Shown here: positions 1 to 64,000 of the stretch, piece after piece
Numbering within the stretch: the first letter of the stretch is position 1
Layout of the letters: each line of letters starts with the position of its first letter
The notes under the pieces: generated by a model
What the model was told of the DNA's origin: nothing
Seen by the model: the letters and a program-made list of their open reading frames with translations, nothing else
Databases searched by the model: none
NCBI RefSeq assembly: GCF_900119185.1
Contig: NZ_FPJE01000020.1
Location: 1 to 64,000, forward strand
Length of the DNA stretch: 64,000 bases
Direction of reading: 5' to 3'
From: Sinomicrobium oceani
GTDB taxonomy: Bacteria > Bacteroidota > Bacteroidia > Flavobacteriales > Flavobacteriaceae
Made by a program: the position numbers and the translations under genes

Positions 1-172
1 TGGCCTCTACTTCATAAGAGGTCAGCTGGTAACGTTGAAAAAAAGCGATGTACTTGCTTACGGTATTACGGGAGATCCCCAACTGGGAACTGATCCGGCG
101 CTTACTGACCCCGGCACTGTATAACTTGAATATCTTTTTTACTTTTCGCATTTCTATTTGTTTGTTGGCCAT
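1..172 (-). CDS. istA: IS21-family transposase IstA, N-terminal part (runs off the window)
   Basis: The minus strand from the ATG at 172 encodes 57 residues that stay open to the window edge. They begin MANKQIEMRKVKKIFKLYSA and contain a helix-turn-helix (GVSKRRISSQLGISRNTV) followed by KYIAFFQRY. This is the usual start of IstA, the DDE transposase of IS21 elements, whose N-terminal HTH binds the element's terminal repeats. The gene reads away from the repeats at 222-329, as expected for istA beside its own end. The catalytic domain and the istB helper gene lie outside the window, so activity cannot be judged. Seen: HTH and position. Known: IS21 organisation. The call to family level is fairly firm; the exact IS name is not known to me. 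Confidence 0.8.
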   Translation of the reverse strand, partial: MANKQIEMRKVKKIFKLYSAGVSKRRISSQLGISRNTVSKYIAFFQRYQLTSYEVEA

Positions 173-221
173 AATCTTTTTAACAAAAAAAGACTATTGC
201 GCACACTTCAAATAGAATCGA

Positions 222-329
222 TTTTTAGTGGTTCACTTTCATCCGTTTTAGGTGGTTCACTTTCACCCGCTGTGCTATGCTCACTTTCACCCGTTTTTAG
301 TGGTATACTATATCCGTTTTTTGCAAACA
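222..329. repeat. IS21-type terminal repeat array
   Basis: Four related copies of TTTTAGTGGTTCACTTTCAT or close variants, each followed by CCGTTTT or CCCG, lie between the istA start and the broken recombinase: about 222-249, 246-269, 279-297 and 294-320. IS21 elements carry several transposase-binding repeats near each end, which fits. Read outward on the minus strand the element probably begins TGTTTGC at 329, so base 329/330 is the likely junction with host DNA. The other end and the target-site duplication lie outside the window, so the junction is inferred from where recombinase homology resumes. Confidence 0.65.
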
Positions 330-768
330 GATCAAGGATTATGAGGGACGTTTGTCATACGCCAGGGATTTATTGTCGACCCGGCAAATCGATCCTTTGG
401 ATTACCGGGATATGAAGTCGGATTACGGGGAGGAGATCAGCAAACTCGAAGGCAATTTGGCCAGAATAAGTAATGAAACAGAAGATGTGGAAGGATTGCT
501 TAACGAAGGCATTGACGAGCTGTTAAAACTCAATAATTGCTTTAAACACGGGGGCTGGGAAGAATCCCGGAGCCTGATCGGTTCGATTTACCCTGAAAAT
601 CTGACATTTGACGGATTTTCATTTCGAACCGCAAGGGTTAACGATGTAGTAGATATTATCTACCACATTAACAGCATATTACCTCCAAATAAAAACGGGA
701 CAAAAATGGATTTTTCCACTTTGTCCCGTCAAGTGACCTCGGCAGGATTCAAACCTGCAACCTTCTGA
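330..768 (+). pseudogene. serine site-specific recombinase, C-terminal remnant cut by the IS element
   Basis: The frame is open from the IS junction (codons from 331 read IKDYEGRLSYARDLLSTRQI) to the TGA at 766-768, about 145 residues. The helical/coiled-coil segment, the LTFDGFSFRTARVND stretch and the ending VTSAGFKPATF resemble the C-terminal end of large serine recombinases found at the ends of Bacteroidota mobile elements. The catalytic serine domain and the zinc-ribbon region are missing, replaced by the IS21 end, so this is a dead fragment. Its last roughly ten codons and the stop lie inside the antisense of the tRNA-Arg gene (734-807), so the coding end was completed by the attachment site. 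A downstream internal TTG at 352 could start a short peptide but nothing suggests it is used. Confidence 0.75.
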
Positions 769-807
769 GCCGTAATCAGATGCGCTATTCAGTTGCGCCA
801 CGAGGCC
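734..807 (-). tRNA. tRNA-Arg (anticodon ACG)
   Basis: The minus strand folds as a full cloverleaf of 74 bases. The acceptor stem GGCCTCG pairs with CGAGGTC (one G-T), the D stem is GCGC/GCGC, the anticodon stem TCTGA/TCAGA holds loop TTACGGC with anticodon ACG at 773-771, and the T arm is GCAGG/CCTGC with loop TTTGAAT. The discriminator base is A and CCA is not encoded. The 3' half overlaps the last codons of the recombinase remnant on the other strand, which marks it as a likely integration site. A good promoter sits just upstream. Confidence 0.95.
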
Positions 808-819
808 TTTTTGCGGGTG

Positions 820-849
820 CAAATATATTCTTTTTTATATGGCATACAA
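820..849 (-). promoter_or_regulatory. promoter of the tRNA-Arg gene
   Basis: On the minus strand TTG (849-847) is followed after 19 bases by TATATTTG (827-820), an exact match to the Bacteroidota TAnnTTTG -7 element. The tRNA starts 12 bases further on. Confidence 0.7.
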
Positions 850-996
850 AGAAAAAACGATGAAAATTATTCTGATGCCCGTTAACTTTAAAATACACTG
901 GCTGTTACGTGTCAAAAAAAATATACGATTCTCAATCGCGTTACAAATTTATGGAATTATCCGTAATTTGTATGGCATAAATGAAAAACGTTAAAA

Positions 997-1890
997 ATGA
1001 AGTTTGGAAAAGTAGATCATCCGGAAACCGTAGATTTTTCTTTCCCCGAAGACCATCCCGCAACCGCGGGGGTGTTGGCCGGTAATAATAAAGGAAAGCC
1101 TGCTAAAATCTATGTCGGTTGTGCCAAATGGAACCGTCAGGATCTGAAAAACTTTTACCCGAGAGGAACCAAAGACGAGCTGGCTTACTACGCGACCCAA
1201 TTTAATGCTATTGAAATGAATGCGACCTTCTACAGGAATTTCCCGCCGTCGCAATTTGATTCATGGTATGAGAAAGTGCCGGAAAATTTCCGTTTTTTTC
1301 CGAAGGTAAACCAGATGGTGAGTCATATGAAAAGATTGCTCGACGTTAAGGGCCCGGTAGACGAATACCTGGATGGCGTGGTGCATCTGAAAGAAAAACT
1401 GGGAACTGTCTTTTTGCAGATGCACAACAATTTTGCCCCCAAGAATTTTGACAGGGTAGTGAGCTTTGTCGAATACTGGCCGAAGGAAGTGCCGCTTGCC
1501 CTGGAGTTCCGGCATACCGATTGGTTCAACGATACCAGGGTTTCCGAAGAACTGTATCATCTGCTCGAAGAGAATGCTATGGCCAATATCATTGTCGATA
1601 CTGCCGGAAGAAGAGATCTCATGCACATGAGACTGACCAATAATGAAGCTTTTGTGCGGTACGTAGGTGCAAATCACGTGAGCGATTATGACAGGCTTGA
1701 CGACTGGGTCGGAAGATTGAAAAAATGGGTAGATGAAGGCCTGGAGCATATTCACTTTTTTGTACATCAGAATCTGGAGAATGCCTCCCCTTTGTTATCG
1801 GCTTACCTGATCGGGAAACTCAATGAAGAACTGGGGAGTAGCCTGATTATTCCGCATACGCTGGTCGATGCACAGCAAAAGCTGTTTTAA
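997..1890 (+). CDS. DUF72 (YecE-like) protein
   Basis: A 297-residue protein of the DUF72 family, a TIM-barrel fold of unknown reaction found across bacteria. The family is visible from IYVGCAKWNRQDLKNFYP near residue 40, the FNAIEMNATFYRNFP segment near residue 70, and the later LALEFRHTDWF and FFVHQNLEN segments. The N-terminal 35 residues before the barrel are usual in flavobacterial members. There is no signal peptide, so it should be cytoplasmic. It stands alone between the tRNA and the zap cluster, read in the same direction as the latter but with a separate promoter before that cluster. The ATG at 997 follows an A-rich leader. Function remains unknown. Confidence 0.85.
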   Translation: MKFGKVDHPETVDFSFPEDHPATAGVLAGNNKGKPAKIYVGCAKWNRQDLKNFYPRGTKDELAYYATQFNAIEMNATFYRNFPPSQFDSWYEKVPENFRFFPKVNQMVSHMKRLLDVKGPVDEYLDGVVHLKEKLGTVFLQMHNNFAPKNFDRVVSFVEYWPKEVPLALEFRHTDWFNDTRVSEELYHLLEENAMANIIVDTAGRRDLMHMRLTNNEAFVRYVGANHVSDYDRLDDWVGRLKKWVDEGLEHIHFFVHQNLENASPLLSAYLIGKLNEELGSSLIIPHTLVDAQQKLF

Positions 1891-1952
1891 AGTTCTTTTA
1901 TAAATTTCGCGTCATTGCAGGGATGAAATGCGATAAAAATTAGGTTAAACTA

Positions 1953-1983
1953 TTGCGAAGTACAATCAGGTATGTTAACTTTG
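1953..1983 (+). promoter_or_regulatory. promoter of the coiled-coil/zapA cluster
   Basis: TTG at 1953-1955 is followed after 20 bases by TAACTTTG at 1976-1983, matching the Bacteroidota consensus. The next ATG is 27 bases downstream at 2011, which supports that start over the upstream TTG at 1996. Confidence 0.7.
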
Positions 1984-2010
1984 TAATCAGATGTATTGTT
2001 ATTTGCAGGT

Positions 2011-2301
2011 ATGAGTGATATTACAGAAATTGTTGATTCTCTTGAGAATAGGGTTAGCAGATTGCTTCACAAAATGGAGATTTTGAAGCAGGCTAATCTT
2101 AAACTTACGGAAGAATTGGCAGATTCCGCAAAGGTCATAAGGGAAAAAGAGTCCGTTATAACCGGGTGGGAAGAGAAATATAATGCACTCAAACTGGCTA
2201 ATGCAATGTTGGGCAGTAATGAAAGCAAAACTGAAACTAAGCTTAAGATAAATACTTTAATACGGGAGATCGATAGCTGTATAGCACAACTCTCGGAATA
2301 A
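2011..2301 (+). CDS. small coiled-coil protein upstream of zapA
   Basis: A 96-residue charged protein starting MSDITEIVDSLENRVSRLLH. Almost the whole length (residues 8-65) has heptad-like spacing of Leu, Ile and Val with many Lys and Glu, so it should form a coiled coil; there is no membrane segment or signal peptide. It lies 19 bases before zapA and shares its promoter, so a link with Z-ring assembly is a reasonable guess, for example a ZapB-like partner, but I recognise no family that proves it. The ATG at 2011 is chosen because the promoter leaves too little room for the TTG at 1996. Confidence 0.75.
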   Translation: MSDITEIVDSLENRVSRLLHKMEILKQANLKLTEELADSAKVIREKESVITGWEEKYNALKLANAMLGSNESKTETKLKINTLIREIDSCIAQLSE

Positions 2302-2320
2302 TACTCTGTAAAAACCGTGT

Positions 2321-2611
2321 ATGGATAAGCTCAGAATAAAGATTTCGATAGCAGATCGCGTCTATCCGCTTACCATAGACCCCGACCAGGAAGAAGGGTT
2401 GCGAAAAGCGGCAAAGAGTATTGAAGGGCTTGTAAAACAGTTTGAACAGAATTATGCCGTTAGGGACAAACAGGATGTGCTGGCCATGTGTGCCTTACAG
2501 TTTGCCTCGCGGCTGGAACAGGAAAGTATAAATGAAGAAAGAGGAGACGAAGAAGTAAAAGAACGTCTTGAGGCGTTAAACGAACTGCTTCAATCCAAAC
2601 TTAGTTCATAA
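2321..2611 (+). CDS. zapA: cell division protein ZapA
   Basis: A 96-residue protein with the ZapA layout: a short beta N-terminus (KLRIKISIADRVYPLTI), then DQEEGLRKAAKSIEGLVKQF and a long C-terminal helix that would form the coiled-coil dimer. ZapA binds FtsZ in the cytoplasm and bundles its filaments at midcell. Length is usual for the family. It is cotranscribed with the coiled-coil gene before it, and the 6S RNA and rny follow, an order seen in other Bacteroidota. Confidence 0.88.
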   Translation: MDKLRIKISIADRVYPLTIDPDQEEGLRKAAKSIEGLVKQFEQNYAVRDKQDVLAMCALQFASRLEQESINEERGDEEVKERLEALNELLQSKLSS

Positions 2612-2635
2612 AAACGAAGTTCTTTAAATAACATA

Positions 2636-2826
2636 AAGGTACTGCCTACATTGGTGTAATTGTTTGATAAACTCAACGCTATTCAATTAGAAAGGGTGAG
2701 TCTCGGTTGTAAAAGCATGCCGTTTCCGGTTTTTCCGGATGAACGGATCCTTGATCAGCCGGTTAACCCTAAACTTGTTTTTTGGGAGTTTATACATAAC
2801 CCTTGCCGATGTAGGCTTTTTTTTTA
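2636..2826 (+). ncRNA. ssrS: 6S RNA (ssrS-like)
   Basis: The 230 bases between zapA and rny hold one long closed structure. GCCTACAT (2644-2651) pairs with ATGTAGGC (2809-2816), and inside it ATAAACTC (from 2667) pairs with GAGTTTAT (from 2785), with further pairing such as AGGGT/ACCCT. The 3' arm is followed by a run of nine T (2817-2825), which ends transcription. A roughly 190-base, mostly double-stranded rod with a bulged centre placed after zapA is the pattern of 6S RNA, which binds the housekeeping RNA polymerase and tunes transcription in stationary phase. The 5' end is an estimate. Confidence 0.75.
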
Positions 2827-2840
2827 AAAGCGAAAACAAG

Positions 2841-4403
2841 ATGGATACAACTATGATTATTGTTGCGGGTATAATTGGCGTGGCCCTGGGGTTTTTCATC
2901 GCCAAAATTATGGAAAAGAAAAACGCCTCTAAAATATTGGCAGGAGCCAAAAGAGAAGCGACATCCATTGTAAAGGAGGCCAAAACAGAAGGAGAGAGTA
3001 TAAAAAAAGATAAGATATTCCAGGCCAAGGAAAAGTTTCTGGAGTTAAAGGCAGAACACGAGAAAGTCATTGTAGCAAAAGACAAGAAGATTGCCGAAAT
3101 AGAAAAGAGAACACGCGATAAAGAGGCACAGGTAACGGGTGAACTGACCCGAAATAAAAAACTCAACGATGAACTCGAAACTAAACTGAAGGATTATGAG
3201 TACAGGGTGGAGATCCTGGACAAAAAGCAGGCAGAGGTAGAGAAGCTTCACAAGAGCCAGGTAAAGCAACTCGAGATCATATCCGGACTGCCGGCAGAAG
3301 AGGCAAAAAGCCAGCTTATAGAATCGCTGAGAGCTGATGCCAGAAGCGATGCTATGAGCTATGTGCAGAATACACTGGAAGAAGCCAAGCTTACCGCGCA
3401 GCAGGAGGCCAAAAAGGTCATCATCAATACCATACAGCGTATAGGTACGGAAGAAGCGGTAGAAAACTGTGTTTCCGTGTTCAACCTGGAGTCCGACGAT
3501 ATCAAAGGTAGGATCATCGGCCGGGAAGGACGTAATATACGCGCTTTGGAATCCGCTACGGGCGTAGAGATCATCGTAGACGATACCCCGGAAGCCATCA
3601 TATTGTCCTGTTTCGATTCGGTACGAAGGGAGATCGCCCGTTTGTCACTTCACAAACTGGTTACCGACGGACGGATACACCCTGCGCGTATCGAAGAAGT
3701 GGTACAGAAAACAACCAAACAGATCGAAGAGGAAATTATCGAAGTAGGGAAAAGAACGGTTATAGATCTCGGTATTCACGGACTCCATCCGGAACTGATA
3801 AAAATGGTAGGACGTATGAAGTACCGTTCTTCTTACGGACAAAACCTGTTGCAGCACTCCCGTGAAGTGGCTAAGCTGTGCGGGGTAATGGCAGCAGAAC
3901 TCGGTATAAACCCTAAACTGGCGAAACGGGCAGGATTGCTTCACGATATAGGAAAAGTTCCGGAATCCGAAACCGAAATGCCGCACGCTATACTCGGTAT
4001 GGAGTGGGCGGAAAAATACGGGGAGAAACCGGATGTTTGCAATGCCATAGGGGCACACCACGATGAAGTGGAGATGAAATCGCTTATAGCACCTATCGTA
4101 CAGGTTTGTGATGCCATCAGCGGTGCAAGGCCCGGAGCGAGACGACAGGTATTGGATTCTTATATACAACGCCTCAAAGACCTCGAAGATATCGCATTCG
4201 GTTTCCACGGTGTCAAAAAGGCGTATGCCATACAGGCCGGTAGAGAATTACGCGTTATCGTAGAGAGCGAAAAGGTAAATGACGATAAGGCAGCAGAACT
4301 CTCTTTCGAGATTTCACAGAAGATCCAGACCGATATGACATATCCTGGACAAGTGAAAGTTACCGTGATCCGCGAAACGAGGTCGGTGAATATTGCCAAG
4401 TAA
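2841..4403 (+). CDS. rny: ribonuclease Y
   Basis: A 520-residue membrane-bound endoribonuclease that starts bulk mRNA decay. It shows an N-terminal membrane helix ([16 protein letters not shown], residues 6-21), a long coiled coil to about residue 190, a KH domain with [15 protein letters not shown] near residue 215, and an HD domain with the pair HDIGK near residue 370. Length is normal. A longer frame opens at 2739 but it would start inside the 6S RNA, so the ATG at 2841 is preferred; 2853 is possible. The gene ends before a strong bidirectional terminator. Confidence 0.93.
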
Positions 4404-4430
4404 GAAGAAAAGAAGTTAAAAGATAATGAA

Positions 4431-4469
4431 AACGGGGCCCTGTCTTGCACAGGCCCCGTTTTGTTTTTT
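4431..4469. terminator. bidirectional terminator between rny and the DUF2490 gene
   Basis: AACGGGGCCCTGT and ACAGGCCCCGTT form a strong stem with a short loop. The plus side is followed by TTGTTTTTT, and the minus side by T residues from the A-rich stretch before it, so it can serve both convergent genes. Confidence 0.85.
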
Positions 4470-4485
4470 GTCAGCAAAGCAGGCC

Positions 4486-5184
4486 TTAAAGCGTATGGTG
4501 GAGGCTGAGCTGTAATTGTCCTTTGTCGACCGTATTGGTAGATTGCCGCATATATCCGGCCTGTACCCTAAGCTGATCGGTGATGCTGTATCCAAGTGCC
4601 GTATACAGGCGGTTTCTGTCGAAAATCTCTACCGTATTTCCATGGCCCGTATCTTTTTGTCCGTTGATAAAAACTTCGTTGTACAAGGCAATATAAACCG
4701 CACCCTGATCAAGGGTGGTACGGTTTACCGGGACATTCAGGAAGAGGTTATACCGGATCCTGGTCCGGAAATCCTGATTTTCAACCCATCGCTGTTCATA
4801 ACGGAAACGGTGGGTCAGGTGAAACCGGTCCGCAAGTCGGTGAGGAAGCAAGGCTTCCTGGTACACCCTGCTTTCTTTACGGGTTGTACCGGAAGAACCG
4901 TAAGTGCCTGATAATACATAAGCATAACCAAGAGTAAATTTGATATTGGCTTTTTCCGGCTCGTATGTCGCTCCCCCACGTAGAAGAAGCTGCTCCAGGT
5001 CGCCTATCATATCCCAGTTCCGATATTGGAGATCTCCCTGAAGACCAAACCTGCTGTTTTGAAAGGTAGTATTCCAGAAATACATATACCATGCGCCTGT
5101 TTCGTTTTCATTGACCTGCGCAGTAGCATGGTCAGGAAATGAGAGATAAGCGATCAGAGCAAGGAAAAAGACTGTTTTTCTCAT
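4486..5184 (-). CDS. DUF2490 outer-membrane beta-barrel protein
   Basis: A 232-residue protein with a signal peptide (MRKTVFFLALIAYLSF, cleavage near ATAQ) and then alternating hydrophobic and polar strands rich in Tyr, Arg and Gly, ending RVQAGYMRQSTN and LQLSLHHTL with a C-terminal Leu. This is the DUF2490 pattern in Bacteroidota; members are small predicted outer-membrane barrels with no known substrate. The conserved WYMYFWN and the central RYEQRW segment are present. It is the last gene of the long minus-strand run and is separated from the DUF349 gene by 165 bases with two small inverted repeats. Confidence 0.78.
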   Translation of the reverse strand: MRKTVFFLALIAYLSFPDHATAQVNENETGAWYMYFWNTTFQNSRFGLQGDLQYRNWDMIGDLEQLLLRGGATYEPEKANIKFTLGYAYVLSGTYGSSGTTRKESRVYQEALLPHRLADRFHLTHRFRYEQRWVENQDFRTRIRYNLFLNVPVNRTTLDQGAVYIALYNEVFINGQKDTGHGNTVEIFDRNRLYTALGYSITDQLRVQAGYMRQSTNTVDKGQLQLSLHHTL

Positions 5185-5270
5185 AGGTGTTTAACGTTTG
5201 TGAGTTATATGATACAGGTCAGGTGGTGGTATTGTAGGCTGTGGAAGGCAAAGCAATGCCATGCGGTTTG

Positions 5271-5306
5271 GACAGGAGTAATCCTGTCTACGAGCGTTGT
5301 ATACAA
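5271..5306. repeat. two small inverted repeats upstream of the DUF2490 gene
   Basis: GACAGGA (5271-5277) and TCCTGTC (5282-5288) form a perfect hairpin, and GTTGTATACAAC (5295-5306) is a perfect palindrome. Neither is followed by a T run, so they look more like protein-binding or RNA-structure sites than terminators. Confidence 0.45.
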
Positions 5307-5349
5307 CCGCTGAAGGAAGGGGGAAAACCCGGAATCGGGGAAACGGATC

Positions 5350-7317
5350 TTAATCCATTTCCCTGAGTTGCGCGAGTTTTGCTTTCCATAAAGAAAGTGT
5401 TTCTTTATGTCGGTTTATATTCTTGTTGACTTCCCTGACGATAGGGTTGTTGTCATCGGCATTGATAAACTGGAGGTTGTTTTCCAGCTGACGGATTTCG
5501 CCTTTGACTTCGTCGATCTTACGACGGATGAAAATGATCTCGTTATTGATGAGGTCTTCCTGATCGGCATTGGCGAGTACTTCCAGTTTATTACCGTATT
5601 TGATAAGTTCGATGTCGCGTTTGGCAACATTTAGTTTCTTGAAGAGCGCGTCGATAATCTTGTTGAATTTCCCTTCTATATTCTTTTTAAAGTAAGGGAC
5701 ACGACCGTAAGAGCGCCATTCGGAAATAAAGTTTTTCACCGTTTCGATATCCTCATCGTGATTACCGGTAAGCTGGAATTTCCGCAGTCTGTCGAGCAGG
5801 GCTTCTTTGGCATTATAGGCCTCCGTTTCTTCCTGGCTGCCGTCCTGCTTATGCTTGTGAAGCCTGTCGAAATAATGGTTACAGGCCGCTTTGAACTCTT
5901 TCCATATCCGGTCCGAGTATTTGCGGGGTACATGTCCGATCTTTTTCCAGTCGGACTGTATTTTTTTCATAAGTGGAGTTACGACTTCCCATTCGTCACT
6001 ATCCTTGTTTTCCTGTGCTATACGGATGAGCTCCTGTTTTTTGGCCAGGTTGTCCTGTTGGTCTTTTTTCAGGGCTTTGTAGAACTCATTCTTCCTGCGA
6101 TTGAATTTTCGTACTGCTGTTTTAAAGGCTGTCCAGGTCTCTTCGTTTACTTTTCTGGGTACTCTTCCTGCATTAAAGAAGGCTTCCCGGAGTGCTTCCA
6201 TCTCCTTGATCTGTCTTTGCCATTGGCTATGAGCGTCGATCTCGTTGTTTGCAATATCATTGATTTTCGCAATTATTTCTTCTTTTCTCACGAGATTCTG
6301 CTCATGGATCTCATCCATGTTCCTGAAATAATCCTGCCTTCTTTCATGGATGGCCCTTGTAGCTTCGCTGAAACGGTTCCATACGTCTTCCCGGTGTTCG
6401 CGGTCTACCGGACCGATTTCTTCCTTCCAGATTTTGTGCAGGGACTGCAACTCCCGGAATGCCGTATTGATGTCGGGTATTTCTGCCAGTTCTTCCGCTC
6501 TTGCTATCAGCTTCTCCTTTTCTTCCAGGTTGTGTTTGAAGTCGAGATCCCTGAGGTCGCGGTTGATATCGAGAAAATCGTAGAAACGCTCCACATGGTG
6601 CTGGTAAGTGCGCCATACGTCATTGTAGTTCATACGGGGGATAGGCCCCGCTACTTTCCAGCGTTCCTGCAGCTCTTTGAAATGTTTGTAGGTGGTATTG
6701 ATGTCCTCTTCCACATTGATAAGCCCCTTGAGCTCCTCTATGATCTCCTGTCGTTTGGAGAGGTTGTTCTTCAGGTTCTGCTCCAGGTTTTTGTAGTAGG
6801 CATTACGCTTTTCCCTGTATTCGCCATAAACCTTGTTGAATTTCTGTTTTACAGGACTGGTGTAACGAAAATCTATTTCATTTCCACCATCGTTAAGAAA
6901 TTCTTCCTTCTTTTCTTCGAGCAGTTCCTGGTACTTCAGGTCAAATTCGTATTTAATACCGTCAACATGTTCTTTTATCGCCTGGATTTTTTCGTTTTTA
7001 ATGAGTTTTTCCAGTTCGTTGACCAGTTTGTCCATATTCATGGCGTGATAGTCCAGTACCGGGATAGAATGCCGTTTTACATTGTCCTCGTCTTCGGCAT
7101 CTTCGGCATTGGATTCGTCTATCTCGTTGAGAACCTCCGCATCGTTTACCTCCACGGCATCCGGGCTTGCCTGGCCTGCTGTCTCCTCCGTCTTGTTTTC
7201 CGCCGCTGTTTCGGGAGTAGTCGTCTGCTCTACGGCAATTTCTTTATCTCCTTCGATATGGTCGGAAGCATCATTCTCCTCTGCATGGTGCAGGTTGCTG
7301 TCTTTTTGGTCTAACAT
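5350..7317 (-). CDS. DUF349 repeat protein
   Basis: A 655-residue cytoplasmic, highly charged helical protein. After an acidic, low-complexity first 85 residues it carries about five DUF349 repeats, each centred on a W-x3-G-x-(I/V)-P-R motif or a variant: WKVAGPIPR, WKEEIGPVDR, FFNAGRVPR, WKKIGHVPR and WRSYGRVPY. The C-terminal 90 residues are a coiled coil. DUF349 proteins are common in Bacteroidota and Actinobacteria; no reaction is established. Length is typical of flavobacterial members. It has its own likely promoter at 7356-7385. Confidence 0.85.
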   Translation of the reverse strand: MLDQKDSNLHHAEENDASDHIEGDKEIAVEQTTTPETAAENKTEETAGQASPDAVEVNDAEVLNEIDESNAEDAEDEDNVKRHSIPVLDYHAMNMDKLVNELEKLIKNEKIQAIKEHVDGIKYEFDLKYQELLEEKKEEFLNDGGNEIDFRYTSPVKQKFNKVYGEYREKRNAYYKNLEQNLKNNLSKRQEIIEELKGLINVEEDINTTYKHFKELQERWKVAGPIPRMNYNDVWRTYQHHVERFYDFLDINRDLRDLDFKHNLEEKEKLIARAEELAEIPDINTAFRELQSLHKIWKEEIGPVDREHREDVWNRFSEATRAIHERRQDYFRNMDEIHEQNLVRKEEIIAKINDIANNEIDAHSQWQRQIKEMEALREAFFNAGRVPRKVNEETWTAFKTAVRKFNRRKNEFYKALKKDQQDNLAKKQELIRIAQENKDSDEWEVVTPLMKKIQSDWKKIGHVPRKYSDRIWKEFKAACNHYFDRLHKHKQDGSQEETEAYNAKEALLDRLRKFQLTGNHDEDIETVKNFISEWRSYGRVPYFKKNIEGKFNKIIDALFKKLNVAKRDIELIKYGNKLEVLANADQEDLINNEIIFIRRKIDEVKGEIRQLENNLQFINADDNNPIVREVNKNINRHKETLSLWKAKLAQLREMD

Positions 7318-7355
7318 CTTAAAAATGTTTAGGGTTCATCATCACTTTAGAACGT

Positions 7356-7385
7356 GAAAGATACTAACAACTCTCAAAATAGCAA
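7356..7385 (-). promoter_or_regulatory. probable promoter of the DUF349 gene
   Basis: On the minus strand TTG (7385-7383), 19 bases, then TATCTTTC (7363-7356), one base off TAnnTTTG. The start codon is about 40 bases downstream. Confidence 0.5.
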
Positions 7386-7639
7386 AACTTTTAAAGCTTT
7401 TAGAAACCCCTAAAGGTAAAATACAGGCATGTTTTTTAGGGAAACGATGATTTGGATAGGAGGAGCTCCTGGGGTGTCATTAATGGGGTACCAGGTTCAT
7501 GGGTTAATGAGAAGTGAAACTCCGGAATAACGGAGCAACTCCGTAACTCCACAGACCAAATAACTCAAGAACCAACCACAGTAGCCCGAGCTCAGCGTTT
7601 TCAGCCTTTATCTTAATTTCGTGTGCTTTGTGTTACCCT
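7386..7639. other. non-coding stretch between aroE and the DUF349 gene
   Basis: No convincing reading frame, RNA fold or terminator is seen. It contains short echoes such as AACTCCGGAATAACGGAGCA and CAACTCCGTAACTCC near 7517-7550, which look like small degenerate repeats. Confidence 0.5.
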
Positions 7640-8380
7640 TTACCTCGGAGGGGTATTCCAGATCTCCCAGGCTTTCTCGGCCTGAAAACGAAGCATCTGC
7701 AATCCGTTACTGGTAGTTGCTCCTTTTTCCTTGCCTGCTTTCAGAAACGAGGTTTCTGCCGGGTTGTAAATAAGGTCATACAGCAGGTGTTCCGGTCCTA
7801 TAAGATCATAGGGGAGCTGCGGTCTGTCTTCGACGTTCGGAAAAGTTCCCAGGGGCGTACAGTTGATGATCACCGTATGAGACCTCATGATCTTTTCGTC
7901 GAGGTCGTAATAAGAAAACTGTCCTTCTTCCGGTTTACGCGAAACAAAAGTATAGGCAATACCCAGTTCTCTAAGACTGAATGCAATAGCTTTTGAGGCT
8001 CCTCCCGTACCGAGGATCAGTGCTTTCCGGTGGTCTTTTCGCAATAAAGGTTGTAAGGAAGCCTGGAAACCGTAATAATCGGTATTGTATCCTGTGAGTT
8101 TATCCTTTTCGATCTTAATGACATTGACAGCACCGATCTCTTTCGCTTTGTTGCTCAGTCCCGAGAGGTACGGTATAACAGCCTCCTTGTAGGGAATAGT
8201 GACATTACAGCCCATAAGATCGGGGTGTTCCCGGAGGGTCTCCGGAAATTCACGGATATCCTGAAGGTCAAAATTGACATAGGTATGATCCGTCAGTTGT
8301 AATTTTTCAAATTTTTCCCGGAAATAAACCTGGGAGAAGGAATACGATATGTTTTTTCCGATAAGTCCGAATAGTGGCAT
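7640..8380 (-). CDS. aroE: shikimate dehydrogenase
   Basis: A 246-residue NADP-dependent enzyme that reduces 3-dehydroshikimate to shikimate in aromatic amino-acid synthesis. The substrate-binding part has GLIGKNISYSFSQVYF near residue 5, CNVTIPYKEAVIPYL near residue 60 with the catalytic Lys, and AVNVIKI; TGYNTDYYGF near residue 98 holds the catalytic Asp. The nucleotide-binding part has LILGTGGASKAIAF near residue 121 and the later INCTPLGTFPN. Length is slightly short but usual for Bacteroidota. It follows the two DUF368 genes after 67 bases and may be read with them. Confidence 0.92.
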   Translation of the reverse strand: MPLFGLIGKNISYSFSQVYFREKFEKLQLTDHTYVNFDLQDIREFPETLREHPDLMGCNVTIPYKEAVIPYLSGLSNKAKEIGAVNVIKIEKDKLTGYNTDYYGFQASLQPLLRKDHRKALILGTGGASKAIAFSLRELGIAYTFVSRKPEEGQFSYYDLDEKIMRSHTVIINCTPLGTFPNVEDRPQLPYDLIGPEHLLYDLIYNPAETSFLKAGKEKGATTSNGLQMLRFQAEKAWEIWNTPPR

Positions 8381-8447
8381 ATATTCTTTTTTTGTTCAGA
8401 GCCCTGCCGGAGCGGCATTGGTGTTTAAGGGCCGTTTAGCAAAAAGT

Positions 8448-9467
8448 TTAGGTGTTGATCCTTTTAGTGTACCTCCCGTACCATTCCAGAGCAAGTACGA
8501 TCAAGACTCCAAATATAATAAAACCTATGGCACCCCAGGTCTCGGGGGAAGAAAAATCGGGAATATATCTTTCGTAGTTCTGTATAATACGGTGCCCTTC
8601 ACTGTCCAGGATATAGCTGCCGTTTTCGTGCATCCTGTACATCGTTTTTTTCCAGGGCCAAACGACCCCGAGCGATCCCGTAATAAAACCTATGATAATA
8701 GCCGTAGTTATATTTCTGAAATGTTTGAGAACGTAGCTCAGTAAATGGGAGAGGGTTACAAGTCCGGTCGCCGATCCGAGGGTGAATACGGCGAGTATCG
8801 TAAGAATGTTCAGCCGTTCCTGGTTTTGCAGGAAGGAGAAATCGCCCCGGAATATTTCGGCCATGGTATCGTACAGTGCATTAACCGAATCGACGAGCAA
8901 CAGTACGTAATTTCCCAGCAGGATGAGTATAAAAGAGCCGGAGAGCCCGGGGAGTGTCATCCCGGAAACACTGATAATCCCGCACAGAAAGACGAAGAAC
9001 AGGTTGGTGTTTTCCCTTGCCGGACTCAGGAAACTGATCGATATCCCGGCGATAAGCCCTATAACGGCCGATATCACGGTTTTGCGATTCCAGGAAAACC
9101 CCCGGGAGATGTAGTAGATCGACCCGATGATCATTCCGAAAAAGGCAGCCCAGACATAGAGTTCTTTCCGGGCAATAAAATAATCGAGTATCCGGGAAAC
9201 GCTGAAATAGCTGACCAGCATACCGAAAATAAGAAGCCCCAGAAATTTTCCGTTGATATAGCGGTAAAATGACCTGAACCTCCCGTTAATGAGAAGTTTA
9301 AAGGCCTTCAGGTTAACTTTTTGAAGCGAATAGATAAATTCCTCGTAAAATCCGGCTACAAAAGCTACAATACCACCGGATACGCCGGGCACCTTGTTGG
9401 CGGCCCCCATAGCGAGTCCTTTGATGACCAGAAAGATCTGGTCGCCTGGTGTTCTGTAGCTGTTCAT
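8448..9467 (-). CDS. DUF368 membrane protein, second copy
   Basis: A 339-residue polytopic membrane protein of the DUF368 family. The family signature is duplicated within it: AMGAANKVPGVSGGIVAF near residue 19 and SGMTLPGLSGSFILILLGNY near residue 175, with about eight hydrophobic segments. DUF368 proteins have recently been shown to carry undecaprenyl phosphate back across the cytoplasmic membrane (PopT-type), which recycles the lipid carrier for wall and envelope glycans. The start is ATG 9467: it overlaps the previous stop as TAATG, so it is translationally coupled; an upstream open frame to 9659 is only a shadow of the preceding gene. The C-terminal loop contains KTMYRMHENGSYILDSEG, specific to this copy. 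Confidence 0.85.
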   Translation of the reverse strand: MNSYRTPGDQIFLVIKGLAMGAANKVPGVSGGIVAFVAGFYEEFIYSLQKVNLKAFKLLINGRFRSFYRYINGKFLGLLIFGMLVSYFSVSRILDYFIARKELYVWAAFFGMIIGSIYYISRGFSWNRKTVISAVIGLIAGISISFLSPARENTNLFFVFLCGIISVSGMTLPGLSGSFILILLGNYVLLLVDSVNALYDTMAEIFRGDFSFLQNQERLNILTILAVFTLGSATGLVTLSHLLSYVLKHFRNITTAIIIGFITGSLGVVWPWKKTMYRMHENGSYILDSEGHRIIQNYERYIPDFSSPETWGAIGFIIFGVLIVLALEWYGRYTKRINT

Positions 9468-10435
9468 TAGCTTTTCTGAGCTTTTACGGCAATTTTTTCC
9501 AATAAATATATGGTAAAAAACCCTGCCAGTGCAAGTAGACATGCAATAAGCAGCTGGCTGTCTCCGTCGACATGGAAAGGAGAGATACTGCGCTGCAGTA
9601 CGGGTACTTCCTGCTGGTGTGAGTTGATACGCCAGGTCAGGGTTTCTTTCCAGGGCCATATCTTGTTGAGTGACCCGATCATAAAACCGGTGAGCAGCGC
9701 AAGAGTGGTGTTTTTATGATGTTTGAACATCCAGTGGAGCGCTCCCGAAAAAACCTTAATGCCCAGCAAGGCTCCAATGCCAAAAACGGCAAGTTTGGAG
9801 AATGCCTGCCCCAGTACCTGCATATTTCCTTCAAACAAGCCTTCCCGTAACTGATTGATCGTGTTGATAACAATCTCGTACGAACCCATAAGCAACAGGA
9901 TAAATGCTCCGGAAATTCCAGGCAGGATCATGGCAATGATGGCAATGAAACCCGAAAGGAAAAGATAGGTGTAACCATCGGGGGAAGATACCGGATGTGC
10001 AACGGTGATGTAATAGGATACGATACCACCCAGTACTGCCGCTATGATTACTTTTGCCGACCAGCGGGTAATTTGTTTTCCTATAAAATAGATACTGGCG
10101 ATAACCAGTCCGAAAAAAAACGACCATACGGCGATGGGATGAGTGTCGAGTAACCAGCTTATGAATCGTGCCAGGGAAAATATACTGATAGCGATCCCGG
10201 TGACGAGTGCCAGCAGGAAATTCCCGTTAATACTGGTCCACATGGCTCTGAAGCCACTTTTTTTCCATAGTTTAAGTGAGGAAAAGCTGATATTGTTGAT
10301 AGATTGTATCAGCTCCTCGTATATCCCGGAAATAAATGCTATAGTTCCCCCCGAAACGCCGGGGACGACATCGGCGGCTCCCATAGCCATTCCTTTAAGA
10401 GTGATGATCAGGTAATCCAGTAGCCTTCTTTGCAT
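9467..10435 (-). CDS. DUF368 membrane protein, first copy
   Basis: A 322-residue paralogue of the gene that follows it. It has AMGAADVVPGVSGGTIAF near residue 15 and AMILPGISGAFILLLMGSY near residue 175, with about eight membrane segments. By family it is a candidate undecaprenyl-phosphate transporter in the inner membrane. I start it at MQRRLLDYLI (10435); an ATG seven codons upstream at 10456 is equally in frame. Its stop overlaps the next start (TAATG). The tandem paralogues suggest two carriers with different partners, direction or conditions, but that is inference. Confidence 0.85.
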   Translation of the reverse strand: MQRRLLDYLIITLKGMAMGAADVVPGVSGGTIAFISGIYEELIQSINNISFSSLKLWKKSGFRAMWTSINGNFLLALVTGIAISIFSLARFISWLLDTHPIAVWSFFFGLVIASIYFIGKQITRWSAKVIIAAVLGGIVSYYITVAHPVSSPDGYTYLFLSGFIAIIAMILPGISGAFILLLMGSYEIVINTINQLREGLFEGNMQVLGQAFSKLAVFGIGALLGIKVFSGALHWMFKHHKNTTLALLTGFMIGSLNKIWPWKETLTWRINSHQQEVPVLQRSISPFHVDGDSQLLIACLLALAGFFTIYLLEKIAVKAQKS

Positions 10436-10468
10436 GTGCTGTTCTTTGACGAACAAAAATAGGTAATT

Positions 10469-11875
10469 TTAAATAGAAGCCTTTTTAAAATCTGTTATAA
10501 AATTCTTAACGGTCTTACTGTCAAATACCGATGGGAAGAGCTCTTCCAGGATAATCTGTTCGTCGTAGTTATCGGTAAGTGCATTTTTCAGATGCGAACG
10601 TCCTTTACGGTAATCGGACAGGGTAAAATAGAGGCCTGCGATACGGTATTCCAGACATGCTTCCTTCGGATAAAATTCCAGGGCCTGCAACATCACGTGT
10701 ACTGCATTTTCGAATTCCCCTATTTTTACGAGGATGTCACACCATGAAGTCCAGGTCTGGAGCTCGTAATTTCCGAGTTCTATGGTTTTCTGGTACGAGA
10801 TGTCCGCTTCCTCGTAGAGATGCAGCTGTTTGTTGATCTCCGCACATCGCTTCCAGTAAGCGATGTTCTCACTGTCGATATTAAGAGCCTTGTTGATATA
10901 ATACTTGGCTTTCTGGTAATTGAATTGTTTCAGGTAAAAATCGGTAATAGCTATCCAGCCCTTATCCAGCAGAGGGTCTTCATGGACGGTTTTGTAATAA
11001 TACTGCTTGGCAATATTGTCATTACCGAGTTTTTCGTGACATTTTCCTATGCGCAGGTATGCAAAAGAGGTGGGGTCGTCCAGGCCGAGGGTAAGCTCGT
11101 AGTTGGCTATGGCTTCATTGTAGCGGCCGAGTTTTTCCAGTACTTTTCCTTTTTCCAGGTAAGCCCCTATGAACGTGTCGTCCGAAATGATGGCAAAATC
11201 AAAAGCGGCAAGGGCCTCCTTCAGCATTTTTTTATGAAAGTACTGTTTTCCTGCCTGGTGCCAGCCCACTTCACTGTACGGGTTACGTTCCAGGTAAGTG
11301 TTCAGGTATGAAATGGCTCCGTCGTGATCTTCGAGAAAATCAAAACAGTAAATAATATTGTAAAGCGCCGGGTAGTCTTCCGGGTCTTCGTCGAGACATT
11401 TTATAAAACAATCCTTGGCCTCGGCATACTGATCCAGAAAAAGGTGCTCCATACCGATCAGCGAATATACATCGGCACTGTCGTCCGTATACACCAGGGC
11501 CTCCTTAAGAAGCTCGATAGCCATGACGTGATTGTCCTTTTTGGAGTATATATTGGCCCGTTGTATGTAAATCTCTTCGTTGGACGTTTCTATCAGGGCG
11601 AGTTCGTCGAGCATTTTTTCTGCCACGTCAAACCTGTTTTCGAAGATCAGGACTTCGATATGCAGCAGTTTTAACGTCGTGGAAGAGGTGTGCTGTTCCA
11701 GTCCGATCTGTATGGCCTTTTTGGCCAGAGCCACTTTCCCCATATCGAGATAGTGGTGAATAATGTCCTCAAAATCATCCGCATCAAAAAAATAAACATC
11801 ATTTGTTTTGAGCATGGACTCGAATTTCGAAATGGGAAAGTTTCGGTCTTCGTTAGAACTAAATGGCATAAGCAT
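10469..11875 (-). CDS. TPR-repeat protein
   Basis: A 468-residue soluble protein made of about eleven tetratricopeptide repeats. Clear examples are AAFDFAIISDDTFIGAYLEK, AIANYELTLGLDDPTSFAYL and AKYYINKALNIDSENIAYWK. The N-terminal 40 residues (FPISKFESMLKTNDVYFFD) are common to flavobacterial homologues. There is no signal peptide. TPR arrays hold protein complexes together; the partner is unknown. It is read in the same direction as the DUF368 pair, 12 bases before the first ATG candidate of that pair, so probably in the same transcript. A start at 11869 is also possible. Confidence 0.82.
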   Translation of the reverse strand: MLMPFSSNEDRNFPISKFESMLKTNDVYFFDADDFEDIIHHYLDMGKVALAKKAIQIGLEQHTSSTTLKLLHIEVLIFENRFDVAEKMLDELALIETSNEEIYIQRANIYSKKDNHVMAIELLKEALVYTDDSADVYSLIGMEHLFLDQYAEAKDCFIKCLDEDPEDYPALYNIIYCFDFLEDHDGAISYLNTYLERNPYSEVGWHQAGKQYFHKKMLKEALAAFDFAIISDDTFIGAYLEKGKVLEKLGRYNEAIANYELTLGLDDPTSFAYLRIGKCHEKLGNDNIAKQYYYKTVHEDPLLDKGWIAITDFYLKQFNYQKAKYYINKALNIDSENIAYWKRCAEINKQLHLYEEADISYQKTIELGNYELQTWTSWCDILVKIGEFENAVHVMLQALEFYPKEACLEYRIAGLYFTLSDYRKGRSHLKNALTDNYDEQIILEELFPSVFDSKTVKNFITDFKKASI

Positions 11876-11966
11876 GCTTTTTTAGGATTCCACGTTAATA
11901 AATTTAGGAGTTGTGGTTTTTATTTCCAGCAAATTCCTCTATATGTTATCAACAAAGTAGTTAACA

Positions 11967-13151
11967 TTAATCGTGCCATTGCTCCAGGAGCTCCAGGATA
12001 ATGGCACATCCTTCCCGGATTTCACTTTCGGAAATGGTCAGGGGAGGGGTGATGCGCACTGCATCGGGCTCAAACAACAGCCAGAACAGTAACAGACCTC
12101 TTTTCAGCGACTCCAGGATGATGTAATTGGCAACATCGGCGTTTTTAACCATAATGGCAAGCATCAGCCCTTTGCCCCGGACCTCACGGATAAGCGGATG
12201 CGTGAGCAATGTACGAAAAAGGTTCTCTTTTTCCAGGGTCTCCTGTATAAGCCGGGTTTCCGTCACTTCGCGTAAGGTAGCCAGGCAGGCTGCTGCAATA
12301 ACCGGATTTCCGCCGAAGGTCGTGACATGCCCCAGCTTAGGCCGGTCCTTGAGTTGTGACATCATGGCAGCAGATGCAGTAAAAGCACCGACGGGCATAC
12401 CGCCACCCATGCCTTTTCCCATAACGAGGATATCGGGTACGATGCCGAAGTGTTCAAAACCGAAGAGTTTTCCCGTACGTCCGTATCCCGGTTGTATTTC
12501 GTCGAGTATAAGCAGGGTACCTGTCGCATCGCAGCGATTCCTTACCTTTTGAAGGTAATTGTCGTGTGGAAGAATAAACCCTGCCCCGCCCTGAATGGTT
12601 TCGAGCAATACAGCGGCTGTTTTCTCCGTGATTTTCTCCAGATCCTTTTCGTTGTTGAAGGTTATAAAACGGCTGCCGGGAATCAGGGGACGGAAGGCTT
12701 GTCTGCGCTCCTCATGTCCCATAACGCTCATCGAGCCCTGGGTGTTGCCGTGGTATGCGTTTGCGGCAGCTATGATCTCTGCCCGTCCCGTCACTTTTTT
12801 GGCCAGTTTCAGGGCTCCTTCTATGGCTTCCGTGCCGGAATTGACCAGGTAGGTGGTCTCCAACGGATCGGGAAGCATGGATGCCAGTAAACGGGTAAGT
12901 TCGACGGCGGGTTTCTGGATAAACTCTCCGTAGACCATAACGTGCATATACGTTTCGGCCTGTTGTTTTACCGCTTCGACGACCCTGGGGTGGCTGTGTC
13001 CGAGCGTGTTTGCCGATACACCGGCTACAAAATCCAGGTGTGGCTTTCCCGAGGTGTCATAAATATAGCTCCCTTTGGCATGCGATACTTCCATAGCCAG
13101 GGGATGCGGTGAGGTCTGTGCCTGGTAATTAAAAAAATCCTGTTTCATCAT
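11967..13151 (-). CDS. class III PLP-dependent aminotransferase
   Basis: A 394-residue enzyme of the acetylornithine/ornithine transaminase group. Visible are FVAGVSANTLGHSHPRVVEA near residue 42, the phosphate-binding VNSGTEAIEGALKLAKK near residue 103, ILDEIQPGYGRTG near residue 213 with the cofactor-binding Asp, and VMGKGMGGGMPVGAF near residue 240, where the Lys should form the Schiff base. The C-terminus has the family's RGKGLMLAI. The substrate cannot be read from sequence; flavobacteria often label this gene simply as an aspartate aminotransferase family protein. It lies 27 bases after ostA and is likely cotranscribed with it. Confidence 0.88.
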   Translation of the reverse strand: MMKQDFFNYQAQTSPHPLAMEVSHAKGSYIYDTSGKPHLDFVAGVSANTLGHSHPRVVEAVKQQAETYMHVMVYGEFIQKPAVELTRLLASMLPDPLETTYLVNSGTEAIEGALKLAKKVTGRAEIIAAANAYHGNTQGSMSVMGHEERRQAFRPLIPGSRFITFNNEKDLEKITEKTAAVLLETIQGGAGFILPHDNYLQKVRNRCDATGTLLILDEIQPGYGRTGKLFGFEHFGIVPDILVMGKGMGGGMPVGAFTASAAMMSQLKDRPKLGHVTTFGGNPVIAAACLATLREVTETRLIQETLEKENLFRTLLTHPLIREVRGKGLMLAIMVKNADVANYIILESLKRGLLLFWLLFEPDAVRITPPLTISESEIREGCAIILELLEQWHD

Positions 13152-13178
13152 GGGCTTTCCTTGTTCGTCTTCGTCCTT

Positions 13179-15173
13179 CTAACGGCCCGTTCCCGCAGGC
13201 GTTTCTTTAGGTGCAGGGGGAACTTCTTTCTTTTCCGGAAGTATGGAATCGGTTTCCCTTACGGGAGCGATGCTGTCTGTCTTTACTTCCGGTATACTGT
13301 CATGCAGAGGAACTGCCGGTGTTAATGTGTCTCTTATGCCGGTACTGTCCGCAGGCTGTAGGATACTGTCTGTTTTTTCTCCCGGAGGGGGCAGTGTCAG
13401 AGAGTCTTTGGTTTTGTCTGTCGGAGCAATACGGTCCCGTAGACTGTCTTTTACGATCAGGCTGTCCGAAGTCTCTTTCGCGTCAGTCCGGATGCTGTCC
13501 GAAACCTTAGAGGGAGGGGGAACTGACTCTCGTGGTGGCAGGGTTGCTCCTTCGGTATCGAGGGCCTTTCGGTATTCTTCTTCTTCGGCTTCAATGTCAA
13601 TAGGATTGTCGATTCCCCGTATTTTAACGAGCTCGACATTATTGTCATCCGCATCGAAAATATCATCTTTGGTCCGGATCATCTCATCGCCATACCAGAC
13701 AAATCCACGGAGTTTCCGGGCATTTTCCGGAAGCTCGGCCTCCGGGTATAATACCGCATCGGGATTGATAAAGTAGGAGATATCCTGAATTTCACTGTTC
13801 TCGAGGGTAAACTGGATATTACCGCTTACATGCTTGTCGATACCGATGAGGTCGTTATTGTCATTACGGGTATAGTAAATGGATTCCGCGTTCTTGATGA
13901 TGTCCACCACCCTGAGTTCGTTTTCCTCGAAATAGCCCAGCAGTTCTTTCCCTTTGATCTGATTATAACCGTTTTTGGAAAGGGAATCTTTCTGTATGAC
14001 GAAAGCATTGTCCCAGACCCGGAGGGAATCCAGTTTTTCCGTTTCGGGATTGGATAGCAGGTTGATGCTATCGCCTGTCATTTGTGTTTCCCCCGACCAT
14101 AATATGGGGCGGGTGATGAGTTGGGTGACCCCTGTTTTCTGGTTGGAGTGTATGGAGTCGCATTTTCCGCTGAGGTCCGATTTATAAAAACGGGCTTCCC
14201 GGAAGGCGCGGATAATACGGTTTTCCGGTTTACCCGTGACCATAAGGGTGTCTCCGTGGATGTATATGGAGTCCTGTTCGACCAGGTTGACCGCAACAGC
14301 CCTTTTAGTGATAAAAACAGAGTCTTTTTCTTTAAAAACCTCCGCATAATGGCCCTTGACGATCCCTTTGTTGACCGTATCGGTGATCTTGATGTTGTTC
14401 GTGGCCGAAGCAAAATTTTTCAACTGATTGAAATACAGGCTATCCCCGTTGATAATGCGGTTGTTGTAATCCACCCTGGAATTTTTAACGAAGTAGCCTT
14501 CTTCTTCTTCGGTCTTATAAAAACCTCTTTCGCAATAGATGGTATAATCTTCTCCGATTATGGTAGAGGGGCCGAACATATAGGCGTGTTTGGTGGTGGT
14601 GTAATAATCGAGACGCAGGGAATGCAGGTCGTATTCCGGGTTATCGATCTTAACATTTGTTATAAACTTACATTTTTTAGGGATGAGGTAATAGCGCCCT
14701 TCCTTACTGGTAAGTACGTTGGAGGAGTCCTTCACCGTACCGAACGAATTGTAATATGCCTCTTGTATGTTTCGGTCAAAGTAGAGCGTGTCCGTAGTAA
14801 GCGTTGCATCTGGGTTTTGTAGAACTACATTTTCTATGGCAATAGCAAGCTTTGTGTTTCCGTCGTATTCTAAATATTCGCTATTCATCTGAAGTGTATC
14901 GCCCTGTTGCAGGAATACGTTACCAAAGGCTTTCAGGAGGTTTTCTTTCTGGTAGAATACGGCAAGGTCGCACCAGAGATCAATCCCTTCGTGTTCAAAT
15001 TGTACCTGCCTGTCGTCCCTGCTGAAAATAGAGGCTCCGGGATACTTTTCTTCATTCTGGTTGTATTCCCCGCTGTATATGATATTGATCTTCTTTTTCT
15101 TTTCCTGGGCGTTGAGGGCCAGGGTAAGCAAAGTCATAAGACCGACAATTATGTTCTTGAAAGCTACCGGCAC
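13179..15173 (-). CDS. OstA/LptA-like envelope protein
   Basis: A 664-residue exported protein with a signal peptide (residues 1-22, ending LTLALNAQ). Residues 25-520 are a beta-jellyroll OstA-type repeat region, with units such as YLEYDGNTKLAIAIENVVLQ and LTTDTLYFDRNIQEAYY. The family is related to LptA and the N-terminal part of LptD and is thought to act in lipopolysaccharide export in Bacteroidota. The last 130 residues are a low-complexity tail rich in Asp, Ser, Pro and Thr with many DSI/DSL units (KTDSIL, TDSIAP, ETDSILP). It follows purA, as in other flavobacteria, with an inverted repeat between. Confidence 0.8.
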   Translation of the reverse strand: MPVAFKNIIVGLMTLLTLALNAQEKKKKINIIYSGEYNQNEEKYPGASIFSRDDRQVQFEHEGIDLWCDLAVFYQKENLLKAFGNVFLQQGDTLQMNSEYLEYDGNTKLAIAIENVVLQNPDATLTTDTLYFDRNIQEAYYNSFGTVKDSSNVLTSKEGRYYLIPKKCKFITNVKIDNPEYDLHSLRLDYYTTTKHAYMFGPSTIIGEDYTIYCERGFYKTEEEEGYFVKNSRVDYNNRIINGDSLYFNQLKNFASATNNIKITDTVNKGIVKGHYAEVFKEKDSVFITKRAVAVNLVEQDSIYIHGDTLMVTGKPENRIIRAFREARFYKSDLSGKCDSIHSNQKTGVTQLITRPILWSGETQMTGDSINLLSNPETEKLDSLRVWDNAFVIQKDSLSKNGYNQIKGKELLGYFEENELRVVDIIKNAESIYYTRNDNNDLIGIDKHVSGNIQFTLENSEIQDISYFINPDAVLYPEAELPENARKLRGFVWYGDEMIRTKDDIFDADDNNVELVKIRGIDNPIDIEAEEEEYRKALDTEGATLPPRESVPPPSKVSDSIRTDAKETSDSLIVKDSLRDRIAPTDKTKDSLTLPPPGEKTDSILQPADSTGIRDTLTPAVPLHDSIPEVKTDSIAPVRETDSILPEKKEVPPAPKETPAGTGR

Positions 15174-15242
15174 GTCGTGAAATTTGTTTCAAAAATAGTT
15201 TTTTTGAACAAGGAAATTGCGGATTTAAGAGGAATTTAATAG

Positions 15243-15334
15243 AGGTAGGTGATATATTCCGGGTTGCAGGGTACAGGTGCCGGGATATAGGGCCTGCCTG
15301 TTGCAACCTGCAACCCGGAATCGTAAATCTACCT
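15243..15334. repeat. long inverted repeat between purA and ostA
   Basis: ATTCCGGGTTGCAGG (15256-15270) is perfectly repeated in inverse as CCTGCAACCCGGAAT (15307-15321). After a symmetric 7-base internal loop the pairing resumes as AGGTAG (15243-15248) with CTACCT (15329-15334), and this outer arm contains the purA stop codon. No T run follows, so it is unlikely to be a simple terminator. It may be an mRNA structure in the purA-ostA transcript or a small palindromic element. Confidence 0.65.
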
Positions 15335-16600
15335 GTAGATCGTCTGGGTCCTGTCCGGACCTACGGAAACGATCTTCACAGGCACTTCCAGGTTCTCTTC
15401 CAGGAAGGTAATGTAATCCTGGAGCTCTTTAGGAAGCTGTTCTGCCGAAGTCAGTCCGGTAAGGTCCTGATCCCATCCTTTAAGTTCGGTATACATCGGA
15501 GTTACATTCTCTTCTTCTATAGAAAAAGGCATGTGCTCCGTAATTTTTCCTTTGTATTTATATGCCGTACATACTTTCAGGGTCTCGAAATTGGAAAGTA
15601 CGTCGGCTTTCATCATCATCAGTTGTGTAACGCCGTTTACCTGTACGGCATATTTCAGTGCAACGAGGTCGAGCCACCCGCAACGACGAGGTCGTCCGGT
15701 AACTGCTCCGAACTCATTACCTATTTTAGCCATGCGTACACCGTCCTCATCGAACAGTTCGGTAGGGAAGGGGCCGCTGCCCACACGGGTCGTATATGCT
15801 TTGAATATCCCGAAAACCTCACCGATACGGTTAGGTGCTATACCGAGCCCGGTACATGCCCCTGCAGCCGTAGTGTTGGAAGAAGTAACGAAAGGATAAG
15901 TACCGAAGTCGATATCGAGCAGGGAACCCTGTGCGCCTTCCGCCAGGATTTTCCTGTTTTCTTTCAGTGAACTGTTCAGGAATTCTTCACTGTCGATAAA
16001 GGTGAGTTCTTTAAGTGTTTTAACGGCTTCGAAGAATTCCGCTTCCATTTCCGGCAGGTTGTACTGCAGATCTACTTCGTAATGACGGATCATATTCTCG
16101 TGCTTTTCCACCAGTGCACGGTACTGGGTTTCGAAAGTATCCAGCTCCAGGTCACCAACGCGAAGACCGTTCCGTCCCGTTTTATCCATATACGTAGGAC
16201 CGATACCTTTAAGGGTAGATCCGATCTTGGCTTTGCCCTTGGCAGTTTCCGAGGCCGCGTCGAGAAGACGGTGTGTCGGGAGTATGAGATGTGCCTTTCT
16301 CGAAAGGATAAGCTTACTCTTGTAATCGATGTCAAATTGTTTCAGACCTTCGAGCTCTTTGACCAGCACGACCGGGTCTATGACCACACCGTTGCCTATG
16401 ACATTGATGGCATTGGGATGGAAGATACCTGAAGGAATGGTGCGTAAAACGTGTTTGATCCCGTCAAACTCCAGGGTATGCCCTGCATTGGGACCACCCT
16501 GAAAACGGGCTATAATATCATAATCTTTGGTGAGGACATCTACAATCTTGCCTTTTCCTTCGTCTCCCCACTGGAGTCCGAGTAGTAAATCTACTGCCAT
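15329..16600 (-). CDS. purA: adenylosuccinate synthase
   Basis: A 423-residue GTP-dependent enzyme that joins IMP and aspartate, the first step from IMP to AMP. The P-loop GLQWGDEGKGKIVD is at residues 8-21, with the catalytic Asp and the GPNAGHT segment near residue 36. GIGPTYMDK near residue 134, EGAQGSLLDIDFGTYPFVTS near residue 221, and SVGPDRTQTI at the end are family hallmarks. Length is normal. It sits in the conserved flavobacterial block spoT-fur-purA-ostA. Confidence 0.97.
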   Translation of the reverse strand: MAVDLLLGLQWGDEGKGKIVDVLTKDYDIIARFQGGPNAGHTLEFDGIKHVLRTIPSGIFHPNAINVIGNGVVIDPVVLVKELEGLKQFDIDYKSKLILSRKAHLILPTHRLLDAASETAKGKAKIGSTLKGIGPTYMDKTGRNGLRVGDLELDTFETQYRALVEKHENMIRHYEVDLQYNLPEMEAEFFEAVKTLKELTFIDSEEFLNSSLKENRKILAEGAQGSLLDIDFGTYPFVTSSNTTAAGACTGLGIAPNRIGEVFGIFKAYTTRVGSGPFPTELFDEDGVRMAKIGNEFGAVTGRPRRCGWLDLVALKYAVQVNGVTQLMMMKADVLSNFETLKVCTAYKYKGKITEHMPFSIEEENVTPMYTELKGWDQDLTGLTSAEQLPKELQDYITFLEENLEVPVKIVSVGPDRTQTIYR

Positions 16601-16729
16601 GGTCTTGTTCGTGTTTATCTGATCTTTCGTTAATACAATATGGCGACTTCCGTCAGAAAAATAATGTGCTGTCCGGTAAAACCGAAAAGCCTGACAGGAA
16701 GCCTTAGGTCTTTATTATACGTTCGGGTA

Positions 16730-17194
16730 TTATGATTTCTCCTCTTCTTTTTCCTTGGTAGCGTAAAAATAAAGGGAGTGATTGTGTATCTTGATATTAA
16801 AAACTTCTTCTATCGTCTGTTTGATAGACTGGATACGGGGATCGCAGAATTCCATCACCTCCCCGGTATCGGTAAGGATCACATGGTCGTGTTGCCTGTC
16901 AAAATACGATTTCTCGTAATGTGCCTGGTTTTGTCCGAACTGGTGTTTCCTGGCCAGCCCGCATTCCAGAAGTAATTCTATGGTATTGTACAGGGTGGCC
17001 CGGCTCACCCGGTAATTCTTGTTTTTCATTTTAATGTACAGTGATTCGATATCAAAGTGATCCTCACTGTCATATATCTCCTGGAGAATGGCATAACGCT
17101 CCGGTGTTTTCCTGTGACCGTTGTCTTCCAGAAAACGGGTGAAGACGTTCTTTACGATCTCCTGATTCTTCTTGTTGATTGTTTCATTTGTCAT
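16730..17194 (-). CDS. fur: Fur-family transcriptional regulator
   Basis: A 154-residue metal-responsive repressor. The winged helix is at residues 17-85 ([18 protein letters not shown], then [20 protein letters not shown]). The metal-binding half has the [17 protein letters not shown] segment with His and Cys ligands, but lacks the later CxxC pair of classical Fur, as many Bacteroidota members do. It may sense iron, zinc or peroxide; sequence alone does not decide. The ATG at 17194 is chosen because the promoter -7 box ends at 17222; a longer frame to 17224 would start inside the promoter. Confidence 0.85.
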
Positions 17195-17221
17195 AACAAA
17201 GGACATCAAAAAATTAACACG

Positions 17222-17253
17222 CAAACTTACATATTTTTTTTCCGTTCCCGCAA
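17222..17253 (-). promoter_or_regulatory. promoter of fur
   Basis: TTG (17253-17251), 21 bases, then TAAGTTTG (17229-17222), an exact TAnnTTTG. It lies 28 bases before the ATG at 17194 and decides that start. Confidence 0.7.
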
Positions 17254-17501
17254 CATTTTCAGCATTCCGGAAAATTCGTAAGCTATTGGTATAAAATGTT
17301 TAAAGTGCAAAATCCGCCTGCTTATAACGTTTTTGCGTCAAATTGTAGGATAATAAACGATCCGCATAATACCGTACAAAATAAATATATCCGGAACACT
17401 TTGCCCCGGATTATCCGTTGTACAAAGATACGTAAAGATTTTGGTTTGAGATCATCCCTTTTTTACACACCTGTTAACGATACCGGGAGGACATAAACGA
17501 C
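17254..17501. other. non-coding stretch between spoT and fur
   Basis: AT-rich, no credible reading frame. CCGGAACACTTTGCCCCGG (near 17394) is a short imperfect repeat; no T-run terminator is seen after spoT. Confidence 0.45.
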
Positions 17502-19718
17502 TTACAGTCTCGACACCTTGTCGATACCGTTTACTTTCTTCAGGTTTTCTATGAGTTTCCGCAGAATGGTATTGTTTTTTACTACAACGGTGATTTTACC
17601 GGAAAATATGCCGTCGTTGGTGTCGAAATTGATGTTTTTCATGTTGACGTGCATATTGTTGGAGATCACTTTGGTAACGTTGTTTACCAGTCCCATGTTG
17701 TCTATTCCGGACAGGCTGAGCATGGCTACGAATTCCTGTTGTGTGGAGTCTACCCATTTGGCCGAAATAATACGGTAGGCGTAATTGGATTGCAGTGCTA
17801 TGGCATTCGGACAGTCCTTTTTGTGTACTTTGATACCCTCGTTGACCGTGATAAAACCAAAAACGTCATCACCGGGGATGGGGTTGCAGCAATTGGCCAG
17901 TTTATAGCTCAGCTTTTCCTCTTCCTTTCCGAAGACCAGCATATCGTATTTGGCGGTAACTTCTTCCTTGTGCAATTCTTCCTGCGGTGGGGCCGAAGGG
18001 GTTTTGCGCATCCGGTTCTTGAAGAAGTTGATAAAAGTATTGGTACGTGACGCCGCGAAGTTCTTGAGCATCTGGTTGTCGATCGTACCGATACCTACCC
18101 GGAAAAACAGGTCGAGACTGGTTTTTAGCTTGAAATACACGACCAGTTCGTTGACGACTTTTTCGCTCAGGGTTATTTTGAGATGTTTCAGTTTTCGGCG
18201 CAGGAGTTCCTTGCCCTCTTCGCCGATCTGTTTCTTATCTTCTTTGAGCGAAGTCTTTATTTTGGCCCTTGCCCTTGCCGTAGTGGCGTAATCGAGCCAG
18301 TTGGCATTGGGTTTGGAATGATCGGAGGTGATGATCTCCACCTGGTCCCCGCTTTTCAGTTCATAACTCAAAGGCACCAGTTTACTGTTTACACGGGCGC
18401 CGCGGGTATGCATACCTACTTCGGTGTGAATGTTAAACGCAAAATCGAGTGCGGTAGCCCCTTTGGGAAGCGATTTGAGTTCTCCCTTGGGCGTAAAGAC
18501 AAAAATCTCTTTGGAGTACAGGTTAAGCTTGAACTCTTCCACAAAATCCACGGCATTCGCATTGGGGTTTTCGAGCGCTTCCTGTAACCTGTTGAGCCAG
18601 ATCTCTATACCCTGTTCTTTCTGGTCGCCATGCTTGTATTTAAAGTGTGCCGCATATCCTTTTTCGGCAATTTCGTGCATGCGTTCGCTTCGGATCTGTA
18701 CTTCGACCCAGCGTCCCTTAGGCCCCATAACCGTGATGTGCAGCGCTTCATACCCGGTAGATTTGGGAGAAGATATCCAGTCGCGAAGACGAACGGGATT
18801 GGGACGGAAATGATCGGTAACTATGGAATATATTTTCCAGGCGAGAAACTTCTCATTTGCCGCATCGGATTTATAGATGATCCGGATGGCAAACTTGTCA
18901 TACACCTCGTCATAACTTACGTTCTGGACTTTCATCTTTCTTCGGATCGAGAAAATAGATTTTGGCCTTCCCTTGATCTGGTAATTCAGTCCTTCCTTGT
19001 CCAGGCTCTCCCGGATAACATCCGAAAATGAAGTGATATAGGCTTTCTGATCTTCTTTACTCTCTTCGACTTTACTGAGGATATCGTTATACACATCCGG
19101 TTCGGTATATTTCAGTCCCAGGTCTTCCAGCTCTGTTTTTATATTGTACAGGCCTATCCGGTGGGCCAGCGGAGCATAAATATACAGGGTTTCGGAGGCT
19201 ATTTTTACCTGCTTGTGTTCCGGCATGGATTCCATGGTCTGCATATTGTGCAGCCGGTCTGCGATCTTAATGATGATTACCCGGGCATCATCGTTCAGTG
19301 TGAGCAGCATTTTCCGGAAGTTCTCCGCCTGAAGGGATATATCCTTCTCTTTGCTCAGGTGAGAGATCTTGGTCAGTCCGTCTACGATAACCGCTACGGT
19401 TTTCCCGAACATTTCTTCGATATTATCCAGGGAGTATTCCGTATCCTCAACCACATCATGAAGCAGTGCTGCGGCGATAGAAGTCGCATCCAGCCCGATT
19501 TCCGAAGCCACGATCTTGGCTACCGCTATAGGGTGGAAAATATAAGCTTCCCCGCTTTTACGCCGCTGGTCTTTATGAGCATCAACAGCCGTGTCAAAAG
19601 CTTTACGGATGAGTTTTTTGTCCTCATCACTAAGCGTCTGGTAGCTGATGCGCAGCAACTCTTTATATTGCTTGGCAATTTCTTTGTTTTCTTTTTCCGT
19701 ATCGATCACTACAGCCAT
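17502..19718 (-). CDS. bifunctional (p)ppGpp synthetase/hydrolase (RelA/SpoT)
   Basis: A 738-residue stringent-response enzyme that makes and degrades (p)ppGpp. The N-terminal HD hydrolase domain has IFHPIAVAKIVAS near residue 60 and ALLHDVVEDTEY near residue 86, so the hydrolase site is intact. The synthetase domain follows (KGRPKSIFSIRRKM near residue 255, then YDKFAIRIIY). A TGS domain (EIFVFTPKGELKSLPKGATA) is near residue 405, with a zinc-finger-like CCNPIPGDD and a C-terminal ACT domain (FVAMLSLSGIDNMGLV). As a Bacteroidota long RSH it is probably the main or only such enzyme. It has its own upstream region with an inverted repeat overlapping a likely promoter. Confidence 0.94.
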   Translation of the reverse strand: MAVVIDTEKENKEIAKQYKELLRISYQTLSDEDKKLIRKAFDTAVDAHKDQRRKSGEAYIFHPIAVAKIVASEIGLDATSIAAALLHDVVEDTEYSLDNIEEMFGKTVAVIVDGLTKISHLSKEKDISLQAENFRKMLLTLNDDARVIIIKIADRLHNMQTMESMPEHKQVKIASETLYIYAPLAHRIGLYNIKTELEDLGLKYTEPDVYNDILSKVEESKEDQKAYITSFSDVIRESLDKEGLNYQIKGRPKSIFSIRRKMKVQNVSYDEVYDKFAIRIIYKSDAANEKFLAWKIYSIVTDHFRPNPVRLRDWISSPKSTGYEALHITVMGPKGRWVEVQIRSERMHEIAEKGYAAHFKYKHGDQKEQGIEIWLNRLQEALENPNANAVDFVEEFKLNLYSKEIFVFTPKGELKSLPKGATALDFAFNIHTEVGMHTRGARVNSKLVPLSYELKSGDQVEIITSDHSKPNANWLDYATTARARAKIKTSLKEDKKQIGEEGKELLRRKLKHLKITLSEKVVNELVVYFKLKTSLDLFFRVGIGTIDNQMLKNFAASRTNTFINFFKNRMRKTPSAPPQEELHKEEVTAKYDMLVFGKEEEKLSYKLANCCNPIPGDDVFGFITVNEGIKVHKKDCPNAIALQSNYAYRIISAKWVDSTQQEFVAMLSLSGIDNMGLVNNVTKVISNNMHVNMKNINFDTNDGIFSGKITVVVKNNTILRKLIENLKKVNGIDKVSRL

Positions 19719-19800
19719 ACAAGCACTTTCTTTTATCGGTTACAAGGTTTATCTACAGCCTGCTTTCCTGTTGAGGTCCCGGGAAGTGCGGCGGCTATAC

Positions 19801-19834
19801 ATAAAGTTAATAAAACTTTATAAATAATCTGCAA
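19801..19834 (-). promoter_or_regulatory. possible spoT promoter with overlapping inverted repeat
   Basis: ATAAAGTT (19801-19808) and AACTTTAT (19814-19821) are a perfect 8-base inverted repeat with a 5-base gap. The left arm overlaps a -7-like TAACTTTA on the minus strand (19809-19802), with TTG at 19834-19832, 22 bases upstream, slightly long. The repeat could be an operator. Confidence 0.4.
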
Positions 19835-19856
19835 ATATCATGCCTTTAATCGCAGA

Positions 19857-21092
19857 TCATCCTTTGCGAAGGTTCTGTACACGTTGCAGGAGGGTAGGGT
19901 GGGAATAATGCATCTTTACGTAAGCCGGATGCGGGGTGAGATTACTCAGGTTCCCGGCCGACAGTTTTTTAAGAGCGGAGATCAGCGGTTCGGCACCGAA
20001 GCTCTCCCGGGCGTAGTCATCCGCCTGGTATTCGAATACTCTGGAGCAGTAATTCATAATAAAACCGGTCAGTTCCGAAATGGGGCTGTAGAGTATCCCG
20101 AAGGCGATCAGCCCGATATGAAAACTGCGTTCCGGTACCCCGAGCGCGTATGACAGTTCGGGGATCTGTATGCATAGCGAAAGTATGTAAAGAGTGATCC
20201 CCGTAAGGAAAAGAGAGGTCCCCATAGTAAACAGTATGTGTTTTTTCTTATAGTGGCCTACTTCATGGGCCAGTACGGCGACGATCTCATCGGTTTCCAG
20301 GTCATTGATCAGGGTATCGTAGAGCGTGATCCTTTTTTGTGATCCGAAACCGGAAAAATAGGCATTGGCCTTGGTAGAGCGTTTGGAACCGTCGATGACA
20401 AAGATATTGTCGAGGGTAAACCCTGCGGCAGCAGCATATTTTTCGATAGCGGAACGAAGTTCGCCTTCCTCAAGGGGCGTCTGTTTGTTGAAAACAGGGA
20501 CAATGAGTTTGCTGTAGAACATATTGGTGAACACGGTAAACACGGCAACTGCAATCCAGGCATAGATCCAGAAGTCAGGTCCGGCGATGTCGTAAAACCA
20601 GATGATAAGTGCCAGTATCCCGCCACCAAGAAGCCCACCTATAAGCCACCCCTTTAGTTTGTCGAGAAGGAAAGTTTTTACGGAAGTTTTGTTGAACCCG
20701 AATTTTTCCTCGATCACAAAGGTATGGTAATACGCAAACGGGGTGGTAAGGATGTCAGAGGCCAGGAATATGATTCCGAAGAAAAGCAGGGCAATACCGA
20801 TCTCGTTGTCCGTGATGCTCCGGGCTATACGGTCGACATAGGCAAAACCGTCCAGAAAAAAGAAGGCCAGGGTAAGCAGCAGGGAAAAAGCGGCCGACAG
20901 CCTGGAAAAATTATAGTTTGCTTTTTTGTACGCCTGGGATTCGAGGTATTTTTTATCGCTGTAGATATCACGGAGTATTCCGGGAACAGCATCGTTAAAA
21001 TGCCGTGCATTCAGGTAGTCGATACACTGGTCTATGACAAAGTCGAGGACCAGGATACCTATAATGATATAAAACAGTGTGGCGGGAGTCAT
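19857..21092 (-). CDS. M48-family membrane metalloprotease (Ste24-like)
   Basis: A 411-residue polytopic membrane protease. It has several hydrophobic segments in the first 300 residues, the zinc motif AVLAHEVGHYKKKH near residue 272 and the third-ligand segment VFEYQADDYARESF near residue 350. The length and the long membrane N-terminus match Ste24/CAAX-type M48 proteases, which in bacteria act in envelope protein quality control; no CAAX processing is implied. It lies 98 bases after the RNA methyltransferase gene and is separated from spoT by a promoter region. Confidence 0.9.
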   Translation of the reverse strand: MTPATLFYIIIGILVLDFVIDQCIDYLNARHFNDAVPGILRDIYSDKKYLESQAYKKANYNFSRLSAAFSLLLTLAFFFLDGFAYVDRIARSITDNEIGIALLFFGIIFLASDILTTPFAYYHTFVIEEKFGFNKTSVKTFLLDKLKGWLIGGLLGGGILALIIWFYDIAGPDFWIYAWIAVAVFTVFTNMFYSKLIVPVFNKQTPLEEGELRSAIEKYAAAAGFTLDNIFVIDGSKRSTKANAYFSGFGSQKRITLYDTLINDLETDEIVAVLAHEVGHYKKKHILFTMGTSLFLTGITLYILSLCIQIPELSYALGVPERSFHIGLIAFGILYSPISELTGFIMNYCSRVFEYQADDYARESFGAEPLISALKKLSAGNLSNLTPHPAYVKMHYSHPTLLQRVQNLRKG

Positions 21093-21190
21093 GTGTTTGT
21101 TAGGTTTTATCCCCGATCGTTACGCAACTGCGGGTTATGGAAGGTGCCGGAAAGAAACAGCTTCACCGGGATCGGGATATTGTTGTACAG

Positions 21191-21994
21191 CTATAAAAAT
21201 TGTCGTTGTCTTTTGGCTTCGAAGATGAGGATGGCGGCACTGACCGAAACATTCATCGAGTCGATTTCTCCCTGCATGGGAATAATAATATTCTGGTCCG
21301 AATTGTCCAGCCAGGCAGCACTGAGTCCTGTGGCTTCCGTACCTACTATGAGGGCAGTGGCACCTGTGTAATCGCAGGTATGATAGGGTACCGATGCGGT
21401 AAGTGCGGCACCGTATATGCCTACATCGTGCTTACGCAGAAAAGCAATGACTTCTGCTGTAGTTCCCGTAGCGATATTTCTTGTAAAGAGACAGCCTACG
21501 CTCGACCGGATGATATTGGGATTATACAGGTCGGTTTTCGGATTGGCAATAATAACCGCATCGGCATCAGCCGCATCGGCCGTACGGAGGAGAGCTCCGA
21601 TATTTCCCGGTTTTTCCGGGGCCTCGGCTACGAGGATCAACGGATTTTTCCGGGGCATAGGAAGCGCATCGAGGTGGTGTTCCCTGCCTTCGGCAATAGC
21701 GAGGGTCCCTTCTGTGGTTTCGCGGTAAGCGAGTTTCCTGTAGACATCCCCGGACAGCGCTATGAGCTCGGGGGGAGTCTGGAGACCAGTACACTGCTCC
21801 CGGATAGTTTCGGCAGTACAGATGGTATCGTCAAAAAGAACGGACCGGATAATATAGCCGCCTTTTATGGCCAGCGACAGTTCTCTCCGGCCTTCTATAA
21901 TAAATAATCCCGAGCTTTTACGGGCCCTGGATTTTTCTTTGAGCTGGATGATCTGTTTTACCAATGGATTCTGAACGCTGCTTATTGTTTTCAA
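21191..21994 (-). CDS. SpoU/TrmH-family RNA methyltransferase
   Basis: A 267-residue SPOUT enzyme that methylates the 2'-hydroxyl of a ribose in rRNA or tRNA with S-adenosylmethionine. The N-terminal RNA-binding part has SVQNPLVKQIIQLKEKSRAR and FIIEGRREL. The knotted catalytic part has EKPGNIGALLRTADA near residue 125, GTEATGLS near residue 218 and IPMQGEIDSMNVSVSAAI near residue 237, all three family motifs. A frame with no fitting start extends to 22102; I choose the TTG at 21994, which begins LKTISSVQNPLV like homologues and lies 18 bases after a consensus promoter. The modified nucleotide is not known. Confidence 0.88.
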   Translation of the reverse strand: MKTISSVQNPLVKQIIQLKEKSRARKSSGLFIIEGRRELSLAIKGGYIIRSVLFDDTICTAETIREQCTGLQTPPELIALSGDVYRKLAYRETTEGTLAIAEGREHHLDALPMPRKNPLILVAEAPEKPGNIGALLRTADAADADAVIIANPKTDLYNPNIIRSSVGCLFTRNIATGTTAEVIAFLRKHDVGIYGAALTASVPYHTCDYTGATALIVGTEATGLSAAWLDNSDQNIIIPMQGEIDSMNVSVSAAILIFEAKRQRQFL

Positions 21995-22012
21995 GTCCGG
22001 ATGTTTTAAAGG

Positions 22013-22020
22013 CAAAAATA
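22013..22020 (-). promoter_or_regulatory. -7 element of the RNA methyltransferase gene
   Basis: TATTTTTG on the minus strand matches TAnnTTTG exactly; an imperfect TTC box lies 18 bases upstream (near 22039). It favours the TTG start at 21994. Confidence 0.5.
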
Positions 22021-22109
22021 CAAATCTTACGCTTACCCGAACTATAAATAAACAGGGCCGTCTTTCGGATAAAAAAGACGGCCCCGGGTGTGTACTACAC
22101 AAACATTGG

Positions 22110-23417
22110 CTATTGTCCGGCCTCGTATTTGCCCATGTAGCGTTTCCATAATTGGGTCTGGTGTGATTCCAGGCTTATTTCCCGGCCTTGTATGTAGGCA
22201 TGGGGTATACTATTTGTGCGCATGTCCAGGGCATCCCCTTCGGAGATAAACAAGGTCGCATCTTTCCCGGTTTCCAGGGTTCCCGCAAAAGCATCGATAC
22301 CCAGTATACGGGCATTATTCCCGGTAATAAGCTGTACCGCTTTTTCCTTGTCCAGTCCGTAAGCCGCAAAAGTACCGGCATAGAAGGGCAGGTTCCTCGT
22401 ATTCATACGCTCCATGGCCCCGCTCATTTCAAGGCCTACCAGTACGCCTTTGTCCGACAGCATTTTGGCCAGCAGGTACGGTTGTTTTACATTGTCATCT
22501 TCTCCCGAAGGCAGCCTGTGGGGTCTGCTCAGAATGACGGGAACATCGTTTTCGACCAGCAGGTCGGCAACCTTCCAGGCTTCGTTTCCACCGACGACAA
22601 CCATGTGCCGAATACCGTTTGTTTTGGCAAAGCGGACTACATCGGCGATTTCCTTTTCGCCGTCTACATTGACATAAAGTTTCTGAGAGCCATCGAACAA
22701 TCCGGAAACAGCCTGGTAAGGAAGGTTTTCGGGAGATTTCGGGCCGCTCAGATACGTTTTGGCCCCGCTGATAAAAGTCCTGATCTCCCCGATCTCTTTT
22801 TCGTAATCTTTATTGGGAACAAATTCACTCGGTCCGCTGAAGCCCCATCCTTTAGACCGGAAAGCACTGGGCCAGTGCAGGTGAATACCGTCGTCGGTCT
22901 TTATGGCTGCATCTTCCCAGTTCCAGGCATCGAGCTGAACGACCGAGGATGTCCCGGATATCAGTCCGCCTCGTGGCGCTACCTGGGCCATGAGGATCCC
23001 ATTGGGGCGACAGCTTTCCACAACCTTGGATTCGCTGTTATAAGCTACAATACTCCGAACGTGGGGGATGAGGTCGCCCGTGTCCGACTGGTCGTTACTG
23101 GCGCGTACCGCATCGACCTCTACAAGGCCGAGTGTGGAATTTGCTGCTATAAATCCGGGGTAAACGTGTTTTCCCGAAGCATCGATAACCCGGTCGTATG
23201 CACCTGTCGTAACCCCGGAAAGTGGTCCGGCATAGGTGATTTTTCCGTCTTTGAAGCCTATGGCACTGTTATTTATGGTACTTCCGTTACCTATATGTGC
23301 AACTGCACCGGTGATCAGTACGGAGGCTGTCTGTCTGGGGGCCGGGGTCTGTTGGGCTATGCCCCAGGTACCTGTCAAAAGGGCTGCACCGCAGAGTATA
23401 TTTTTGAGTTTTAACAT
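22110..23417 (-). CDS. exported amidohydrolase-like protein with degraded metal site
   Basis: A 435-residue protein with a signal peptide (residues 1-21, ending TWGIAQ). It has the amidohydrolase shape: a beta-sandwich start (GAVAHIGNGSTINNSAIGFK), VIDASGKHVYPGF near residue 85, a barrel, and a C-terminal return to the sandwich (GTLETGKDATLFISEGD). However the usual HxH after PGF is replaced by AANS, and the later His ligands are not evident, so it may not bind metal in the usual way. It lies 24 bases after the 991-residue paralogue and is surely cotranscribed. Function and substrate are unknown; a partner of the larger protein is plausible. Confidence 0.8.
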   Translation of the reverse strand: MLKLKNILCGAALLTGTWGIAQQTPAPRQTASVLITGAVAHIGNGSTINNSAIGFKDGKITYAGPLSGVTTGAYDRVIDASGKHVYPGFIAANSTLGLVEVDAVRASNDQSDTGDLIPHVRSIVAYNSESKVVESCRPNGILMAQVAPRGGLISGTSSVVQLDAWNWEDAAIKTDDGIHLHWPSAFRSKGWGFSGPSEFVPNKDYEKEIGEIRTFISGAKTYLSGPKSPENLPYQAVSGLFDGSQKLYVNVDGEKEIADVVRFAKTNGIRHMVVVGGNEAWKVADLLVENDVPVILSRPHRLPSGEDDNVKQPYLLAKMLSDKGVLVGLEMSGAMERMNTRNLPFYAGTFAAYGLDKEKAVQLITGNNARILGIDAFAGTLETGKDATLFISEGDALDMRTNSIPHAYIQGREISLESHQTQLWKRYMGKYEAGQ

Positions 23418-23441
23418 GATCTTTCTTTTAAGGGATAAACA

Positions 23442-26417
23442 TTAAATTCCGTACACTTCGGTATCGCAGTGGAAATGCTTTTCGTCGGTCTTCTTCGGGG
23501 CCTGGGTTTTCATTCCCTTGTTTTTGGCTTCGATCATCTGGTTGATCAGCGTGTTGCGTTCCTGTGCGATATTCGCCTGCATTTGTTTCATGGTTTCGTA
23601 ATCGTAGTACGGCACGCCTTCGATCAGTGTTTTTTCGGCGATCGCGTAGATGGATAACGGATGATCGCTCCAGAGCACCACATCGGCATCTTTACCTTCT
23701 TTGATGCTTCCTACCCGGTGATCGAGGTGAAGCATTCTGGCCGGGTTGATCGTCACCATTTTCCACGCTTCCTCTTCCGAAACCCCACCGTATTTCACGG
23801 TTTTCGCAGCCTCCTGGTTCAACCGGCGCGACATTTCCGCGTCGTCGGAATTGATAGCGACATTCAGTCCCTGACTGTGCATAATGGCCGCATTATACGG
23901 AATGGCATCGTTGACCTCAAACTTATACGCCCACCAGTCCGAAAAGGTAGAGGCCCCTACCACACCGTGCGCTTTCATTTTGTCTGCTACCTTGTAACCT
24001 TCGAGGATATGGGTAAAAGTGTTTACCGGGAAATCGAATCTTTCCGTGACTTTCATCAGCATATTGATCTCACTTTGTACATAGGAGTGGCAGGAAATAA
24101 AGCGTTCTTTGTTAATGATTTCGGCCAGCGTCTCCATTTCGTAATCAAAACGATAGGGCTTTCCGCTTTTCTTAAGGGCATCGTATTCTTTGGCACGCTG
24201 GAAATAGTCCATATACACCTGTTCCACACCCATACGGGACTGCGGGAAACGTACGGTCTGAAGATCTCCCCAGTTCGATTGCTTGACGTTTTCCCCGAGC
24301 GCAAACTTGATGAACTTCGGGGAATTCTTATAGATGAGTTCCGCTGCGGGAAGTCCCCATTTGAGTTTTATAATGGCAGATCGCCCGCCTATGGGATTTG
24401 CAGAACCGTGAAGGATCTGTATGGAAGTGACCCCTCCGGAAAGGTTGCGGTAGATATTGATGTCGTCCGCATCAATGACATCTTCCATAAGCACTTCTGC
24501 CGAAGAGTTGTGCCCGGCTTCGTTGATGGAGGCGGCTGCAATATGGGAGTGCTCATCGATGATTCCTGCGGTGAGGTGTTTGCCGGCGGCATCGATAACA
24601 CGGGCTCCTCCTGCGGAAAGGTCTTTGCCGATCCGTGCTATTTTTCCGTTTTTGATCAGGACGTCGGTATTTTCGAGGATTCCTGCATCTTCACTGGTCC
24701 ATACGGTAGCATTTTTGAACAGTATATTTTCCTGTTTCGGAAGTTCCGGAAATCCGTAAGCCTTGTTAGGGTAAGTGACTGCGGCTGTCTCCGGAAGGAA
24801 TTTTTCTTCCTTTGCCGTGTCTTTGCTCTCCTTGTGGCCCGCTGTCCTGGTCGCTGTCCAGCTTCCTTCGGTGCCGTTGCCGCGTACTGTTTTTCCCCCG
24901 AATTTTTCCGGGGTAGCGACCAGTCCGCTCAGCCTCAGGAAACCGTCTTTGCCGCTATCCGGTGCAAAAAAGAGATTAAACCATCCGTTCTGATAGGTGA
25001 GTTTGCTGCCGATTTTTTCCGTGCCGGCAGTAAGTTCGGGTTTGGGCGATGCAGCTTCCCCGGTCATAGTCAGGGTATATGTTGTACCTCCGGCATTCAG
25101 GGTGTATGTTCCGCGGATATCCTTGATGTCCATGTCCTCCATAATATGCCGGGCACCCAGCACCCAGTTTTCGTACAGTATACTTTCCTTGTCAAAAAGA
25201 TCTCCCGACGTGATGAGGAAGTTGGCATAACTCCCGGTTTTAAGGTTCCCGATATCGCTTTTTCCCAGAAGTCCGGCCGGAATTGTGGTGAGGGCTTCCA
25301 GGGCTTTGGTCTTTTCCAGCCCGTAATCGACAGCCCGTATGAGATTGGTTTTAAAGTTATCCGTTTTCTCCAGTCCGGATAAGGTCAGGGCAAAGGGTAT
25401 CCCGTTTTTGGCCAGCGCTGCCGGGTTTCCCGGGGCCTGGTTCCAGAGCCGCATATCGGCCAGGGAGACTTTGGAGGCCTGGTACGGATCGGTAACGTCG
25501 TATGCATCCGGAAAACCGAGCGGGAGGATATAGCTTGCCCCGGTGGCTTTGATCTCACGGATACGCTGGTATTCGTCGCCACCGCCTTTGATAATATAGG
25601 TAAGGCCAAACTCTTTTGCGATCTTAGCAGCACGAAGATCGTTCTGATAGCTGCCTGCGTCGAAGATCTGAGGAAGCCCCTTATGGGCATTGAGGGCCTC
25701 CAGGGCAAAATCCCTGTTTTCGGCATGTCCGCCGGCATACCATTCGGCATCCTTATACATCTGACGGATCAGGGCCATGGCCCCCATCAGTGACGTAGGA
25801 TAGTTTTGTGCGGAGGCTACACTTTTTACAAAAGAAAGGTGTTGTGCCGCCTTTTCATCCAGGATACGCATGTCGTAACGGTCGGTAGAGTCCAGGGCAA
25901 CCAGTACGCTGGTACCTCGTACGATCCCGTCGGCAACGTGAGTATTCACGGTCCCGAAACCGGCCTGTAACAGTTTTTTGGCTTCGTTACTGTCGAAAGC
26001 GAAGGCATCGAAAGCATTTTTGTCCGGCATGATATGATCGTTCCAGTAAAAGCCTTTTCGCGAGGCATCGTATTGCGGAGAGCGTCTTCCGCGGCCCTGA
26101 CGTGCCGGCTTCTTTACACCGAATTCACTGTGTATATCTATAAACGACGGGTAAATGTGTTTACCCTGCAGGTCTATCACAAGACTATGGGCAGGTACGG
26201 AAACCTTCCGGCCTGCAGCGATGACTTTGCCGCGTTGTATCAGCAGGGTTCCGTTATCGATAATTTGAGTGGGGGTGACATAAATCTTTGCATTGGTAAA
26301 TGCGGTGTAATGATGGTCCGTGGTTTTGACACCGTCATTTTTAGGGAAGTATTCCTGGGCATAAAAGGTAAACGAGCACAGAAATACCAGTAGTAAAACG
26401 GGTAGCCTTTTTCTCAT
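23442..26417 (-). CDS. exported protein with two amidohydrolase domains
   Basis: A 991-residue exported protein (signal peptide residues 1-20, ending SFTFYAQ). Two amidohydrolase domains follow each other. The first (about 35-450) has GKHIYPSFIDIHSEFGV, where the usual HxH is HSE. The second (about 590-960) is complete: GIIDEHSHIAA, RFISCHSYVQSE, THILEGYKVADK and VAINSDDAEMSRR supply the expected His and Asp ligands. Between them (about 450-570) is a beta-rich linker domain. Periplasmic proteins of this kind are common in flavobacteria beside a smaller paralogue; hydrolysis of a cyclic amide or peptide-like bond is the family activity, but the substrate is unknown. Confidence 0.85.
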   Translation of the reverse strand: MRKRLPVLLLVFLCSFTFYAQEYFPKNDGVKTTDHHYTAFTNAKIYVTPTQIIDNGTLLIQRGKVIAAGRKVSVPAHSLVIDLQGKHIYPSFIDIHSEFGVKKPARQGRGRRSPQYDASRKGFYWNDHIMPDKNAFDAFAFDSNEAKKLLQAGFGTVNTHVADGIVRGTSVLVALDSTDRYDMRILDEKAAQHLSFVKSVASAQNYPTSLMGAMALIRQMYKDAEWYAGGHAENRDFALEALNAHKGLPQIFDAGSYQNDLRAAKIAKEFGLTYIIKGGGDEYQRIREIKATGASYILPLGFPDAYDVTDPYQASKVSLADMRLWNQAPGNPAALAKNGIPFALTLSGLEKTDNFKTNLIRAVDYGLEKTKALEALTTIPAGLLGKSDIGNLKTGSYANFLITSGDLFDKESILYENWVLGARHIMEDMDIKDIRGTYTLNAGGTTYTLTMTGEAASPKPELTAGTEKIGSKLTYQNGWFNLFFAPDSGKDGFLRLSGLVATPEKFGGKTVRGNGTEGSWTATRTAGHKESKDTAKEEKFLPETAAVTYPNKAYGFPELPKQENILFKNATVWTSEDAGILENTDVLIKNGKIARIGKDLSAGGARVIDAAGKHLTAGIIDEHSHIAAASINEAGHNSSAEVLMEDVIDADDINIYRNLSGGVTSIQILHGSANPIGGRSAIIKLKWGLPAAELIYKNSPKFIKFALGENVKQSNWGDLQTVRFPQSRMGVEQVYMDYFQRAKEYDALKKSGKPYRFDYEMETLAEIINKERFISCHSYVQSEINMLMKVTERFDFPVNTFTHILEGYKVADKMKAHGVVGASTFSDWWAYKFEVNDAIPYNAAIMHSQGLNVAINSDDAEMSRRLNQEAAKTVKYGGVSEEEAWKMVTINPARMLHLDHRVGSIKEGKDADVVLWSDHPLSIYAIAEKTLIEGVPYYDYETMKQMQANIAQERNTLINQMIEAKNKGMKTQAPKKTDEKHFHCDTEVYGI

Positions 26418-26564
26418 AACTTATTTGAATTAACGTTAGTAGGCTTAAAGTTAATACAACTGTTAAAAAGCATCCGTTTGTTAAGTAAAATTTAACTTTT
26501 GATTGTCAAACTATAAAAGCACAGTCGTCTTTATTCCTTTTTCTTTACTAAGAGGAGGAATTTG

Positions 26565-26589
26565 TTTCGACAGGCTCCGGAGGGAATGA
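26565..26589. repeat. REP-like fragment TTTCGACAGGCTCCGG
   Basis: TTTCGACAGGCTCCGG followed by AGGGAATGA resembles the intergenic sequence CTTCGACAGGGCTCAGG inside the element at 40762-40880. Two diverged copies in non-coding DNA suggest a dispersed repeat family. Confidence 0.4.
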
Positions 26590-26599
26590 GAAACAGCAG

Positions 26600-27667
26600 T
26601 TACAGGGGATGTTCTTTGTGATAGTTAACAAGGAGTGCTACCACATAGCTGTAGGTACGGATACCATCGGCCTGGTTATTGGCTTTGAGATAGGCGTTGA
26701 ACGTATTTTTAAACAAGGGTTCGGCCGGGTTCTCGTAGGTACTCCAGAAAAGGGCAACTTCTTCGTAATTGCTGAGAATGCCCGGGTGTATTTTAGCTTT
26801 GAGGTCGGCAAAACGGTCTTTGTCCCTCCGGAAGACTTCGTTGAGACAGTACCGGAGCATATAGGCATAGCCCGAAAAGCGAAAGTAGGGATCGTCGTGT
26901 GCCGTTGCGGCGAGGTACCCCACGAAATTGGCTTCGTTTTCGGCGGAAAAACCGATCTGGTGGGCTTCTTCATGACAGGTGATAAGCGGGTAACGGTAGT
27001 CGAGGCGCAGACTGTTTACCTGGGCCTCGTTGGTAAACGGGTTCAGGTAACCGCTGTATCCCATATAGGTAAGCGGCAGGGAGATCAGCGAACTTTTTAT
27101 ACTCGGTGGTGTGTAGGATAGTCCGGGATATCCGGTAGCCAGGCGGGCATAGCCCGATACCGACATCTCGTAGATATCCTGCCGTGTGTACGGAAGCTGT
27201 ACGGCAAGAGAGTCGTTTCCGGTAATTTCCTTTTGCAGTGTATTGGTCCGGGTAATGAGTTTTTCTGTAAAATCGACCAGTTCTCCGGTAGAATAGGTAT
27301 TTCCGATACCCAGTGTTGTGTGAATAGGGGGGCGGTAATAGTTCATGCCCCAGAACAGGTGAAAGGTGAAATACAGCATGGCGATGACAACCAGGATCTC
27401 GCGGAAGAAAAACCAGGGACGCCGGCGCAGTAACCTGATATTGCATATAAAAAACCGGATGATAAAAATCCCGGCAAGCATATAAAGAATATCACCTACC
27501 GAAAAAGGGATCCATCCCAGGGTGTAACGGCAGGCTTTAGCTATCAGGGGGTAGATCCCGTTGCTGTAATACTGCGCTACGAAATCCGGTACCCGCGCCA
27601 GCAGTTTTACGACTATAATCTGGGGAATGACGGACAGGGCAAGTATGGTCTTCATTTTGTCGGACAT
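26600..27667 (-). CDS. DUF3810 membrane protein with HEXXH motif
   Basis: A 355-residue protein of the DUF3810 family. Three hydrophobic segments lie in the first 115 residues (LALSVIPQIIVVKLLA, VGDILYMLAGIFIIRFFI, EILVVIAMLYFTFHLF), followed by a soluble part. The latter contains ITCHEEAHQIGFSAENEANF near residue 235, a HEXXH-type zinc motif with a downstream Glu, so it may be a membrane-anchored metallopeptidase. The family is frequent in Bacteroidota and Firmicutes and has no proven activity. It is divergent from pepD. Confidence 0.83.
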   Translation of the reverse strand: MSDKMKTILALSVIPQIIVVKLLARVPDFVAQYYSNGIYPLIAKACRYTLGWIPFSVGDILYMLAGIFIIRFFICNIRLLRRRPWFFFREILVVIAMLYFTFHLFWGMNYYRPPIHTTLGIGNTYSTGELVDFTEKLITRTNTLQKEITGNDSLAVQLPYTRQDIYEMSVSGYARLATGYPGLSYTPPSIKSSLISLPLTYMGYSGYLNPFTNEAQVNSLRLDYRYPLITCHEEAHQIGFSAENEANFVGYLAATAHDDPYFRFSGYAYMLRYCLNEVFRRDKDRFADLKAKIHPGILSNYEEVALFWSTYENPAEPLFKNTFNAYLKANNQADGIRTYSYVVALLVNYHKEHPL

Positions 27668-27804
27668 GGGATAAAAATAGGGAAATAAATGCTTTGATAC
27701 CGATAAATGTCATAAATTCGGAGGTACGGTCATTTGAAGAATACCCGGGCCGGTTCTTCCGGATACTTCTTGTTAATAATCGGCTAAGGATTTAAAAGTT
27801 TCTG

Positions 27805-27812
27805 TAGTTTTG
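27805..27812 (+). promoter_or_regulatory. -7 element of pepD
   Basis: TAGTTTTG matches TAnnTTTG exactly, 22 bases before the ATG at 27834; no clear TTG box is found at the usual distance. Confidence 0.45.
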
Positions 27813-27833
27813 TAACAAACAAAAAGAGAAAAT

Positions 27834-29297
27834 ATGAGTTCAGAGATAAGATCCCTGGAGCCCGTTGCGGTCTGGAACCGTTTTGCGGACCTCAACGCAG
27901 TGCCCAGGGCTTCGAAAAAAGAAGAACAGGTCATTCGTTTTATGCTGGAGTTCGGGGAAAAGCTCGGACTGGAAACGATAAAGGATCATACCGGGAATGT
28001 CATTATCCGCAAACCGGCCACTCCGGGCATGGAAAACCGGAAAATGGTGATCCTGCAGTCACATCTCGATATGGTTCATCAGAAGAACGAAGAAACCGAT
28101 TTTGATTTTGAGACCCAGGGTATCCGTATGTATTCGGACGGTGATTGGGTGAAGGCAGAGGGCACTACACTCGGTGCCGATAACGGGTTGGGAGTGGCAG
28201 CTATTATGGCCGTACTGGAAAGTACCGACATCGCCCATCCTGCTATCGAAGCCCTGTTTACCATAGACGAAGAAACCGGGATGACCGGTGCCCAGGGACT
28301 CGAACCGGGATTGCTCAAAGGAGAGATACTGCTCAACCTCGATACCGAGGAAGATGATGAGATCGGTATAGGGTGTGCAGGTGGTGTCGATGTCACGGCA
28401 GAACGCGACTATAAGGAAGAAGAAGTACCTGTGGAAACAGTCGCTTTCCGGATTACGGTAAAAGGCCTGCAGGGTGGTCACAGCGGTATGGATATCCATA
28501 AAGGACTGGGCAATGCCAATAAGATCATGAACCGTCTGCTTTTTGACGGCTTCGAAAATTACGGTTTGCGTGTGGCTTCGCTCGAAGGGGGCGGTTTGCG
28601 AAATGCCATCCCCCGCGAAAGCTCGGCAGTGGTTGTGGTCGATAAAATTCACAAGGATGCTTTTGTCTTTGAATTCGGAGAGCAGGAACGCGATATCAAA
28701 CACGAATTACAGACTATGGAACCTTCCCTTGAGATCATGGCAAAACCGGTAGACCTGCCGGAAAAGGTTATGGAACTCGGCGTGCAGGAGGGGATAACCA
28801 AGGCCATATATGCCGCGCATAACGGGGTGTACCGTATGAGTGCCGATATGATAGGACTTACGGAAACTTCCAATAATATAGCCCGGGTAGCTATTAAAGA
28901 CGGTAAAATAAAAATTTCCTGCCTTACCCGTTCGTCCGTAGACAGCTCCAAGACAGACCTGGCCAATGCCCTGCGTGCTGCTTTTGAACTGGCGGGATGT
29001 GAGGTGACGTGCTCGGGGAGTTACCCGGGATGGCAGCCGGACCTCGATTCGCCGGTACTCAAAGTGTTGCGGGCCAAATATGAAAAACTCTTCGGGGAAA
29101 AGCCCGAAGTAGCAGCGTGTCATGCCGGACTGGAATGCGGGATCATCGGTCAGAACTATCCCAAAATGGATATGATCAGCTTCGGGCCTACCATTCGTGG
29201 AGCACATTCACCCGATGAAAGGGCCAGTATCGTTTCGGTACAGAAGTTCTGGAAGTTTCTCAAAGAAATACTGAAAGACATTCCCGTTAAAGAATAA
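27834..29297 (+). CDS. pepD: aminoacyl-histidine dipeptidase (PepD)
   Basis: A 487-residue cytoplasmic zinc peptidase of family M20 that cleaves dipeptides such as Xaa-His. Metal and catalytic residues are visible in order: SHLDMVHQKNEE near residue 78, GTTLGADNGLGVAA near residue 115, the general-base segment TIDEETGMTGAQGL near residue 144, LNLDTEEDDEIGIGC near residue 171, and the C-terminal GPTIRGAHSPDER. Length is normal. A purine-rich AAAAAGAGAAA lies before the ATG. It stands alone with its own promoter and a terminator-like hairpin. Confidence 0.93.
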   Translation: MSSEIRSLEPVAVWNRFADLNAVPRASKKEEQVIRFMLEFGEKLGLETIKDHTGNVIIRKPATPGMENRKMVILQSHLDMVHQKNEETDFDFETQGIRMYSDGDWVKAEGTTLGADNGLGVAAIMAVLESTDIAHPAIEALFTIDEETGMTGAQGLEPGLLKGEILLNLDTEEDDEIGIGCAGGVDVTAERDYKEEEVPVETVAFRITVKGLQGGHSGMDIHKGLGNANKIMNRLLFDGFENYGLRVASLEGGGLRNAIPRESSAVVVVDKIHKDAFVFEFGEQERDIKHELQTMEPSLEIMAKPVDLPEKVMELGVQEGITKAIYAAHNGVYRMSADMIGLTETSNNIARVAIKDGKIKISCLTRSSVDSSKTDLANALRAAFELAGCEVTCSGSYPGWQPDLDSPVLKVLRAKYEKLFGEKPEVAACHAGLECGIIGQNYPKMDMISFGPTIRGAHSPDERASIVSVQKFWKFLKEILKDIPVKE

Positions 29298-29305
29298 TCA
29301 CCGAA

Positions 29306-29350
29306 AAAGGGGAAAGCATGGTGTGTGGTCACGATGATTTCCCCTTTCTT
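29306..29350 (+). terminator. probable terminator after pepD
   Basis: AAAGGGGAAA (29306-29315) pairs with TTTCCCCTTT (29338-29347) and is followed by CTTC; the loop is long (22 bases) and the T run is weak. Confidence 0.45.
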
Positions 29351-29388
29351 CCCCAAAAAATATTCCGGATCTTATAAAAACCCGTGCA

Positions 29389-30249
29389 GTGAACCTCATC
29401 AAGACGTATACGGATGTCAACCCATCGGATAGCCGGATGAATTTCCGTATCCGTACCATGGAAGCTATCTATGATGAAAACAGGGGGCAGCCCGACGAAC
29501 CCCACCGGCACGATTATTATATTATCATGCTGGTCCGGAAAGGAAAAGGCACGCATGATATAGATTTTACCACCTACCCGCTGACGGACAAACAGGTTTA
29601 TTTTATCAGTCCCGGACAGGTACACCGGATGGAGGAACAGAAAAGGTCATCCGGGTATGTCATTACCTTTTCCACAAGGTTTATGACCGAGAACCAGATC
29701 GATCCCTGTTTTATTGACGATATCAATCTTTTTAAGGACTACGGAGAAGCGCCGCCCTTACCGTTGTCCGACCTACAACTGGAACAACTTTCGGGGTATT
29801 GCAGGCAAATGGAGGAATGGAGCGAAAAACAGATGAAGTTCCGCGCTCAGGGAATCGGTTCCCTGTTACGGCTTTTTCTCATTTCCTGTAATAATCTCTG
29901 TACGCTCCATGGCGGAAATCCCCAGGAACTTCAGGGAGGCGGCACCTTACTGAGAGCTTATAAACAATTGGTGGAAACACACTACACCAGGTGGCACCTG
30001 GTATCTCAGTATGCCGAATCCCTTCATGTAACCCCCGATCATCTCAACCGTACCGTAAAAGCCCTGATCGGAAAAACAGCGAAAGAATACCTGCAGTCCC
30101 GTATTACCACGGCAGCAAGGCGGATGCTCTATTTTTCCGGACAGCCCCAGAAAGAGATCGCGTATGCCCTCGGGTTTTCCGAGCCCGCACATTTCAGCAG
30201 TTTTTTCAAGAAATGTACGGGAATATCGCCTTCAGACTTTCGGAAATAA
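29389..30249 (+). CDS. AraC-family transcriptional regulator
   Basis: A 286-residue regulator with a GTG start (29389). The N-terminal cupin-like part (residues 1-150) has PHRHDYYIIMLVRKGKGTHD and the phrase YFISPGQVH, typical of AraC sensors that bind a small molecule. The C-terminal DNA-binding part (190-286) has two HTH units, including LVSQYAESLHVTPDHLNRTV and the signature KEIAYALGFSEPAHFSSFFK. It reads towards the pirin genes with 98 bases between, so it may control them. The ligand is unknown. Confidence 0.9.
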   Translation: MNLIKTYTDVNPSDSRMNFRIRTMEAIYDENRGQPDEPHRHDYYIIMLVRKGKGTHDIDFTTYPLTDKQVYFISPGQVHRMEEQKRSSGYVITFSTRFMTENQIDPCFIDDINLFKDYGEAPPLPLSDLQLEQLSGYCRQMEEWSEKQMKFRAQGIGSLLRLFLISCNNLCTLHGGNPQELQGGGTLLRAYKQLVETHYTRWHLVSQYAESLHVTPDHLNRTVKALIGKTAKEYLQSRITTAARRMLYFSGQPQKEIAYALGFSEPAHFSSFFKKCTGISPSDFRK

Positions 30250-30347
30250 CCTCCATATCGTATTTTTATAAGTCTTCCCCGTATTCTTGTATTTCCCCGT
30301 ACCGGTATGGTTCGGAACTTTGTATAGAACAAAAAAGGAGTATTATT

Positions 30348-31061
30348 ATGAAAACTATAATGCACAGCGCAAATACGAGAGGACATGCAGATCACGGATG
30401 GTTGAATGCACATCACAGTTTCAGTTTCGCCGGGTACTACAATCCGGACAGGATGAATTTCGGAGTACTTCGCGTACTGAACGATGATATCGTGAGCGGA
30501 GGTATGGGATTCGGGATGCACCCGCATGATAATATGGAAATTATCACAATCCCCCTGCGTGGTGACCTGGAACACAAGGACAGTATGGGTAACGTGGGAC
30601 GTATCAAGAACGGGGAAATACAGGTGATGAGTGCCGGAACAGGAGTTTTTCACAGCGAATATAACCCGAACAAGGACCAGGATACCAACTTGTTGCAGAT
30701 ATGGTTGTTCCCGAATAAGCGGAATGTAGAACCGAGGTATGATGAAATATCCATAGCCGATTACCACAAGAAAAACGAATTGTATCAGGTCGTATCCCCC
30801 GATCCGGACGACCAGGGAGCATGGATTCATCAGGATGCCTGGTTTTTCCTGGGAGACTTTGACAAGGGAGCCAGGACCGATTATACCTTACGCAAAGAAG
30901 GCAACGGTGTATATCTTTTTGTATTGGAGGGAAGCGTTCTTGTCAACGGTCAATCGCTGGAGAAGAGAGATGCTGTCGGGGTATCGGAAACCGATACCAT
31001 CGCCGTAGAAGCTGCGGAAGATACCCGGTTTCTCCTGATGGATGTGCCGATGAGCACATAA
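30348..31061 (+). CDS. pirin-family protein (YhhW-like)
   Basis: A 237-residue bicupin of the pirin family. The metal ligands of the N-terminal cupin are all present: His58 and His60 in GMHPHDNMEI, His102 and Glu104 in GVFHSEYN, matching the quercetinase-type pirin YhhW. Such proteins bind iron or another divalent metal, and some act as dioxygenases while others are redox-linked regulators. The ATG at 30348 follows an AAAAAAGGAG site; an open frame extends upstream but is a shadow of the AraC gene. It is one of two pirins here, the other at 31433. Confidence 0.92.
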   Translation: MKTIMHSANTRGHADHGWLNAHHSFSFAGYYNPDRMNFGVLRVLNDDIVSGGMGFGMHPHDNMEIITIPLRGDLEHKDSMGNVGRIKNGEIQVMSAGTGVFHSEYNPNKDQDTNLLQIWLFPNKRNVEPRYDEISIADYHKKNELYQVVSPDPDDQGAWIHQDAWFFLGDFDKGARTDYTLRKEGNGVYLFVLEGSVLVNGQSLEKRDAVGVSETDTIAVEAAEDTRFLLMDVPMST

Positions 31062-31129
31062 TTGGCTTTTCGGCGGGAAAAGCGTGCGAAGTTTATTATA
31101 TTTATACAAATCATCTTACTTATCGAATC

Positions 31130-31414
31130 ATGGGAGAAATAAAGCATTTGCACAATGATACCAAAGGCGCCTTCGTTTATAAGGTAGATAAAAAGCGTCT
31201 TGGGGAAATGACGTACGTCATGGCCGGAGATCATAAAATGATCATAGAGCACACAGGGGTCGATGCGTCCCTGAAAGGACAAGGTGTCGGTAAAAAATTA
31301 CTGGAAACACTGGTGAATTACACCAGGGAAAAAGACATCAAAGTGGTGCCTTTATGTCCTTTTGCCAATGCGATGTTCAAAAAAGTAACCGAATGGCAGG
31401 ATGTCCTTGCCTGA
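31130..31414 (+). CDS. small GNAT-family N-acetyltransferase
   Basis: A 94-residue protein of the short GNAT-like family (Gcn5-related, YidJ-type). It has the acetyl-CoA-binding loop GQGVGKKLLETLV near residue 52 and the later VVPLCPFANAMFKK, where the Cys/Pro segment is typical. Proteins this short have only the core of the fold; the acceptor is unknown. It lies between the two pirin genes, 18 bases before the second, so it is probably cotranscribed with it. Confidence 0.85.
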   Translation: MGEIKHLHNDTKGAFVYKVDKKRLGEMTYVMAGDHKMIIEHTGVDASLKGQGVGKKLLETLVNYTREKDIKVVPLCPFANAMFKKVTEWQDVLA

Positions 31415-31432
31415 ATCTGAAAAACGCAGACC

Positions 31433-32305
31433 ATGTCCAATACCGATCTGATTATAGAAGAGAGAAGCCGGGATATCGGAGATTTCCTGGTAGGGCGGCT
31501 TATTCCGTTCCGTAAAAAACGTATGGTAGGCCCCTTTATATTTATAGACCACATGGGGCCCGAAAAGCTGGGGCCCGAAAAATATATGGATGTAGACCAG
31601 CATCCCCACATCGGACTGGCTACACTGACCTATCTGCTGGAAGGGGAGATTATGCATGAGGATAGTATAGGAACAACACAGCGCATTCGTCCGGGTTCGG
31701 TGAACCTCATGGTGGCCGGAAAAGGAGTAACGCATACCGAACGGACTCCCGACGATCTCCGCGGAGGGCACGAATATACCATGCACGGGTACCAGATCTG
31801 GATCGCCCTTCCCAAAAACCTGGAAAACATGGAGCCTGAATTCTACCATATATCCAAAGACGAACTTCCGTCCTGGGAAGAGGACGGGGCCGCATTTACC
31901 CTGGTAGCCGGTGAAGGTTTCGGAAGACAATCTCCGGTGCCCTCGTATTCCGATCTTTTTATGGTTTCGGTACGGGCGGAAGAAGATTTTTCGCTCGACG
32001 TGGCAGGTAACCTCAAAGGTGAGATCGGTATCTGTATCGTGGAAGGGGGCGTGGACGCCTGTGGTCAGCAGGTGGAAGCCGGTAATATGTTGGTGTCCAA
32101 ACTGGAGGGGCAATGTGCCTTAAAAGTCAGGAAAGGATCACATCTGTTGCTTTTCGGAGGAGAACCGTTTGAGGAAGAACGGCATATTTACTGGAATTTT
32201 GTATCCTCCCAAAAAGAGACGATAGAAAAAGCAAAAGAAAACTGGAGGGAAAAACGATTTCCCAAAGTGGAAGGCGATGAAACCTATGTTCCGCTTCCGA
32301 AATAA
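31433..32305 (+). CDS. pirin-family protein
   Basis: A 290-residue pirin with the family's N- and C-terminal cupins. Metal ligands are intact: His57 and His59 in DQHPHIGLAT, His101 and Glu103 in VTHTERTP. The N-terminus has VGRLIPFRKKRMVGPFIFID, the classical pirin signature, unlike the shorter paralogue at 30348, so the two belong to different branches. It may be a metal-dependent dioxygenase or a redox sensor; the substrate is unknown. The YceI gene follows after 85 bases. Confidence 0.9.
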   Translation: MSNTDLIIEERSRDIGDFLVGRLIPFRKKRMVGPFIFIDHMGPEKLGPEKYMDVDQHPHIGLATLTYLLEGEIMHEDSIGTTQRIRPGSVNLMVAGKGVTHTERTPDDLRGGHEYTMHGYQIWIALPKNLENMEPEFYHISKDELPSWEEDGAAFTLVAGEGFGRQSPVPSYSDLFMVSVRAEEDFSLDVAGNLKGEIGICIVEGGVDACGQQVEAGNMLVSKLEGQCALKVRKGSHLLLFGGEPFEEERHIYWNFVSSQKETIEKAKENWREKRFPKVEGDETYVPLPK

Positions 32306-32390
32306 ATATTTACGGAAAACCACAGGCTTGCCCGGAACCGGGCAACCGGACCGAAGAAAAAGTAAATAGTTGAATCATAAAAATAAAATC

Positions 32391-32930
32391 ATGGAAACAA
32401 CAAAAAAAGTAACGTGGAGTATCGACCCCGCACATTCCGAAGTACAATTTAAAGTAAAACACCTGGTGATATCAACCGTAACCGGGCAGTTTACCTCTTT
32501 TTCCGGCGGATTGGAGACCGGGGGAGAAGGGTTTGAAAATGCCAAAGCCTTTTTTGAAGCTGATGTGGACAGTATATCCACCAACAACAAGGACCGTGAC
32601 GAACATCTGAAATCCGAAGAGTTTTTTGATGCGGCAAACCATCCCAAAGTTACCTTTGTCTCCACGGCCTTTAAAAAGACGGGAGAGGATACTTACGAGA
32701 TTACGGGAGATATGACCATGAGAGGAAAGACCAGGGCTGTCGTACTCAAAGCGGAGCACGGCGGAATCATGGTAGACCCTTACGGAAATACCAAGGCCGG
32801 CTTTGAAGTCACCGGGAAACTAAACCGTAAAGACTTCGGACTGGAATGGAACGGTGTTACCGAAACCGGGGGGATCGTAGTAGGCGATGAAGTGAAACTG
32901 CTCCTGAACCTGCAATACGCCAAAAATTAA
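32391..32930 (+). CDS. YceI-family lipocalin-like protein
   Basis: A 179-residue protein of the YceI family, a beta-barrel that binds isoprenoid chains in known members. WSIDPAHSEVQFKVKHLVIS at the start, DSISTNNKDRDEHLKSEEFF near residue 65, and the closing FGLEWNGVTETGGIVVGDEV are diagnostic. There is no signal peptide, so this copy is cytoplasmic, unlike many YceI proteins. The ATG at 32391 is chosen over an in-frame TTG at 32370. A strong terminator follows, closing the pirin group. Confidence 0.93.
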   Translation: METTKKVTWSIDPAHSEVQFKVKHLVISTVTGQFTSFSGGLETGGEGFENAKAFFEADVDSISTNNKDRDEHLKSEEFFDAANHPKVTFVSTAFKKTGEDTYEITGDMTMRGKTRAVVLKAEHGGIMVDPYGNTKAGFEVTGKLNRKDFGLEWNGVTETGGIVVGDEVKLLLNLQYAKN

Positions 32931-32949
32931 ATAAAGGTTAAAATATGAC

Positions 32950-32976
32950 GGGGGTGTTTTTCACCCCCTTTTTTTT
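32950..32976 (+). terminator. terminator after the YceI gene
   Basis: GGGGGTG (32950-32956) pairs with CACCCCC (32962-32968), followed by eight T. Confidence 0.9.
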
Positions 32977-33125
32977 GGTACCTTTAACACGCTCCTGATA
33001 CACGGGATTTTTTTGCATAGTATTCTTTTACCGATGCTTTCCCGTTGTATGTCTTATCACTTTATTCTTTTTTCCTGAAGTTTTCAGGATGATGTATAGT
33101 ACAAACTTAAATTACACAAGCCCAA

Positions 33126-33701
33126 ATGAAAAAAATACTTTTGATTACCGGTGATTTTGCGGAAGATTATGAAACCATGGTGCCCTACCAGATGTTGCTT
33201 ATGGTGGGTTATGAGGTTCATGCGGTTTGTCCTGACAAGAAAAAGGGAGATTCGGTAAAAACGGCGATCCACGATTTCGAAGGAGATCAGACCTATACCG
33301 AAAAACCGGGCCATAACTTTCAGTTGAGCTACACTTTCGATGAGGTAAAACCGGAAAACTATGCCGGGCTCGTCGTTGTTGGAGGACGTGCTCCGGAATA
33401 CCTCCGGCTGAACAAGCAGGTGATCGGTATCGTAAAATACTTTTTTGAAAAAGACCTCCCCGTAGCAGCTATGTGCCACGGGATACAGATACTCACCACA
33501 GCAGGTGTCGTATCGGGAAGAACACTGACAGCTTACCCGGCCGTCGGGCCGGAAGTTACCATAGCAGGCGGTACGTACAAGGAGGTGCCCCCGACGGAAT
33601 CTGTAGTAGACGGAAATCTCGTAACATCACCGGCATGGCCGGGACATCCTTCCTTTATAAGGGAGTTCCTGAAATTGCTCGGTGCGAAGATCGCTTTGTA
33701 A
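33126..33701 (+). CDS. DJ-1/PfpI-family protein
   Basis: A 191-residue protein of the DJ-1/PfpI superfamily. The nucleophile elbow [16 protein letters not shown] near residue 114 carries the expected Cys followed by His, and the early [15 protein letters not shown] has the acidic residue of the family. PfpI-like proteins act as deglycases, proteases or stress chaperones; which applies here is unknown. It lies alone between two terminators. A small hairpin (CCTGAA/TTCAGG, 33074-33088) precedes it. Confidence 0.9.
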
Positions 33702-33728
33702 ACGTTATTTTTATTTAATTCTGTTACG

Positions 33729-33774
33729 GTCCGGATAAACGGCTTTCCTGTCGCTATTTATCCGGACTTTTTTT
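33729..33774 (+). terminator. terminator after the DJ-1/PfpI gene
   Basis: GTCCGGATAAA (33729-33739) pairs perfectly with TTTATCCGGAC (33757-33767), followed by seven T. Confidence 0.9.
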
Positions 33775-33872
33775 GAGAAATAACCCTGTTCGGGCTATAC
33801 GACCTTATTCCGATTAATTTTTTTTATCTTCTTTTTTGAAGTATCTTGTCTTATCAATAGCAGCCATAGTAT

Positions 33873-35276
33873 ATGCGTAGTCTACTCGTACCTTATAGCC
33901 TTATAGTGTGTTTCCTGTTGGGGGGGACCAAAATCAATGCACAGCACGCCGACCTACCCCGCGGGGTTATTACGGATTCCGTACCCATAGCGGAAAGCGA
34001 AGGGTATAATTATGCGCTCTACCTCCCCGAAAACTATACGACAGCACGGAAGTGGCCGGTTGTTTTTGTTTTCGATATAGAAGGCAAAGGAGAGAAGGCT
34101 CTTGAGGTTTTCCGGCAAGCACCCGGTAGCAGGAATTTTATACTGATAGGTGCCAATAATGTAGAAAATACGACCTATGAATCCAATTTTTACACGGCCA
34201 AGCGTCTTTTCGATGCGGTGCTGGATAAATTTTCCATAGACCGGGCGAGAATTTATCTGGCCGGTTTTGGCGGAGGAGGCCGGCTGGCAACGGCCATAGC
34301 ATCTATATCCAGGGATGTGGATGGTGTTATTGCGTGTGGAGCGGCCCTGCCCGGTAACCGCAATTACCAACCGGAGAAAAATGATTTCATTTTTATCGGA
34401 ATGGTCGGTGATGAAGACGGAAATTACAGGGAAATGACCGGCACAGTAAACAGCCTGAAAAGCAAAAAATTCGAATCGGGCCTTCTTGTTTATGAAGGCG
34501 ATTCGTTCTATCCGCCAGGCGAAAGTATAGATAAAGCCCTGAGAATGCTTATTCTAAAATCTATAGCCCGCGGCGCTGTTCCGGAAGGAACACAAATTGT
34601 GGATTCGTTGCTGAAGGTGGATATGGACTTTAATCGAATGACAGAGCGGAGAGGGCGGTCGTTATATGCTTTTGAAGATGTGGAACAGCTAAAAGAGGAT
34701 TACGGGAACTATGTGGATAAAAATGTCTTCAGGGAACGAAAAAAGGAGATCCGGAAGACCGGGCAGTTCCGCAAGCAGCGCAACGACAATTATGGTGTGG
34801 AAGAAGAAGAAAGCTATATGCTGTCCGATTATCTTTCTTTCCTGTCTGCCGATCTGTCCAAAGGCGATATAGCACAGCTGCCGGCGTGGGAGGAGGAGAT
34901 TAAAAAACTCGAAAAGATGGAGAAAGGAGATAATCTGGCAAGACAAAAAATGGCGAGCAGAACAAAAAATCTTCTGGAGTCGGGTATACGGGAAGTAATC
35001 CCCGCCCTGGACACGACCAATACCGACCAGATGCTTTTTGCCAATGCTTTTATGGTGCTGCTCAACCCGGATCATGAGGATGCCTATCTCGAAGTGCTCC
35101 GGTACAGTGTGAAAAAAGGCGAATACGGCATGGCACTGTTCTATCTCGAACAATTGTTGAAACAGGGCTTCAGGGATGTCGCCAGGCTGAATGCCATGGA
35201 TGATATTGCCTTATTGCGCATATTGCCGGAATACAGCGATATTCTCGAAGAAAACGGACTGAAAACGCTGTATTGA
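33873..35276 (+). CDS. exported alpha/beta-hydrolase-like protein lacking the catalytic serine
   Basis: A 467-residue protein with a signal peptide (residues 1-23, ending TKINAQ). Residues 40-250 resemble an esterase-type alpha/beta hydrolase: YALYLPENYTTARKWPVVFV near residue 48, then a nucleophile-elbow position IYLAGFGGGGRLATAIA near residue 127. There the usual G-x-S-x-G reads G-F-G-G-G, so Gly133 stands in place of the serine and ordinary hydrolase activity is doubtful. The C-terminal 200 residues are helical and charged, ending in a TPR-like segment (EYGMALFYLEQLLKQGFRDV). It may bind rather than cut its ligand. Convergent with the ArsC-like gene. Confidence 0.72.
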   Translation: MRSLLVPYSLIVCFLLGGTKINAQHADLPRGVITDSVPIAESEGYNYALYLPENYTTARKWPVVFVFDIEGKGEKALEVFRQAPGSRNFILIGANNVENTTYESNFYTAKRLFDAVLDKFSIDRARIYLAGFGGGGRLATAIASISRDVDGVIACGAALPGNRNYQPEKNDFIFIGMVGDEDGNYREMTGTVNSLKSKKFESGLLVYEGDSFYPPGESIDKALRMLILKSIARGAVPEGTQIVDSLLKVDMDFNRMTERRGRSLYAFEDVEQLKEDYGNYVDKNVFRERKKEIRKTGQFRKQRNDNYGVEEEESYMLSDYLSFLSADLSKGDIAQLPAWEEEIKKLEKMEKGDNLARQKMASRTKNLLESGIREVIPALDTTNTDQMLFANAFMVLLNPDHEDAYLEVLRYSVKKGEYGMALFYLEQLLKQGFRDVARLNAMDDIALLRILPEYSDILEENGLKTLY

Positions 35277-35286
35277 TCGGATCTGA

Positions 35287-35628
35287 CTAAAGGATGGTTT
35301 TAATGTTTTCCGGCGGACGGCCTATCACGGCCTTTTTACCTGAAATAACGATCGGACGTTCTATCAGTTTCGGATGGGCGATCATGGCTTTTACGAGCTC
35401 ACCATCCGAAAGCTCCTTATCTTTGTACTGCTCTTTCCAGATGCTTTCGTTCTTACGGACCAGGTCTATGGGGGAGATTCCCAGTAGTGCAATGATGTCT
35501 TTCAGTTCTTTTTCCGAAGGAACGTCTTCGAGATATTTTACGATCTCAAAGTCTTTTCCGGATTCTTCCAATATGGCCAATCCCTGTCGGGACTTGCTGC
35601 AACGTGGGTTGTGAAATATCTTGATCAT
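35287..35628 (-). CDS. arsC: ArsC-like thioredoxin-fold protein (arsenate reductase family)
   Basis: A 113-residue protein with the glutaredoxin-type ArsC start MIKIFHNPRCSKSRQGL, Cys10 being the expected nucleophile, and the conserved IERPIVISGKKAVIGRPPE, where the Arg residues bind the oxyanion. Such proteins reduce arsenate to arsenite with glutathione or a related thiol. No arsenite pump or regulator lies nearby, so it may have a general redox role. The ATG at 35628 is chosen over one eight codons upstream (35652). Confidence 0.88.
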   Translation of the reverse strand: MIKIFHNPRCSKSRQGLAILEESGKDFEIVKYLEDVPSEKELKDIIALLGISPIDLVRKNESIWKEQYKDKELSDGELVKAMIAHPKLIERPIVISGKKAVIGRPPENIKTIL

Positions 35629-35723
35629 TTTTTCTGGTTTTGAGATTAACAAACTGTTTACCGTGTTCCTCGATGCCGGAAGAGGGCGAACCGGTGGCCC
35701 GCCCTTTCGTTATCCGGTCAGGA

Positions 35724-36822
35724 TTATTCTTCCTCCTTCTGGCCCATCATCATGAGATAAGCTTTGAGGAAAGGATCGATCTCCCCGTTCATCACACCAT
35801 CTACATCGGTACTCTCTTTGGCAGTTCTTACGTCCTTCACCAGCTTGTAGGGATGCATGACGTAGTTCCGTATCTGTGAGCCCCATTCGATCTTCATTTT
35901 TCCGGCTTCGATCTCGGCCCTTTTCTCCTGTCTTTTCTTCAGTTCTATTTCATAGAGCTGTGATTTGAGGAGTTGCATGGCCTTGGTCTTATTATCCAGC
36001 TGCGACCGGGTTTCGGAGTTTTCGATGACGATACCGGTAGGGTGGTGGCGCAAACGTACGGCCGTTTCCACCTTGTTGACATTCTGCCCGCCCGCACCGC
36101 TGGAGCGCATGGTCTCGAAGGTAATGTCCGCCGGGTTGATATCGATCTCTATACTGTCGTCGGCCAGGGGGTACACATAGACCGAGGCAAAGGAGGTATG
36201 CCGTTTGGCATTACTGTCAAAAGGCGATATCCGTACAAGCCGATGCACGCCGTTTTCACCTTTCAGCCATCCGAAAGCGTATTCGCCTTCGATCTCCAGG
36301 GTAACGGTCTTGATCCCCGCAACATCACCCGCCTGGTAGTTGAGCTCCCTGATCTTGTATTTCTGGGATTCTGCCCACATCAGGTACATCCGCATCAGCA
36401 TGGAAGCCCAGTCGCAACTTTCTGTTCCGCCTGCACCGGCCGTGATCTGTAATACGGCACTCATGGAATCGCCTTCTTCCGAAAGCATGTTTTTAAATTC
36501 CAGGTGCTCCAGAAGGTCGATCGTACTTTTGTACTGCGCTTCGACTTCTTCGGCTTCCGATTCTCCTTCCCTGTAAAATTCGTACAGGACTTCCAGATCG
36601 GCAGCGAGCGCTTTTGCTTCTTCATAGCCTTCAACCCACTTTTTCTTGCTGCGGAGCGACTGCATCAGGGCTTCGGCTTCCTTGGGATTGTTCCAGAAAT
36701 CGGGGGCAAAGGTTTTTTCTTCTTCGTTTTGTATTTCAATGCGTTTGGCATCGATGTCAAAGATACCTCCTTAACGCGCCAAGGCGTTCCATAAGGCTTT
36801 TCACCTGTTCTGTTGTAACCAT
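35724..36822 (-). CDS. prfB: peptide chain release factor 2, with programmed +1 frameshift
   Basis: Ends translation at UGA and UAA. The gene starts at ATG 36822 and reads [21 protein letters not shown], then meets an in-frame TGA at 36759-36757; skipping one base gives [11 protein letters not shown] and the rest, 365 residues in all. The SPF codon-recognition motif ([11 protein letters not shown]) and the catalytic GGQ ([13 protein letters not shown]) are present, so it is RF2 rather than RF1. A simple frame call would miss the first 21 codons and start too late. It is divergent from the 797-residue metalloprotease gene. Confidence 0.95.
36757..36771 (-). promoter_or_regulatory. prfB autoregulatory frameshift site
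   Basis: On the minus strand AGGAGG (36771-36766), TAT, CTT (36762-36760), TGA (36759-36757), C. This is the classical arrangement: an internal Shine-Dalgarno-like sequence three bases before CTT and a slow UGA stop that RF2 itself reads. Low RF2 favours the +1 slip. Confidence 0.93.
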
Positions 36823-36939
36823 AAATTATGAGTCTGTTCCTGCCCTGAACGGACAGGGCGGTTTTCAGGCAAAAATACTATTTACGCGGAGCAGTAAAAA
36901 TTATTTATCATAAATTTATAGTCTAAACCAACGACCTGC

Positions 36940-39333
36940 ATGAAAAAGACCATACTCTTCGCCCTGCTGCTCTCGGCAGGTGTGATGTACGCACAATTTC
37001 CCGACAAAAAGAAAGACCTGAAAAAATTTACCGGCTATTTCGATTTCTATTATGACGATGAGGAAGGAAAGATATACCTGGAAGTTGATAAGACAGATAC
37101 CGAATTTCTCTATGTCTATTCCCTCAGTCAGGGGGTGGGCAGTAACGATATCGGCCTGGACCGCGGGCAGCTCGGGAACGAACAGGTCGTCTACTTCAGG
37201 AAGGAAGGGAACAAACTGCTGCTCGTTCAACCCAATATGAAATACCGGGCAGTGACAGAAAACAATACCGAAAAACGTTCGGTAGAAGAGGCCTTTGCCA
37301 AATCGGTATTGTTCGGTTTTGATATCAAAGCCAGGCAAAAAGACAGTTATATCATCGATTTTACCGATTTTTTGCTGCGCGATGCTCACGGCGTGGCCGC
37401 CAGGCTGAAACAGAAAAAGCAGGGTACGTATAAGCTGGACAAGGGCAGAAGTGCCCTGGCTATGGAGCGAACCAAATCGTTTCCCGAAAACTCCGAGTTC
37501 GAAGCTTTACTGACCTTCGAAGGAGAGCCCCGGGGTAAGGAAATACGCGCTGTGGTTCCGGATGCCAGGCTCGTTTCGGTCGTGCAGCATCATTCTTTCG
37601 TGGCTTTACCGGATGACGGGTACACCCCGAGAATGTTTATTCCGGGTAGTGGCCTGAATTTTATTTCGTTTTACGATTACGCTTCCCCTGTTTTTGAGCC
37701 TATGCTCAAGATGTATATCGCCCGGCACCGCCTTCGGAAAAAGGACCCGGAGTCACCTGTTAGTGAAGCCGTAAAGCCGATAGTGTATTATCTCGATCCC
37801 GGAACCCCGGAACCCGTGCGCGCTGCGCTTCTCGAAGGCGGGCGGTGGTGGAACCAGGCTTTTGAAAGTGCCGGATATAAAAATGCCTTCCGGATGGAAA
37901 TACTTCCCGAAGATGCCGATCCGATGGACGTGAGGTATAATGTAGTACAGTGGGTACACCGTTCCACGCGGGGATGGAGTTACGGAGCCAGTGTACGTGA
38001 TCCGCGTACCGGGGAGATCATCAAAGGGCATGTGAGCCTGGGGAGCCTGCGTATCCGCCAGGATTTCCTCATCGCCCAGGCCCTGATGAACAAACCTTTC
38101 GAAACACGGGACGATAATCATGAAGCCATGCTCGGTATGGCCCTGGCCCGGATACGCCAGTTGTCGGCGCATGAAATAGGACATACCCTGGGATTTGCCC
38201 ATAATTTTTCGGCCAGTATCAGTGACAGGGCTTCCGTGATGGATTATCCGCATCCGCTGATTACCCTTAAAAACGGACAACCCGACCTTTCCGGGGCCTA
38301 TGCCGCCGGAATAGGGGCCTGGGACAAGGTTACCGTTGCTTATGCATATTCCGATTTTAAGCTGGGAACGGACGAAAAAGCAGCACTTCGTGAGATCCTC
38401 AAAAAGGCCCGCCAACAGGGATTGCGGTATATTTCCGATGCCGATGCACGTGCACCGGGCGGGGCCCATGCCTATGCCCATTTGTGGGACAGCGGGAAAG
38501 ACCCGGCCACGGAACTGGACCGTATGTTAGAGGTAAGAGCTGTTGCTATCCGGAACTTTTCGGCCGATAATATACGGGAAGGTGAAGCTTATTCTGTACT
38601 GGAAGACGTATTTGCACCCCTGTACTTCTTACATCGTTACCAGGCCGAAGCAGCTACCAAGGTGATCGGGGGGCTCGATTATAACTATGCCGTAAAGGGT
38701 GACGGACAAATGGTCACCAAAACGGTTGATAAGGCGATGCAGGAAAAAGCACTGGCTGCCGTATTGAAGACGCTTTCTGCCGAAACCCTTGCCATCCCGA
38801 AGGACAAACTGGAGTTGTTTCCACCCCGGGCAAAAGGATATCCGCGTACCCGGGAATCTTTTTCCGGAAAAACAGGGGTCGCTTTTGATGCCCTCGGTGC
38901 CGCAGAAACTGCTGCCGATTTTACGCTGTCCTTGCTGTTGCACCCGGAACGGGCCTCGCGACTGGTACAACAAAAGGCGCTTCACGCGGAGTTGCCCGGG
39001 CTGGAGGAAGTGCTGGATGCATTGTGGAAAGCCACTTTCAGAAAAAAGTTTAAGGACCCTTACCTGGACGAAGTCCGGCAGATGATCAATTTTCGGGTAC
39101 TTTATTACCTGATGTATCTGGCGAATACCGCAAATGCCTATCCGCAGGTCAATGCCATCGCTATGGATAGACTTACGGCTATACGCGAATGGTTTTCGGG
39201 GCGAACCGGGATGTATGAAGCCGAATTAGCAGAGCGAATAGACCGTTTTATGGAAAGGCCTGAGACCTTTGAGGAACTTCCGGTATCCGAAATACCCGAC
39301 GGTTCCCCGATAGGAACGGACTGTACGGATTAA
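36940..39333 (+). CDS. exported zinc metalloprotease (DUF5117/DUF5118 type)
   Basis: A 797-residue protein with a signal peptide (residues 1-18, ending GVMYAQ). The zinc motif HEIGHTLGFAHNF begins at residue 411, an HExxHxxGxxH metzincin pattern, and is followed by SVMDYPHP, which resembles the Met-turn. Upstream are beta-rich domains (DFYYDDEEGKIYLEV, LPDDGYTPRMF) typical of the DUF5117/DUF5118 family, frequent in Bacteroidota. It probably acts in the periplasm or outside the cell on unknown proteins. Its stop overlaps that of the convergent M28 gene by four bases. Confidence 0.9.
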   Translation: MKKTILFALLLSAGVMYAQFPDKKKDLKKFTGYFDFYYDDEEGKIYLEVDKTDTEFLYVYSLSQGVGSNDIGLDRGQLGNEQVVYFRKEGNKLLLVQPNMKYRAVTENNTEKRSVEEAFAKSVLFGFDIKARQKDSYIIDFTDFLLRDAHGVAARLKQKKQGTYKLDKGRSALAMERTKSFPENSEFEALLTFEGEPRGKEIRAVVPDARLVSVVQHHSFVALPDDGYTPRMFIPGSGLNFISFYDYASPVFEPMLKMYIARHRLRKKDPESPVSEAVKPIVYYLDPGTPEPVRAALLEGGRWWNQAFESAGYKNAFRMEILPEDADPMDVRYNVVQWVHRSTRGWSYGASVRDPRTGEIIKGHVSLGSLRIRQDFLIAQALMNKPFETRDDNHEAMLGMALARIRQLSAHEIGHTLGFAHNFSASISDRASVMDYPHPLITLKNGQPDLSGAYAAGIGAWDKVTVAYAYSDFKLGTDEKAALREILKKARQQGLRYISDADARAPGGAHAYAHLWDSGKDPATELDRMLEVRAVAIRNFSADNIREGEAYSVLEDVFAPLYFLHRYQAEAATKVIGGLDYNYAVKGDGQMVTKTVDKAMQEKALAAVLKTLSAETLAIPKDKLELFPPRAKGYPRTRESFSGKTGVAFDALGAAETAADFTLSLLLHPERASRLVQQKALHAELPGLEEVLDALWKATFRKKFKDPYLDEVRQMINFRVLYYLMYLANTANAYPQVNAIAMDRLTAIREWFSGRTGMYEAELAERIDRFMERPETFEELPVSEIPDGSPIGTDCTD

Positions 39334-40670
39334 TTGCGGAAAGTTTCCGACGGGAATACCACCACACTTTCATGGCCGTCTTTACCGACGGCAGCTACGC
39401 CGAAATAGAAATTATCCACAACAACCCCTTCGAGGGTAAAATGGTCGGTATCGCCTACAAAACGACTGAATTCCCATTGTGGCGAGGTGGTGTAACGCCA
39501 GTATATGATGTAACCTTTTACGTCGGGGTCATCGACTTTGTCCCATTGGAGTTTTACGGCTGCTTCCACGCCTCCTCCTATGGCTACCCTGGCAGGCGCG
39601 GGGGGTGCCCATGCAAGAGCAGCCAGGTTGATCGCATTGACTGCGGTGAGTTTGCGGGCATAGCCGAAGTTTACGCCTGCTACGACATCGCCGTAAGCGA
39701 TACCGTTTTCGGTACGGATATCCTGGTGTTGTCTGTTGTAGTTTTCATGGGCTTCCATAATACGAACCCCGGCATACCCCAGGTCGTTGAAGGGACGATG
39801 GTGCCCTCCGCGGCCGAAACGGTCCAGGCGGTAGACCATCATGGGGTTCATTTCGGGCATATATGTTTTTACGGTTTTATGAATATAGCGGGCGAGTTGC
39901 CTGGAGATACCATCCACTTCGCCACCGTAAAAGCGCCGCCTTTTTCGTTGTTCTTCGGTTTCCGTGGGCGGAACCGGCTCGGAAAAGATACGGAATGTAC
40001 GGTTGTCGATGATACCGTCCACCCCTTCGATATTACCAATCATGTCGTTGTTGAAAATCCCGACAATATCCCATTGATGTTCTCTGGCGTATTCCGCAAG
40101 TCCCTGACCTCCGAAAAGTCCCTGCTCTTCTCCGGAGAGGCCCACATACACAATGCTGCTCTCAAACCGGTATCCGGACAGTACTCTTGCCGCTTCTATG
40201 GTTCCGGCCATACCGCTGGCATTGTCGTTGGCCCCGGGAGCATCGGTAGTAAAGTCGGTAGCATCGGAAGCCCTGGAATCGATGTCCCCGCTCATGATGA
40301 TATACCGGTTCGGGTACCTGCTGCCTTTCTGAACGGCTACTACATTGACCACCCATGCTTTATGCGGAATGCGGCTGCCATCCCCGGGTGTGACGAGGTC
40401 TTTCTGGTAAAATACGTCCAGGCAACCGTTACATCCTTCGGATATCTTGTCGAATTCGTTTTTAATCCATCGTCTTGCCGCACCTATACCCCGGGTTTCG
40501 GAAACGGTATCGCTAAAGGTGTTGCGCGTACCGAAACCTGCGAGTGTCCGGATATCCTTTTCTATTCTTTCGGCAGATATACGGTTTGTAATATCATAGA
40601 TCCGGGTATCGGTTTGTCCGGAGACCAGAACAAAAGAAAATATAAGGATCAGGGATAATTGAATTTTCAT
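39330..40670 (-). CDS. exported M28-family aminopeptidase with C-terminal fibronectin-like domain
   Basis: A 446-residue protein with a signal peptide (residues 1-18, ending LVSGQ). The M28 zinc ligands appear as IIMSGDIDSRASDATDF near residue 125, PGANDNASGMAGTIEAARVL near residue 144, YVGLSGEEQGLFGGQGLAE near residue 173 and FNNDMIGN near residue 200, with HHRPFNDLGY later. After about residue 350 a fibronectin type III-like domain follows (LQWDKVDDPDVKGYIIYWR). One expected His in the first motif reads Asp-Ile-Asp, so ligand usage may differ. Convergent overlap with the 797-residue protease gene. Confidence 0.87.
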   Translation of the reverse strand: MKIQLSLILIFSFVLVSGQTDTRIYDITNRISAERIEKDIRTLAGFGTRNTFSDTVSETRGIGAARRWIKNEFDKISEGCNGCLDVFYQKDLVTPGDGSRIPHKAWVVNVVAVQKGSRYPNRYIIMSGDIDSRASDATDFTTDAPGANDNASGMAGTIEAARVLSGYRFESSIVYVGLSGEEQGLFGGQGLAEYAREHQWDIVGIFNNDMIGNIEGVDGIIDNRTFRIFSEPVPPTETEEQRKRRRFYGGEVDGISRQLARYIHKTVKTYMPEMNPMMVYRLDRFGRGGHHRPFNDLGYAGVRIMEAHENYNRQHQDIRTENGIAYGDVVAGVNFGYARKLTAVNAINLAALAWAPPAPARVAIGGGVEAAVKLQWDKVDDPDVKGYIIYWRYTTSPQWEFSRFVGDTDHFTLEGVVVDNFYFGVAAVGKDGHESVVVFPSETFRN

Positions 40671-40719
40671 AGGGTTGTATTTGGTTTTTGTGAAAATCGG
40701 TTTGTTTATACTGAGAATA

Positions 40720-40741
40720 CCTGAAAAGGCATCTTTTCAGG
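40720..40741. repeat. perfect hairpin upstream of the M28 gene
   Basis: CCTGAAAA (40720-40727) and TTTTCAGG (40734-40741) with a 6-base loop, in the 5' region of the M28 gene. No T run; possibly an operator or leader structure. Confidence 0.45.
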
Positions 40742-40755
40742 CCTTCTAAGATACT

Positions 40756-40886
40756 AAATATAACCCGTTGTGCATTGTTTACGTCATGTTAATAGCGTCT
40801 CGAAACATTTCCTGCTGTCCGTAAAAATCCTTCGACAGGGCTCAGGATGACGTCTTTCTAACTATAATGCACAACGGGTTAAATAT
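40756..40886. mobile_element. MITE-like element with 15-base inverted ends and 6-base target duplication
   Basis: AACCCGTTGTGCATT (40762-40776) is repeated perfectly in inverse at 40866-40880, and AAATAT flanks both outer ends (40756-40761 and 40881-40886), as a target-site duplication would. Inside, ACGTCAT (40781-40787) pairs with ATGACGT (40847-40853), and a REP-like CCTTCGACAGGGCTCAGG starts at 40829. No coding capacity is present, so movement would need a transposase elsewhere. It fills much of the 299 bases between the M28 and GNAT genes. Confidence 0.7.
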
Positions 40887-40969
40887 AGAAAAAACTTTGG
40901 TGCGAAACCGCAGCCCCTGTATATGGAGCGAATTTCTATCGGTATCTTAGACCGTGTTCCGGGAACGGA

Positions 40970-41443
40970 CTAAAGGGGTTTTTTCATCCGGAAGTTGCGG
41001 AGTTCGATGCCATGCAACTCAACGGTTTGTGCGCTGACCACCCGGAATCCCTGTTGTTCAAAGAAAGGCCGGGCCGTTTTGCTCACATTGGCAGTGATTT
41101 CGGACGCCTGGTTTTTACGGGCTTCATTTTCGGTGAACCCGTAAAGCACCCGGGCAATACCCATACGCTGAAAGTCGCGATGCACAAACAGAAGATCGAT
41201 ATGATTGTTATTTTGCAGGGTACAAAAACCGACAATTTTTTTCCGGTACACGGCAATACTTATGTATGATGTAGCCGGGATCTCTTTCCAGCGTTTTTTA
41301 TTCCGGATACCCGAAGCCCAGGCTTTGCATTGCGCTTCGGTATAATCTCTGCGACCTACGGAAAGTATGGTGTCGGAGAACAATTGCTGCATTTCGGGAA
41401 TATCGTCCGGCGTCCCCGGTCTAAATACGATGTCGGGAATCAT
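40970..41443 (-). CDS. GNAT-family N-acetyltransferase
   Basis: A 157-residue acetyltransferase with the GNAT fold: IVFRPGTPDDIPEMQQLF at the start, the beta strand KIVGFCTLQNNNHIDLLFV near residue 70, and the acetyl-CoA loop RDFQRMGIARVLYGF near residue 94. The C-terminus has ARPFFEQQGFRVV, the usual end of the fold. The substrate is unknown. It is read in the same direction as fahA but separated from it by a terminator. Confidence 0.9.
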   Translation of the reverse strand: MIPDIVFRPGTPDDIPEMQQLFSDTILSVGRRDYTEAQCKAWASGIRNKKRWKEIPATSYISIAVYRKKIVGFCTLQNNNHIDLLFVHRDFQRMGIARVLYGFTENEARKNQASEITANVSKTARPFFEQQGFRVVSAQTVELHGIELRNFRMKKPL

Positions 41444-41454
41444 AAGCAGTGCGA

Positions 41455-41498
41455 TAAAAAACGGGCATGCCTGTACGTTGTCTTATGAGGTATGCCCG
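41455..41498 (-). terminator. terminator after fahA
   Basis: On the minus strand CGGGCATACCT (41498-41488) pairs with AGGCATGCCCG (41472-41462), one mismatch, followed by TTTTTT (41461-41456). Confidence 0.85.
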
Positions 41499-41541
41499 AT
41501 GATACGGTGACTAAAGTCCGGGGTTGAGGTCCGGAACTTCC

Positions 41542-42831
41542 TTATTTTTTCTTCTGAACCGGTGCCGGGAGTAGCCTGGTAGAGACTTCCCCGAACCCTA
41601 TCCGCACGTTTTCGTTGCTGCAGTATCCTTTCATGGTAACGGTGTCTCCGTCTTCGATAAAACTCCTTTCCGAACCGTCTTTCATCCGCAGGGGTTTTTT
41701 GCCTCCCCAGCTGAGTTCCAGCATAGAACCATAGCTGTCCGGTGTAGCGCCGGAAATGGTGCCACTTCCCATCATGTCCCCGGAGATCACGTTACAACCG
41801 TTTACCGTATGGTGGGCGAGTTGTTGTGCCATGGTCCAGTACATATATTTGAAGTTACTCCTGGAAACAATAACGGATTCGCCGTTTTCCGGAGTGAGGC
41901 TTACTTCCAGGTGAATGTCGAAACTCTTTTTGCCCTCGTACTGCAGGTATGGCAGCGGGTCGGGTTCTTGTTTCGGGCCTTGTACACGGAAGGGTTCGAG
42001 AGCATCCATGGTAACGATCCATGGCGAAATGGAAGAGGCGAAATTCTTGGCCAGGAAAGGTCCGAGCGGTACGTATTCCCATTTCTGGATATCGCGTGCA
42101 CTCCAGTCGTTAAAAAGCACCATCCCGAAAATATAGTCTTCCGCTTCATCAACGGGTATAGGCTCCCCCAACTGATTGGCATCCGTAGTGATGAAAGCCA
42201 TTTCCAGTTCGAAATCCACCCGTTGCGAGGGGCCGAAAACCGGCGTGTCTTCACCCGGTGGCAGGGTTTGTCCCAAAGGACGTCGTACGGGGATACCGGA
42301 AGGGACGATAGACGAACTTCTTCCGTGATACCCTACCGGGATATGCAGCCAGTTGGGCAAAAGGGCATGGTCCGGATCGCGGAACATCTTTCCTACATTG
42401 GTCGCATGTTCCTTACTGCTGTAAAAATCCGTATAATCCCCGATCTGTACCGGGAGCTGCATTTCGATCTCATCCATGGTGAAGAGCACTATGCGTTTGT
42501 GTTCTTCGTTACCCTGTAATTTGGGGTTGTTTATATCGAATAACTCGGCGATACGGTTACGCACCAGTCGCCAGGTTTTTTTTCCGTCAGATATAAAGTC
42601 GTTCAGGCTGTCCTGTAAAAAAATGTCGTCTGTAAGCGGAATGCCCTCAAAATAACCGAGCTGATGCAGGGCCCCGAGGTCTATAGCCGTATTTCCTATC
42701 CGGGTTCCGATCGTAATAACATCGTCCCGGGTGAGAAAAACACCGAAAGGGATGTTCTGTATAGGGAAGTCAGAATCCTTGTCCACCTGAATCCAGGATT
42801 TTCTCTGCGGGTCGTTCGCGGTGATAGGCAT
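41542..42831 (-). CDS. fahA: fumarylacetoacetase
   Basis: A 429-residue enzyme that hydrolyses fumarylacetoacetate to fumarate and acetoacetate, the last step of tyrosine breakdown. Family segments are FPIQNIPFGVFLTRDDV at the start, MFRDPDHALLPNWLHIPVGY near residue 147, VDFELEMAFITTDANQLG near residue 205 with metal-binding acids, LFNDWSARDIQKWEYVPLGP near residue 233, and the closing LSWGGKKPLRMKDG. The length matches the eukaryote-type enzyme rather than the short bacterial hydrolases. The other genes of the pathway are not in the window. It is divergent from glyA. Confidence 0.94.
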   Translation of the reverse strand: MPITANDPQRKSWIQVDKDSDFPIQNIPFGVFLTRDDVITIGTRIGNTAIDLGALHQLGYFEGIPLTDDIFLQDSLNDFISDGKKTWRLVRNRIAELFDINNPKLQGNEEHKRIVLFTMDEIEMQLPVQIGDYTDFYSSKEHATNVGKMFRDPDHALLPNWLHIPVGYHGRSSSIVPSGIPVRRPLGQTLPPGEDTPVFGPSQRVDFELEMAFITTDANQLGEPIPVDEAEDYIFGMVLFNDWSARDIQKWEYVPLGPFLAKNFASSISPWIVTMDALEPFRVQGPKQEPDPLPYLQYEGKKSFDIHLEVSLTPENGESVIVSRSNFKYMYWTMAQQLAHHTVNGCNVISGDMMGSGTISGATPDSYGSMLELSWGGKKPLRMKDGSERSFIEDGDTVTMKGYCSNENVRIGFGEVSTRLLPAPVQKKK

Positions 42832-42868
42832 AATAAAATTGTTAATTTATGTTTGATAAAATTGTACT

Positions 42869-42899
42869 CAAAGATATTATTTTCGACCAATTTACCGAA
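42869..42899 (-). promoter_or_regulatory. promoter of fahA
   Basis: TTC (42899-42897), 20 bases, then TATCTTTG (42876-42869), an exact TAnnTTTG; the ATG is 38 bases on. Confidence 0.6.
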
Positions 42900-43065
42900 T
42901 GTATTTGTTATTTTTGGCATTTCTTTGAGAAAGTTGTTTCGAACGTGGCGGATTAACCGTAAAATCCTGTTTTCACGGACGGAAAGCCAGGTGCTACCGG
43001 CCTGCACAGCGTAGCGGGAAACAACGCCACCGGACACAGATTATTGAACTTTGAACTTAAAAATA

Positions 43066-44337
43066 ATGCAACGAGACGAACAGATTTTTGAACTGATTGA
43101 AGCCGAAAAGGAGCGCCAGTTACACGGGCTGGAACTGATAGCATCGGAAAACTTTGTAAGCGAGCAGGTTATGGAAGCAGCCGGTTCGGTACTGACCAAT
43201 AAGTACGCAGAAGGGTATCCCGGAAAGCGGTATTATGGCGGATGCGAAGTTGTAGATGAGGTAGAAAATGTAGCTATCGAAAGAGCCAAGGCCCTGTTTG
43301 GTGCGGAGTGGGTAAATGTACAGCCGCACAGCGGGTCCCAGGCCAACACTGCAGTATATCACGCCTGTTTGAATCCGGGTGATAAAATCCTCGGTTTCGA
43401 CCTGTCTCACGGCGGACACCTTACACACGGATCTCCCGTAAACTTTTCCGGAAAGCTGTACAACCCTGTATTCTACGGGGTGGATGAAGAAACCGGAATG
43501 CTCAATTACGATAAGATCCAGGACATAGCGAAGAAGGAGCAGCCTAAACTTATCATTGCCGGGGCTTCCGCATATTCCAGGGACATCGACTTTAAGCGTT
43601 TTCGCCAGATTGCAGACAGCGTTGGCGCTGTACTGTTTGCCGATATCTCGCATCCTGCGGGGCTTATTGCCAAAGGGATACTCAGCGATCCTATTCCGCA
43701 TTGTCATATCGTAACGACCACAACCCATAAAACGCTTCGCGGTCCGAGAGGAGGTATGATCATGATGGGGAAAGATTTCGAGAACCCGTTTGGGATTACC
43801 CTCAAAAACGGAAAACCGAGAATGATGTCTTCATTGCTGGACAGTGCCGTATTCCCGGGGAACCAGGGTGGTCCGCTGGAACATATTATTGCCGCCAAAG
43901 CCGTAGCTTACGGAGAAGCGCTCACCGATGAGTTTCTGCACTATGCACTGCAGGTCAGGAAAAATGCACAGACCATGGCCAAACTTTTTGTAGAAAAAGG
44001 ATATAAGGTCATCAGCGGAGGTACGGATAACCACATGATGCTGATCGATCTGCGAAACAAGGATATTTCCGGTAAAGAAGCCGAAGAGGCACTGGTAAAA
44101 GCCGATATCACGGTAAACAAGAATATGGTTCCGTTTGACGATAAATCTCCTTTCGTAACTTCCGGTATCCGCATCGGAGCTTCTGCCATTACCACAAGAG
44201 GACTGAAAGAAGAGGAGGTAAAAACGGTTGTGGAGCTGATCGATGAAGTGATCACTAACCATACGGACGATGCCGTTCTCGAAAGCGTAAAAGAAAAAGT
44301 AAACGACCTGATGAAGACCCGGCCATTGTTTCAATGA
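43066..44337 (+). CDS. glyA: serine hydroxymethyltransferase
   Basis: A 423-residue PLP enzyme that converts serine and tetrahydrofolate to glycine and methylene-tetrahydrofolate. Typical segments are [20 protein letters not shown] near residue 20, [20 protein letters not shown] near residue 44, the [12 protein letters not shown] segment near residue 121, and [15 protein letters not shown] near residue 225 with the Schiff-base Lys. Length is normal. An in-frame TTG at 43051 precedes the ATG at 43066; the ATG begins [11 protein letters not shown] like homologues. A terminator follows. Confidence 0.96.
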
Positions 44338-44359
44338 TAACCGGTTGTATGATGTTATA

Positions 44360-44393
44360 AAAAAAGAAGCCTCTGACGGGGGCTTCTTTTTTT
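44360..44393 (+). terminator. terminator after glyA
   Basis: AAGAAGCC (from 44364) pairs with GGCTTCTT (from 44381), followed by a T run to 44393. Confidence 0.9.
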
Positions 44394-44896
44394 ATGTGAT
44401 ATGAGCGTTGTGTACGCGTATATGGTGTTGATACTTAGTTTTTTACTTTTCTTTGAACTTTAAATTATCGTGAATTTCCGGTTTTCCGGAAATATTTTCT
44501 TGTTTTTTATGGTGATTATATCTAATATTACAGTCCCGAATTTAACATGATTTTTAACTTCTTTTATGGTGTTGTACTCAGATCTGTTATTAACCTGATA
44601 AAAAGTGCCGGTGAAATAAAAATTACTTTTTTAACCTCCTCCTGATTACATAAAACCTGTATGTTTTACAGGTACCTGAAAATTCCCCCACCAAATATTT
44701 TTAAGCCTTTACCGTATAAGGGGTAAGGAGATACGTCTATGCCTGTCTCCGGGCACAGGTCTTTTCTCTCCCCCCGGTTTAAGGAACAGTATTATCGTAT
44801 ACAAACATTCGGATGGTATTACAGTACCTTACGATGTGTTTTGTGATATGGGTTTATTTTTCGATTTGATGCTTTGAACCAAAATAAAACAGTAGA
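44394..44896. other. AT-rich non-coding stretch before the accessory cluster
   Basis: About 500 bases without a credible reading frame. CCTGTATGTTTTACAGG (near 44657) is a small inverted repeat. The promoter of the following gene should lie near its 3' end but I see no clear consensus. It marks the change from housekeeping to accessory genes. Confidence 0.5.
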
Positions 44897-45808
44897 ATGA
44901 TGAAAAAAATATTTTTCTTATTTTTTGTAATCCCCTTTTTGTCGTTAGGGCAGTCCAACACCTTTCCCGCTACCGGAAATGTCGGAATCGGGGTAGAGAC
45001 CCCTACGGGAAAACTCGATATAGCGGGGTTGACCTATCTCAAGGGAGCACCCTCCTATTCGGTAATCGCAGAACAGTTAAGGATAGGGAGAAGAGACCAG
45101 AATATTCGTTACCATTCGCTTTATTCGTTTCACGGAGGAGCCGGACATACCAATTACCTGCAGTTTCGTGTACATACCGGTAATACAGAAGACCTGGAAG
45201 AACAGGTAAAGGTTATGACGCTTAACGGAGATGGTAATGTAGGTATAGGAACGGAAGCCCCGGATCATAAATTGGATGTAATGGGAATTATTAAGTCCAA
45301 TACAGGTATAATAGTGTCCAATCCGGATTCCCGGTCATCCAGAGTGACCCTGGATTGGTTGAATGATGTAGCTCGTATTCGGATAGGAGGAAGTGGGAAT
45401 GGAGCAGGTAATGGTTTGGATATTCAGTCTCAGGGGGATAAAAGCCTGATGCGCTTGCTTCAAAATGGTAATGTCGGGATCGGAACAATTACCCCGGATT
45501 CCAGGTTATCCGTAAACGGTGTAGTGCATAGCAAAGAAGTAAAGGTAGACCTCAATGGCTGGAGCGACTTTGTTTTTAAAAAGGACTATGCGTTGCCCAC
45601 GCTGGAAGAAGTGGAACAGCATATCCTGGAAAAGGGGCACCTCAGGGATATTCCCAGTGCGGAAGAAGTTTCGGAGAACGGCATCTTACTGGGAGAGATG
45701 GATGCGAAGCTGTTGCAGAAGATCGAGGAACTGACCCTGTATATCATCAGTCTGCATAAGAAGATGGAGCAGCAACAGCAGGAGATAGATAAACTTAAAA
45801 ATAAATAA
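44897..45808 (+). CDS. secreted NVGIGT-repeat protein with C-terminal coiled coil
   Basis: A 303-residue exported protein (signal peptide residues 1-19, ending FLSLGQ). It carries four copies of the tail-fibre-like motif N-V-G-I-G-x(3-4)-P: NVGIGVETP, NVGIGTEAP, NVGIGTITP and the partial TFPATG start, each before a KLDV- or RLSV-type strand. The C-terminus has FVFKKDYALPTLEEVEQHI, then IPSAEEVSENG, then a coiled coil (LLQKIEELTLYIISLHKKME) to the end. This layout is common in Bacteroidota and resembles the neck of phage tail fibres with a chaperone-like end; the role is unknown. GHLPDIPSA is the usual wording, here GHLRDIPSA. It is followed after one base by its paralogue. Confidence 0.8.
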   Translation: MMKKIFFLFFVIPFLSLGQSNTFPATGNVGIGVETPTGKLDIAGLTYLKGAPSYSVIAEQLRIGRRDQNIRYHSLYSFHGGAGHTNYLQFRVHTGNTEDLEEQVKVMTLNGDGNVGIGTEAPDHKLDVMGIIKSNTGIIVSNPDSRSSRVTLDWLNDVARIRIGGSGNGAGNGLDIQSQGDKSLMRLLQNGNVGIGTITPDSRLSVNGVVHSKEVKVDLNGWSDFVFKKDYALPTLEEVEQHILEKGHLRDIPSAEEVSENGILLGEMDAKLLQKIEELTLYIISLHKKMEQQQQEIDKLKNK

Positions 45809-45809
45809 T

Positions 45810-46766
45810 ATGAGAGTATTATTATTTTTTGTAGTACTGGGATTGTTCCGGTTTTCCGCCGGTGCACAGAATACTTTTCCCGCTTCGGGAAATGTTGGGA
45901 TAGGGTTGACTTCTCCTGCTTATAATCTCGATATAAGGACGGACCACCCCATTTTTCAGATGTTGGAAAACGGGTCCGGAGGAAGAAGAAGACTGATCTT
46001 TAATGTAGGGGAAAATAATGAGATCAGGATTGTATCTTCCTATGGGAATTCCGGGAATTACCCGTTGACCTTCCGTTTCGGCGGTAGCGTCGGGGAAGTT
46101 ATGCGGCTGGCAACAAATGGTAATATAGGGATAGGGACCACCAACCCGCAAAGTAAACTGGATATATACGGAAGAGGAGACGGGGCTTCCTTGCTGAGGT
46201 TCACCACCGATCGAAGCTGGGAGTTTATACAGTCGGGTGCCGATGTGACAGCAAGCCTGGTTTTAAGGTCGGTTTATAACAGTAAATCTTTTCGCATTCA
46301 ATCTTCGGGAGGTACGAATAATGCCAGTTTCCGTACACATGATAACCCTGCGGACAACAGGATTTATTTTTTAACCCAAGGTGGCAGGTTGGGCATAGGA
46401 ACAGCCAGTCCTGATGCCGAGCTGACAGTCAAAGGAAAAATACATACGCAGGAGATCAAAGTAGACCTGGCAGGGGGTGTGGCACCGGACTATGTTTTTG
46501 AGGAGGGCTACGATCTGCGTTCGCTGGAAGAAGTACGGGAATATATCGGCAAGAACGGACACCTGCCCGGAATACCTTCTGCCACGACCATGGAAACCGA
46601 AGGTATAGACCTCAAAGCGATGAACCTGAAGTTGCTGGAAAAGATCGAGGAACTGACCCTGTATACCTTACAACAGGAGGAAGATCTTCAGCGGAAAGAT
46701 GAGAAGATCAATGACCTGGAAGACCGGTTGAACATTTTGGAAAAACTAATATATCACAAAAACTAA
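45810..46766 (+). CDS. secreted NVGIGT-repeat protein, paralogue
   Basis: A 318-residue exported protein (signal peptide residues 1-20, ending RFSAGAQ), a diverged paralogue of the previous gene. It has NVGIGLTSPAYNLDI, NIGIGTTNPQSKLDI and RLGIGTASPDAELTV, then YVFEEGYDLRSLEEVREYI, GHLPGIPSATTMETEG, and a coiled coil from LLEKIEELTLYTLQQ to the C-terminus. The middle (about 110-190) is unlike the first copy and may be the part that binds a target. The two genes abut, so they are cotranscribed and may form a hetero-oligomer. Confidence 0.8.
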   Translation: MRVLLFFVVLGLFRFSAGAQNTFPASGNVGIGLTSPAYNLDIRTDHPIFQMLENGSGGRRRLIFNVGENNEIRIVSSYGNSGNYPLTFRFGGSVGEVMRLATNGNIGIGTTNPQSKLDIYGRGDGASLLRFTTDRSWEFIQSGADVTASLVLRSVYNSKSFRIQSSGGTNNASFRTHDNPADNRIYFLTQGGRLGIGTASPDAELTVKGKIHTQEIKVDLAGGVAPDYVFEEGYDLRSLEEVREYIGKNGHLPGIPSATTMETEGIDLKAMNLKLLEKIEELTLYTLQQEEDLQRKDEKINDLEDRLNILEKLIYHKN

Positions 46767-46780
46767 TAACGATTCTATTG

Positions 46781-47317
46781 ATGAAAAAATTACTACTTCC
46801 CCTTACTGTTTTGGCTTTAATTTTAAGTGTTTGTGCGTTGGGATGGTCTTTGTATTCCAGGCCGGAGCTGGTGTATGTCGATGTCAATAAACTACTTGAC
46901 GGTTATAAACGATCTGAAACAGAGCGGGAAAAATTCAAGGAGAAAGCCGCCTTGCTCAAGGCCAATATAGACAGCCTGGTCACCGGTTGGCAGAAAGAAC
47001 TGAAAAACTACGAAAAAGAACGGGAGACTATGAGCGCCAGGGAGCTGAAGCTGAAGCAGGAACTTCTTTCCAATAAGCAACAGCAGGTCAATAATTACCA
47101 GCAGGCCATTCAGCGGCAAATACAGGAAGAAGATCAGAAGATGACACAGACCGTTATCAACGATATCAATGACTATGTCAAAGATTTCGGAAAACGGAAA
47201 GGCTATCGTATTATTTTCGGAGCGAGCGGGAGCGGAAACATTATGTATGCTTCTGATGCTGCCGATCTCACCGAAGAAATCCTCGACGGTTTAAACAGGG
47301 AATATGAGGGTAAATAA
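46781..47317 (+). CDS. OmpH/Skp-like periplasmic protein
   Basis: A 178-residue protein with an N-terminal hydrophobic helix (residues 4-22) that is either a signal peptide or an anchor. YVDVNKLLDGYK near residue 33 is the usual OmpH start, followed by a long helical, Lys/Glu/Gln-rich hairpin (about 45-135) and a C-terminal strand region RIIFGASGSGNIMYASDAAD. Skp/OmpH proteins are trimeric jellyfish-shaped chaperones that carry unfolded outer-membrane proteins. Placed just before giant exported proteins it could serve as a dedicated chaperone; that is inference. The ATG at 46781 is preferred over TTG 46778. Confidence 0.75.
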   Translation: MKKLLLPLTVLALILSVCALGWSLYSRPELVYVDVNKLLDGYKRSETEREKFKEKAALLKANIDSLVTGWQKELKNYEKERETMSARELKLKQELLSNKQQQVNNYQQAIQRQIQEEDQKMTQTVINDINDYVKDFGKRKGYRIIFGASGSGNIMYASDAADLTEEILDGLNREYEGK

Positions 47318-47915
47318 GTACGGCACCATAGTCCTCTTATGGCTATTGTTATCCTGTGGGCCTCCTGCTTTTGATGGCGAAGAAGATTTGCTGGCTTACA
47401 TCCGGGAGCCCCGGCATGGATACCTGCATCAGAAGACGGTGAACGATATCGATTTTTCACTGCTGTACAAACCTACCGATCTCATGGCTGCGGGAGAATT
47501 ATCGGTAGAATCTGCTCCGGCAGGGATAGATTCTTTGCGGCACAGGTACGGGCAGTATATGTATTTTGTTTTGTCCATGTCCGCAAAAAACAGGGAACTT
47601 CTCAACCATGTCGCAGGAGATCGTAGCCGGTTTGGCGCCATGGTCAATGCCTTATCCTTTTATATGGATCGGAATGTACATTGTTTTACCCCGGAAAAAG
47701 ACACCTTGCCTATGATCGATTTTATTTATCCGAGGATGTATGGCATGAGCCGCAGTACGGATATCCTGCTGGTGTATCCCCGCGATAAAAAATATCTCCG
47801 GGGCGAATATCTCGATATCAGCGTTGCAGATCTCGGATTTCGTACGGGGGAGGTGAAGTTCAGAATAGCTACCGAAGTCATACATCACGAACCACAATTA
47901 AAAATTAACGAATGA
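47304..47915 (+). CDS. putative lipoprotein of unknown function
   Basis: A 203-residue protein whose start overlaps the end of the previous gene by 14 bases. Residues 8-18 (TIVLLWLLLSC) form a lipoprotein signal with the lipid-bearing Cys18, so it should be anchored to a membrane on the periplasmic side. The rest is mixed alpha/beta with YGQYMYFVLSMSAKNRELL near residue 83 and YLDISVADLGFRTGEVKFR at the end. I recognise no family. Its stop overlaps the next start by four bases, so it belongs to the same operon. Confidence 0.65.
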   Translation: MRVNKYGTIVLLWLLLSCGPPAFDGEEDLLAYIREPRHGYLHQKTVNDIDFSLLYKPTDLMAAGELSVESAPAGIDSLRHRYGQYMYFVLSMSAKNRELLNHVAGDRSRFGAMVNALSFYMDRNVHCFTPEKDTLPMIDFIYPRMYGMSRSTDILLVYPRDKKYLRGEYLDISVADLGFRTGEVKFRIATEVIHHEPQLKINE

Positions 47916-48505
47916 AGACCTATTACGTACTCTTGCTTATGATCTTTTCTATGGCTGCCCAGGCCCAGTTGAAACCTACGCATATATTTCTCAGTACGGG
48001 AGAAAAAATGGTGGTAAAAGGAAAACTCAGGAGAGATGTGTTTATATATAAAAGATATGACGGGGATAAGAGAAAGAAGATCGGTTTCGATGAGATAGAT
48101 CATGTCGATATCTTCGAAACGAAAGATAGTATTACCAGGTACAGACGCATCCGTGTTCAGGATGAGGAGAAGCCCGTGGTCGTCCAGGAAGTGAAAACCG
48201 GAAAGGTAAACCTGTATATGGCCTCATTCGGAGTGAGAACCGCGATGCCCATGTCTTCGGCAGGAGGTTTTGGAGGTTTTGGCATTCCTATGACTTACGA
48301 TATAGAGAATTATTACCTGAGAAGGGAAGGGGAAAAGAAGGCTGTACATCTTGGGGCTAACAAGTTGTTCACAAATAATTTCAGGGAAGCCGCCTCTGAT
48401 TATTTTAAAGACTGTCCGCCGCTGGTAGAGAAAATACAGCAAAAAACGTTTAAAAAACGGCATCTCAAAGAAATTGTCAGATTTTATAATACGGAATGCC
48501 GATAA
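47912..48505 (+). CDS. secreted protein of unknown function
   Basis: A 197-residue protein with a signal peptide (residues 1-18, ending SMAAQAQ). Residues 25-75 (FLSTGEKMVVKGKLRRDVF, then KKIGFDEIDHVDIFETKD) look like a small beta domain; a Gly-rich hinge SSAGGFGGFG lies near residue 115; the C-terminus is helical and Lys-rich, with Cys near residues 168 and 196. No family recognised. It is the last gene of the five-gene run before the RHS genes and overlaps the previous stop. Confidence 0.6.
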   Translation: MKTYYVLLLMIFSMAAQAQLKPTHIFLSTGEKMVVKGKLRRDVFIYKRYDGDKRKKIGFDEIDHVDIFETKDSITRYRRIRVQDEEKPVVVQEVKTGKVNLYMASFGVRTAMPMSSAGGFGGFGIPMTYDIENYYLRREGEKKAVHLGANKLFTNNFREAASDYFKDCPPLVEKIQQKTFKKRHLKEIVRFYNTECR

Positions 48506-48731
48506 CAACTTTTTGAAGTTACCTGAAAATCATTAATAACCTGAAGTCCGTTAACGGACCGGAATATAATCCTGTAGTTGTTTTTACCAGCGATGAAATG
48601 ATCCGGAATTTGTCGTACGGATCACAGGAAAGAGGCTTAATACGGATATAAAGGAGCTTCTGACGCATAGCAGAAGCATCGGAGATGCTACCTGCGTCAG
48701 CCCCCACAACTACAAACTAAAAAACCAAAAC
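48506..48731. other. leader region of the large RHS genes
   Basis: 226 bases without a gene. GTCCGTTAACGGAC (48546-48559) is a perfect palindrome and may be an operator. GCTTCTGACGCATAGCAGAAGC (near 48655) is a further hairpin-forming stretch. No exact TAnnTTTG is seen. Confidence 0.45.
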
Positions 48732-51700
48732 ATGAAAAGATTAAAACGTTCGCACCGGGTCATAGCACTTTTCCTGGTCTTTAGCATGTTGCCTGCTCTG
48801 GTGCCCTACAATATGTTGCAAGCTTCCGGAAACGGACCGACAGCTCCGGAAGCTACCGGATTTGAGCCCGTTGACGCTACTGATATGGTCAACCTGATGA
48901 CCGGCGATTTATCTTATGTGTTACCGCTGTTGAATGTGCCCTCTCCGGAGGGCGGATACCCCCTGGCCCTGGCGTACCACGCCGGTATCGCCATGGACCA
49001 GGAGGCCTCCTGGGTGGGATTGGGCTGGAGCCTAAACCCGGGGGCTATCAACCGATCGGTAAACGGGTATCCTGATGATTATAATGCTTCTTTGCTGACG
49101 GAATATTTTTATGATCAGGGGGGGAGAAAAGATATGTATTCCTTGTCTCTGGGGTTTACCAGTAAAGCAGGCGTATCCGTAGGACTCGGCTTATCGTGGG
49201 GAAGTAATCGCAGTCTTGGTGGCTATGTGAGTGTGGGATATGGTCTGGATATAGGACCCAACGCAAATGCTCGCATAGGAACAAACGGCATAGGAGTCGG
49301 AGGTGGTTATACCGTAAATGGAGGGTTGTCAGCAGATTTTAATGCTCATACTTCAAATGGCTTAGGAGGTTCTGTAGGGCTTAATAACGGAGAGGGTTTT
49401 GAAGTGGGACTTTCTTCTTCCGGAACACTTAGTATTTATCAAACTTCTGGTAACCAGTCCATAGGGATGAGTATGTCTTCAAAAGGTATGGGAGTTTTTA
49501 TGGGAAGTAAAAATACTCATAGTACTAATGTGATACAGGGAGTAGGTGTTGGTTTAAGAATGTCTTTCAACAATACGATGAGTATGGGAGACTATACTGT
49601 CGAAAGCAGTGGATGGGCTATCCCGGTAACAATACCCACTCCGATCGGCATTTTCAGTCTTTCATTCGGAAAACAGCGGATGAAATATTACCTCAACAAA
49701 AAGGTGTATAATTATGTAAACGGACCATTGTTTTTTAATGAAATGATTAAAAATGAAGAAATCTATAAAGTTGAAATATTAGTGGGTTCAATCGATATGG
49801 GTTTTGCAATTTATCCTGTAGGCTTTGCCTCTACTTATGAAGAGGGAGTTCAAATGGCTATTGATGCGGGAGCCTATGAGGATGCTTATCGTGTTACAAA
49901 AATAAGAACAGATGAGGCATTTATGGATATTTATGAAGTTCCTATAAAAGGTAAGGAAATTTCCAGGAAGGGAGAACTGGAATTTAATAATCCGGTATTT
50001 CCCGCTTATGATAATTATAATGTACAGGCCCAGGGAATATCGGGAAGCATGTCGTCCAGGTTATTTGAAAACGGAGTGTTGTATGGGCTTTCAAATAAAG
50101 AAAATGATCAGGGATATCAGCTAAAACATGCTTTAGACGGATTTTCATCCCGGTTTCCTGATCATGCCCGTTTTGATGGTAAGCCCTATTTCTATATCGA
50201 TAATGAGATCAGTACATATCTCGAGGTGAAAAATGCCAGTTTTAATTCCGGGACTATGCATTCCGATATATTGGACTATTATTCGACGGGAGTTAAGAAC
50301 CTTCCCGAGAACAGAAGGGTCAATAGTAATTTTATCGAGTATTTCACGAACAGGGAAATCCGGGAAAACCCTGTGGATGTATTGAAAAAAGGATTCTTAC
50401 ACCCACTGGCTTCCGGTTTTTCCAGGATGAACTATCCTTCTGATGGGATAGGAGCTTTTAAAATCACAGCTCCGGATGGAAAGACCTATCATTATTCGCT
50501 CCCGGTATACAATCACGAAATTGTAACCCGGACTTTCGGAGTGGTAAAGAACAATGCTGCCGAAGCAAAATCTTATTTTGAAAAACGTCAACTCGAACCT
50601 TATGCCACGCACTGGCTGCTAACCGCAGTGACCGGTCCTGATTTTGTGGACACCAATGGTAATGGTATGGCAGACCAGGGGGATTACGGCTATTGGGTAG
50701 CTTTTGAATACGGAAAATGGTCGGAAGCATTCGGCTGGAAAACGCCTTATGGAACAAGTTACCTGGAAGACGACAGTGACCCGGGGGTAAAGACCTATAT
50801 TCGCGGACGAAAGGAAGTATATTATCTCAACAAGGTAATAACCCGCACACATAAAGCCTTATTTATAAAGGAAGAGCGAAAAGACGCCGGGTCTTCAAGA
50901 TGGGCTTATAATTCGGTAGCTCATAAAGAAGAGCAACAGAGCCAGAGTAACTATGTGAACCGGTTTACCCTTCCGAGACAGAATTCGTTGCGGTTGAGCA
51001 AGATTATCCTGGTAAAGAATCCGCATGACGTATACACGCAGCCTGCAAACTCCAGGCCTTCCTCCTCGGTTGAAGTTTTGTATAACGATTCCTCCAAACC
51101 GGCACAGAATGCAGAATACAATTTATGGAAAAATGTCCTGGATATAGACGATGACTGGCAGGCCGTAATGGACAAAGCCGTCAAAGTAATTGATTTTGCG
51201 TATGATTACAGCCTTGCTGAAAATGCCCCGGATGCCTCACCTATTAGCGGACGATCTGCTTTGAGGGGGGTACAATTCAGGGGTAAAAAAGGAGCTTTGG
51301 TGATTCCCCCGTATCGTTTTGCGTATTACGATGGCTATGGCGATTTTAATATAGAAGATAAGGACGAATTCGGATATTATGGAGCCGATAACAAATGGTG
51401 TTCTCTAAAAACGGTAATTACGCCGCAAGGGGGACAAATGCACATAGTATATGAAGGACACAACATAAAACCGGCTTTCGTTTCTTCGGTACGTTTTACC
51501 AGGGGAGCATCCGCAAATTATAAAATATCCAAGATCAATGCTGTGACTTATCGTATAGAGTCGGGGGAAAATGTAGGGATACAACCGGGGGATCAGCTTT
51601 CTTTCAAATATAGCAAGGTATGTGAGTGGGAAGATCAGGGAAACTGTGGAGGTCCATGTGGGTATGAAACCGAACATTGTGATTTTGAGGCTATGGCAAC

Positions 51701-53924
51701 GGTTACATCACGGGATGGCAATAACAAATTTACACTATCCATACCAGCTAACGAATGTAGCTATATCGACCAGAATTTCAATTGCGACCTCACTACGGAG
51801 ACATTCTCTGCCGAATTTAAACTCACCGATGCCCTGGAAAACCTCGGTGGAATTCGTGTACGTGAAATTATTACATCAGACGGGACAGGCCGGACGTATA
51901 ATACAACATACCGGTATGGGAAAAATGAGAATGGTGTAGGGTATATCTCTTACCTGCCTTATGCTCCCGAATTACAGCAGGAGCTGCCGTACAGTGCGGA
52001 GCTGCCTGCACCCAAAGTGATGTATGACCAGGTAAGTGTGGAGTTTCCGGATGGCCGGAAAAACCGATACTATTATTCGGTAATGAAGGAGAAAGATCCC
52101 GAAGAGATTAAATACGAAGACTTTTATGAGATTTCGAAAACGGCTTCGGATATCAATAATACAGCAAAAGGAGTAGATGTCAATGTAAGTACCTTTACCA
52201 TAAAGGACAACCTTTCGGCGCTGGGCAGACTGGAAGCTGTAGAAGTATTGAACAAATACGGGCAGCAGCTGAGTAAAATAGAAAATGAGTATTACGATCC
52301 CGGAACAACACCGGGTGTAGCCGGAGTTACCCAGGAATCATATCAAAGCTATAAGATCGTAGACTACAAACAAAATACCGGCAGCCGTAAAGATAAGTGG
52401 CTGATCAATTCTTCGTCGCGTATCCGGTACCCGAATGTGCTAAAATCATCTGCAGAGTACAGGAACGGACATGTTTTCCGAACGGTATATAAAGATATGG
52501 ATCCGGTTACCGGGGTGTTCAGGGAAGCCGAAACCACTTCTGCTTCGGGTGAGCAACTCGTATCCCGTGCAGTTCCTGCATATATACGTTATCCTGAAAT
52601 GGGGAGTATGGTTCACAGCAACACGAATAAAAACATGCTTACCCAAATCGCGGAGACCTATAGTTATATCAGGGAACAAGGAGGGGCCAAAAAGTATATG
52701 GGAGCCGGAATTACCACCTGGAAACCCGAACAGTACGATTATACGATTTACACCGGGCCGCCCCACGCACCTGTATCGACGGGTGCCTCTGCCGATGTTT
52801 GGAGAAAACATAAAAGCTATACCTGGGACGGGGCCTTGGATAATGACGGTACACTTGCGACGGAGCCTGGGAATTTTATATGGTCTTCTCCTTCGGCTAC
52901 ACAGCCTGCCGGATGGAAACTGCTTTCGGAGATCACCCTGTACGACAACTTTTCGAATGTACTGGAAGTTAAAGATATCAATGGTAACAAAGCCGCAACG
53001 AAAAGGGGAGATGGGTCTTCTAAAGTTTTTGCTACCGGCAATACAGCCTTTAACACCATGTTCTATTCCGGATTGGAAGAAGGAACAGGAACTACGATTG
53101 CAGAAGGCGTGACGCGGGATGCCACAGCGGTTATTACATCGTCCAGGGCACATACCGGTAGCCGTTCTGTACAGGTAGCTTCCGGTGTTAAAGCCTTTAA
53201 GGTAAAACCTGGTCAGGGTGGTACCTACCGTGTTTCGGTCTGGGCACATACTTCCGGTTATACCGGGGCGCGTGTGGTTTCGGGAGGACAAAATTATACC
53301 TATCATCAGGACGAATTGGTCCGGGCCGGTGATTGGGTACAACTCAATTTTGACATAGCAGTGAACGCAGGTACAGAGGTGGCCCTGACTTCTGCTTCCG
53401 GGACCGTGTATTTTGATGATTTCAGGATACACCCCGTAAGTGCCGGGATGTCTTCTTATGTATATAATGAGGATGATGAACTTACATATATTCTGGGGCC
53501 AAACAATATGGGAGCCAGGTATGTGTATGATGCCGGGGGGAGGTTAAAAGAAACCTATACGGAAATTGCGGATACAGAAAACTTAACAGGAGGGTATAAA
53601 CTAACTTCAGAAGTTGCATATAATTATGCAAGAATAGAGGATAGCCCTTACGTACCTTTAAAAGTAGAATTGTGGGAAGAAGGCACCTACCCAAGCCATA
53701 AGGCAGTGATGCGTGCCTCCGGAGGAAGCGGACAATATGAATATCGCTGGTCTATGCAGTGTGGTTCTTATGCAAGTAAATATGGTAATTGGACTTCTTC
53801 ACAGTCATTAATTCTTTTAAACAACTGCTCGGATAGGGTGTACGTTAGATGTGAGGTTAGGGATCTCAGGTCGGATGAAATCAAGAATGATGCAAGAACA
53901 TATAAGGTTGAAAATCAGCTTTAA
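48732..53924 (+). CDS. giant exported RHS-system protein, first half
   Basis: A 1730-residue protein with an N-terminal signal (residues 10-35). Residues 50-115 (NLMTGDLSYVLPLLNVPSPE, then SWVGLGWSLNPGAINRSV) match the start of large flavobacterial proteins found beside RHS genes and resemble the SpvB-like start of Tc toxin B subunits. Residues 130-270 are a Gly/Ser-rich, AT-rich segment that looks variable. A Cys-rich insertion (KVCEWEDQGNCGGPCGYE) is near residue 960. YD-type repeats (SYVYNEDDELTYILG, ARYVYDAGGRLKETY) lie near residues 1575-1615, and an Ig-like end follows. It should form part of the RHS shell; the next gene carries the core and tip. Confidence 0.8.
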   Translation: MKRLKRSHRVIALFLVFSMLPALVPYNMLQASGNGPTAPEATGFEPVDATDMVNLMTGDLSYVLPLLNVPSPEGGYPLALAYHAGIAMDQEASWVGLGWSLNPGAINRSVNGYPDDYNASLLTEYFYDQGGRKDMYSLSLGFTSKAGVSVGLGLSWGSNRSLGGYVSVGYGLDIGPNANARIGTNGIGVGGGYTVNGGLSADFNAHTSNGLGGSVGLNNGEGFEVGLSSSGTLSIYQTSGNQSIGMSMSSKGMGVFMGSKNTHSTNVIQGVGVGLRMSFNNTMSMGDYTVESSGWAIPVTIPTPIGIFSLSFGKQRMKYYLNKKVYNYVNGPLFFNEMIKNEEIYKVEILVGSIDMGFAIYPVGFASTYEEGVQMAIDAGAYEDAYRVTKIRTDEAFMDIYEVPIKGKEISRKGELEFNNPVFPAYDNYNVQAQGISGSMSSRLFENGVLYGLSNKENDQGYQLKHALDGFSSRFPDHARFDGKPYFYIDNEISTYLEVKNASFNSGTMHSDILDYYSTGVKNLPENRRVNSNFIEYFTNREIRENPVDVLKKGFLHPLASGFSRMNYPSDGIGAFKITAPDGKTYHYSLPVYNHEIVTRTFGVVKNNAAEAKSYFEKRQLEPYATHWLLTAVTGPDFVDTNGNGMADQGDYGYWVAFEYGKWSEAFGWKTPYGTSYLEDDSDPGVKTYIRGRKEVYYLNKVITRTHKALFIKEERKDAGSSRWAYNSVAHKEEQQSQSNYVNRFTLPRQNSLRLSKIILVKNPHDVYTQPANSRPSSSVEVLYNDSSKPAQNAEYNLWKNVLDIDDDWQAVMDKAVKVIDFAYDYSLAENAPDASPISGRSALRGVQFRGKKGALVIPPYRFAYYDGYGDFNIEDKDEFGYYGADNKWCSLKTVITPQGGQMHIVYEGHNIKPAFVSSVRFTRGASANYKISKINAVTYRIESGENVGIQPGDQLSFKYSKVCEWEDQGNCGGPCGYETEHCDFEAMATVTSRDGNNKFTLSIPANECSYIDQNFNCDLTTETFSAEFKLTDALENLGGIRVREIITSDGTGRTYNTTYRYGKNENGVGYISYLPYAPELQQELPYSAELPAPKVMYDQVSVEFPDGRKNRYYYSVMKEKDPEEIKYEDFYEISKTASDINNTAKGVDVNVSTFTIKDNLSALGRLEAVEVLNKYGQQLSKIENEYYDPGTTPGVAGVTQESYQSYKIVDYKQNTGSRKDKWLINSSSRIRYPNVLKSSAEYRNGHVFRTVYKDMDPVTGVFREAETTSASGEQLVSRAVPAYIRYPEMGSMVHSNTNKNMLTQIAETYSYIREQGGAKKYMGAGITTWKPEQYDYTIYTGPPHAPVSTGASADVWRKHKSYTWDGALDNDGTLATEPGNFIWSSPSATQPAGWKLLSEITLYDNFSNVLEVKDINGNKAATKRGDGSSKVFATGNTAFNTMFYSGLEEGTGTTIAEGVTRDATAVITSSRAHTGSRSVQVASGVKAFKVKPGQGGTYRVSVWAHTSGYTGARVVSGGQNYTYHQDELVRAGDWVQLNFDIAVNAGTEVALTSASGTVYFDDFRIHPVSAGMSSYVYNEDDELTYILGPNNMGARYVYDAGGRLKETYTEIADTENLTGGYKLTSEVAYNYARIEDSPYVPLKVELWEEGTYPSHKAVMRASGGSGQYEYRWSMQCGSYASKYGNWTSSQSLILLNNCSDRVYVRCEVRDLRSDEIKNDARTYKVENQL

Positions 53925-53959
53925 GTTTACTGAGATAAATTCTATTAAGACAATATGCA

Positions 53960-56900
53960 ATGAAATATACAATCATTATAAAGACATTGATATTCATATT
54001 TTTCTGTTTTTCCGTTTATAGCGGAAATACCCAGTCGTATTCCATCGGAAGAATCGGAGGATCCGCAGGCACTGCGAATAATGGAGACCGCGCGAACTAC
54101 GTAGTTTACAAAAACGGTACAATTATGAGCAGCGGATATATGAATGATATAGAATGGAGAGTTTCAGGAGGACAGATTGTGGGAGGAACCAGCAGTTCAA
54201 GCCTCACTGTATTATGGAATGGAGATGTTCGTAATTGCAGAATAAATATATTATTTAAAGATGTTCAGGCGGGTGGATATTATAGTGCATCGCTAAGCGT
54301 TACTGTTGAAGGAACATCACCGGACAGACCGCCTTATCCAAAAATTCAATCCAGGGATTGTGGTGAAGTTATAATAGCTTACGAGGGAACTCCGTTAAGG
54401 GGAACTAACTGGTATTGGCAGGGAAAAAACCCCGATGGCGAGAATACTAACCTTGGGTATGGAAAGACATTCAGTGCCAGTGATGGCAATGGAAGATATT
54501 ATTTGCGAGCAAAAAATAGTTTTGGGTGGAGTAAGACTTCAAGTTACATAGATGTTGAAATAACCGATACCCCTCAAATACCGGATATGCCCGGCATTAA
54601 CATGATAAACAACGGGGAAAGTGTTGTTTTGACTAAGGGTACTCCTCCAAATGGAGTCGAATGGTATTGGCAGGAATCTGAGAATGGAGAAAGTACCGAT
54701 AGCAGTGAGTCCAGCATAACCCTTACCACCGGAACCGTATATTATATTAAAGCAAGGAGTATAAGCCTAAATTGCTGGAGTGCTGCAAGGAGAATTAACT
54801 ATACACTTAGAAATCCGGATTTAGATCCTTATGATGTTTTGGAGACGGATAGAAATTGGATGTCTTCAGTATCTTATGATATTACAGGAGTTATAAAAGA
54901 AAATTCCATAAGATATGCCAATGCTTTGGGAAACACAGAACAAATTCAGCATGTAGATATAAAAACTGCTAAACTATGGACTACTCATACATTGTATGAT
55001 AAAGAGGGAAGAGCAACCTTTCAGACTACGGGGGCTCCTTTGGATGCATTAAAATCGAGTACATTTCAATTTCGTAATGATTTCATACGAAAAAGCAACG
55101 GCAGCAATTATAGTACTGCCGATTTTGAAACCAATCCGGAAAATCCTGCCGCGGTTGGTAACCAGCCCGGGACCTTAGGCTGGTATTACAGTGAAAACAA
55201 TACTTCGGAACCCTACCAGGATATAACCGCTTATCCTTTTTCGAGGATGATATTCAGCGACCTTAATCCCGGAGCAGTGTTGAAACATGTAGGCGGAAAT
55301 AAGGTCAACGGAACATGGCCGCAGTCTTATGTATTCAGTATGCAGACCTCCGGCGAACTCGCACAAAGCGCAGCTTTCGGAGAGGGCAGGTATGCTACGG
55401 TAAAAACAATAAAAACGGTAAGCAGGGATGTACATGGTGTGGAAAATGTCATTTTTACGGATACCGATGGTAAGACCCTGGCTGCTGCAAGAAGCGGGGG
55501 AGGCAGTGCGCGGAATATGAATATAAAAATCGGGGCACAGGGCTATGTGGATATCCATGTACCTGCCGGGACAACAGGTTTTACAGTGAACAGGCCATCC
55601 GGAGTACAGACCTCGGTATATGATCTTATTACGGAGAACCAGGTAACTACAGCCACCACATCACTTCCCAACGGGTTTTATCGTGTTGCAGTCACTGATG
55701 TGGATAATTACAATCCTGCGACCCCCGTGCAGGTTACATACAAAGAAAATTATTACGATTATGCGTTAAACGAATACGATAAGGCAGGACATCTGATCGC
55801 CTCTTATCAACCCTACGGGAATACGAAATCTGTCAAACCTAAGACCACTTTCAAATATGATGCCCTGGGACAATTGATATATACGAATAGTCCGGATGAG
55901 GGAGAGGCCTGGTTTAAATATCGCAGGGATGGCCAGATACGATATTCCCAAAATAGTAAACAAAAAGCGGAAGGAGAGTTTTCCTATACCAATTATGATA
56001 ACCTGGCCAGGCCTGTAGAAAGCGGAGTACTGGTAAGCACGGCTTTTAATAATGCCGACCCGGATGCCTCCCTGCCCGCCGGAACCAAAAAAGAACAGCA
56101 GTTTACGGTTTACGATGCCGGGGAGAGCATTAGTGTGGGCAGTGGTGCCAGGAAACAGGCTTTTGCAGCCGGTAATGTGGCCAGAACCTATAACGACCAT
56201 ACGACCACCTGGTACAGTTACGATATCTACGGCCGTGTAAACTGGATCGTACAGGATATCCCCGGAATAGGTAAAAAGACCATAGATTACGAATATCACC
56301 CGGTAAGCGGACTGGTAAGCCAGGTGGTTTACCAGAAGGATGTAGGTGCCGAACGCTTTATACACCGGTACACATACGACAAGACCGACCGGCTGATCAA
56401 GGTGGAAACCTCTGTTAACGGCAGTACGTATACTACCCGTGCTACCTATAGTTATTATGAGAACGGGGCCCTGAAACGGACAGAACTGGGCAACAAACTG
56501 CAGGGCTTGGACTATGTTTACAATATTTCCGGGCAGTTAAAGAGTATCAATCACCCTGCCTTGAGTGCTGCCAAAGATCCCGGGGCGGACGGTAATGATA
56601 TTTTCGGTATGACGCTGGACTATCACCGCAATGATTATATGCGTAATATCGACGGCTTAAGTCCGGCTACCTATGGGAACGATCGCCTGGACGGGAATAT
56701 CAAGGGGGTCCGTTGGAACAATAAATACCAACCGCTTACCGGTGCGGAAAATGCCTATAATTATACCTATGACCGGAATAACTGGTTGGCAGCAGCTACC
56801 TATGGACAATATGCCGAATCTTTCGGCTCGGATATAGAGGCAGATATTACTTCTGCGGCAGTGACCGGGAGTGGAGAGACCCTTCCCCTGGAAGCTACCG

Positions 56901-58468
56901 GCAGTATTACTTTAAAGCCCGGTTTTCATGCCAAAGCGGGGAGCACTTTTACAGCCAGGATCGTCAAGGTAGATGGTTTTGCAGAAAATGCCAAAGGCGA
57001 TTATAAGGTCACATTAACCTACGATGCCAACGGTAATATACAAACCCTGGAGCGGAACCAAAATACTGTAGGCAGCAGTAATGCGATGGACAAGCTGACG
57101 TATAATTACAGCAATAGCAAACCCAACCGTCTGGACCATGTAAAAGACGCCGTAACTGCAGGCACCGGGGCCGATGATATCAAAGGGCAGGCCAGCGGGA
57201 ATTATGTATATAATACGATCGGGCAGTTGACAGAAAATAAGGAGGAAAATGTTAAGTACCGGTACACTGCTTCCGGCCTCGTAAGTGAGGTATTGAAAAA
57301 TAATGTACCTTTGGTTAAGTTCTTTTACAACGACCGCGGTCACCGGGTAAAAAAGGAAAGCTATACCAGCGGTAGCCTTGCTAAAACCGAATATTACGTC
57401 AGGGATGCTTCCGGGAGTGTTATGGCCATTTACCAGGGGACTTCGGCAAAGGAATATCCCATTTACGGAGCAAGTCGTCTTGGTGTGTATTTTAAAACCG
57501 GTAATACAGCTGTCTACCAGTTAACGGACCATTTGGGGAATGTAAGGGCATTGGTACAGGAAAGTGGGACACTGGCGGGGGCTACGGATTATTACCCCGG
57601 CGGGATGGCAATGCCTGCAAGAAAATTATCGGATGCCGAAGGTTACCGATATGGTTATCAGGGAGATTTTGCTGAAACCGATGAGGAAACCGGGAAACCT
57701 GCTTTTGAGTTAAGATTATATGATCCAAGAATTAATAGGTGGTTGACAACAGATCCTGCTCAACAGTATGATAGTCCCTATCTTTCTATGGGGAATAATT
57801 GGGTGAACAGGAGGGATATTGATGGAGGGGAAGATAGTCCTATTTTTGATCAGGATGGTAATTTTTTAGGTGTAGATGATCAGGGATATCAAGGACAAAT
57901 TATTATAATGGATAGGGATAGATATGGGAAACTTGTAGCTAATTGTGGCCCGGGCGAAATAATGAGCCATGAAACTGCGATGAAAAATAATTTAGGCCTT
58001 TCCTCTTTAGGAGAAAATTTTGAAGCTATGTCTAAAATTCAAACACATGTAATGAATGAAAAAGGATTTGATATTAATAAATTCCATAATGGAATGACTT
58101 CTATCACTAGTGGTTTTAGAAGGAATGGTGTTTTAGAAGGATTTAATGATCCTGCGTCAGCTCAAAGATATAAAGGAACTCCTTTGGAAAATGGATATGT
58201 AAAGGTTACTACCAAAGCCTCTTACTTTTCAGAATTAAGCACAGTTGAACTAATAGTCAATTACCTCGGTGTTCATGAATTTACTGGGCATGGATTAAAT
58301 AAATGGATTAATGGAACGGATCATTATAAAGCTTATGAACTCCAAAAAAAGCATGAATCTTTTCATAACCTTCCTGATTGGGCTAAAGAAGAAATCAACA
58401 ATAGGATTTATGATCCTAGGAATAGACCGGACGGTTACATCCCTCCAAGGGGTTGGAAACGAATGTAA
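53960..58468 (+). CDS. RHS-repeat protein with C-terminal HEFTGH tip (candidate polymorphic toxin)
   Basis: A 1502-residue exported protein (signal peptide residues 1-24). Two Ig-like units near residues 110-290 share a GTP-x(2)-G-x(2)-WYWQ motif. YD repeats run from about 590 to 1250; ITLKPGFHAKAGSTFTA near residue 980 is a known adhesin-like insertion. The RHS core (YRYGYQGDFAE to NRRDIDGG) is at 1228-1291. After it the DNA becomes AT-rich and encodes a 210-residue tip with GVHEFTGHGLNKW (HEFTGH at 1439-1444) and DHYKAYELQKKH (His1455), suggestive of a metal-dependent enzyme, though not a standard HEXXH. RHS tips are toxic effectors held in the shell; toxicity here is inferred. It follows the 1730-residue gene after 35 bases. 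Confidence 0.82.
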   Translation: MKYTIIIKTLIFIFFCFSVYSGNTQSYSIGRIGGSAGTANNGDRANYVVYKNGTIMSSGYMNDIEWRVSGGQIVGGTSSSSLTVLWNGDVRNCRINILFKDVQAGGYYSASLSVTVEGTSPDRPPYPKIQSRDCGEVIIAYEGTPLRGTNWYWQGKNPDGENTNLGYGKTFSASDGNGRYYLRAKNSFGWSKTSSYIDVEITDTPQIPDMPGINMINNGESVVLTKGTPPNGVEWYWQESENGESTDSSESSITLTTGTVYYIKARSISLNCWSAARRINYTLRNPDLDPYDVLETDRNWMSSVSYDITGVIKENSIRYANALGNTEQIQHVDIKTAKLWTTHTLYDKEGRATFQTTGAPLDALKSSTFQFRNDFIRKSNGSNYSTADFETNPENPAAVGNQPGTLGWYYSENNTSEPYQDITAYPFSRMIFSDLNPGAVLKHVGGNKVNGTWPQSYVFSMQTSGELAQSAAFGEGRYATVKTIKTVSRDVHGVENVIFTDTDGKTLAAARSGGGSARNMNIKIGAQGYVDIHVPAGTTGFTVNRPSGVQTSVYDLITENQVTTATTSLPNGFYRVAVTDVDNYNPATPVQVTYKENYYDYALNEYDKAGHLIASYQPYGNTKSVKPKTTFKYDALGQLIYTNSPDEGEAWFKYRRDGQIRYSQNSKQKAEGEFSYTNYDNLARPVESGVLVSTAFNNADPDASLPAGTKKEQQFTVYDAGESISVGSGARKQAFAAGNVARTYNDHTTTWYSYDIYGRVNWIVQDIPGIGKKTIDYEYHPVSGLVSQVVYQKDVGAERFIHRYTYDKTDRLIKVETSVNGSTYTTRATYSYYENGALKRTELGNKLQGLDYVYNISGQLKSINHPALSAAKDPGADGNDIFGMTLDYHRNDYMRNIDGLSPATYGNDRLDGNIKGVRWNNKYQPLTGAENAYNYTYDRNNWLAAATYGQYAESFGSDIEADITSAAVTGSGETLPLEATGSITLKPGFHAKAGSTFTARIVKVDGFAENAKGDYKVTLTYDANGNIQTLERNQNTVGSSNAMDKLTYNYSNSKPNRLDHVKDAVTAGTGADDIKGQASGNYVYNTIGQLTENKEENVKYRYTASGLVSEVLKNNVPLVKFFYNDRGHRVKKESYTSGSLAKTEYYVRDASGSVMAIYQGTSAKEYPIYGASRLGVYFKTGNTAVYQLTDHLGNVRALVQESGTLAGATDYYPGGMAMPARKLSDAEGYRYGYQGDFAETDEETGKPAFELRLYDPRINRWLTTDPAQQYDSPYLSMGNNWVNRRDIDGGEDSPIFDQDGNFLGVDDQGYQGQIIIMDRDRYGKLVANCGPGEIMSHETAMKNNLGLSSLGENFEAMSKIQTHVMNEKGFDINKFHNGMTSITSGFRRNGVLEGFNDPASAQRYKGTPLENGYVKVTTKASYFSELSTVELIVNYLGVHEFTGHGLNKWINGTDHYKAYELQKKHESFHNLPDWAKEEINNRIYDPRNRPDGYIPPRGWKRM

Positions 58469-58480
58469 TATGTGAGTACT

Positions 58481-59011
58481 ATGAAATATTTATTTACAAT
58501 TGTCATTGTTTTTTTATATGGGTGTAATAATAGTAAAAAAATTAGTGTCAATTCAATCACTTTTGAGTCCCATATTTGTTTTAATAAAGATTCGGATATT
58601 TTGCGATTTGATGATGTTCATATCATAGTCAATAAAGTAGATACAACTATAGCAAAAAGAGACTTTTTTATTGTTTATGATAAAGATACTATTTCTCTGA
58701 TTCCACCTTTTTCAGATGAAAATATAATAAATGAAGATAATTTATCTTTTAGGTTTTCCAAAAATAAAAATTTGCAAGAAAACTTGGTGTCTAATCAATT
58801 TGAAATTATTGATAAAATTAAAAAAAGTTCTTTATTTTATATGAAAGGTGGTAATGAAAGAATATTAGGTAAGACGAGAATGAGTGATTTAATAGAAAAG
58901 GATTCTATTATTGTGAACTTTTCCTATTTAGATCAAGATTTTATTTATATGTTGAAAGGGAATAATATTAGGAGAGAAAATCATATTTCAAAAGAAGTTG
59001 ATTGTAACTAG
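58481..59011 (+). CDS. small lipoprotein, candidate immunity protein
   Basis: A 176-residue protein starting MKYLFTIVIVFLYGCNNS, a lipoprotein signal with the lipid-bearing Cys at residue 15. The rest is a predicted beta-rich domain (ISVNSITFESHICFN, RFDDVHIIVNKVDTT) and a C-terminal IIVNFSYLDQDFIYMLKG. The DNA is the most AT-rich of the window. It begins 12 bases after the RHS stop, the usual place of an immunity gene; a periplasmic lipid anchor would suit a tip that acts on the envelope. No family recognised. A GTG at 58472 adds three residues and is less likely. Confidence 0.6.
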   Translation: MKYLFTIVIVFLYGCNNSKKISVNSITFESHICFNKDSDILRFDDVHIIVNKVDTTIAKRDFFIVYDKDTISLIPPFSDENIINEDNLSFRFSKNKNLQENLVSNQFEIIDKIKKSSLFYMKGGNERILGKTRMSDLIEKDSIIVNFSYLDQDFIYMLKGNNIRRENHISKEVDCN

Positions 59012-59027
59012 GGCCTGTTAACATAAG

Positions 59028-59271
59028 CCCGCTCAACGAAGTATAGCATGCTTCTGCATATGTCTCCGACTTCGTAGTTCCTTGCATGTGAATGATATAC
59101 AAATACGTTAAACCCCTCTCAGAGGGGCTTCAGGATTATATTTTATGCTTCCGACTTGGTTAGTGCCGTACCCGCTCCACGAAGTGTTTTATGCTCTGCG
59201 AACGTCTCCGACTTCGCAGCCTACTGCACACTAGGGGACAGACCAATATGTTATGCACCTCTCTGAGGGGT
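59028..59271. repeat. degenerate direct repeats downstream of the RHS tip
   Basis: Two copies of a roughly 50-base unit, CCCGCTCAACGAAG to CTCCGACTTCGTAG (59028-59077) and CCCGCTCCACGAAG to CTCCGACTTCGCAG (59171-59219), each with CGAAG/CTTCG inverted ends. Each is followed by a palindrome: CCCCTCTCAGAGGGG (59113-59127) and a weaker ACCTCTCTGAGGGGT (59257-59271). A further partial unit (CTTCCGACTTGGTTAGT) is at 59148. They look like remains of an array that once flanked tips. Confidence 0.6.
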
Positions 59272-59317
59272 ATCCGAAACGAATGCAGTATTGAAAAATA
59301 ATCTATTTTTGGTTACA

Positions 59318-59455
59318 ATGTTTTATAGGGCCGGCTGGGGAGGTCACCGGGTAAAAAAGGAAAGCTATACCAGCAGCAGCCTTGCTAAAACCGAATATTA
59401 CTTCAGGGATACTTCCGGTAGTGTCATGGCCATATACTATGGAACAGTGGTGTAG
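59318..59455 (+). pseudogene. orphan fragment of the RHS core
   Basis: A 45-codon frame (ATG 59318 to TAG 59453-59455) reads GGHRVKKESYTSSSLAKTEY and SGSVMAIYYGT. It is nearly identical to residues of the intact RHS protein encoded at 57333-57440 (GHRVKKESYTSGSLAKTEYY, SGSVMAIYQGT), including at DNA level. The rest of the core and any tip are missing; about 35 bases after the stop there may be a further short similarity (GCTACAGATAATGATTA). It is the kind of displaced remnant left when an RHS tip is replaced. Confidence 0.8.
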
Positions 59456-59609
59456 GGAAGGCTACAGATAATGATTACTTTTTACGGTTTCATAAGCCTT
59501 GAATAACAAGTGCTTGGTTAGGATTATACGAAAAACAGGACATAAAGGTTTTAGCTTATGATATACGGTCTTATCAAATTTCCGAAGGTTTTCCGGGGGG
59601 TGCATAGGG
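59456..59609. other. non-coding stretch between the RHS remnant and the secretion genes
   Basis: No intact gene. A short frame ending LAYDIRSYQISEGFPGGA then stop (to 59607) is faintly like the FELRLYDPRI core segment but too weak to call. Confidence 0.35.
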
Positions 59610-60122
59610 TTAATCAAAATTCCGTACCAGCAGGTTTCCTTGCAGAAATTCTTTTCCCGTCCGGAAATTTTTCTTTTTTTCGAGGTTCAGGCTTACCACC
59701 TCCCCGTACCCGGTTTGTTGCTCCAGGCGGTAGGTAAACGTCAGGATATCGTTAAAACTTCCTTCTACCGTAAGATTATAAGTGTGTGTTTTAAGTCCTT
59801 CTTTTTCAAAAATATGAGGCTCGTGAAAAGCGATGACTTTGAGGTTGAGTTCGCTCGCATTCTCGTTGACGGCTTTCAGCAGATTGTGCTGCATGGAAGT
59901 ACCGCCGATTTTATATTTGCGTAGCAGGGAATCGTAATAGGCATTCTTCTCATGAAGCACCGAGAGTTGTCTGGGAATGTCATGGAGTAGTGATTCTTCG
60001 GCCTTAAGGATATGGTATGCTTTTCGGGTACGGACCGTATTGGATACGGCCAGGGTATAGCATAAAAACAGGGCCAGGAGAAACAGGACAACAGCGATTA
60101 TATTTTTGTTCCGCGAGGTCAT
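59610..60122 (-). CDS. PilO/GspM-like inner-membrane protein
   Basis: A 170-residue protein with one N-terminal membrane helix (IIAVVLFLLALFLCYTLAVS, residues 8-27), a coiled coil (AEESLLHDIPRQLSVLHEKN) and a C-terminal ferredoxin-like domain with YNLTVEGSFNDILTFTYRLE. This is the layout of PilO/GspM, which links the cytoplasmic and outer-membrane parts of type IV pili or type II secretion. The start is ATG 60122: it overlaps the previous stop by four bases (ATGA). A longer frame to 60236 is a shadow. It is the last gene of the visible operon. Confidence 0.75.
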   Translation of the reverse strand: MTSRNKNIIAVVLFLLALFLCYTLAVSNTVRTRKAYHILKAEESLLHDIPRQLSVLHEKNAYYDSLLRKYKIGGTSMQHNLLKAVNENASELNLKVIAFHEPHIFEKEGLKTHTYNLTVEGSFNDILTFTYRLEQQTGYGEVVSLNLEKKKNFRTGKEFLQGNLLVRNFD

Positions 60123-61324
60123 GGATCGTTTTTTATAGTGAGTACGATGGTGAATGAAGCTCCTGTGAGTGAGGAGCCGTAATCCCGGATAGCGACGTTT
60201 TTCGTCCAGTCCATAGCTTCGAGATCTTCGATCCATTCGGAAAAACGGTTGCTGTCTGCGGATTCCCCGGAGATCACAATCCGGTTTTTGTCGAGCATAA
60301 CTTCCTGTCCTTCCTTGATCTGTTTGAGCAGGGGTTGGTATAAGATCTCTTTCAGCAGCACAGAAGTGGGGAGCACAGCCGTAATACGGTCGGCGTAATA
60401 AGAGCTTCTGGAACCGGAAGAAGCCCGTATATCCCGGACGATCTTCTCTTTTTTGTCCACATCTTCCTTCAGGTTCATAAAATGATCCCGGTTTATCCTG
60501 TTGACCTCAGAAGCCTGTTGCAGCGCTTCGGTCTTCTGGAAATAATGGTTAAAGACCATAAAATTGGCCAGGAGCAGTAGCAGCAGAAATACCAGGGCAC
60601 TCCGGGTAAAGATCCGGAAGAATCTCCTGTGGTAGAACTCCTGCCGGAAATGGGTGTTCCGGTCCCGGAAATTGGAAATAGTACCTGAACTCCCGGTTAT
60701 CCAACCCAATATTGCGGCAAAACCGGGTACATGATGTCCCGGGACTTCCAGGCCGTTGATCGTATAGTTGCTCTCCGGGGCGGTTTCTTCTTTATGGATT
60801 TCCCGAAGCTGTCCGTCGTTAAAAACCAGCCGGGCATTAGATACCCGGACGTCTCCGTTTTCCATAAACGGTGCCAGTTGTTGCATACAGAGCAGTCCCA
60901 GTGTAAAGGTCGAAGGGATATATCCTTTTTCCTCCAGTTCCCCGAGTATGCCGTCGACATATTTTTTCCGGCAAACGGTAATAAACACGAGGTTGCCCGA
61001 AACCGCGGTTTCGTAATAAAAGTCATCGATCTTAATATTCGGAAAGGCTTTGTTGACCAGCGCCGTTTCGCTGCCGCTGCCGGCTTCCGTAATCCTGGTG
61101 AGAATATTTCCGGTATTGATAATAACCAGGGTGTGTCTGTTGGCGGAGAGCCCCTCCGGAAGATCATCGGGCGTATCGGTACGGGAACGTTGTGTAATGA
61201 CGATCTCATCTTTTAGTCTTTTAGCCACCGTGGCAGTCCACCCGGGACTTCCGGATATTTCGGTGAGCTCCAGGGCCTGAAATGTCGTCCCTTCCTTTAG
61301 GGATGTAAGGCGATTTCGGATCAT
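60119..61324 (-). CDS. PilM/PilN (GspL)-like protein
   Basis: A 401-residue protein. Residues 1-220 are a soluble domain with an actin-like PilM/GspL flavour (LVIINTGNILTRITEAGSG, then ETALVNKAFPNIKIDDFYYE), though the ATP motifs are not clear. A membrane helix (IFTRSALVFLLLLLLANFMV, about 240-260) is followed by a PilN-like coiled coil and a fold with ITAVLPTSVLLKEILYQPLL near residue 315. A fusion of both roles in one chain is the GspL pattern. It overlaps the PilO-like gene by four bases and lies one base after the secretin. Confidence 0.72.
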   Translation of the reverse strand: MIRNRLTSLKEGTTFQALELTEISGSPGWTATVAKRLKDEIVITQRSRTDTPDDLPEGLSANRHTLVIINTGNILTRITEAGSGSETALVNKAFPNIKIDDFYYETAVSGNLVFITVCRKKYVDGILGELEEKGYIPSTFTLGLLCMQQLAPFMENGDVRVSNARLVFNDGQLREIHKEETAPESNYTINGLEVPGHHVPGFAAILGWITGSSGTISNFRDRNTHFRQEFYHRRFFRIFTRSALVFLLLLLLANFMVFNHYFQKTEALQQASEVNRINRDHFMNLKEDVDKKEKIVRDIRASSGSRSSYYADRITAVLPTSVLLKEILYQPLLKQIKEGQEVMLDKNRIVISGESADSNRFSEWIEDLEAMDWTKNVAIRDYGSSLTGASFTIVLTIKNDP

Positions 61325-61325
61325 A

Positions 61326-63584
61326 CTAATAGATAACCGTAGGCTTTATAAGTACAGTGAGTTTCTTTTTGGAATCTTCCCGTTTTCTGCTGCTGAACAA
61401 CCACTTGATAATCGGGATTCTCGACAGCAACGGTACTCCGTTTCCGGAATCATTCTTCATTTTTTCTTCCAGGCCACCCAGTACCACCAGGTCCTGGTCC
61501 TGTACGCGGATAATCGAACTGAATTCACGCGATGTCAGCCCCGGAGGAGCATCTTCTTCTATACGATCACCGCTGAAATCGGATTGTATGACATTGATGT
61601 CCAGTGTTATTTGTCCGTCTCCCGAAACCAGGGGCTTGATGCTCACGGCCAGTTCCGCATCGATAGGCATATAGTTCCTGATCTCCGAGGATTGCGGGAT
61701 CTGCGAACCGTAATAATTCTGGTTGGTGACCACATAATACGTTGTTTCTCCTATAGATAGATGAGCGCGGTGCCCGTTTAGTGTAGACAATTTGGGAGTG
61801 GAACGGATCTTGACGTTACCATTGGCCTCCATAGCTTTTATGGTGGCAAAAAATTCGGGAACGACCTTTCCTACGTTCAGCGAACCAAAACCGTCAAATC
61901 CGCCTATAACACGGTTTACGGTTTCCGCTCCGAGAGTAAGATTGGTATTGGGAAATATGCCTCCCCTGGTTTTTACGGGTTCGTCACCGATTCCCCAGCT
62001 TATTCCCGTTTCTACGGTGGCTGTCCTGCTTACCTCGAGTAACATCACCTCGATGAGGATTACAGGGACAGGCTTGTCCATCTGTTTGATGAAGGTTTTA
62101 AAGCGGTTGATATTCGCCGCGGGGCCACTGACGAGAAAACTGTTGAGTTCGAAGTCTATTTTAATATCCAGGTCTGCAATAATTTCGTCCGGAAGGATGT
62201 TGACCAGGGCTTCTGCCTTACTGTTGTACGAACTGAAATTATCGGAATGAGAGGTGCTCAATGTCGTATTCGGACGATTGTAGTTATTGTTGTTGTACGA
62301 ATTAGTGCCGTAAGCATTGTTATTGTACATATTTTGTCCGGAACCATAACCACCTCCGAGGTAATTGATACCTCCCGGGACTGTTCTTCCGGACGAACGG
62401 GTAGAGCCGCTGTTTCCCGAGGGGTCTCCGAGCAGCTCGACGGAGCGATGCATGAGCTGGACGATCTCCACACGCCGTACACTAAGCTGGTTGGCTGTGC
62501 CGAAATAGTAGATGTTCCGCTCTTTCTTAAAGGTGAAATGATTGCCGGGAGATGTGTTTCCCTGTCTCCCGTTATTGGTGCCGTTACTATCGTTGTTCCC
62601 GGGATTGCGGTTATTGCTTCCGGTGGCCGGTGGCTGGCTGCTTTCGAACATTTTTTCCAGTAACTCATCGAAGGTTATGTTTTCGGCCTTGAAGGTTACA
62701 TTTCCTGCACGATCCAGTGGAGTAGCCGTATACATGTTGATCTTCAGGTCATAACCGATCTCGTTGATGATACTGGATATGGGGGTGTCATTAAAATCTA
62801 CTTTAAGGGTCATCGAGGTCGTATCCCGTATTTCATAATAGAAACTGGCTCCCCTCGGGGCACGCATCCGCCTGTTTTGCTGAGGCATATTTCCCCCCGG
62901 ATTTCCCTCCGGTCCGGCTGCAGCTATATAGGCGGCGTCAAACAGGTAGAAACCGTCCCGGGATTTGGTGTAGATCAGGTTATTGGTAGTGGCAAGGTTT
63001 TCCATGGCCTTGTCAAAATCTACATCTTTGAGGTACATCCGTAATGGCGTATTTTCCAGTTCGGAGCTGTATAGCAGGTTATGTCCGGAGAGATCGATGA
63101 TCTTCCGGAAAACCTTTCCGAGCGGATCGTTATCCAGGTCCATGGAAATAAGATCTTCGGCGGGATTGTATTGTACCCTGACCTGCTTCTCTTCCGGAAT
63201 TTTTTCCGGAGGAAAGTATTTGTGAATGGAAAGGATATTTCCCGTAAAATCAATATCCAGCCCGTATTCCTTACAAAGAAATACAAGCAGATCGGCAACG
63301 GTAACATCCGAAAAGTTATTGACAATGGTAATGTTCTGCAGTTCGGGGGAGACATTGATATTTACCTTATGCACCCTCGAAACGGCCATCAGAAAGCCGG
63401 AAAGGGGGACATTATTGACATTGATATCGGTCTTGAAACTTTCGGTAAGCCCCGGATTGTCCACGGAAAGGGCTTCCAGGTGATTGCGAATACTCTCCAT
63501 CCGGCGGTTGTTATTTTCCTGCGAAAGAAGAGGTGTGGCAATACATAAAAACAGGTACAGCGTAATTTTTTTAATCATAAGCAT
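61326..63584 (-). CDS. secretin (GspD/PilQ-like)
   Basis: A 752-residue outer-membrane channel protein of type II secretion or type IV pili. A signal peptide (to about residue 22) is followed by three N-domains (VHKVNINVSPELQNITIVNN near residue 70, then MYLKDVDFDKAMENLATTNN near 190), a Gly/Asn-rich linker (about 325-460) and the secretin domain with PVPVILIEVMLLEVSRTATV near residue 508, KIRSTPKLSTLNGHRAHLSI near residue 595 and LVVLGGLEEKMKNDSGNGVP near residue 700. The start overlaps the previous stop (TAATG at 63586-63582), so it is translationally coupled. Confidence 0.88.
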   Translation of the reverse strand: MLMIKKITLYLFLCIATPLLSQENNNRRMESIRNHLEALSVDNPGLTESFKTDINVNNVPLSGFLMAVSRVHKVNINVSPELQNITIVNNFSDVTVADLLVFLCKEYGLDIDFTGNILSIHKYFPPEKIPEEKQVRVQYNPAEDLISMDLDNDPLGKVFRKIIDLSGHNLLYSSELENTPLRMYLKDVDFDKAMENLATTNNLIYTKSRDGFYLFDAAYIAAAGPEGNPGGNMPQQNRRMRAPRGASFYYEIRDTTSMTLKVDFNDTPISSIINEIGYDLKINMYTATPLDRAGNVTFKAENITFDELLEKMFESSQPPATGSNNRNPGNNDSNGTNNGRQGNTSPGNHFTFKKERNIYYFGTANQLSVRRVEIVQLMHRSVELLGDPSGNSGSTRSSGRTVPGGINYLGGGYGSGQNMYNNNAYGTNSYNNNNYNRPNTTLSTSHSDNFSSYNSKAEALVNILPDEIIADLDIKIDFELNSFLVSGPAANINRFKTFIKQMDKPVPVILIEVMLLEVSRTATVETGISWGIGDEPVKTRGGIFPNTNLTLGAETVNRVIGGFDGFGSLNVGKVVPEFFATIKAMEANGNVKIRSTPKLSTLNGHRAHLSIGETTYYVVTNQNYYGSQIPQSSEIRNYMPIDAELAVSIKPLVSGDGQITLDINVIQSDFSGDRIEEDAPPGLTSREFSSIIRVQDQDLVVLGGLEEKMKNDSGNGVPLLSRIPIIKWLFSSRKREDSKKKLTVLIKPTVIY

Positions 63585-64000
63585 TAATCCATAAGCAGTG
63601 CATAGACTTCATCTACGGAAGTTATTCCTTCCTTTATCAGTGCAATGGCATTGCTTTTTAAAGTGTTAATATTGTTTTCGCTCAGGTAGGTTTCTATATC
63701 CAGAGTGTTATTTTTGATGTGTTCTGCGAGTCCCGTGGTTATGGGAATAATTTCGTATATGGCTTTTCTGCCGCTATAGCCGGTATGGTGGCATGCATTA
63801 CATCCCGTAGCTTTATAATGAGTTTTCAGGCTGTCCGGGATCTTAAAATTCTCGGGGAAGATACTCCGGGTAACAGGCATTTCTTTTTTGCACGTGTCGC
63901 ATAGCTTTCGCACGAGCCGTTGTGCCACACTTACATGGAGCGTACTTGCAATGAGAAAAGGGGGGACCCCCATATCTATAAGCCTTGATACCGTGGCCCA
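63584..64000 (-). CDS. GspE/PilB-type secretion ATPase, C-terminal part (runs off the window)
   Basis: The frame is open to the window edge and covers the last 138 residues of a type II secretion or type IV pilus ATPase, which powers assembly of the pilus or pseudopilus from the inner membrane. It reads ATVSRLIDMGVPPFLIAS, then QRLVRKLCDTCKKE and GCNACHHTGYSGRKAIYEI. The four Cys form the zinc-binding tetracysteine site of GspE/PilB, and the Gly-Tyr-x-Gly-Arg segment is the usual end of the motor domain. Walker motifs lie outside. It is the first visible gene of the operon read leftwards. Confidence 0.9.
   Translation of the reverse strand, partial: WATVSRLIDMGVPPFLIASTLHVSVAQRLVRKLCDTCKKEMPVTRSIFPENFKIPDSLKTHYKATGCNACHHTGYSGRKAIYEIIPITTGLAEHIKNNTLDIETYLSENNINTLKSNAIALIKEGITSVDEVYALLMD

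Follow-up and report, generated by a model that had tools for sequence, protein, structure and literature searches.

The window, that is, the whole stretch of 64,000 nucleotides analyzed here, comprises positions 1–64,000 on the forward strand of contig NZ_FPJE01000020.1 of Sinomicrobium oceani (GCF_900119185.1). Its RHS locus consists of two genes, encoding a companion protein of 1,730 aa (48732–53924) and then an RHS protein (53960–58468). The following features are considered below:

53960–58468, + strand: RHS protein of 1,502 aa with a swappable C-terminal tip (ORF and profile matches)
57830–58465, + strand: the tip, 212 residues at the end of the RHS protein (ORF and family alignment)
58274–58291, + strand: HEFTGH, predicted metal-binding and catalytic HExxxH motif (H, E and H invariant in 7/7 members of the tip family)
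58319–58333, + strand: DHYKA, start of the predicted third-ligand stretch, with the His codon at 58322–58324 (His165; His in 6/7 members, Glu in 1/7)
58481–59011, + strand: lipoprotein, predicted envelope-anchored immunity protein (ORF, lipobox by eye)
59288–59445, + strand: displaced RHS-core remnant downstream of the lipoprotein gene (82% identical over 158 bases to 57290–57441, E 2.6e-41)

A profile search identified the YD_repeat_2x, RHS_repeat and GCX_COOH domains in the RHS protein above their curated cut-offs, and the Rhs_assc_core model with 32.2 bits, slightly below its cut-off of 32.5. RHS/YD repeats and an RHS-associated core that precede a variable C-terminal tip give the protein the layout of an RHS polymorphic toxin. 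Its N-terminus is signal-peptide-like (by eye), and the T6SS sheath family PF05943 has no match in the genome of S. oceani itself (0/1). Another RHS gene is located near 70471–74001 on the same contig, ~11 kb downstream and beyond the window (G000:C27, in L040).

The tip comprises a linker common to other tips (approximately residues 1–60) and the HExxxH domain (approximately residues 65–212), with limits that we infer; HEFTGH is followed by DHYKAYELQKKH, encoded at 58319–58354. An earlier note on this DNA had described the tip as carrying HEFTGH instead of a standard HExxH motif and had not recognized the domain, and both observations hold. The motif at 58274–58291 is of the HExxxH type, and searches of Pfam, NCBIfam and PDB sequences with the tip and with six members of the family described below returned nothing usable (chance matches, E 0.098 or worse). 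The M49 profile is absent among the Pfam/NCBIfam matches of six members with E up to 10 (the seventh has no Pfam match), the Pfam models of the Tox-MPTase families match no member, and a profile-based comparison against 26 further RHS tips, including four with HExxH, indicated no relation (probability 0.8% or less). Since HExxxH arises in 346 of 20,000 shuffled versions of the tip, the case for a functional site rests on its conservation and not on the presence of the motif.

Six distant relatives, 18–38% identical to the window tip, were found: four in Flavobacteriales/Bacteroidales, one in Persicobacter and one in another Bacteroidota genome. The seven members of the family are thus the window, L055, L046, L042, L043, L048 and L050, where L046 (from a Flavobacteriales MAG) forms a single locus with L005 and L041 and was counted once, L048 is from a Bacteroidales MAG, and L050 is partial, with masked bases ahead of the domain. 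The whole tip, compared with 397 family-level genomes, retrieved besides the window two relatives sharing only the linker, and its last 132 residues retrieved one real relative (L005, E 0.0018) from overlapping sets of 395 order-level and 395 phylum-level genomes. A two-row profile matched 3 of the 88 genomes of L005's family, including L005's own, and the same alignment, used to scan a contig collection, yielded five loci, two of them with the domain (L046, the L005 locus, and L048). A search of 395 genomes with a five-row profile recovered the window along with G867 (E 2.4e-15); a third match was left uncounted. The plasmid collection contributed a member from Persicobacter sp. JZB09 (aligned over 92% of the tip with 33.8% identity, E 2e-13); the L048 tip found only the same Persicobacter place among the plasmids (E 0.2) and the L046 tip found nothing there. 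Searches of viral contigs and phages returned nothing, and a search with the DNA of the cassette gave short matches only (E 0.3). The HExxxH tip family is rare in these samples, a part of whose genomes was searched with the more sensitive profiles.

Several candidate members were rejected. Weak single-sequence matches fell at 34 loci besides the window's own (five further listed matches without a locus are not included), and HExxxH was present in the matched frame only in L005. Reading of the frames at 8 of the 34 loci likewise left L005 as the only real relative, the other seven being seemingly unrelated (we take some of them to be glycosidase-like or TonB-receptor-like). L002, L003, L044, L045 (from the same contig region as L002) and L047 were dropped because their likeness is confined to the linker, and L051 (E 0.009) because of stops in frame.

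All seven members keep TVE...HExxxH, followed 10–19 residues later by [HE]xx[AVSC][YF]. Over the 272 columns of the alignment the invariant positions are G79, G100, D107, T138, V139, E140, H149, E150 and H154 (window-tip numbering), while the motif itself reads HEFTGH, HEWQYH, HEYLSH, HEYYGH, HEYLSH, HEWYGH and HEWYSH. The third-ligand position is occupied by His in six members and by Glu in L043; the His of the Persicobacter tip is aligned in the multiple alignment and unaligned in the pairwise one. Judging from this alignment, the HExxxH site is conserved in a real, if small, family of RHS tips.

The pattern around the putative third ligand resembles the [NG]ExxA helix of gluzincins, for which His as third ligand is not the norm. 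In dipeptidyl peptidase III (M49), HELLGH and a Glu 52 residues further on coordinate zinc, and the helix turn comprises five residues (PMC3268031); the tubulin carboxypeptidases TMCP (PMC10499314) and TldD, whose third ligand is Cys (PMC5810440), are active HExxxH metallopeptidases, and peptidases with HEXXXH were reported in phage polyvalent proteins (PMC5512222). Given these enzymes and the gluzincin-like third-ligand pattern, we read the tip as gluzincin-like, with one extra residue in the active-site helix, as in dipeptidyl peptidase III. It would accordingly be a small zinc-dependent peptidase, in which the two His of HExxxH would bind the metal and its Glu would act as general base, and the following helix, [HE]xx[AVSC][YF], would contribute the third ligand (His165 in the window tip). 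The residues of a gluzincin site (HExxxH and the later [HE]) are kept in 7/7 members, and the structure models are too poor to assess its geometry: AlphaFold2, run with three alignment rows, gave unusable mean pLDDT values of 34.9 for the window tip and 40.9 for the L046 domain. The L046 model places HExxxH inside one long helix (residues 61–85) and the window model places HEFTGH at the start of a short helix (150–160), both with confidence too low to count.

The likeness to M49 is limited to the motif and to a later ligand, predicted in the present case, on a second helix (PMC3268031); however, the animal forms have 723–738 aa and a Glu ligand at a distance of 52 residues (PMC3268031), whereas the present domain has ~150 aa, a spacing of 10–19 residues and mostly His, and matches no M49 profile. 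The phage polyvalent peptidases are zincin-like, have a potential helix bend and occur in conflict-related proteins, but these are proteins of phages and conjugative elements and not RHS tips (PMC5512222); this comparison is by description. TldD (PMC5810440) and TMCP (PMC10499314) show that the motif can work in active enzymes, although their contexts differ. A literature search combining HEXXXH with toxin and immunity found, in the portions of text available, no RHS toxin tip of this type described.

The site could instead hold iron or another metal, making the tip a different metalloenzyme toxin such as an oxygenase or a hydrolase. The lack of any match to a peptidase profile would agree with this, as would a His third ligand, which departs from the gluzincin norm. 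A small domain in which TVEN...HE[FYW]xxH is closely followed by [HE]xx[AVSC][YF] nevertheless seems better explained as a minimal zincin, and the Glu of L043 suits the third ligand of a gluzincin. Hence, despite the precedent of the aromatic amino acid hydroxylases, in which HELLGH is an iron site (PMC3268031), we consider a non-peptidase enzyme unlikely. An HNH or other metal-binding nuclease was dropped from consideration, as the context of HExxxH and the exported partner do not seem to fit it.

The neighbor of the tip was described in the earlier note as an AT-rich lipoprotein gene 12 bases downstream, and this was confirmed: the stop codon of the RHS gene ends at 58468, the ATG of the lipoprotein gene (GC 23%) is at 58481, and an alternative in-frame GTG is located at 58472. 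The N-terminus, MKYLFTIVIVFLYGC, is lipobox-like (by eye), with the Cys encoded at 58523–58525. The predicted pI values are 9.1 (last 133 residues of the tip) and 5.4 (lipoprotein without its first 20 residues). Six of the seven family members have a next gene that starts between -13 and +17 bases from the end of the tip gene and encodes a protein of 160–177 aa with an export signal, recognized by eye as a lipobox in the window and L050 and as a signal peptide I in L046, L043, L042 and L048. The remaining member, an orphan core fragment from Persicobacter, has no partner next to it, with a lipoprotein-like frame more than 1 kb further on. The partners are divergent: in a multiple alignment from which that of L050 was left out, identity to the L046 partner is 27% for L043, 27% for L042, 15% for L048 and 15% for the window, and BLASTP of the window lipoprotein against the L046 partner found nothing. 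Comparison of the partners with Pfam gave only matches below the cut-offs, including DUF6705 (E 0.011, L050) and the immunity family Imm71 (E 0.03, L042), which were not used as evidence. No convincing relative of the window lipoprotein was found in 109 genomes or in the plasmid collection; its single weak match besides itself, L101 (E 3.1e-4), was rejected, as it is located among seeming cofactor-biosynthesis genes. Linkage of lipoprotein and tip in other strains, the check named in the earlier note, could be followed at the level of the family, where 6/7 members have an export-signal neighbor; the same pair was found in no other strain. The partners of the family share a position and an export signal and not a conserved sequence.

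As a control we analyzed partners of other RHS tips. The RHS core matched in 81 of 198 genomes, and 30 loci were taken, one from each of the best-scoring genomes; for three of them the tip extended beyond the locus, and 5 of the other 27 lacked a partner frame within range. The 22 partners comprise 10 exported, 5 membrane and 7 signal-less proteins, as classified by eye and not blind. All four HExxH tips among the 27 (L074, L076, L081 and L097) have partners with export signals (4/4, versus 6/18 for the other tips; one-sided Fisher p 0.029), and the HExxxH family exceeds the control both for tips with partners (6/6 versus 10/22, p 0.021) and with partnerless tips included (6/7 versus 10/27, p 0.029). 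This trend, from a small sample and our own classification, fits envelope-acting metallopeptidase tips. Since exported partners are common also for other Bacteroidota tips (10/22, and likewise L002, L003, L044 and L047), such a signal has only mild specificity.

The base composition shifts along the locus: GC is 45% for the RHS body, 34–35% for the tip, 23% for the lipoprotein gene and 44% again beyond it. The segment 59288–59445 is the trace of a past tip exchange that displaced the core. Two copies of an intergenic repeat of ~100 bases (59028–59127 and 59171–59270, 72% identical) lie between the lipoprotein gene and this remnant. A related core is present in 3/6 genomes of the same genus (S. 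oceani's own included), and the orthologous RHS genes in G297 (75%) and G1112 (72% over a 200-aa core stretch, as for G297) carry other tips and other partners; the tip is thus exchanged between orthologues along with its small downstream gene, a trait of RHS polymorphic toxins. Taken together, the base composition, the core remnant and the differing tips within the genus indicate that tip and lipoprotein came as one cassette. The G1112 locus (L058/L059) has two successive tip-partner cassettes on the orthologous RHS gene: the partner in the first has a membrane-helix-like start (by eye), and the second combines a tip that is HNH-like by eye with a partner lacking a signal peptide.

These observations bear on the possibility that the tip is not toxic at all, but serves in processing, adhesion or structure, with the lipoprotein in an accessory role (anchor, chaperone or export factor). 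The signal-peptide-like start of the RHS protein, the lack of a PF05943 match in the genome (0/1) and the exported neighbors of many tips (10/22 partners) would be compatible with such a role. However, replacement of the tip in same-genus orthologues, an AT-rich cassette and a displaced core remnant typically mark polymorphic toxins. Where the tip differs in the two orthologues, so does the partner, and a general accessory would not behave in this way; we therefore hold a non-toxic function to be improbable.

We propose that the tip is probably a metallopeptidase toxin that acts in the periplasm, and that the lipoprotein is its envelope-anchored immunity protein. The earlier note had read the pair as an envelope-acting toxin with a periplasmic immunity protein, a reading supported in part by the motif, the lack of a domain match and the export-signal neighbor in 6/7 members. 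According to this model, the tip would serve as the exchangeable toxin domain in an RHS polymorphic toxin of Bacteroidota and would act outside the cytoplasm by cleaving a protein or peptide of the competitor's envelope, while the lipoprotein, anchored in the producer's envelope and facing the periplasm, would bind and block it. A metalloenzyme ancestry could also be combined with loss of activity, the window copy being inactive or capable of binding only: it has diverged at the GGKI-type segment present in most relatives, and in the alignment its C-terminus is shorter than those of several of them. We find this distinctly improbable, as the window copy keeps all putative catalytic and ligand residues. 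Finally, a eukaryote or predator as the target, for which the eukaryote-directed effectors HopH1/NleD among RHS-type and HExxH toxins offer a parallel (PMC3482391), is very improbable in view of the adjacent export-signal partner in 6/7 members, which points to self-protection and hence to a bacterial envelope target.

Periplasm-acting metallopeptidase toxins have a described precedent. VgrG2b of P. aeruginosa is toxic in the periplasm of E. coli and harmless in the cytoplasm, requires the Glu of its HExxH motif, and is neutralized by an adjacent exported protein (PA0261); immunity proteins of this family reach their place by a signal peptide, lipidation or a membrane helix (PMC6899460). The Tpe-Tpi pairs resemble the present one, as proposed here, in combining a metallopeptidase-type C-terminal toxin domain with an adjacent small gene, the bulk of Tpi being periplasmic (PMC6899460). 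They differ in the motif (HExxH) and in the carrier, a T6SS VgrG spike, whereas here HExxxH occurs on an RHS protein whose N-terminus is signal-peptide-like, and PF05943 has no match in the genome. The comparison is by description, and no relation to VgrG2b is claimed. The Tox-MPTase1-5 families are small zincin-like tips of RHS proteins, several of them from Bacteroidetes, but all five are listed with HExxH or HEELH (PMC3482391), in contrast to HExxxH in 7/7 members here.

It is possible, and we suggest it tentatively, that the seven tips represent a new HExxxH zincin family, used as an RHS tip, with a mostly-His third ligand, directed to the periplasm, and countered by unlike exported partners recruited in different lineages. 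If the proposed function is right, the Bacteroidota arsenal gains a family of metallopeptidase toxins with an unusual metal motif, for which seven tips and six partners provide a concrete starting set. It would also offer a defined toxin-immunity pair for studying how an RHS protein whose start resembles a signal peptide delivers a periplasm-acting domain when its genome lacks any match to PF05943, the T6SS sheath family.

A minor observation concerns the linker at the start of the tip. The pattern I[FY]D..G.FLG.D..G.QG and its variants (57830–58010 in the window) are common to otherwise unlike tips from several Bacteroidota (L002, L003, L044 and L047), and in each of these, as in the window, the next gene encodes a small lipoprotein. 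The linker may be a common adapter of envelope-acting tips.

Follow-up and report, generated by a model that had tools for sequence, protein, structure and literature searches.

In the window, by which we mean the whole stretch of 64,000 nucleotides of Sinomicrobium oceani DNA analysed here, the C-terminal tip of an RHS protein is probably an envelope-acting zincin metallopeptidase toxin, with the lipoprotein encoded next to it as its immunity partner. The family of predicted metallopeptidase toxins was known; what is new, as judged from sequence, is a sister clade with the motif HExxGH and a linked exported partner. Homology of the tip, its predicted fold, conservation of its motif, its structure as an exchangeable end and its co-inheritance with an exported partner were all established by computation.

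The open reading frame 53960-58468 on the + strand encodes an RHS protein of 1502 aa, of which the C-terminal tip carries HEFTGH and a later DHYKAYELQKKH, the two motifs that a preliminary description of this DNA had named. The locus is composed of the following features:

48732..53924, + strand: RHS-type companion protein of 1730 aa, an open reading frame for which adjacency suggests the companion role
53960..57823, + strand: signal peptide (assigned by eye), RHS/YD-repeat body and RHS-associated core, residues 1-1288
57824..58468, + strand: predicted C-terminal toxin tip, zincin-like, of a Tox-MPTase2 sister clade, residues 1289-1502
58274..58291, + strand: HEFTGH, with H1439 and H1444 as predicted zinc ligands and E1440 as predicted catalytic residue, from invariant columns and the model helix
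58319..58354, + strand: DHYKAYELQKKH, with H1455 as predicted third zinc ligand, from alignment columns and the model helix
58352..58366, + strand: HESFH, a chance look-alike of HExxH, in which E varies in six relatives
58481..59011, + strand: lipoprotein of 176 aa, predicted immunity protein, from its lipobox FLYGC (Cys15) and the family pattern

The RHS body matched the NCBIfam models YD_repeat_2x and GCX_COOH and the Pfam model RHS_repeat, and scored 32.2 bits with NCBIfam Rhs_assc_core, for which the cut-off is 32.5. The sequence DGGED lies at residues 1288-1292, and the tip comprises 214 residues when counted from G1289. The RHS frame ends with TAA at 58466-58468, and the ATG of the lipoprotein gene is located 12 bases on, at 58481; translation could also begin at an in-frame GTG at 58472. 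Measured in windows, the GC content drops from 0.43-0.51 over the C-terminal half of the RHS body (55850 to 57649) to 0.32-0.35 at the tip and 0.23 within the lipoprotein gene (two 300-base windows), and is 0.46 just past it, in agreement with the preliminary description of an AT-rich lipoprotein gene 12 bases after the stop.

Further observations were made around the locus. The RHS system seems to be split over two proteins, the upstream member of 1730 aa being apparently exported and RHS-like; no Pfam match was obtained for this protein at E<=0.01. Upstream of the RHS pair, at 44897-46766, are two adjoining signal-peptide proteins with NVGIG-type repeats, the second of which gave a weak match to T4 tail fibre (E 0.005, below cut-off). 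Past the lipoprotein gene, at 59053-59219, two 25-nt direct repeats are 84% alike.

We compared the RHS protein with two RHS proteins from other genomes of the same genus, keeping one alignment per pair. The bodies were 66% and 70% identical, and the best alignments stopped at residues 1299 and 1290, respectively, that is, at the start of the tip; the first of the two proteins carries a different end, as judged by reading. Within the S. oceani genome, the tip and the lipoprotein are each found once, and RHS-core matches at 10 places. The conserved body, exchangeable C-terminal tip and downstream partner gene that define an RHS polymorphic toxin are all present, and the tip was identified by these sequence computations as the exchangeable C-terminal end of such a toxin.

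The identity of the tip was then sought through its relatives. The tip alone gave no match in Pfam or NCBIfam at E<=5 and none among PDB sequences at E<=10. Protein searches detected relatives of 75% down to 27% identity, located in long RHS proteins (P0004-P0006) or as short frames (P0007-P0009); the tips of P0004, P0007 and P0008 are 53-75% identical. With a ten-row profile of the tip, matches at E<=0.01 were obtained in 14 genomes of the same order and in nine of the same phylum, 395 genomes being searched in each case; the S. oceani genome is counted in each, two of the phylum matches repeat those of the order, and one match in the order (L076) and five in the phylum (L082-L086) are false or doubtful. 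No non-toxic homologue was seen in the searches made. The Pfam family PF15638, Tox-MPTase2, was matched at E<=1 by nine of 19 aligned members (L017, L064-L068, L071, L077 and L078, the last below cut-off), with a best value of 4.4e-23; by elimination, none of the 10 HExxxH members matched it. Alignments A4-A8 are without L081 (one ambiguous letter), L073, L074, L079 and L080, and L087-L101 were added later.

Homology between the two groups was detected over 177 columns when 13 HExxxH rows were compared by hhalign with eight PF15638-matching rows (E 1.1e-10, probability 97), thus extending over the domain. In a tree of 27 of the 29 tips (L100 and L101 were omitted as fragments, and L074, L080, L083 and L093 were also out), a branch supported at 96/94 separated all 14 HExxxH rows from the remaining 13, which carry HExxH, HEGGKVSH-like motifs or HEGGSTVPSH. 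Inner placements in this tree are unsure because of seven long end branches. Like Tox-MPTase2, the tip is located C-terminal to RHS repeats in Bacteroidota, with relatives in the same order and phylum. A conserved HExxH was not found in the tip, which carries HEFTGH and, as its sole formal HExxH, the unconserved HESFH; PF15638 had no match in the S. oceani genome, the Pfam cut-off of 25 bits not being reached. For these two reasons we refer to the tip as a sister clade of Tox-MPTase2 and not as a member. This assignment, to a predicted family of zincin toxins, is well supported by profiles, hhalign, the AlphaFold model and the tree. The domain had been described as new-looking, which stands insofar as Pfam does not match it directly, and gives way to kinship with Tox-MPTase2.

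We next examined the gene that follows the tip. Partner search was run for 27 family loci, and five were set aside: L018, where a transposase-like ORF separates the tip from a lipoprotein ORF; L079 and L080, where the tip frame continues through the lipoprotein; and L083 and L093, with a stop within the match and the next gene not found. Duplicates of loci already included (L088-L092, L094-L096, L098 and L099) were left out, and false or doubtful loci (L076, L082 and L084-L086) were not run. The 22 loci kept include that of S. oceani (L063), L074 with a broken tip, and L100 and L101, whose frames are incomplete and close to contig starts. Downstream on the same strand, the adjacent gene encodes a lipoprotein at 18 of these loci and a signal-peptide protein at four. 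As controls, we used 30 RHS loci of relatives, from which three without a next gene and one running past the contig end were removed; the 26 remaining partners were 12 lipoproteins, eight signal-peptide or membrane proteins and six with neither. Export was called in both sets by one simple rule (up to five ATG starts, a signal-bearing start being preferred) plus reading. The difference between family and control was modest (Fisher p 0.017 for lipoproteins and 0.025 for exported proteins), and several loci are from one genome. Since other RHS tips, too, are often followed by an exported or membrane protein (20 of 26), an exported partner alone says little, and co-inheritance of tip and partner is the stronger evidence.

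All 18 partner pairs scoring at least 12 bits came from loci whose tips score 65 bits or more with each other, and none of 10,000 label permutations over 23 loci reached the observed link between tips and partners. Homologous partners were found, for instance, at L016 and L081, from different families, and at L069, L072 and L075, from three genera. The reverse is not general: among the close tips L064-L068, the partners of L065 and L066 are without detectable homology to those of L064, L067 and L068. Common descent of entire loci contributes to the link, but a toxin-immunity pair predicts that the two genes stay together across genera, as is seen here.

The lipoprotein of S. oceani itself had no homologue in a set of 5.8 billion proteins (only itself was retrieved), in five other genomes of the same genus or in plasmids; a weak likeness to the partners of L065, L066 and L074 is a lead only. 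Its immunity role is therefore deduced from its position, its export signal and the family pattern, and it is probably an immunity protein.

Other arrangements of tips and lipoproteins were noted. On the contig of L056, a second RHS protein of 1503 aa with a different-looking tip (7199-11710) is followed after 2 bases by a lipoprotein gene. L079 (1126-2463) and L080 are near-identical loci of one genome, with tip and lipoprotein in one frame that may be a natural fusion, a damaged gene or an assembly error. In L018 (3610-4737), on a Persicobacter plasmid, the transposase-like ORF, recognised by reading, lies between the tip end and the lipoprotein ORF at 4858-5367. In addition, L087, L097, L100 and L101 represent one genome, with PF15638-type tips near two contig starts and a lipoprotein gene after each.

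These partner data bear on the alternative that the tip acts in the cytoplasm and that the lipoprotein either has nothing to do with it or functions at the surface, true immunity being encoded elsewhere or acting by blocking entry. The orphan state of the S. oceani lipoprotein is in line with such a toxin, as are the six of 26 control partners without an export signal, by which other kinds of tip are possible; against it, none of the 22 usable family loci has a next gene lacking an export signal, and partner families track tip clades. We consider a cytoplasmic toxin unlikely, and favour a toxin that acts in the envelope and is paired with an exported immunity protein, as the preliminary description had proposed, on the sequence pattern of exported partners at 22 of 22 loci and of partner families following the tip clades.

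The zinc motif was analysed in an alignment of the tip with six relatives. All seven rows share the two histidines, the glutamate and the glycine of HExxGH, as well as the histidine of DHYKA. In the six relatives the glutamate of HESFH is replaced by K, S, P or R; HESFH was accordingly rejected as the active-site HExxH and is regarded as a chance look-alike. The earlier statement that the tip has no standard HExxH needs amendment, since HESFH conforms formally, but it holds for conserved motifs. Among 19 aligned rows, histidine occupies the third-ligand column in 17 and glutamate in two (L072 and L078). HExxxH is kept in 14 of 27 tree tips, and the members of known place span several genera, indicating that the HExxGH motif is more than chance.

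AlphaFold, given a 21-row alignment, predicted the tip with a mean pLDDT of 90.7 and a pTM of 0.87. The model places HExxGH on a helix (141-158) preceded by several strands, and H167 (H1455 of the whole protein) on helix 164-176; as judged from secondary structure, it has the strands, the helix with an HExxH variant and the third ligand on a later helix that are expected of a zincin. The structure search proposed for the tip gave a divided result: Foldseek retrieved nothing from the PDB at E<=0.001, and the top eight of VIA-align were seven zincin peptidase chains (BlaR1, selecase and jannalysin) and one baculovirus cap protein, with a middling best Z of 6.2. The predicted fold of the tip as a zincin-like metallopeptidase is well supported.

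The same data apply to a second alternative, in which the tip retains a zincin-like fold but is non-catalytic or not a peptidase. Its motif is HExxGH, the spacing varies across the family, and no catalytic family was matched directly, all as this alternative would have it; the H, E, H and third-ligand columns are, however, invariant or the best kept. Dipeptidyl peptidase III also uses HEXXGH as its zinc motif, and the zinc site of an HEISH relative was reported to be not significantly different (PMC5805324). One extra residue in the zinc helix would therefore be compatible with catalysis, by analogy with this enzyme, and a non-catalytic or non-peptidase tip is less probable still than a cytoplasmic target. 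Least probable is that the tip serves the RHS protein itself, as a protease that processes it or remodels the surface, with the lipoprotein as tether or chaperone: polymorphic toxins do contain processing metallopeptidases (PMC3482391), but this tip is at the extreme C-terminus and exchangeable, and similarity within the genus stops where it starts.

For the favoured toxin-immunity pair we infer zinc binding, peptidase activity, an envelope site, immunity by binding and a delivery route, in the following manner. The toxic activity of an exported RHS polymorphic toxin would reside in the tip, with a zinc helix carrying HExxGH, one residue longer than HExxH, and the histidine of the next helix as third ligand. 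On reaching the envelope of a neighbouring cell, it would cleave some envelope protein or peptide, and the lipoprotein in the envelope of the producer would bind and block it. Export of the RHS protein would be by Sec and then possibly by type IX secretion. SprA is present in the S. oceani genome and no match to VipB was found there, which fits a type IX route; TANFOR proteins, another class of polymorphic toxins in Bacteroidota, have been proposed as type IX substrates (PMC7073777).

A wider proposal is tentative, and we hold it somewhat below even chance: the HExxGH tips may form an unrecognised clade in which one zinc-helix residue was gained once, in parallel to dipeptidyl peptidase III, within a wider family with HExxH, HExxGH, HExxxxxH (HEGGKVSH) and HExxxxxxxH (HEGGSTVPSH). 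Every member of that family would then be antibacterial, and every subclade would be matched to an exported immunity family of its own. If true, this would be a natural series on survival of a zinc site under insertions, with immunity proteins keeping pace. The spread of motif spacing within one family itself bears on the tolerance of zinc sites to insertions.

Among known systems, Tox-MPTase2 is homologous over most of the tip, including the N-terminal D..G.FLG module, and is likewise a predicted zincin at the C-terminus of RHS proteins in Bacteroidota. The tip differs in having no direct Pfam match, HExxGH in place of HExxH and a separate clade. In the 2012 survey (PMC3482391), peptidase toxin activity was predicted for Tox-MPTase2, and its row reads 'Y, HExxH', Bacteroidetes, TcdB/TcaC export and RHS repeats, with a dash for immunity; here, in contrast, a lipoprotein follows the tip. 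A later study of Tox-MPTase2, metallopeptidase toxin 2 or PF15638 was not found in the literature searched, which covered few subscription journals. Tox-MPTase2 thus gains a consistent class of partners, and a new clade that its Pfam model misses. Lipoprotein partners are common at the RHS loci of relatives (12 of 26 controls), a hint that attacks in this group are often directed at the envelope. Imm65, the immunity protein of Tox-JAB-1 and the sole apparent lipoprotein among the immunity proteins collected in that survey, shares the lipobox with the partner described here but belongs with another toxin family.

Dipeptidyl peptidase III (M49) resembles the tip in its six-residue HEXXGH, with five-residue HEXXH relatives within M49. 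It differs as a two-domain enzyme of about 550-740 aa with glutamate as third ligand, against 214 aa and histidine in the tip, and its second motif EEC[RK]A (PMC5805324) was absent from the tip by reading; the likeness is taken as convergence. VgrG2b/PA0261 and Tpe1/Tpi1 differ in belonging to type VI secretion of proteobacteria, the pair described here being known from sequence. They would be alike in the way of working, with a zinc metallopeptidase toxin of the envelope opposed by an immunity protein that is periplasmic, membrane-bound or a lipoprotein. The metallopeptidase domain of VgrG2b is toxic in the periplasm and harmless in the cytoplasm, and PA0261 neutralises it in the periplasm, relatives of PA0261 being predicted lipoproteins or membrane proteins (PMC6899460). 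By this analogy, VgrG2b/PA0261 is the nearest experimentally tested system to the predicted tip-lipoprotein pair of S. oceani.
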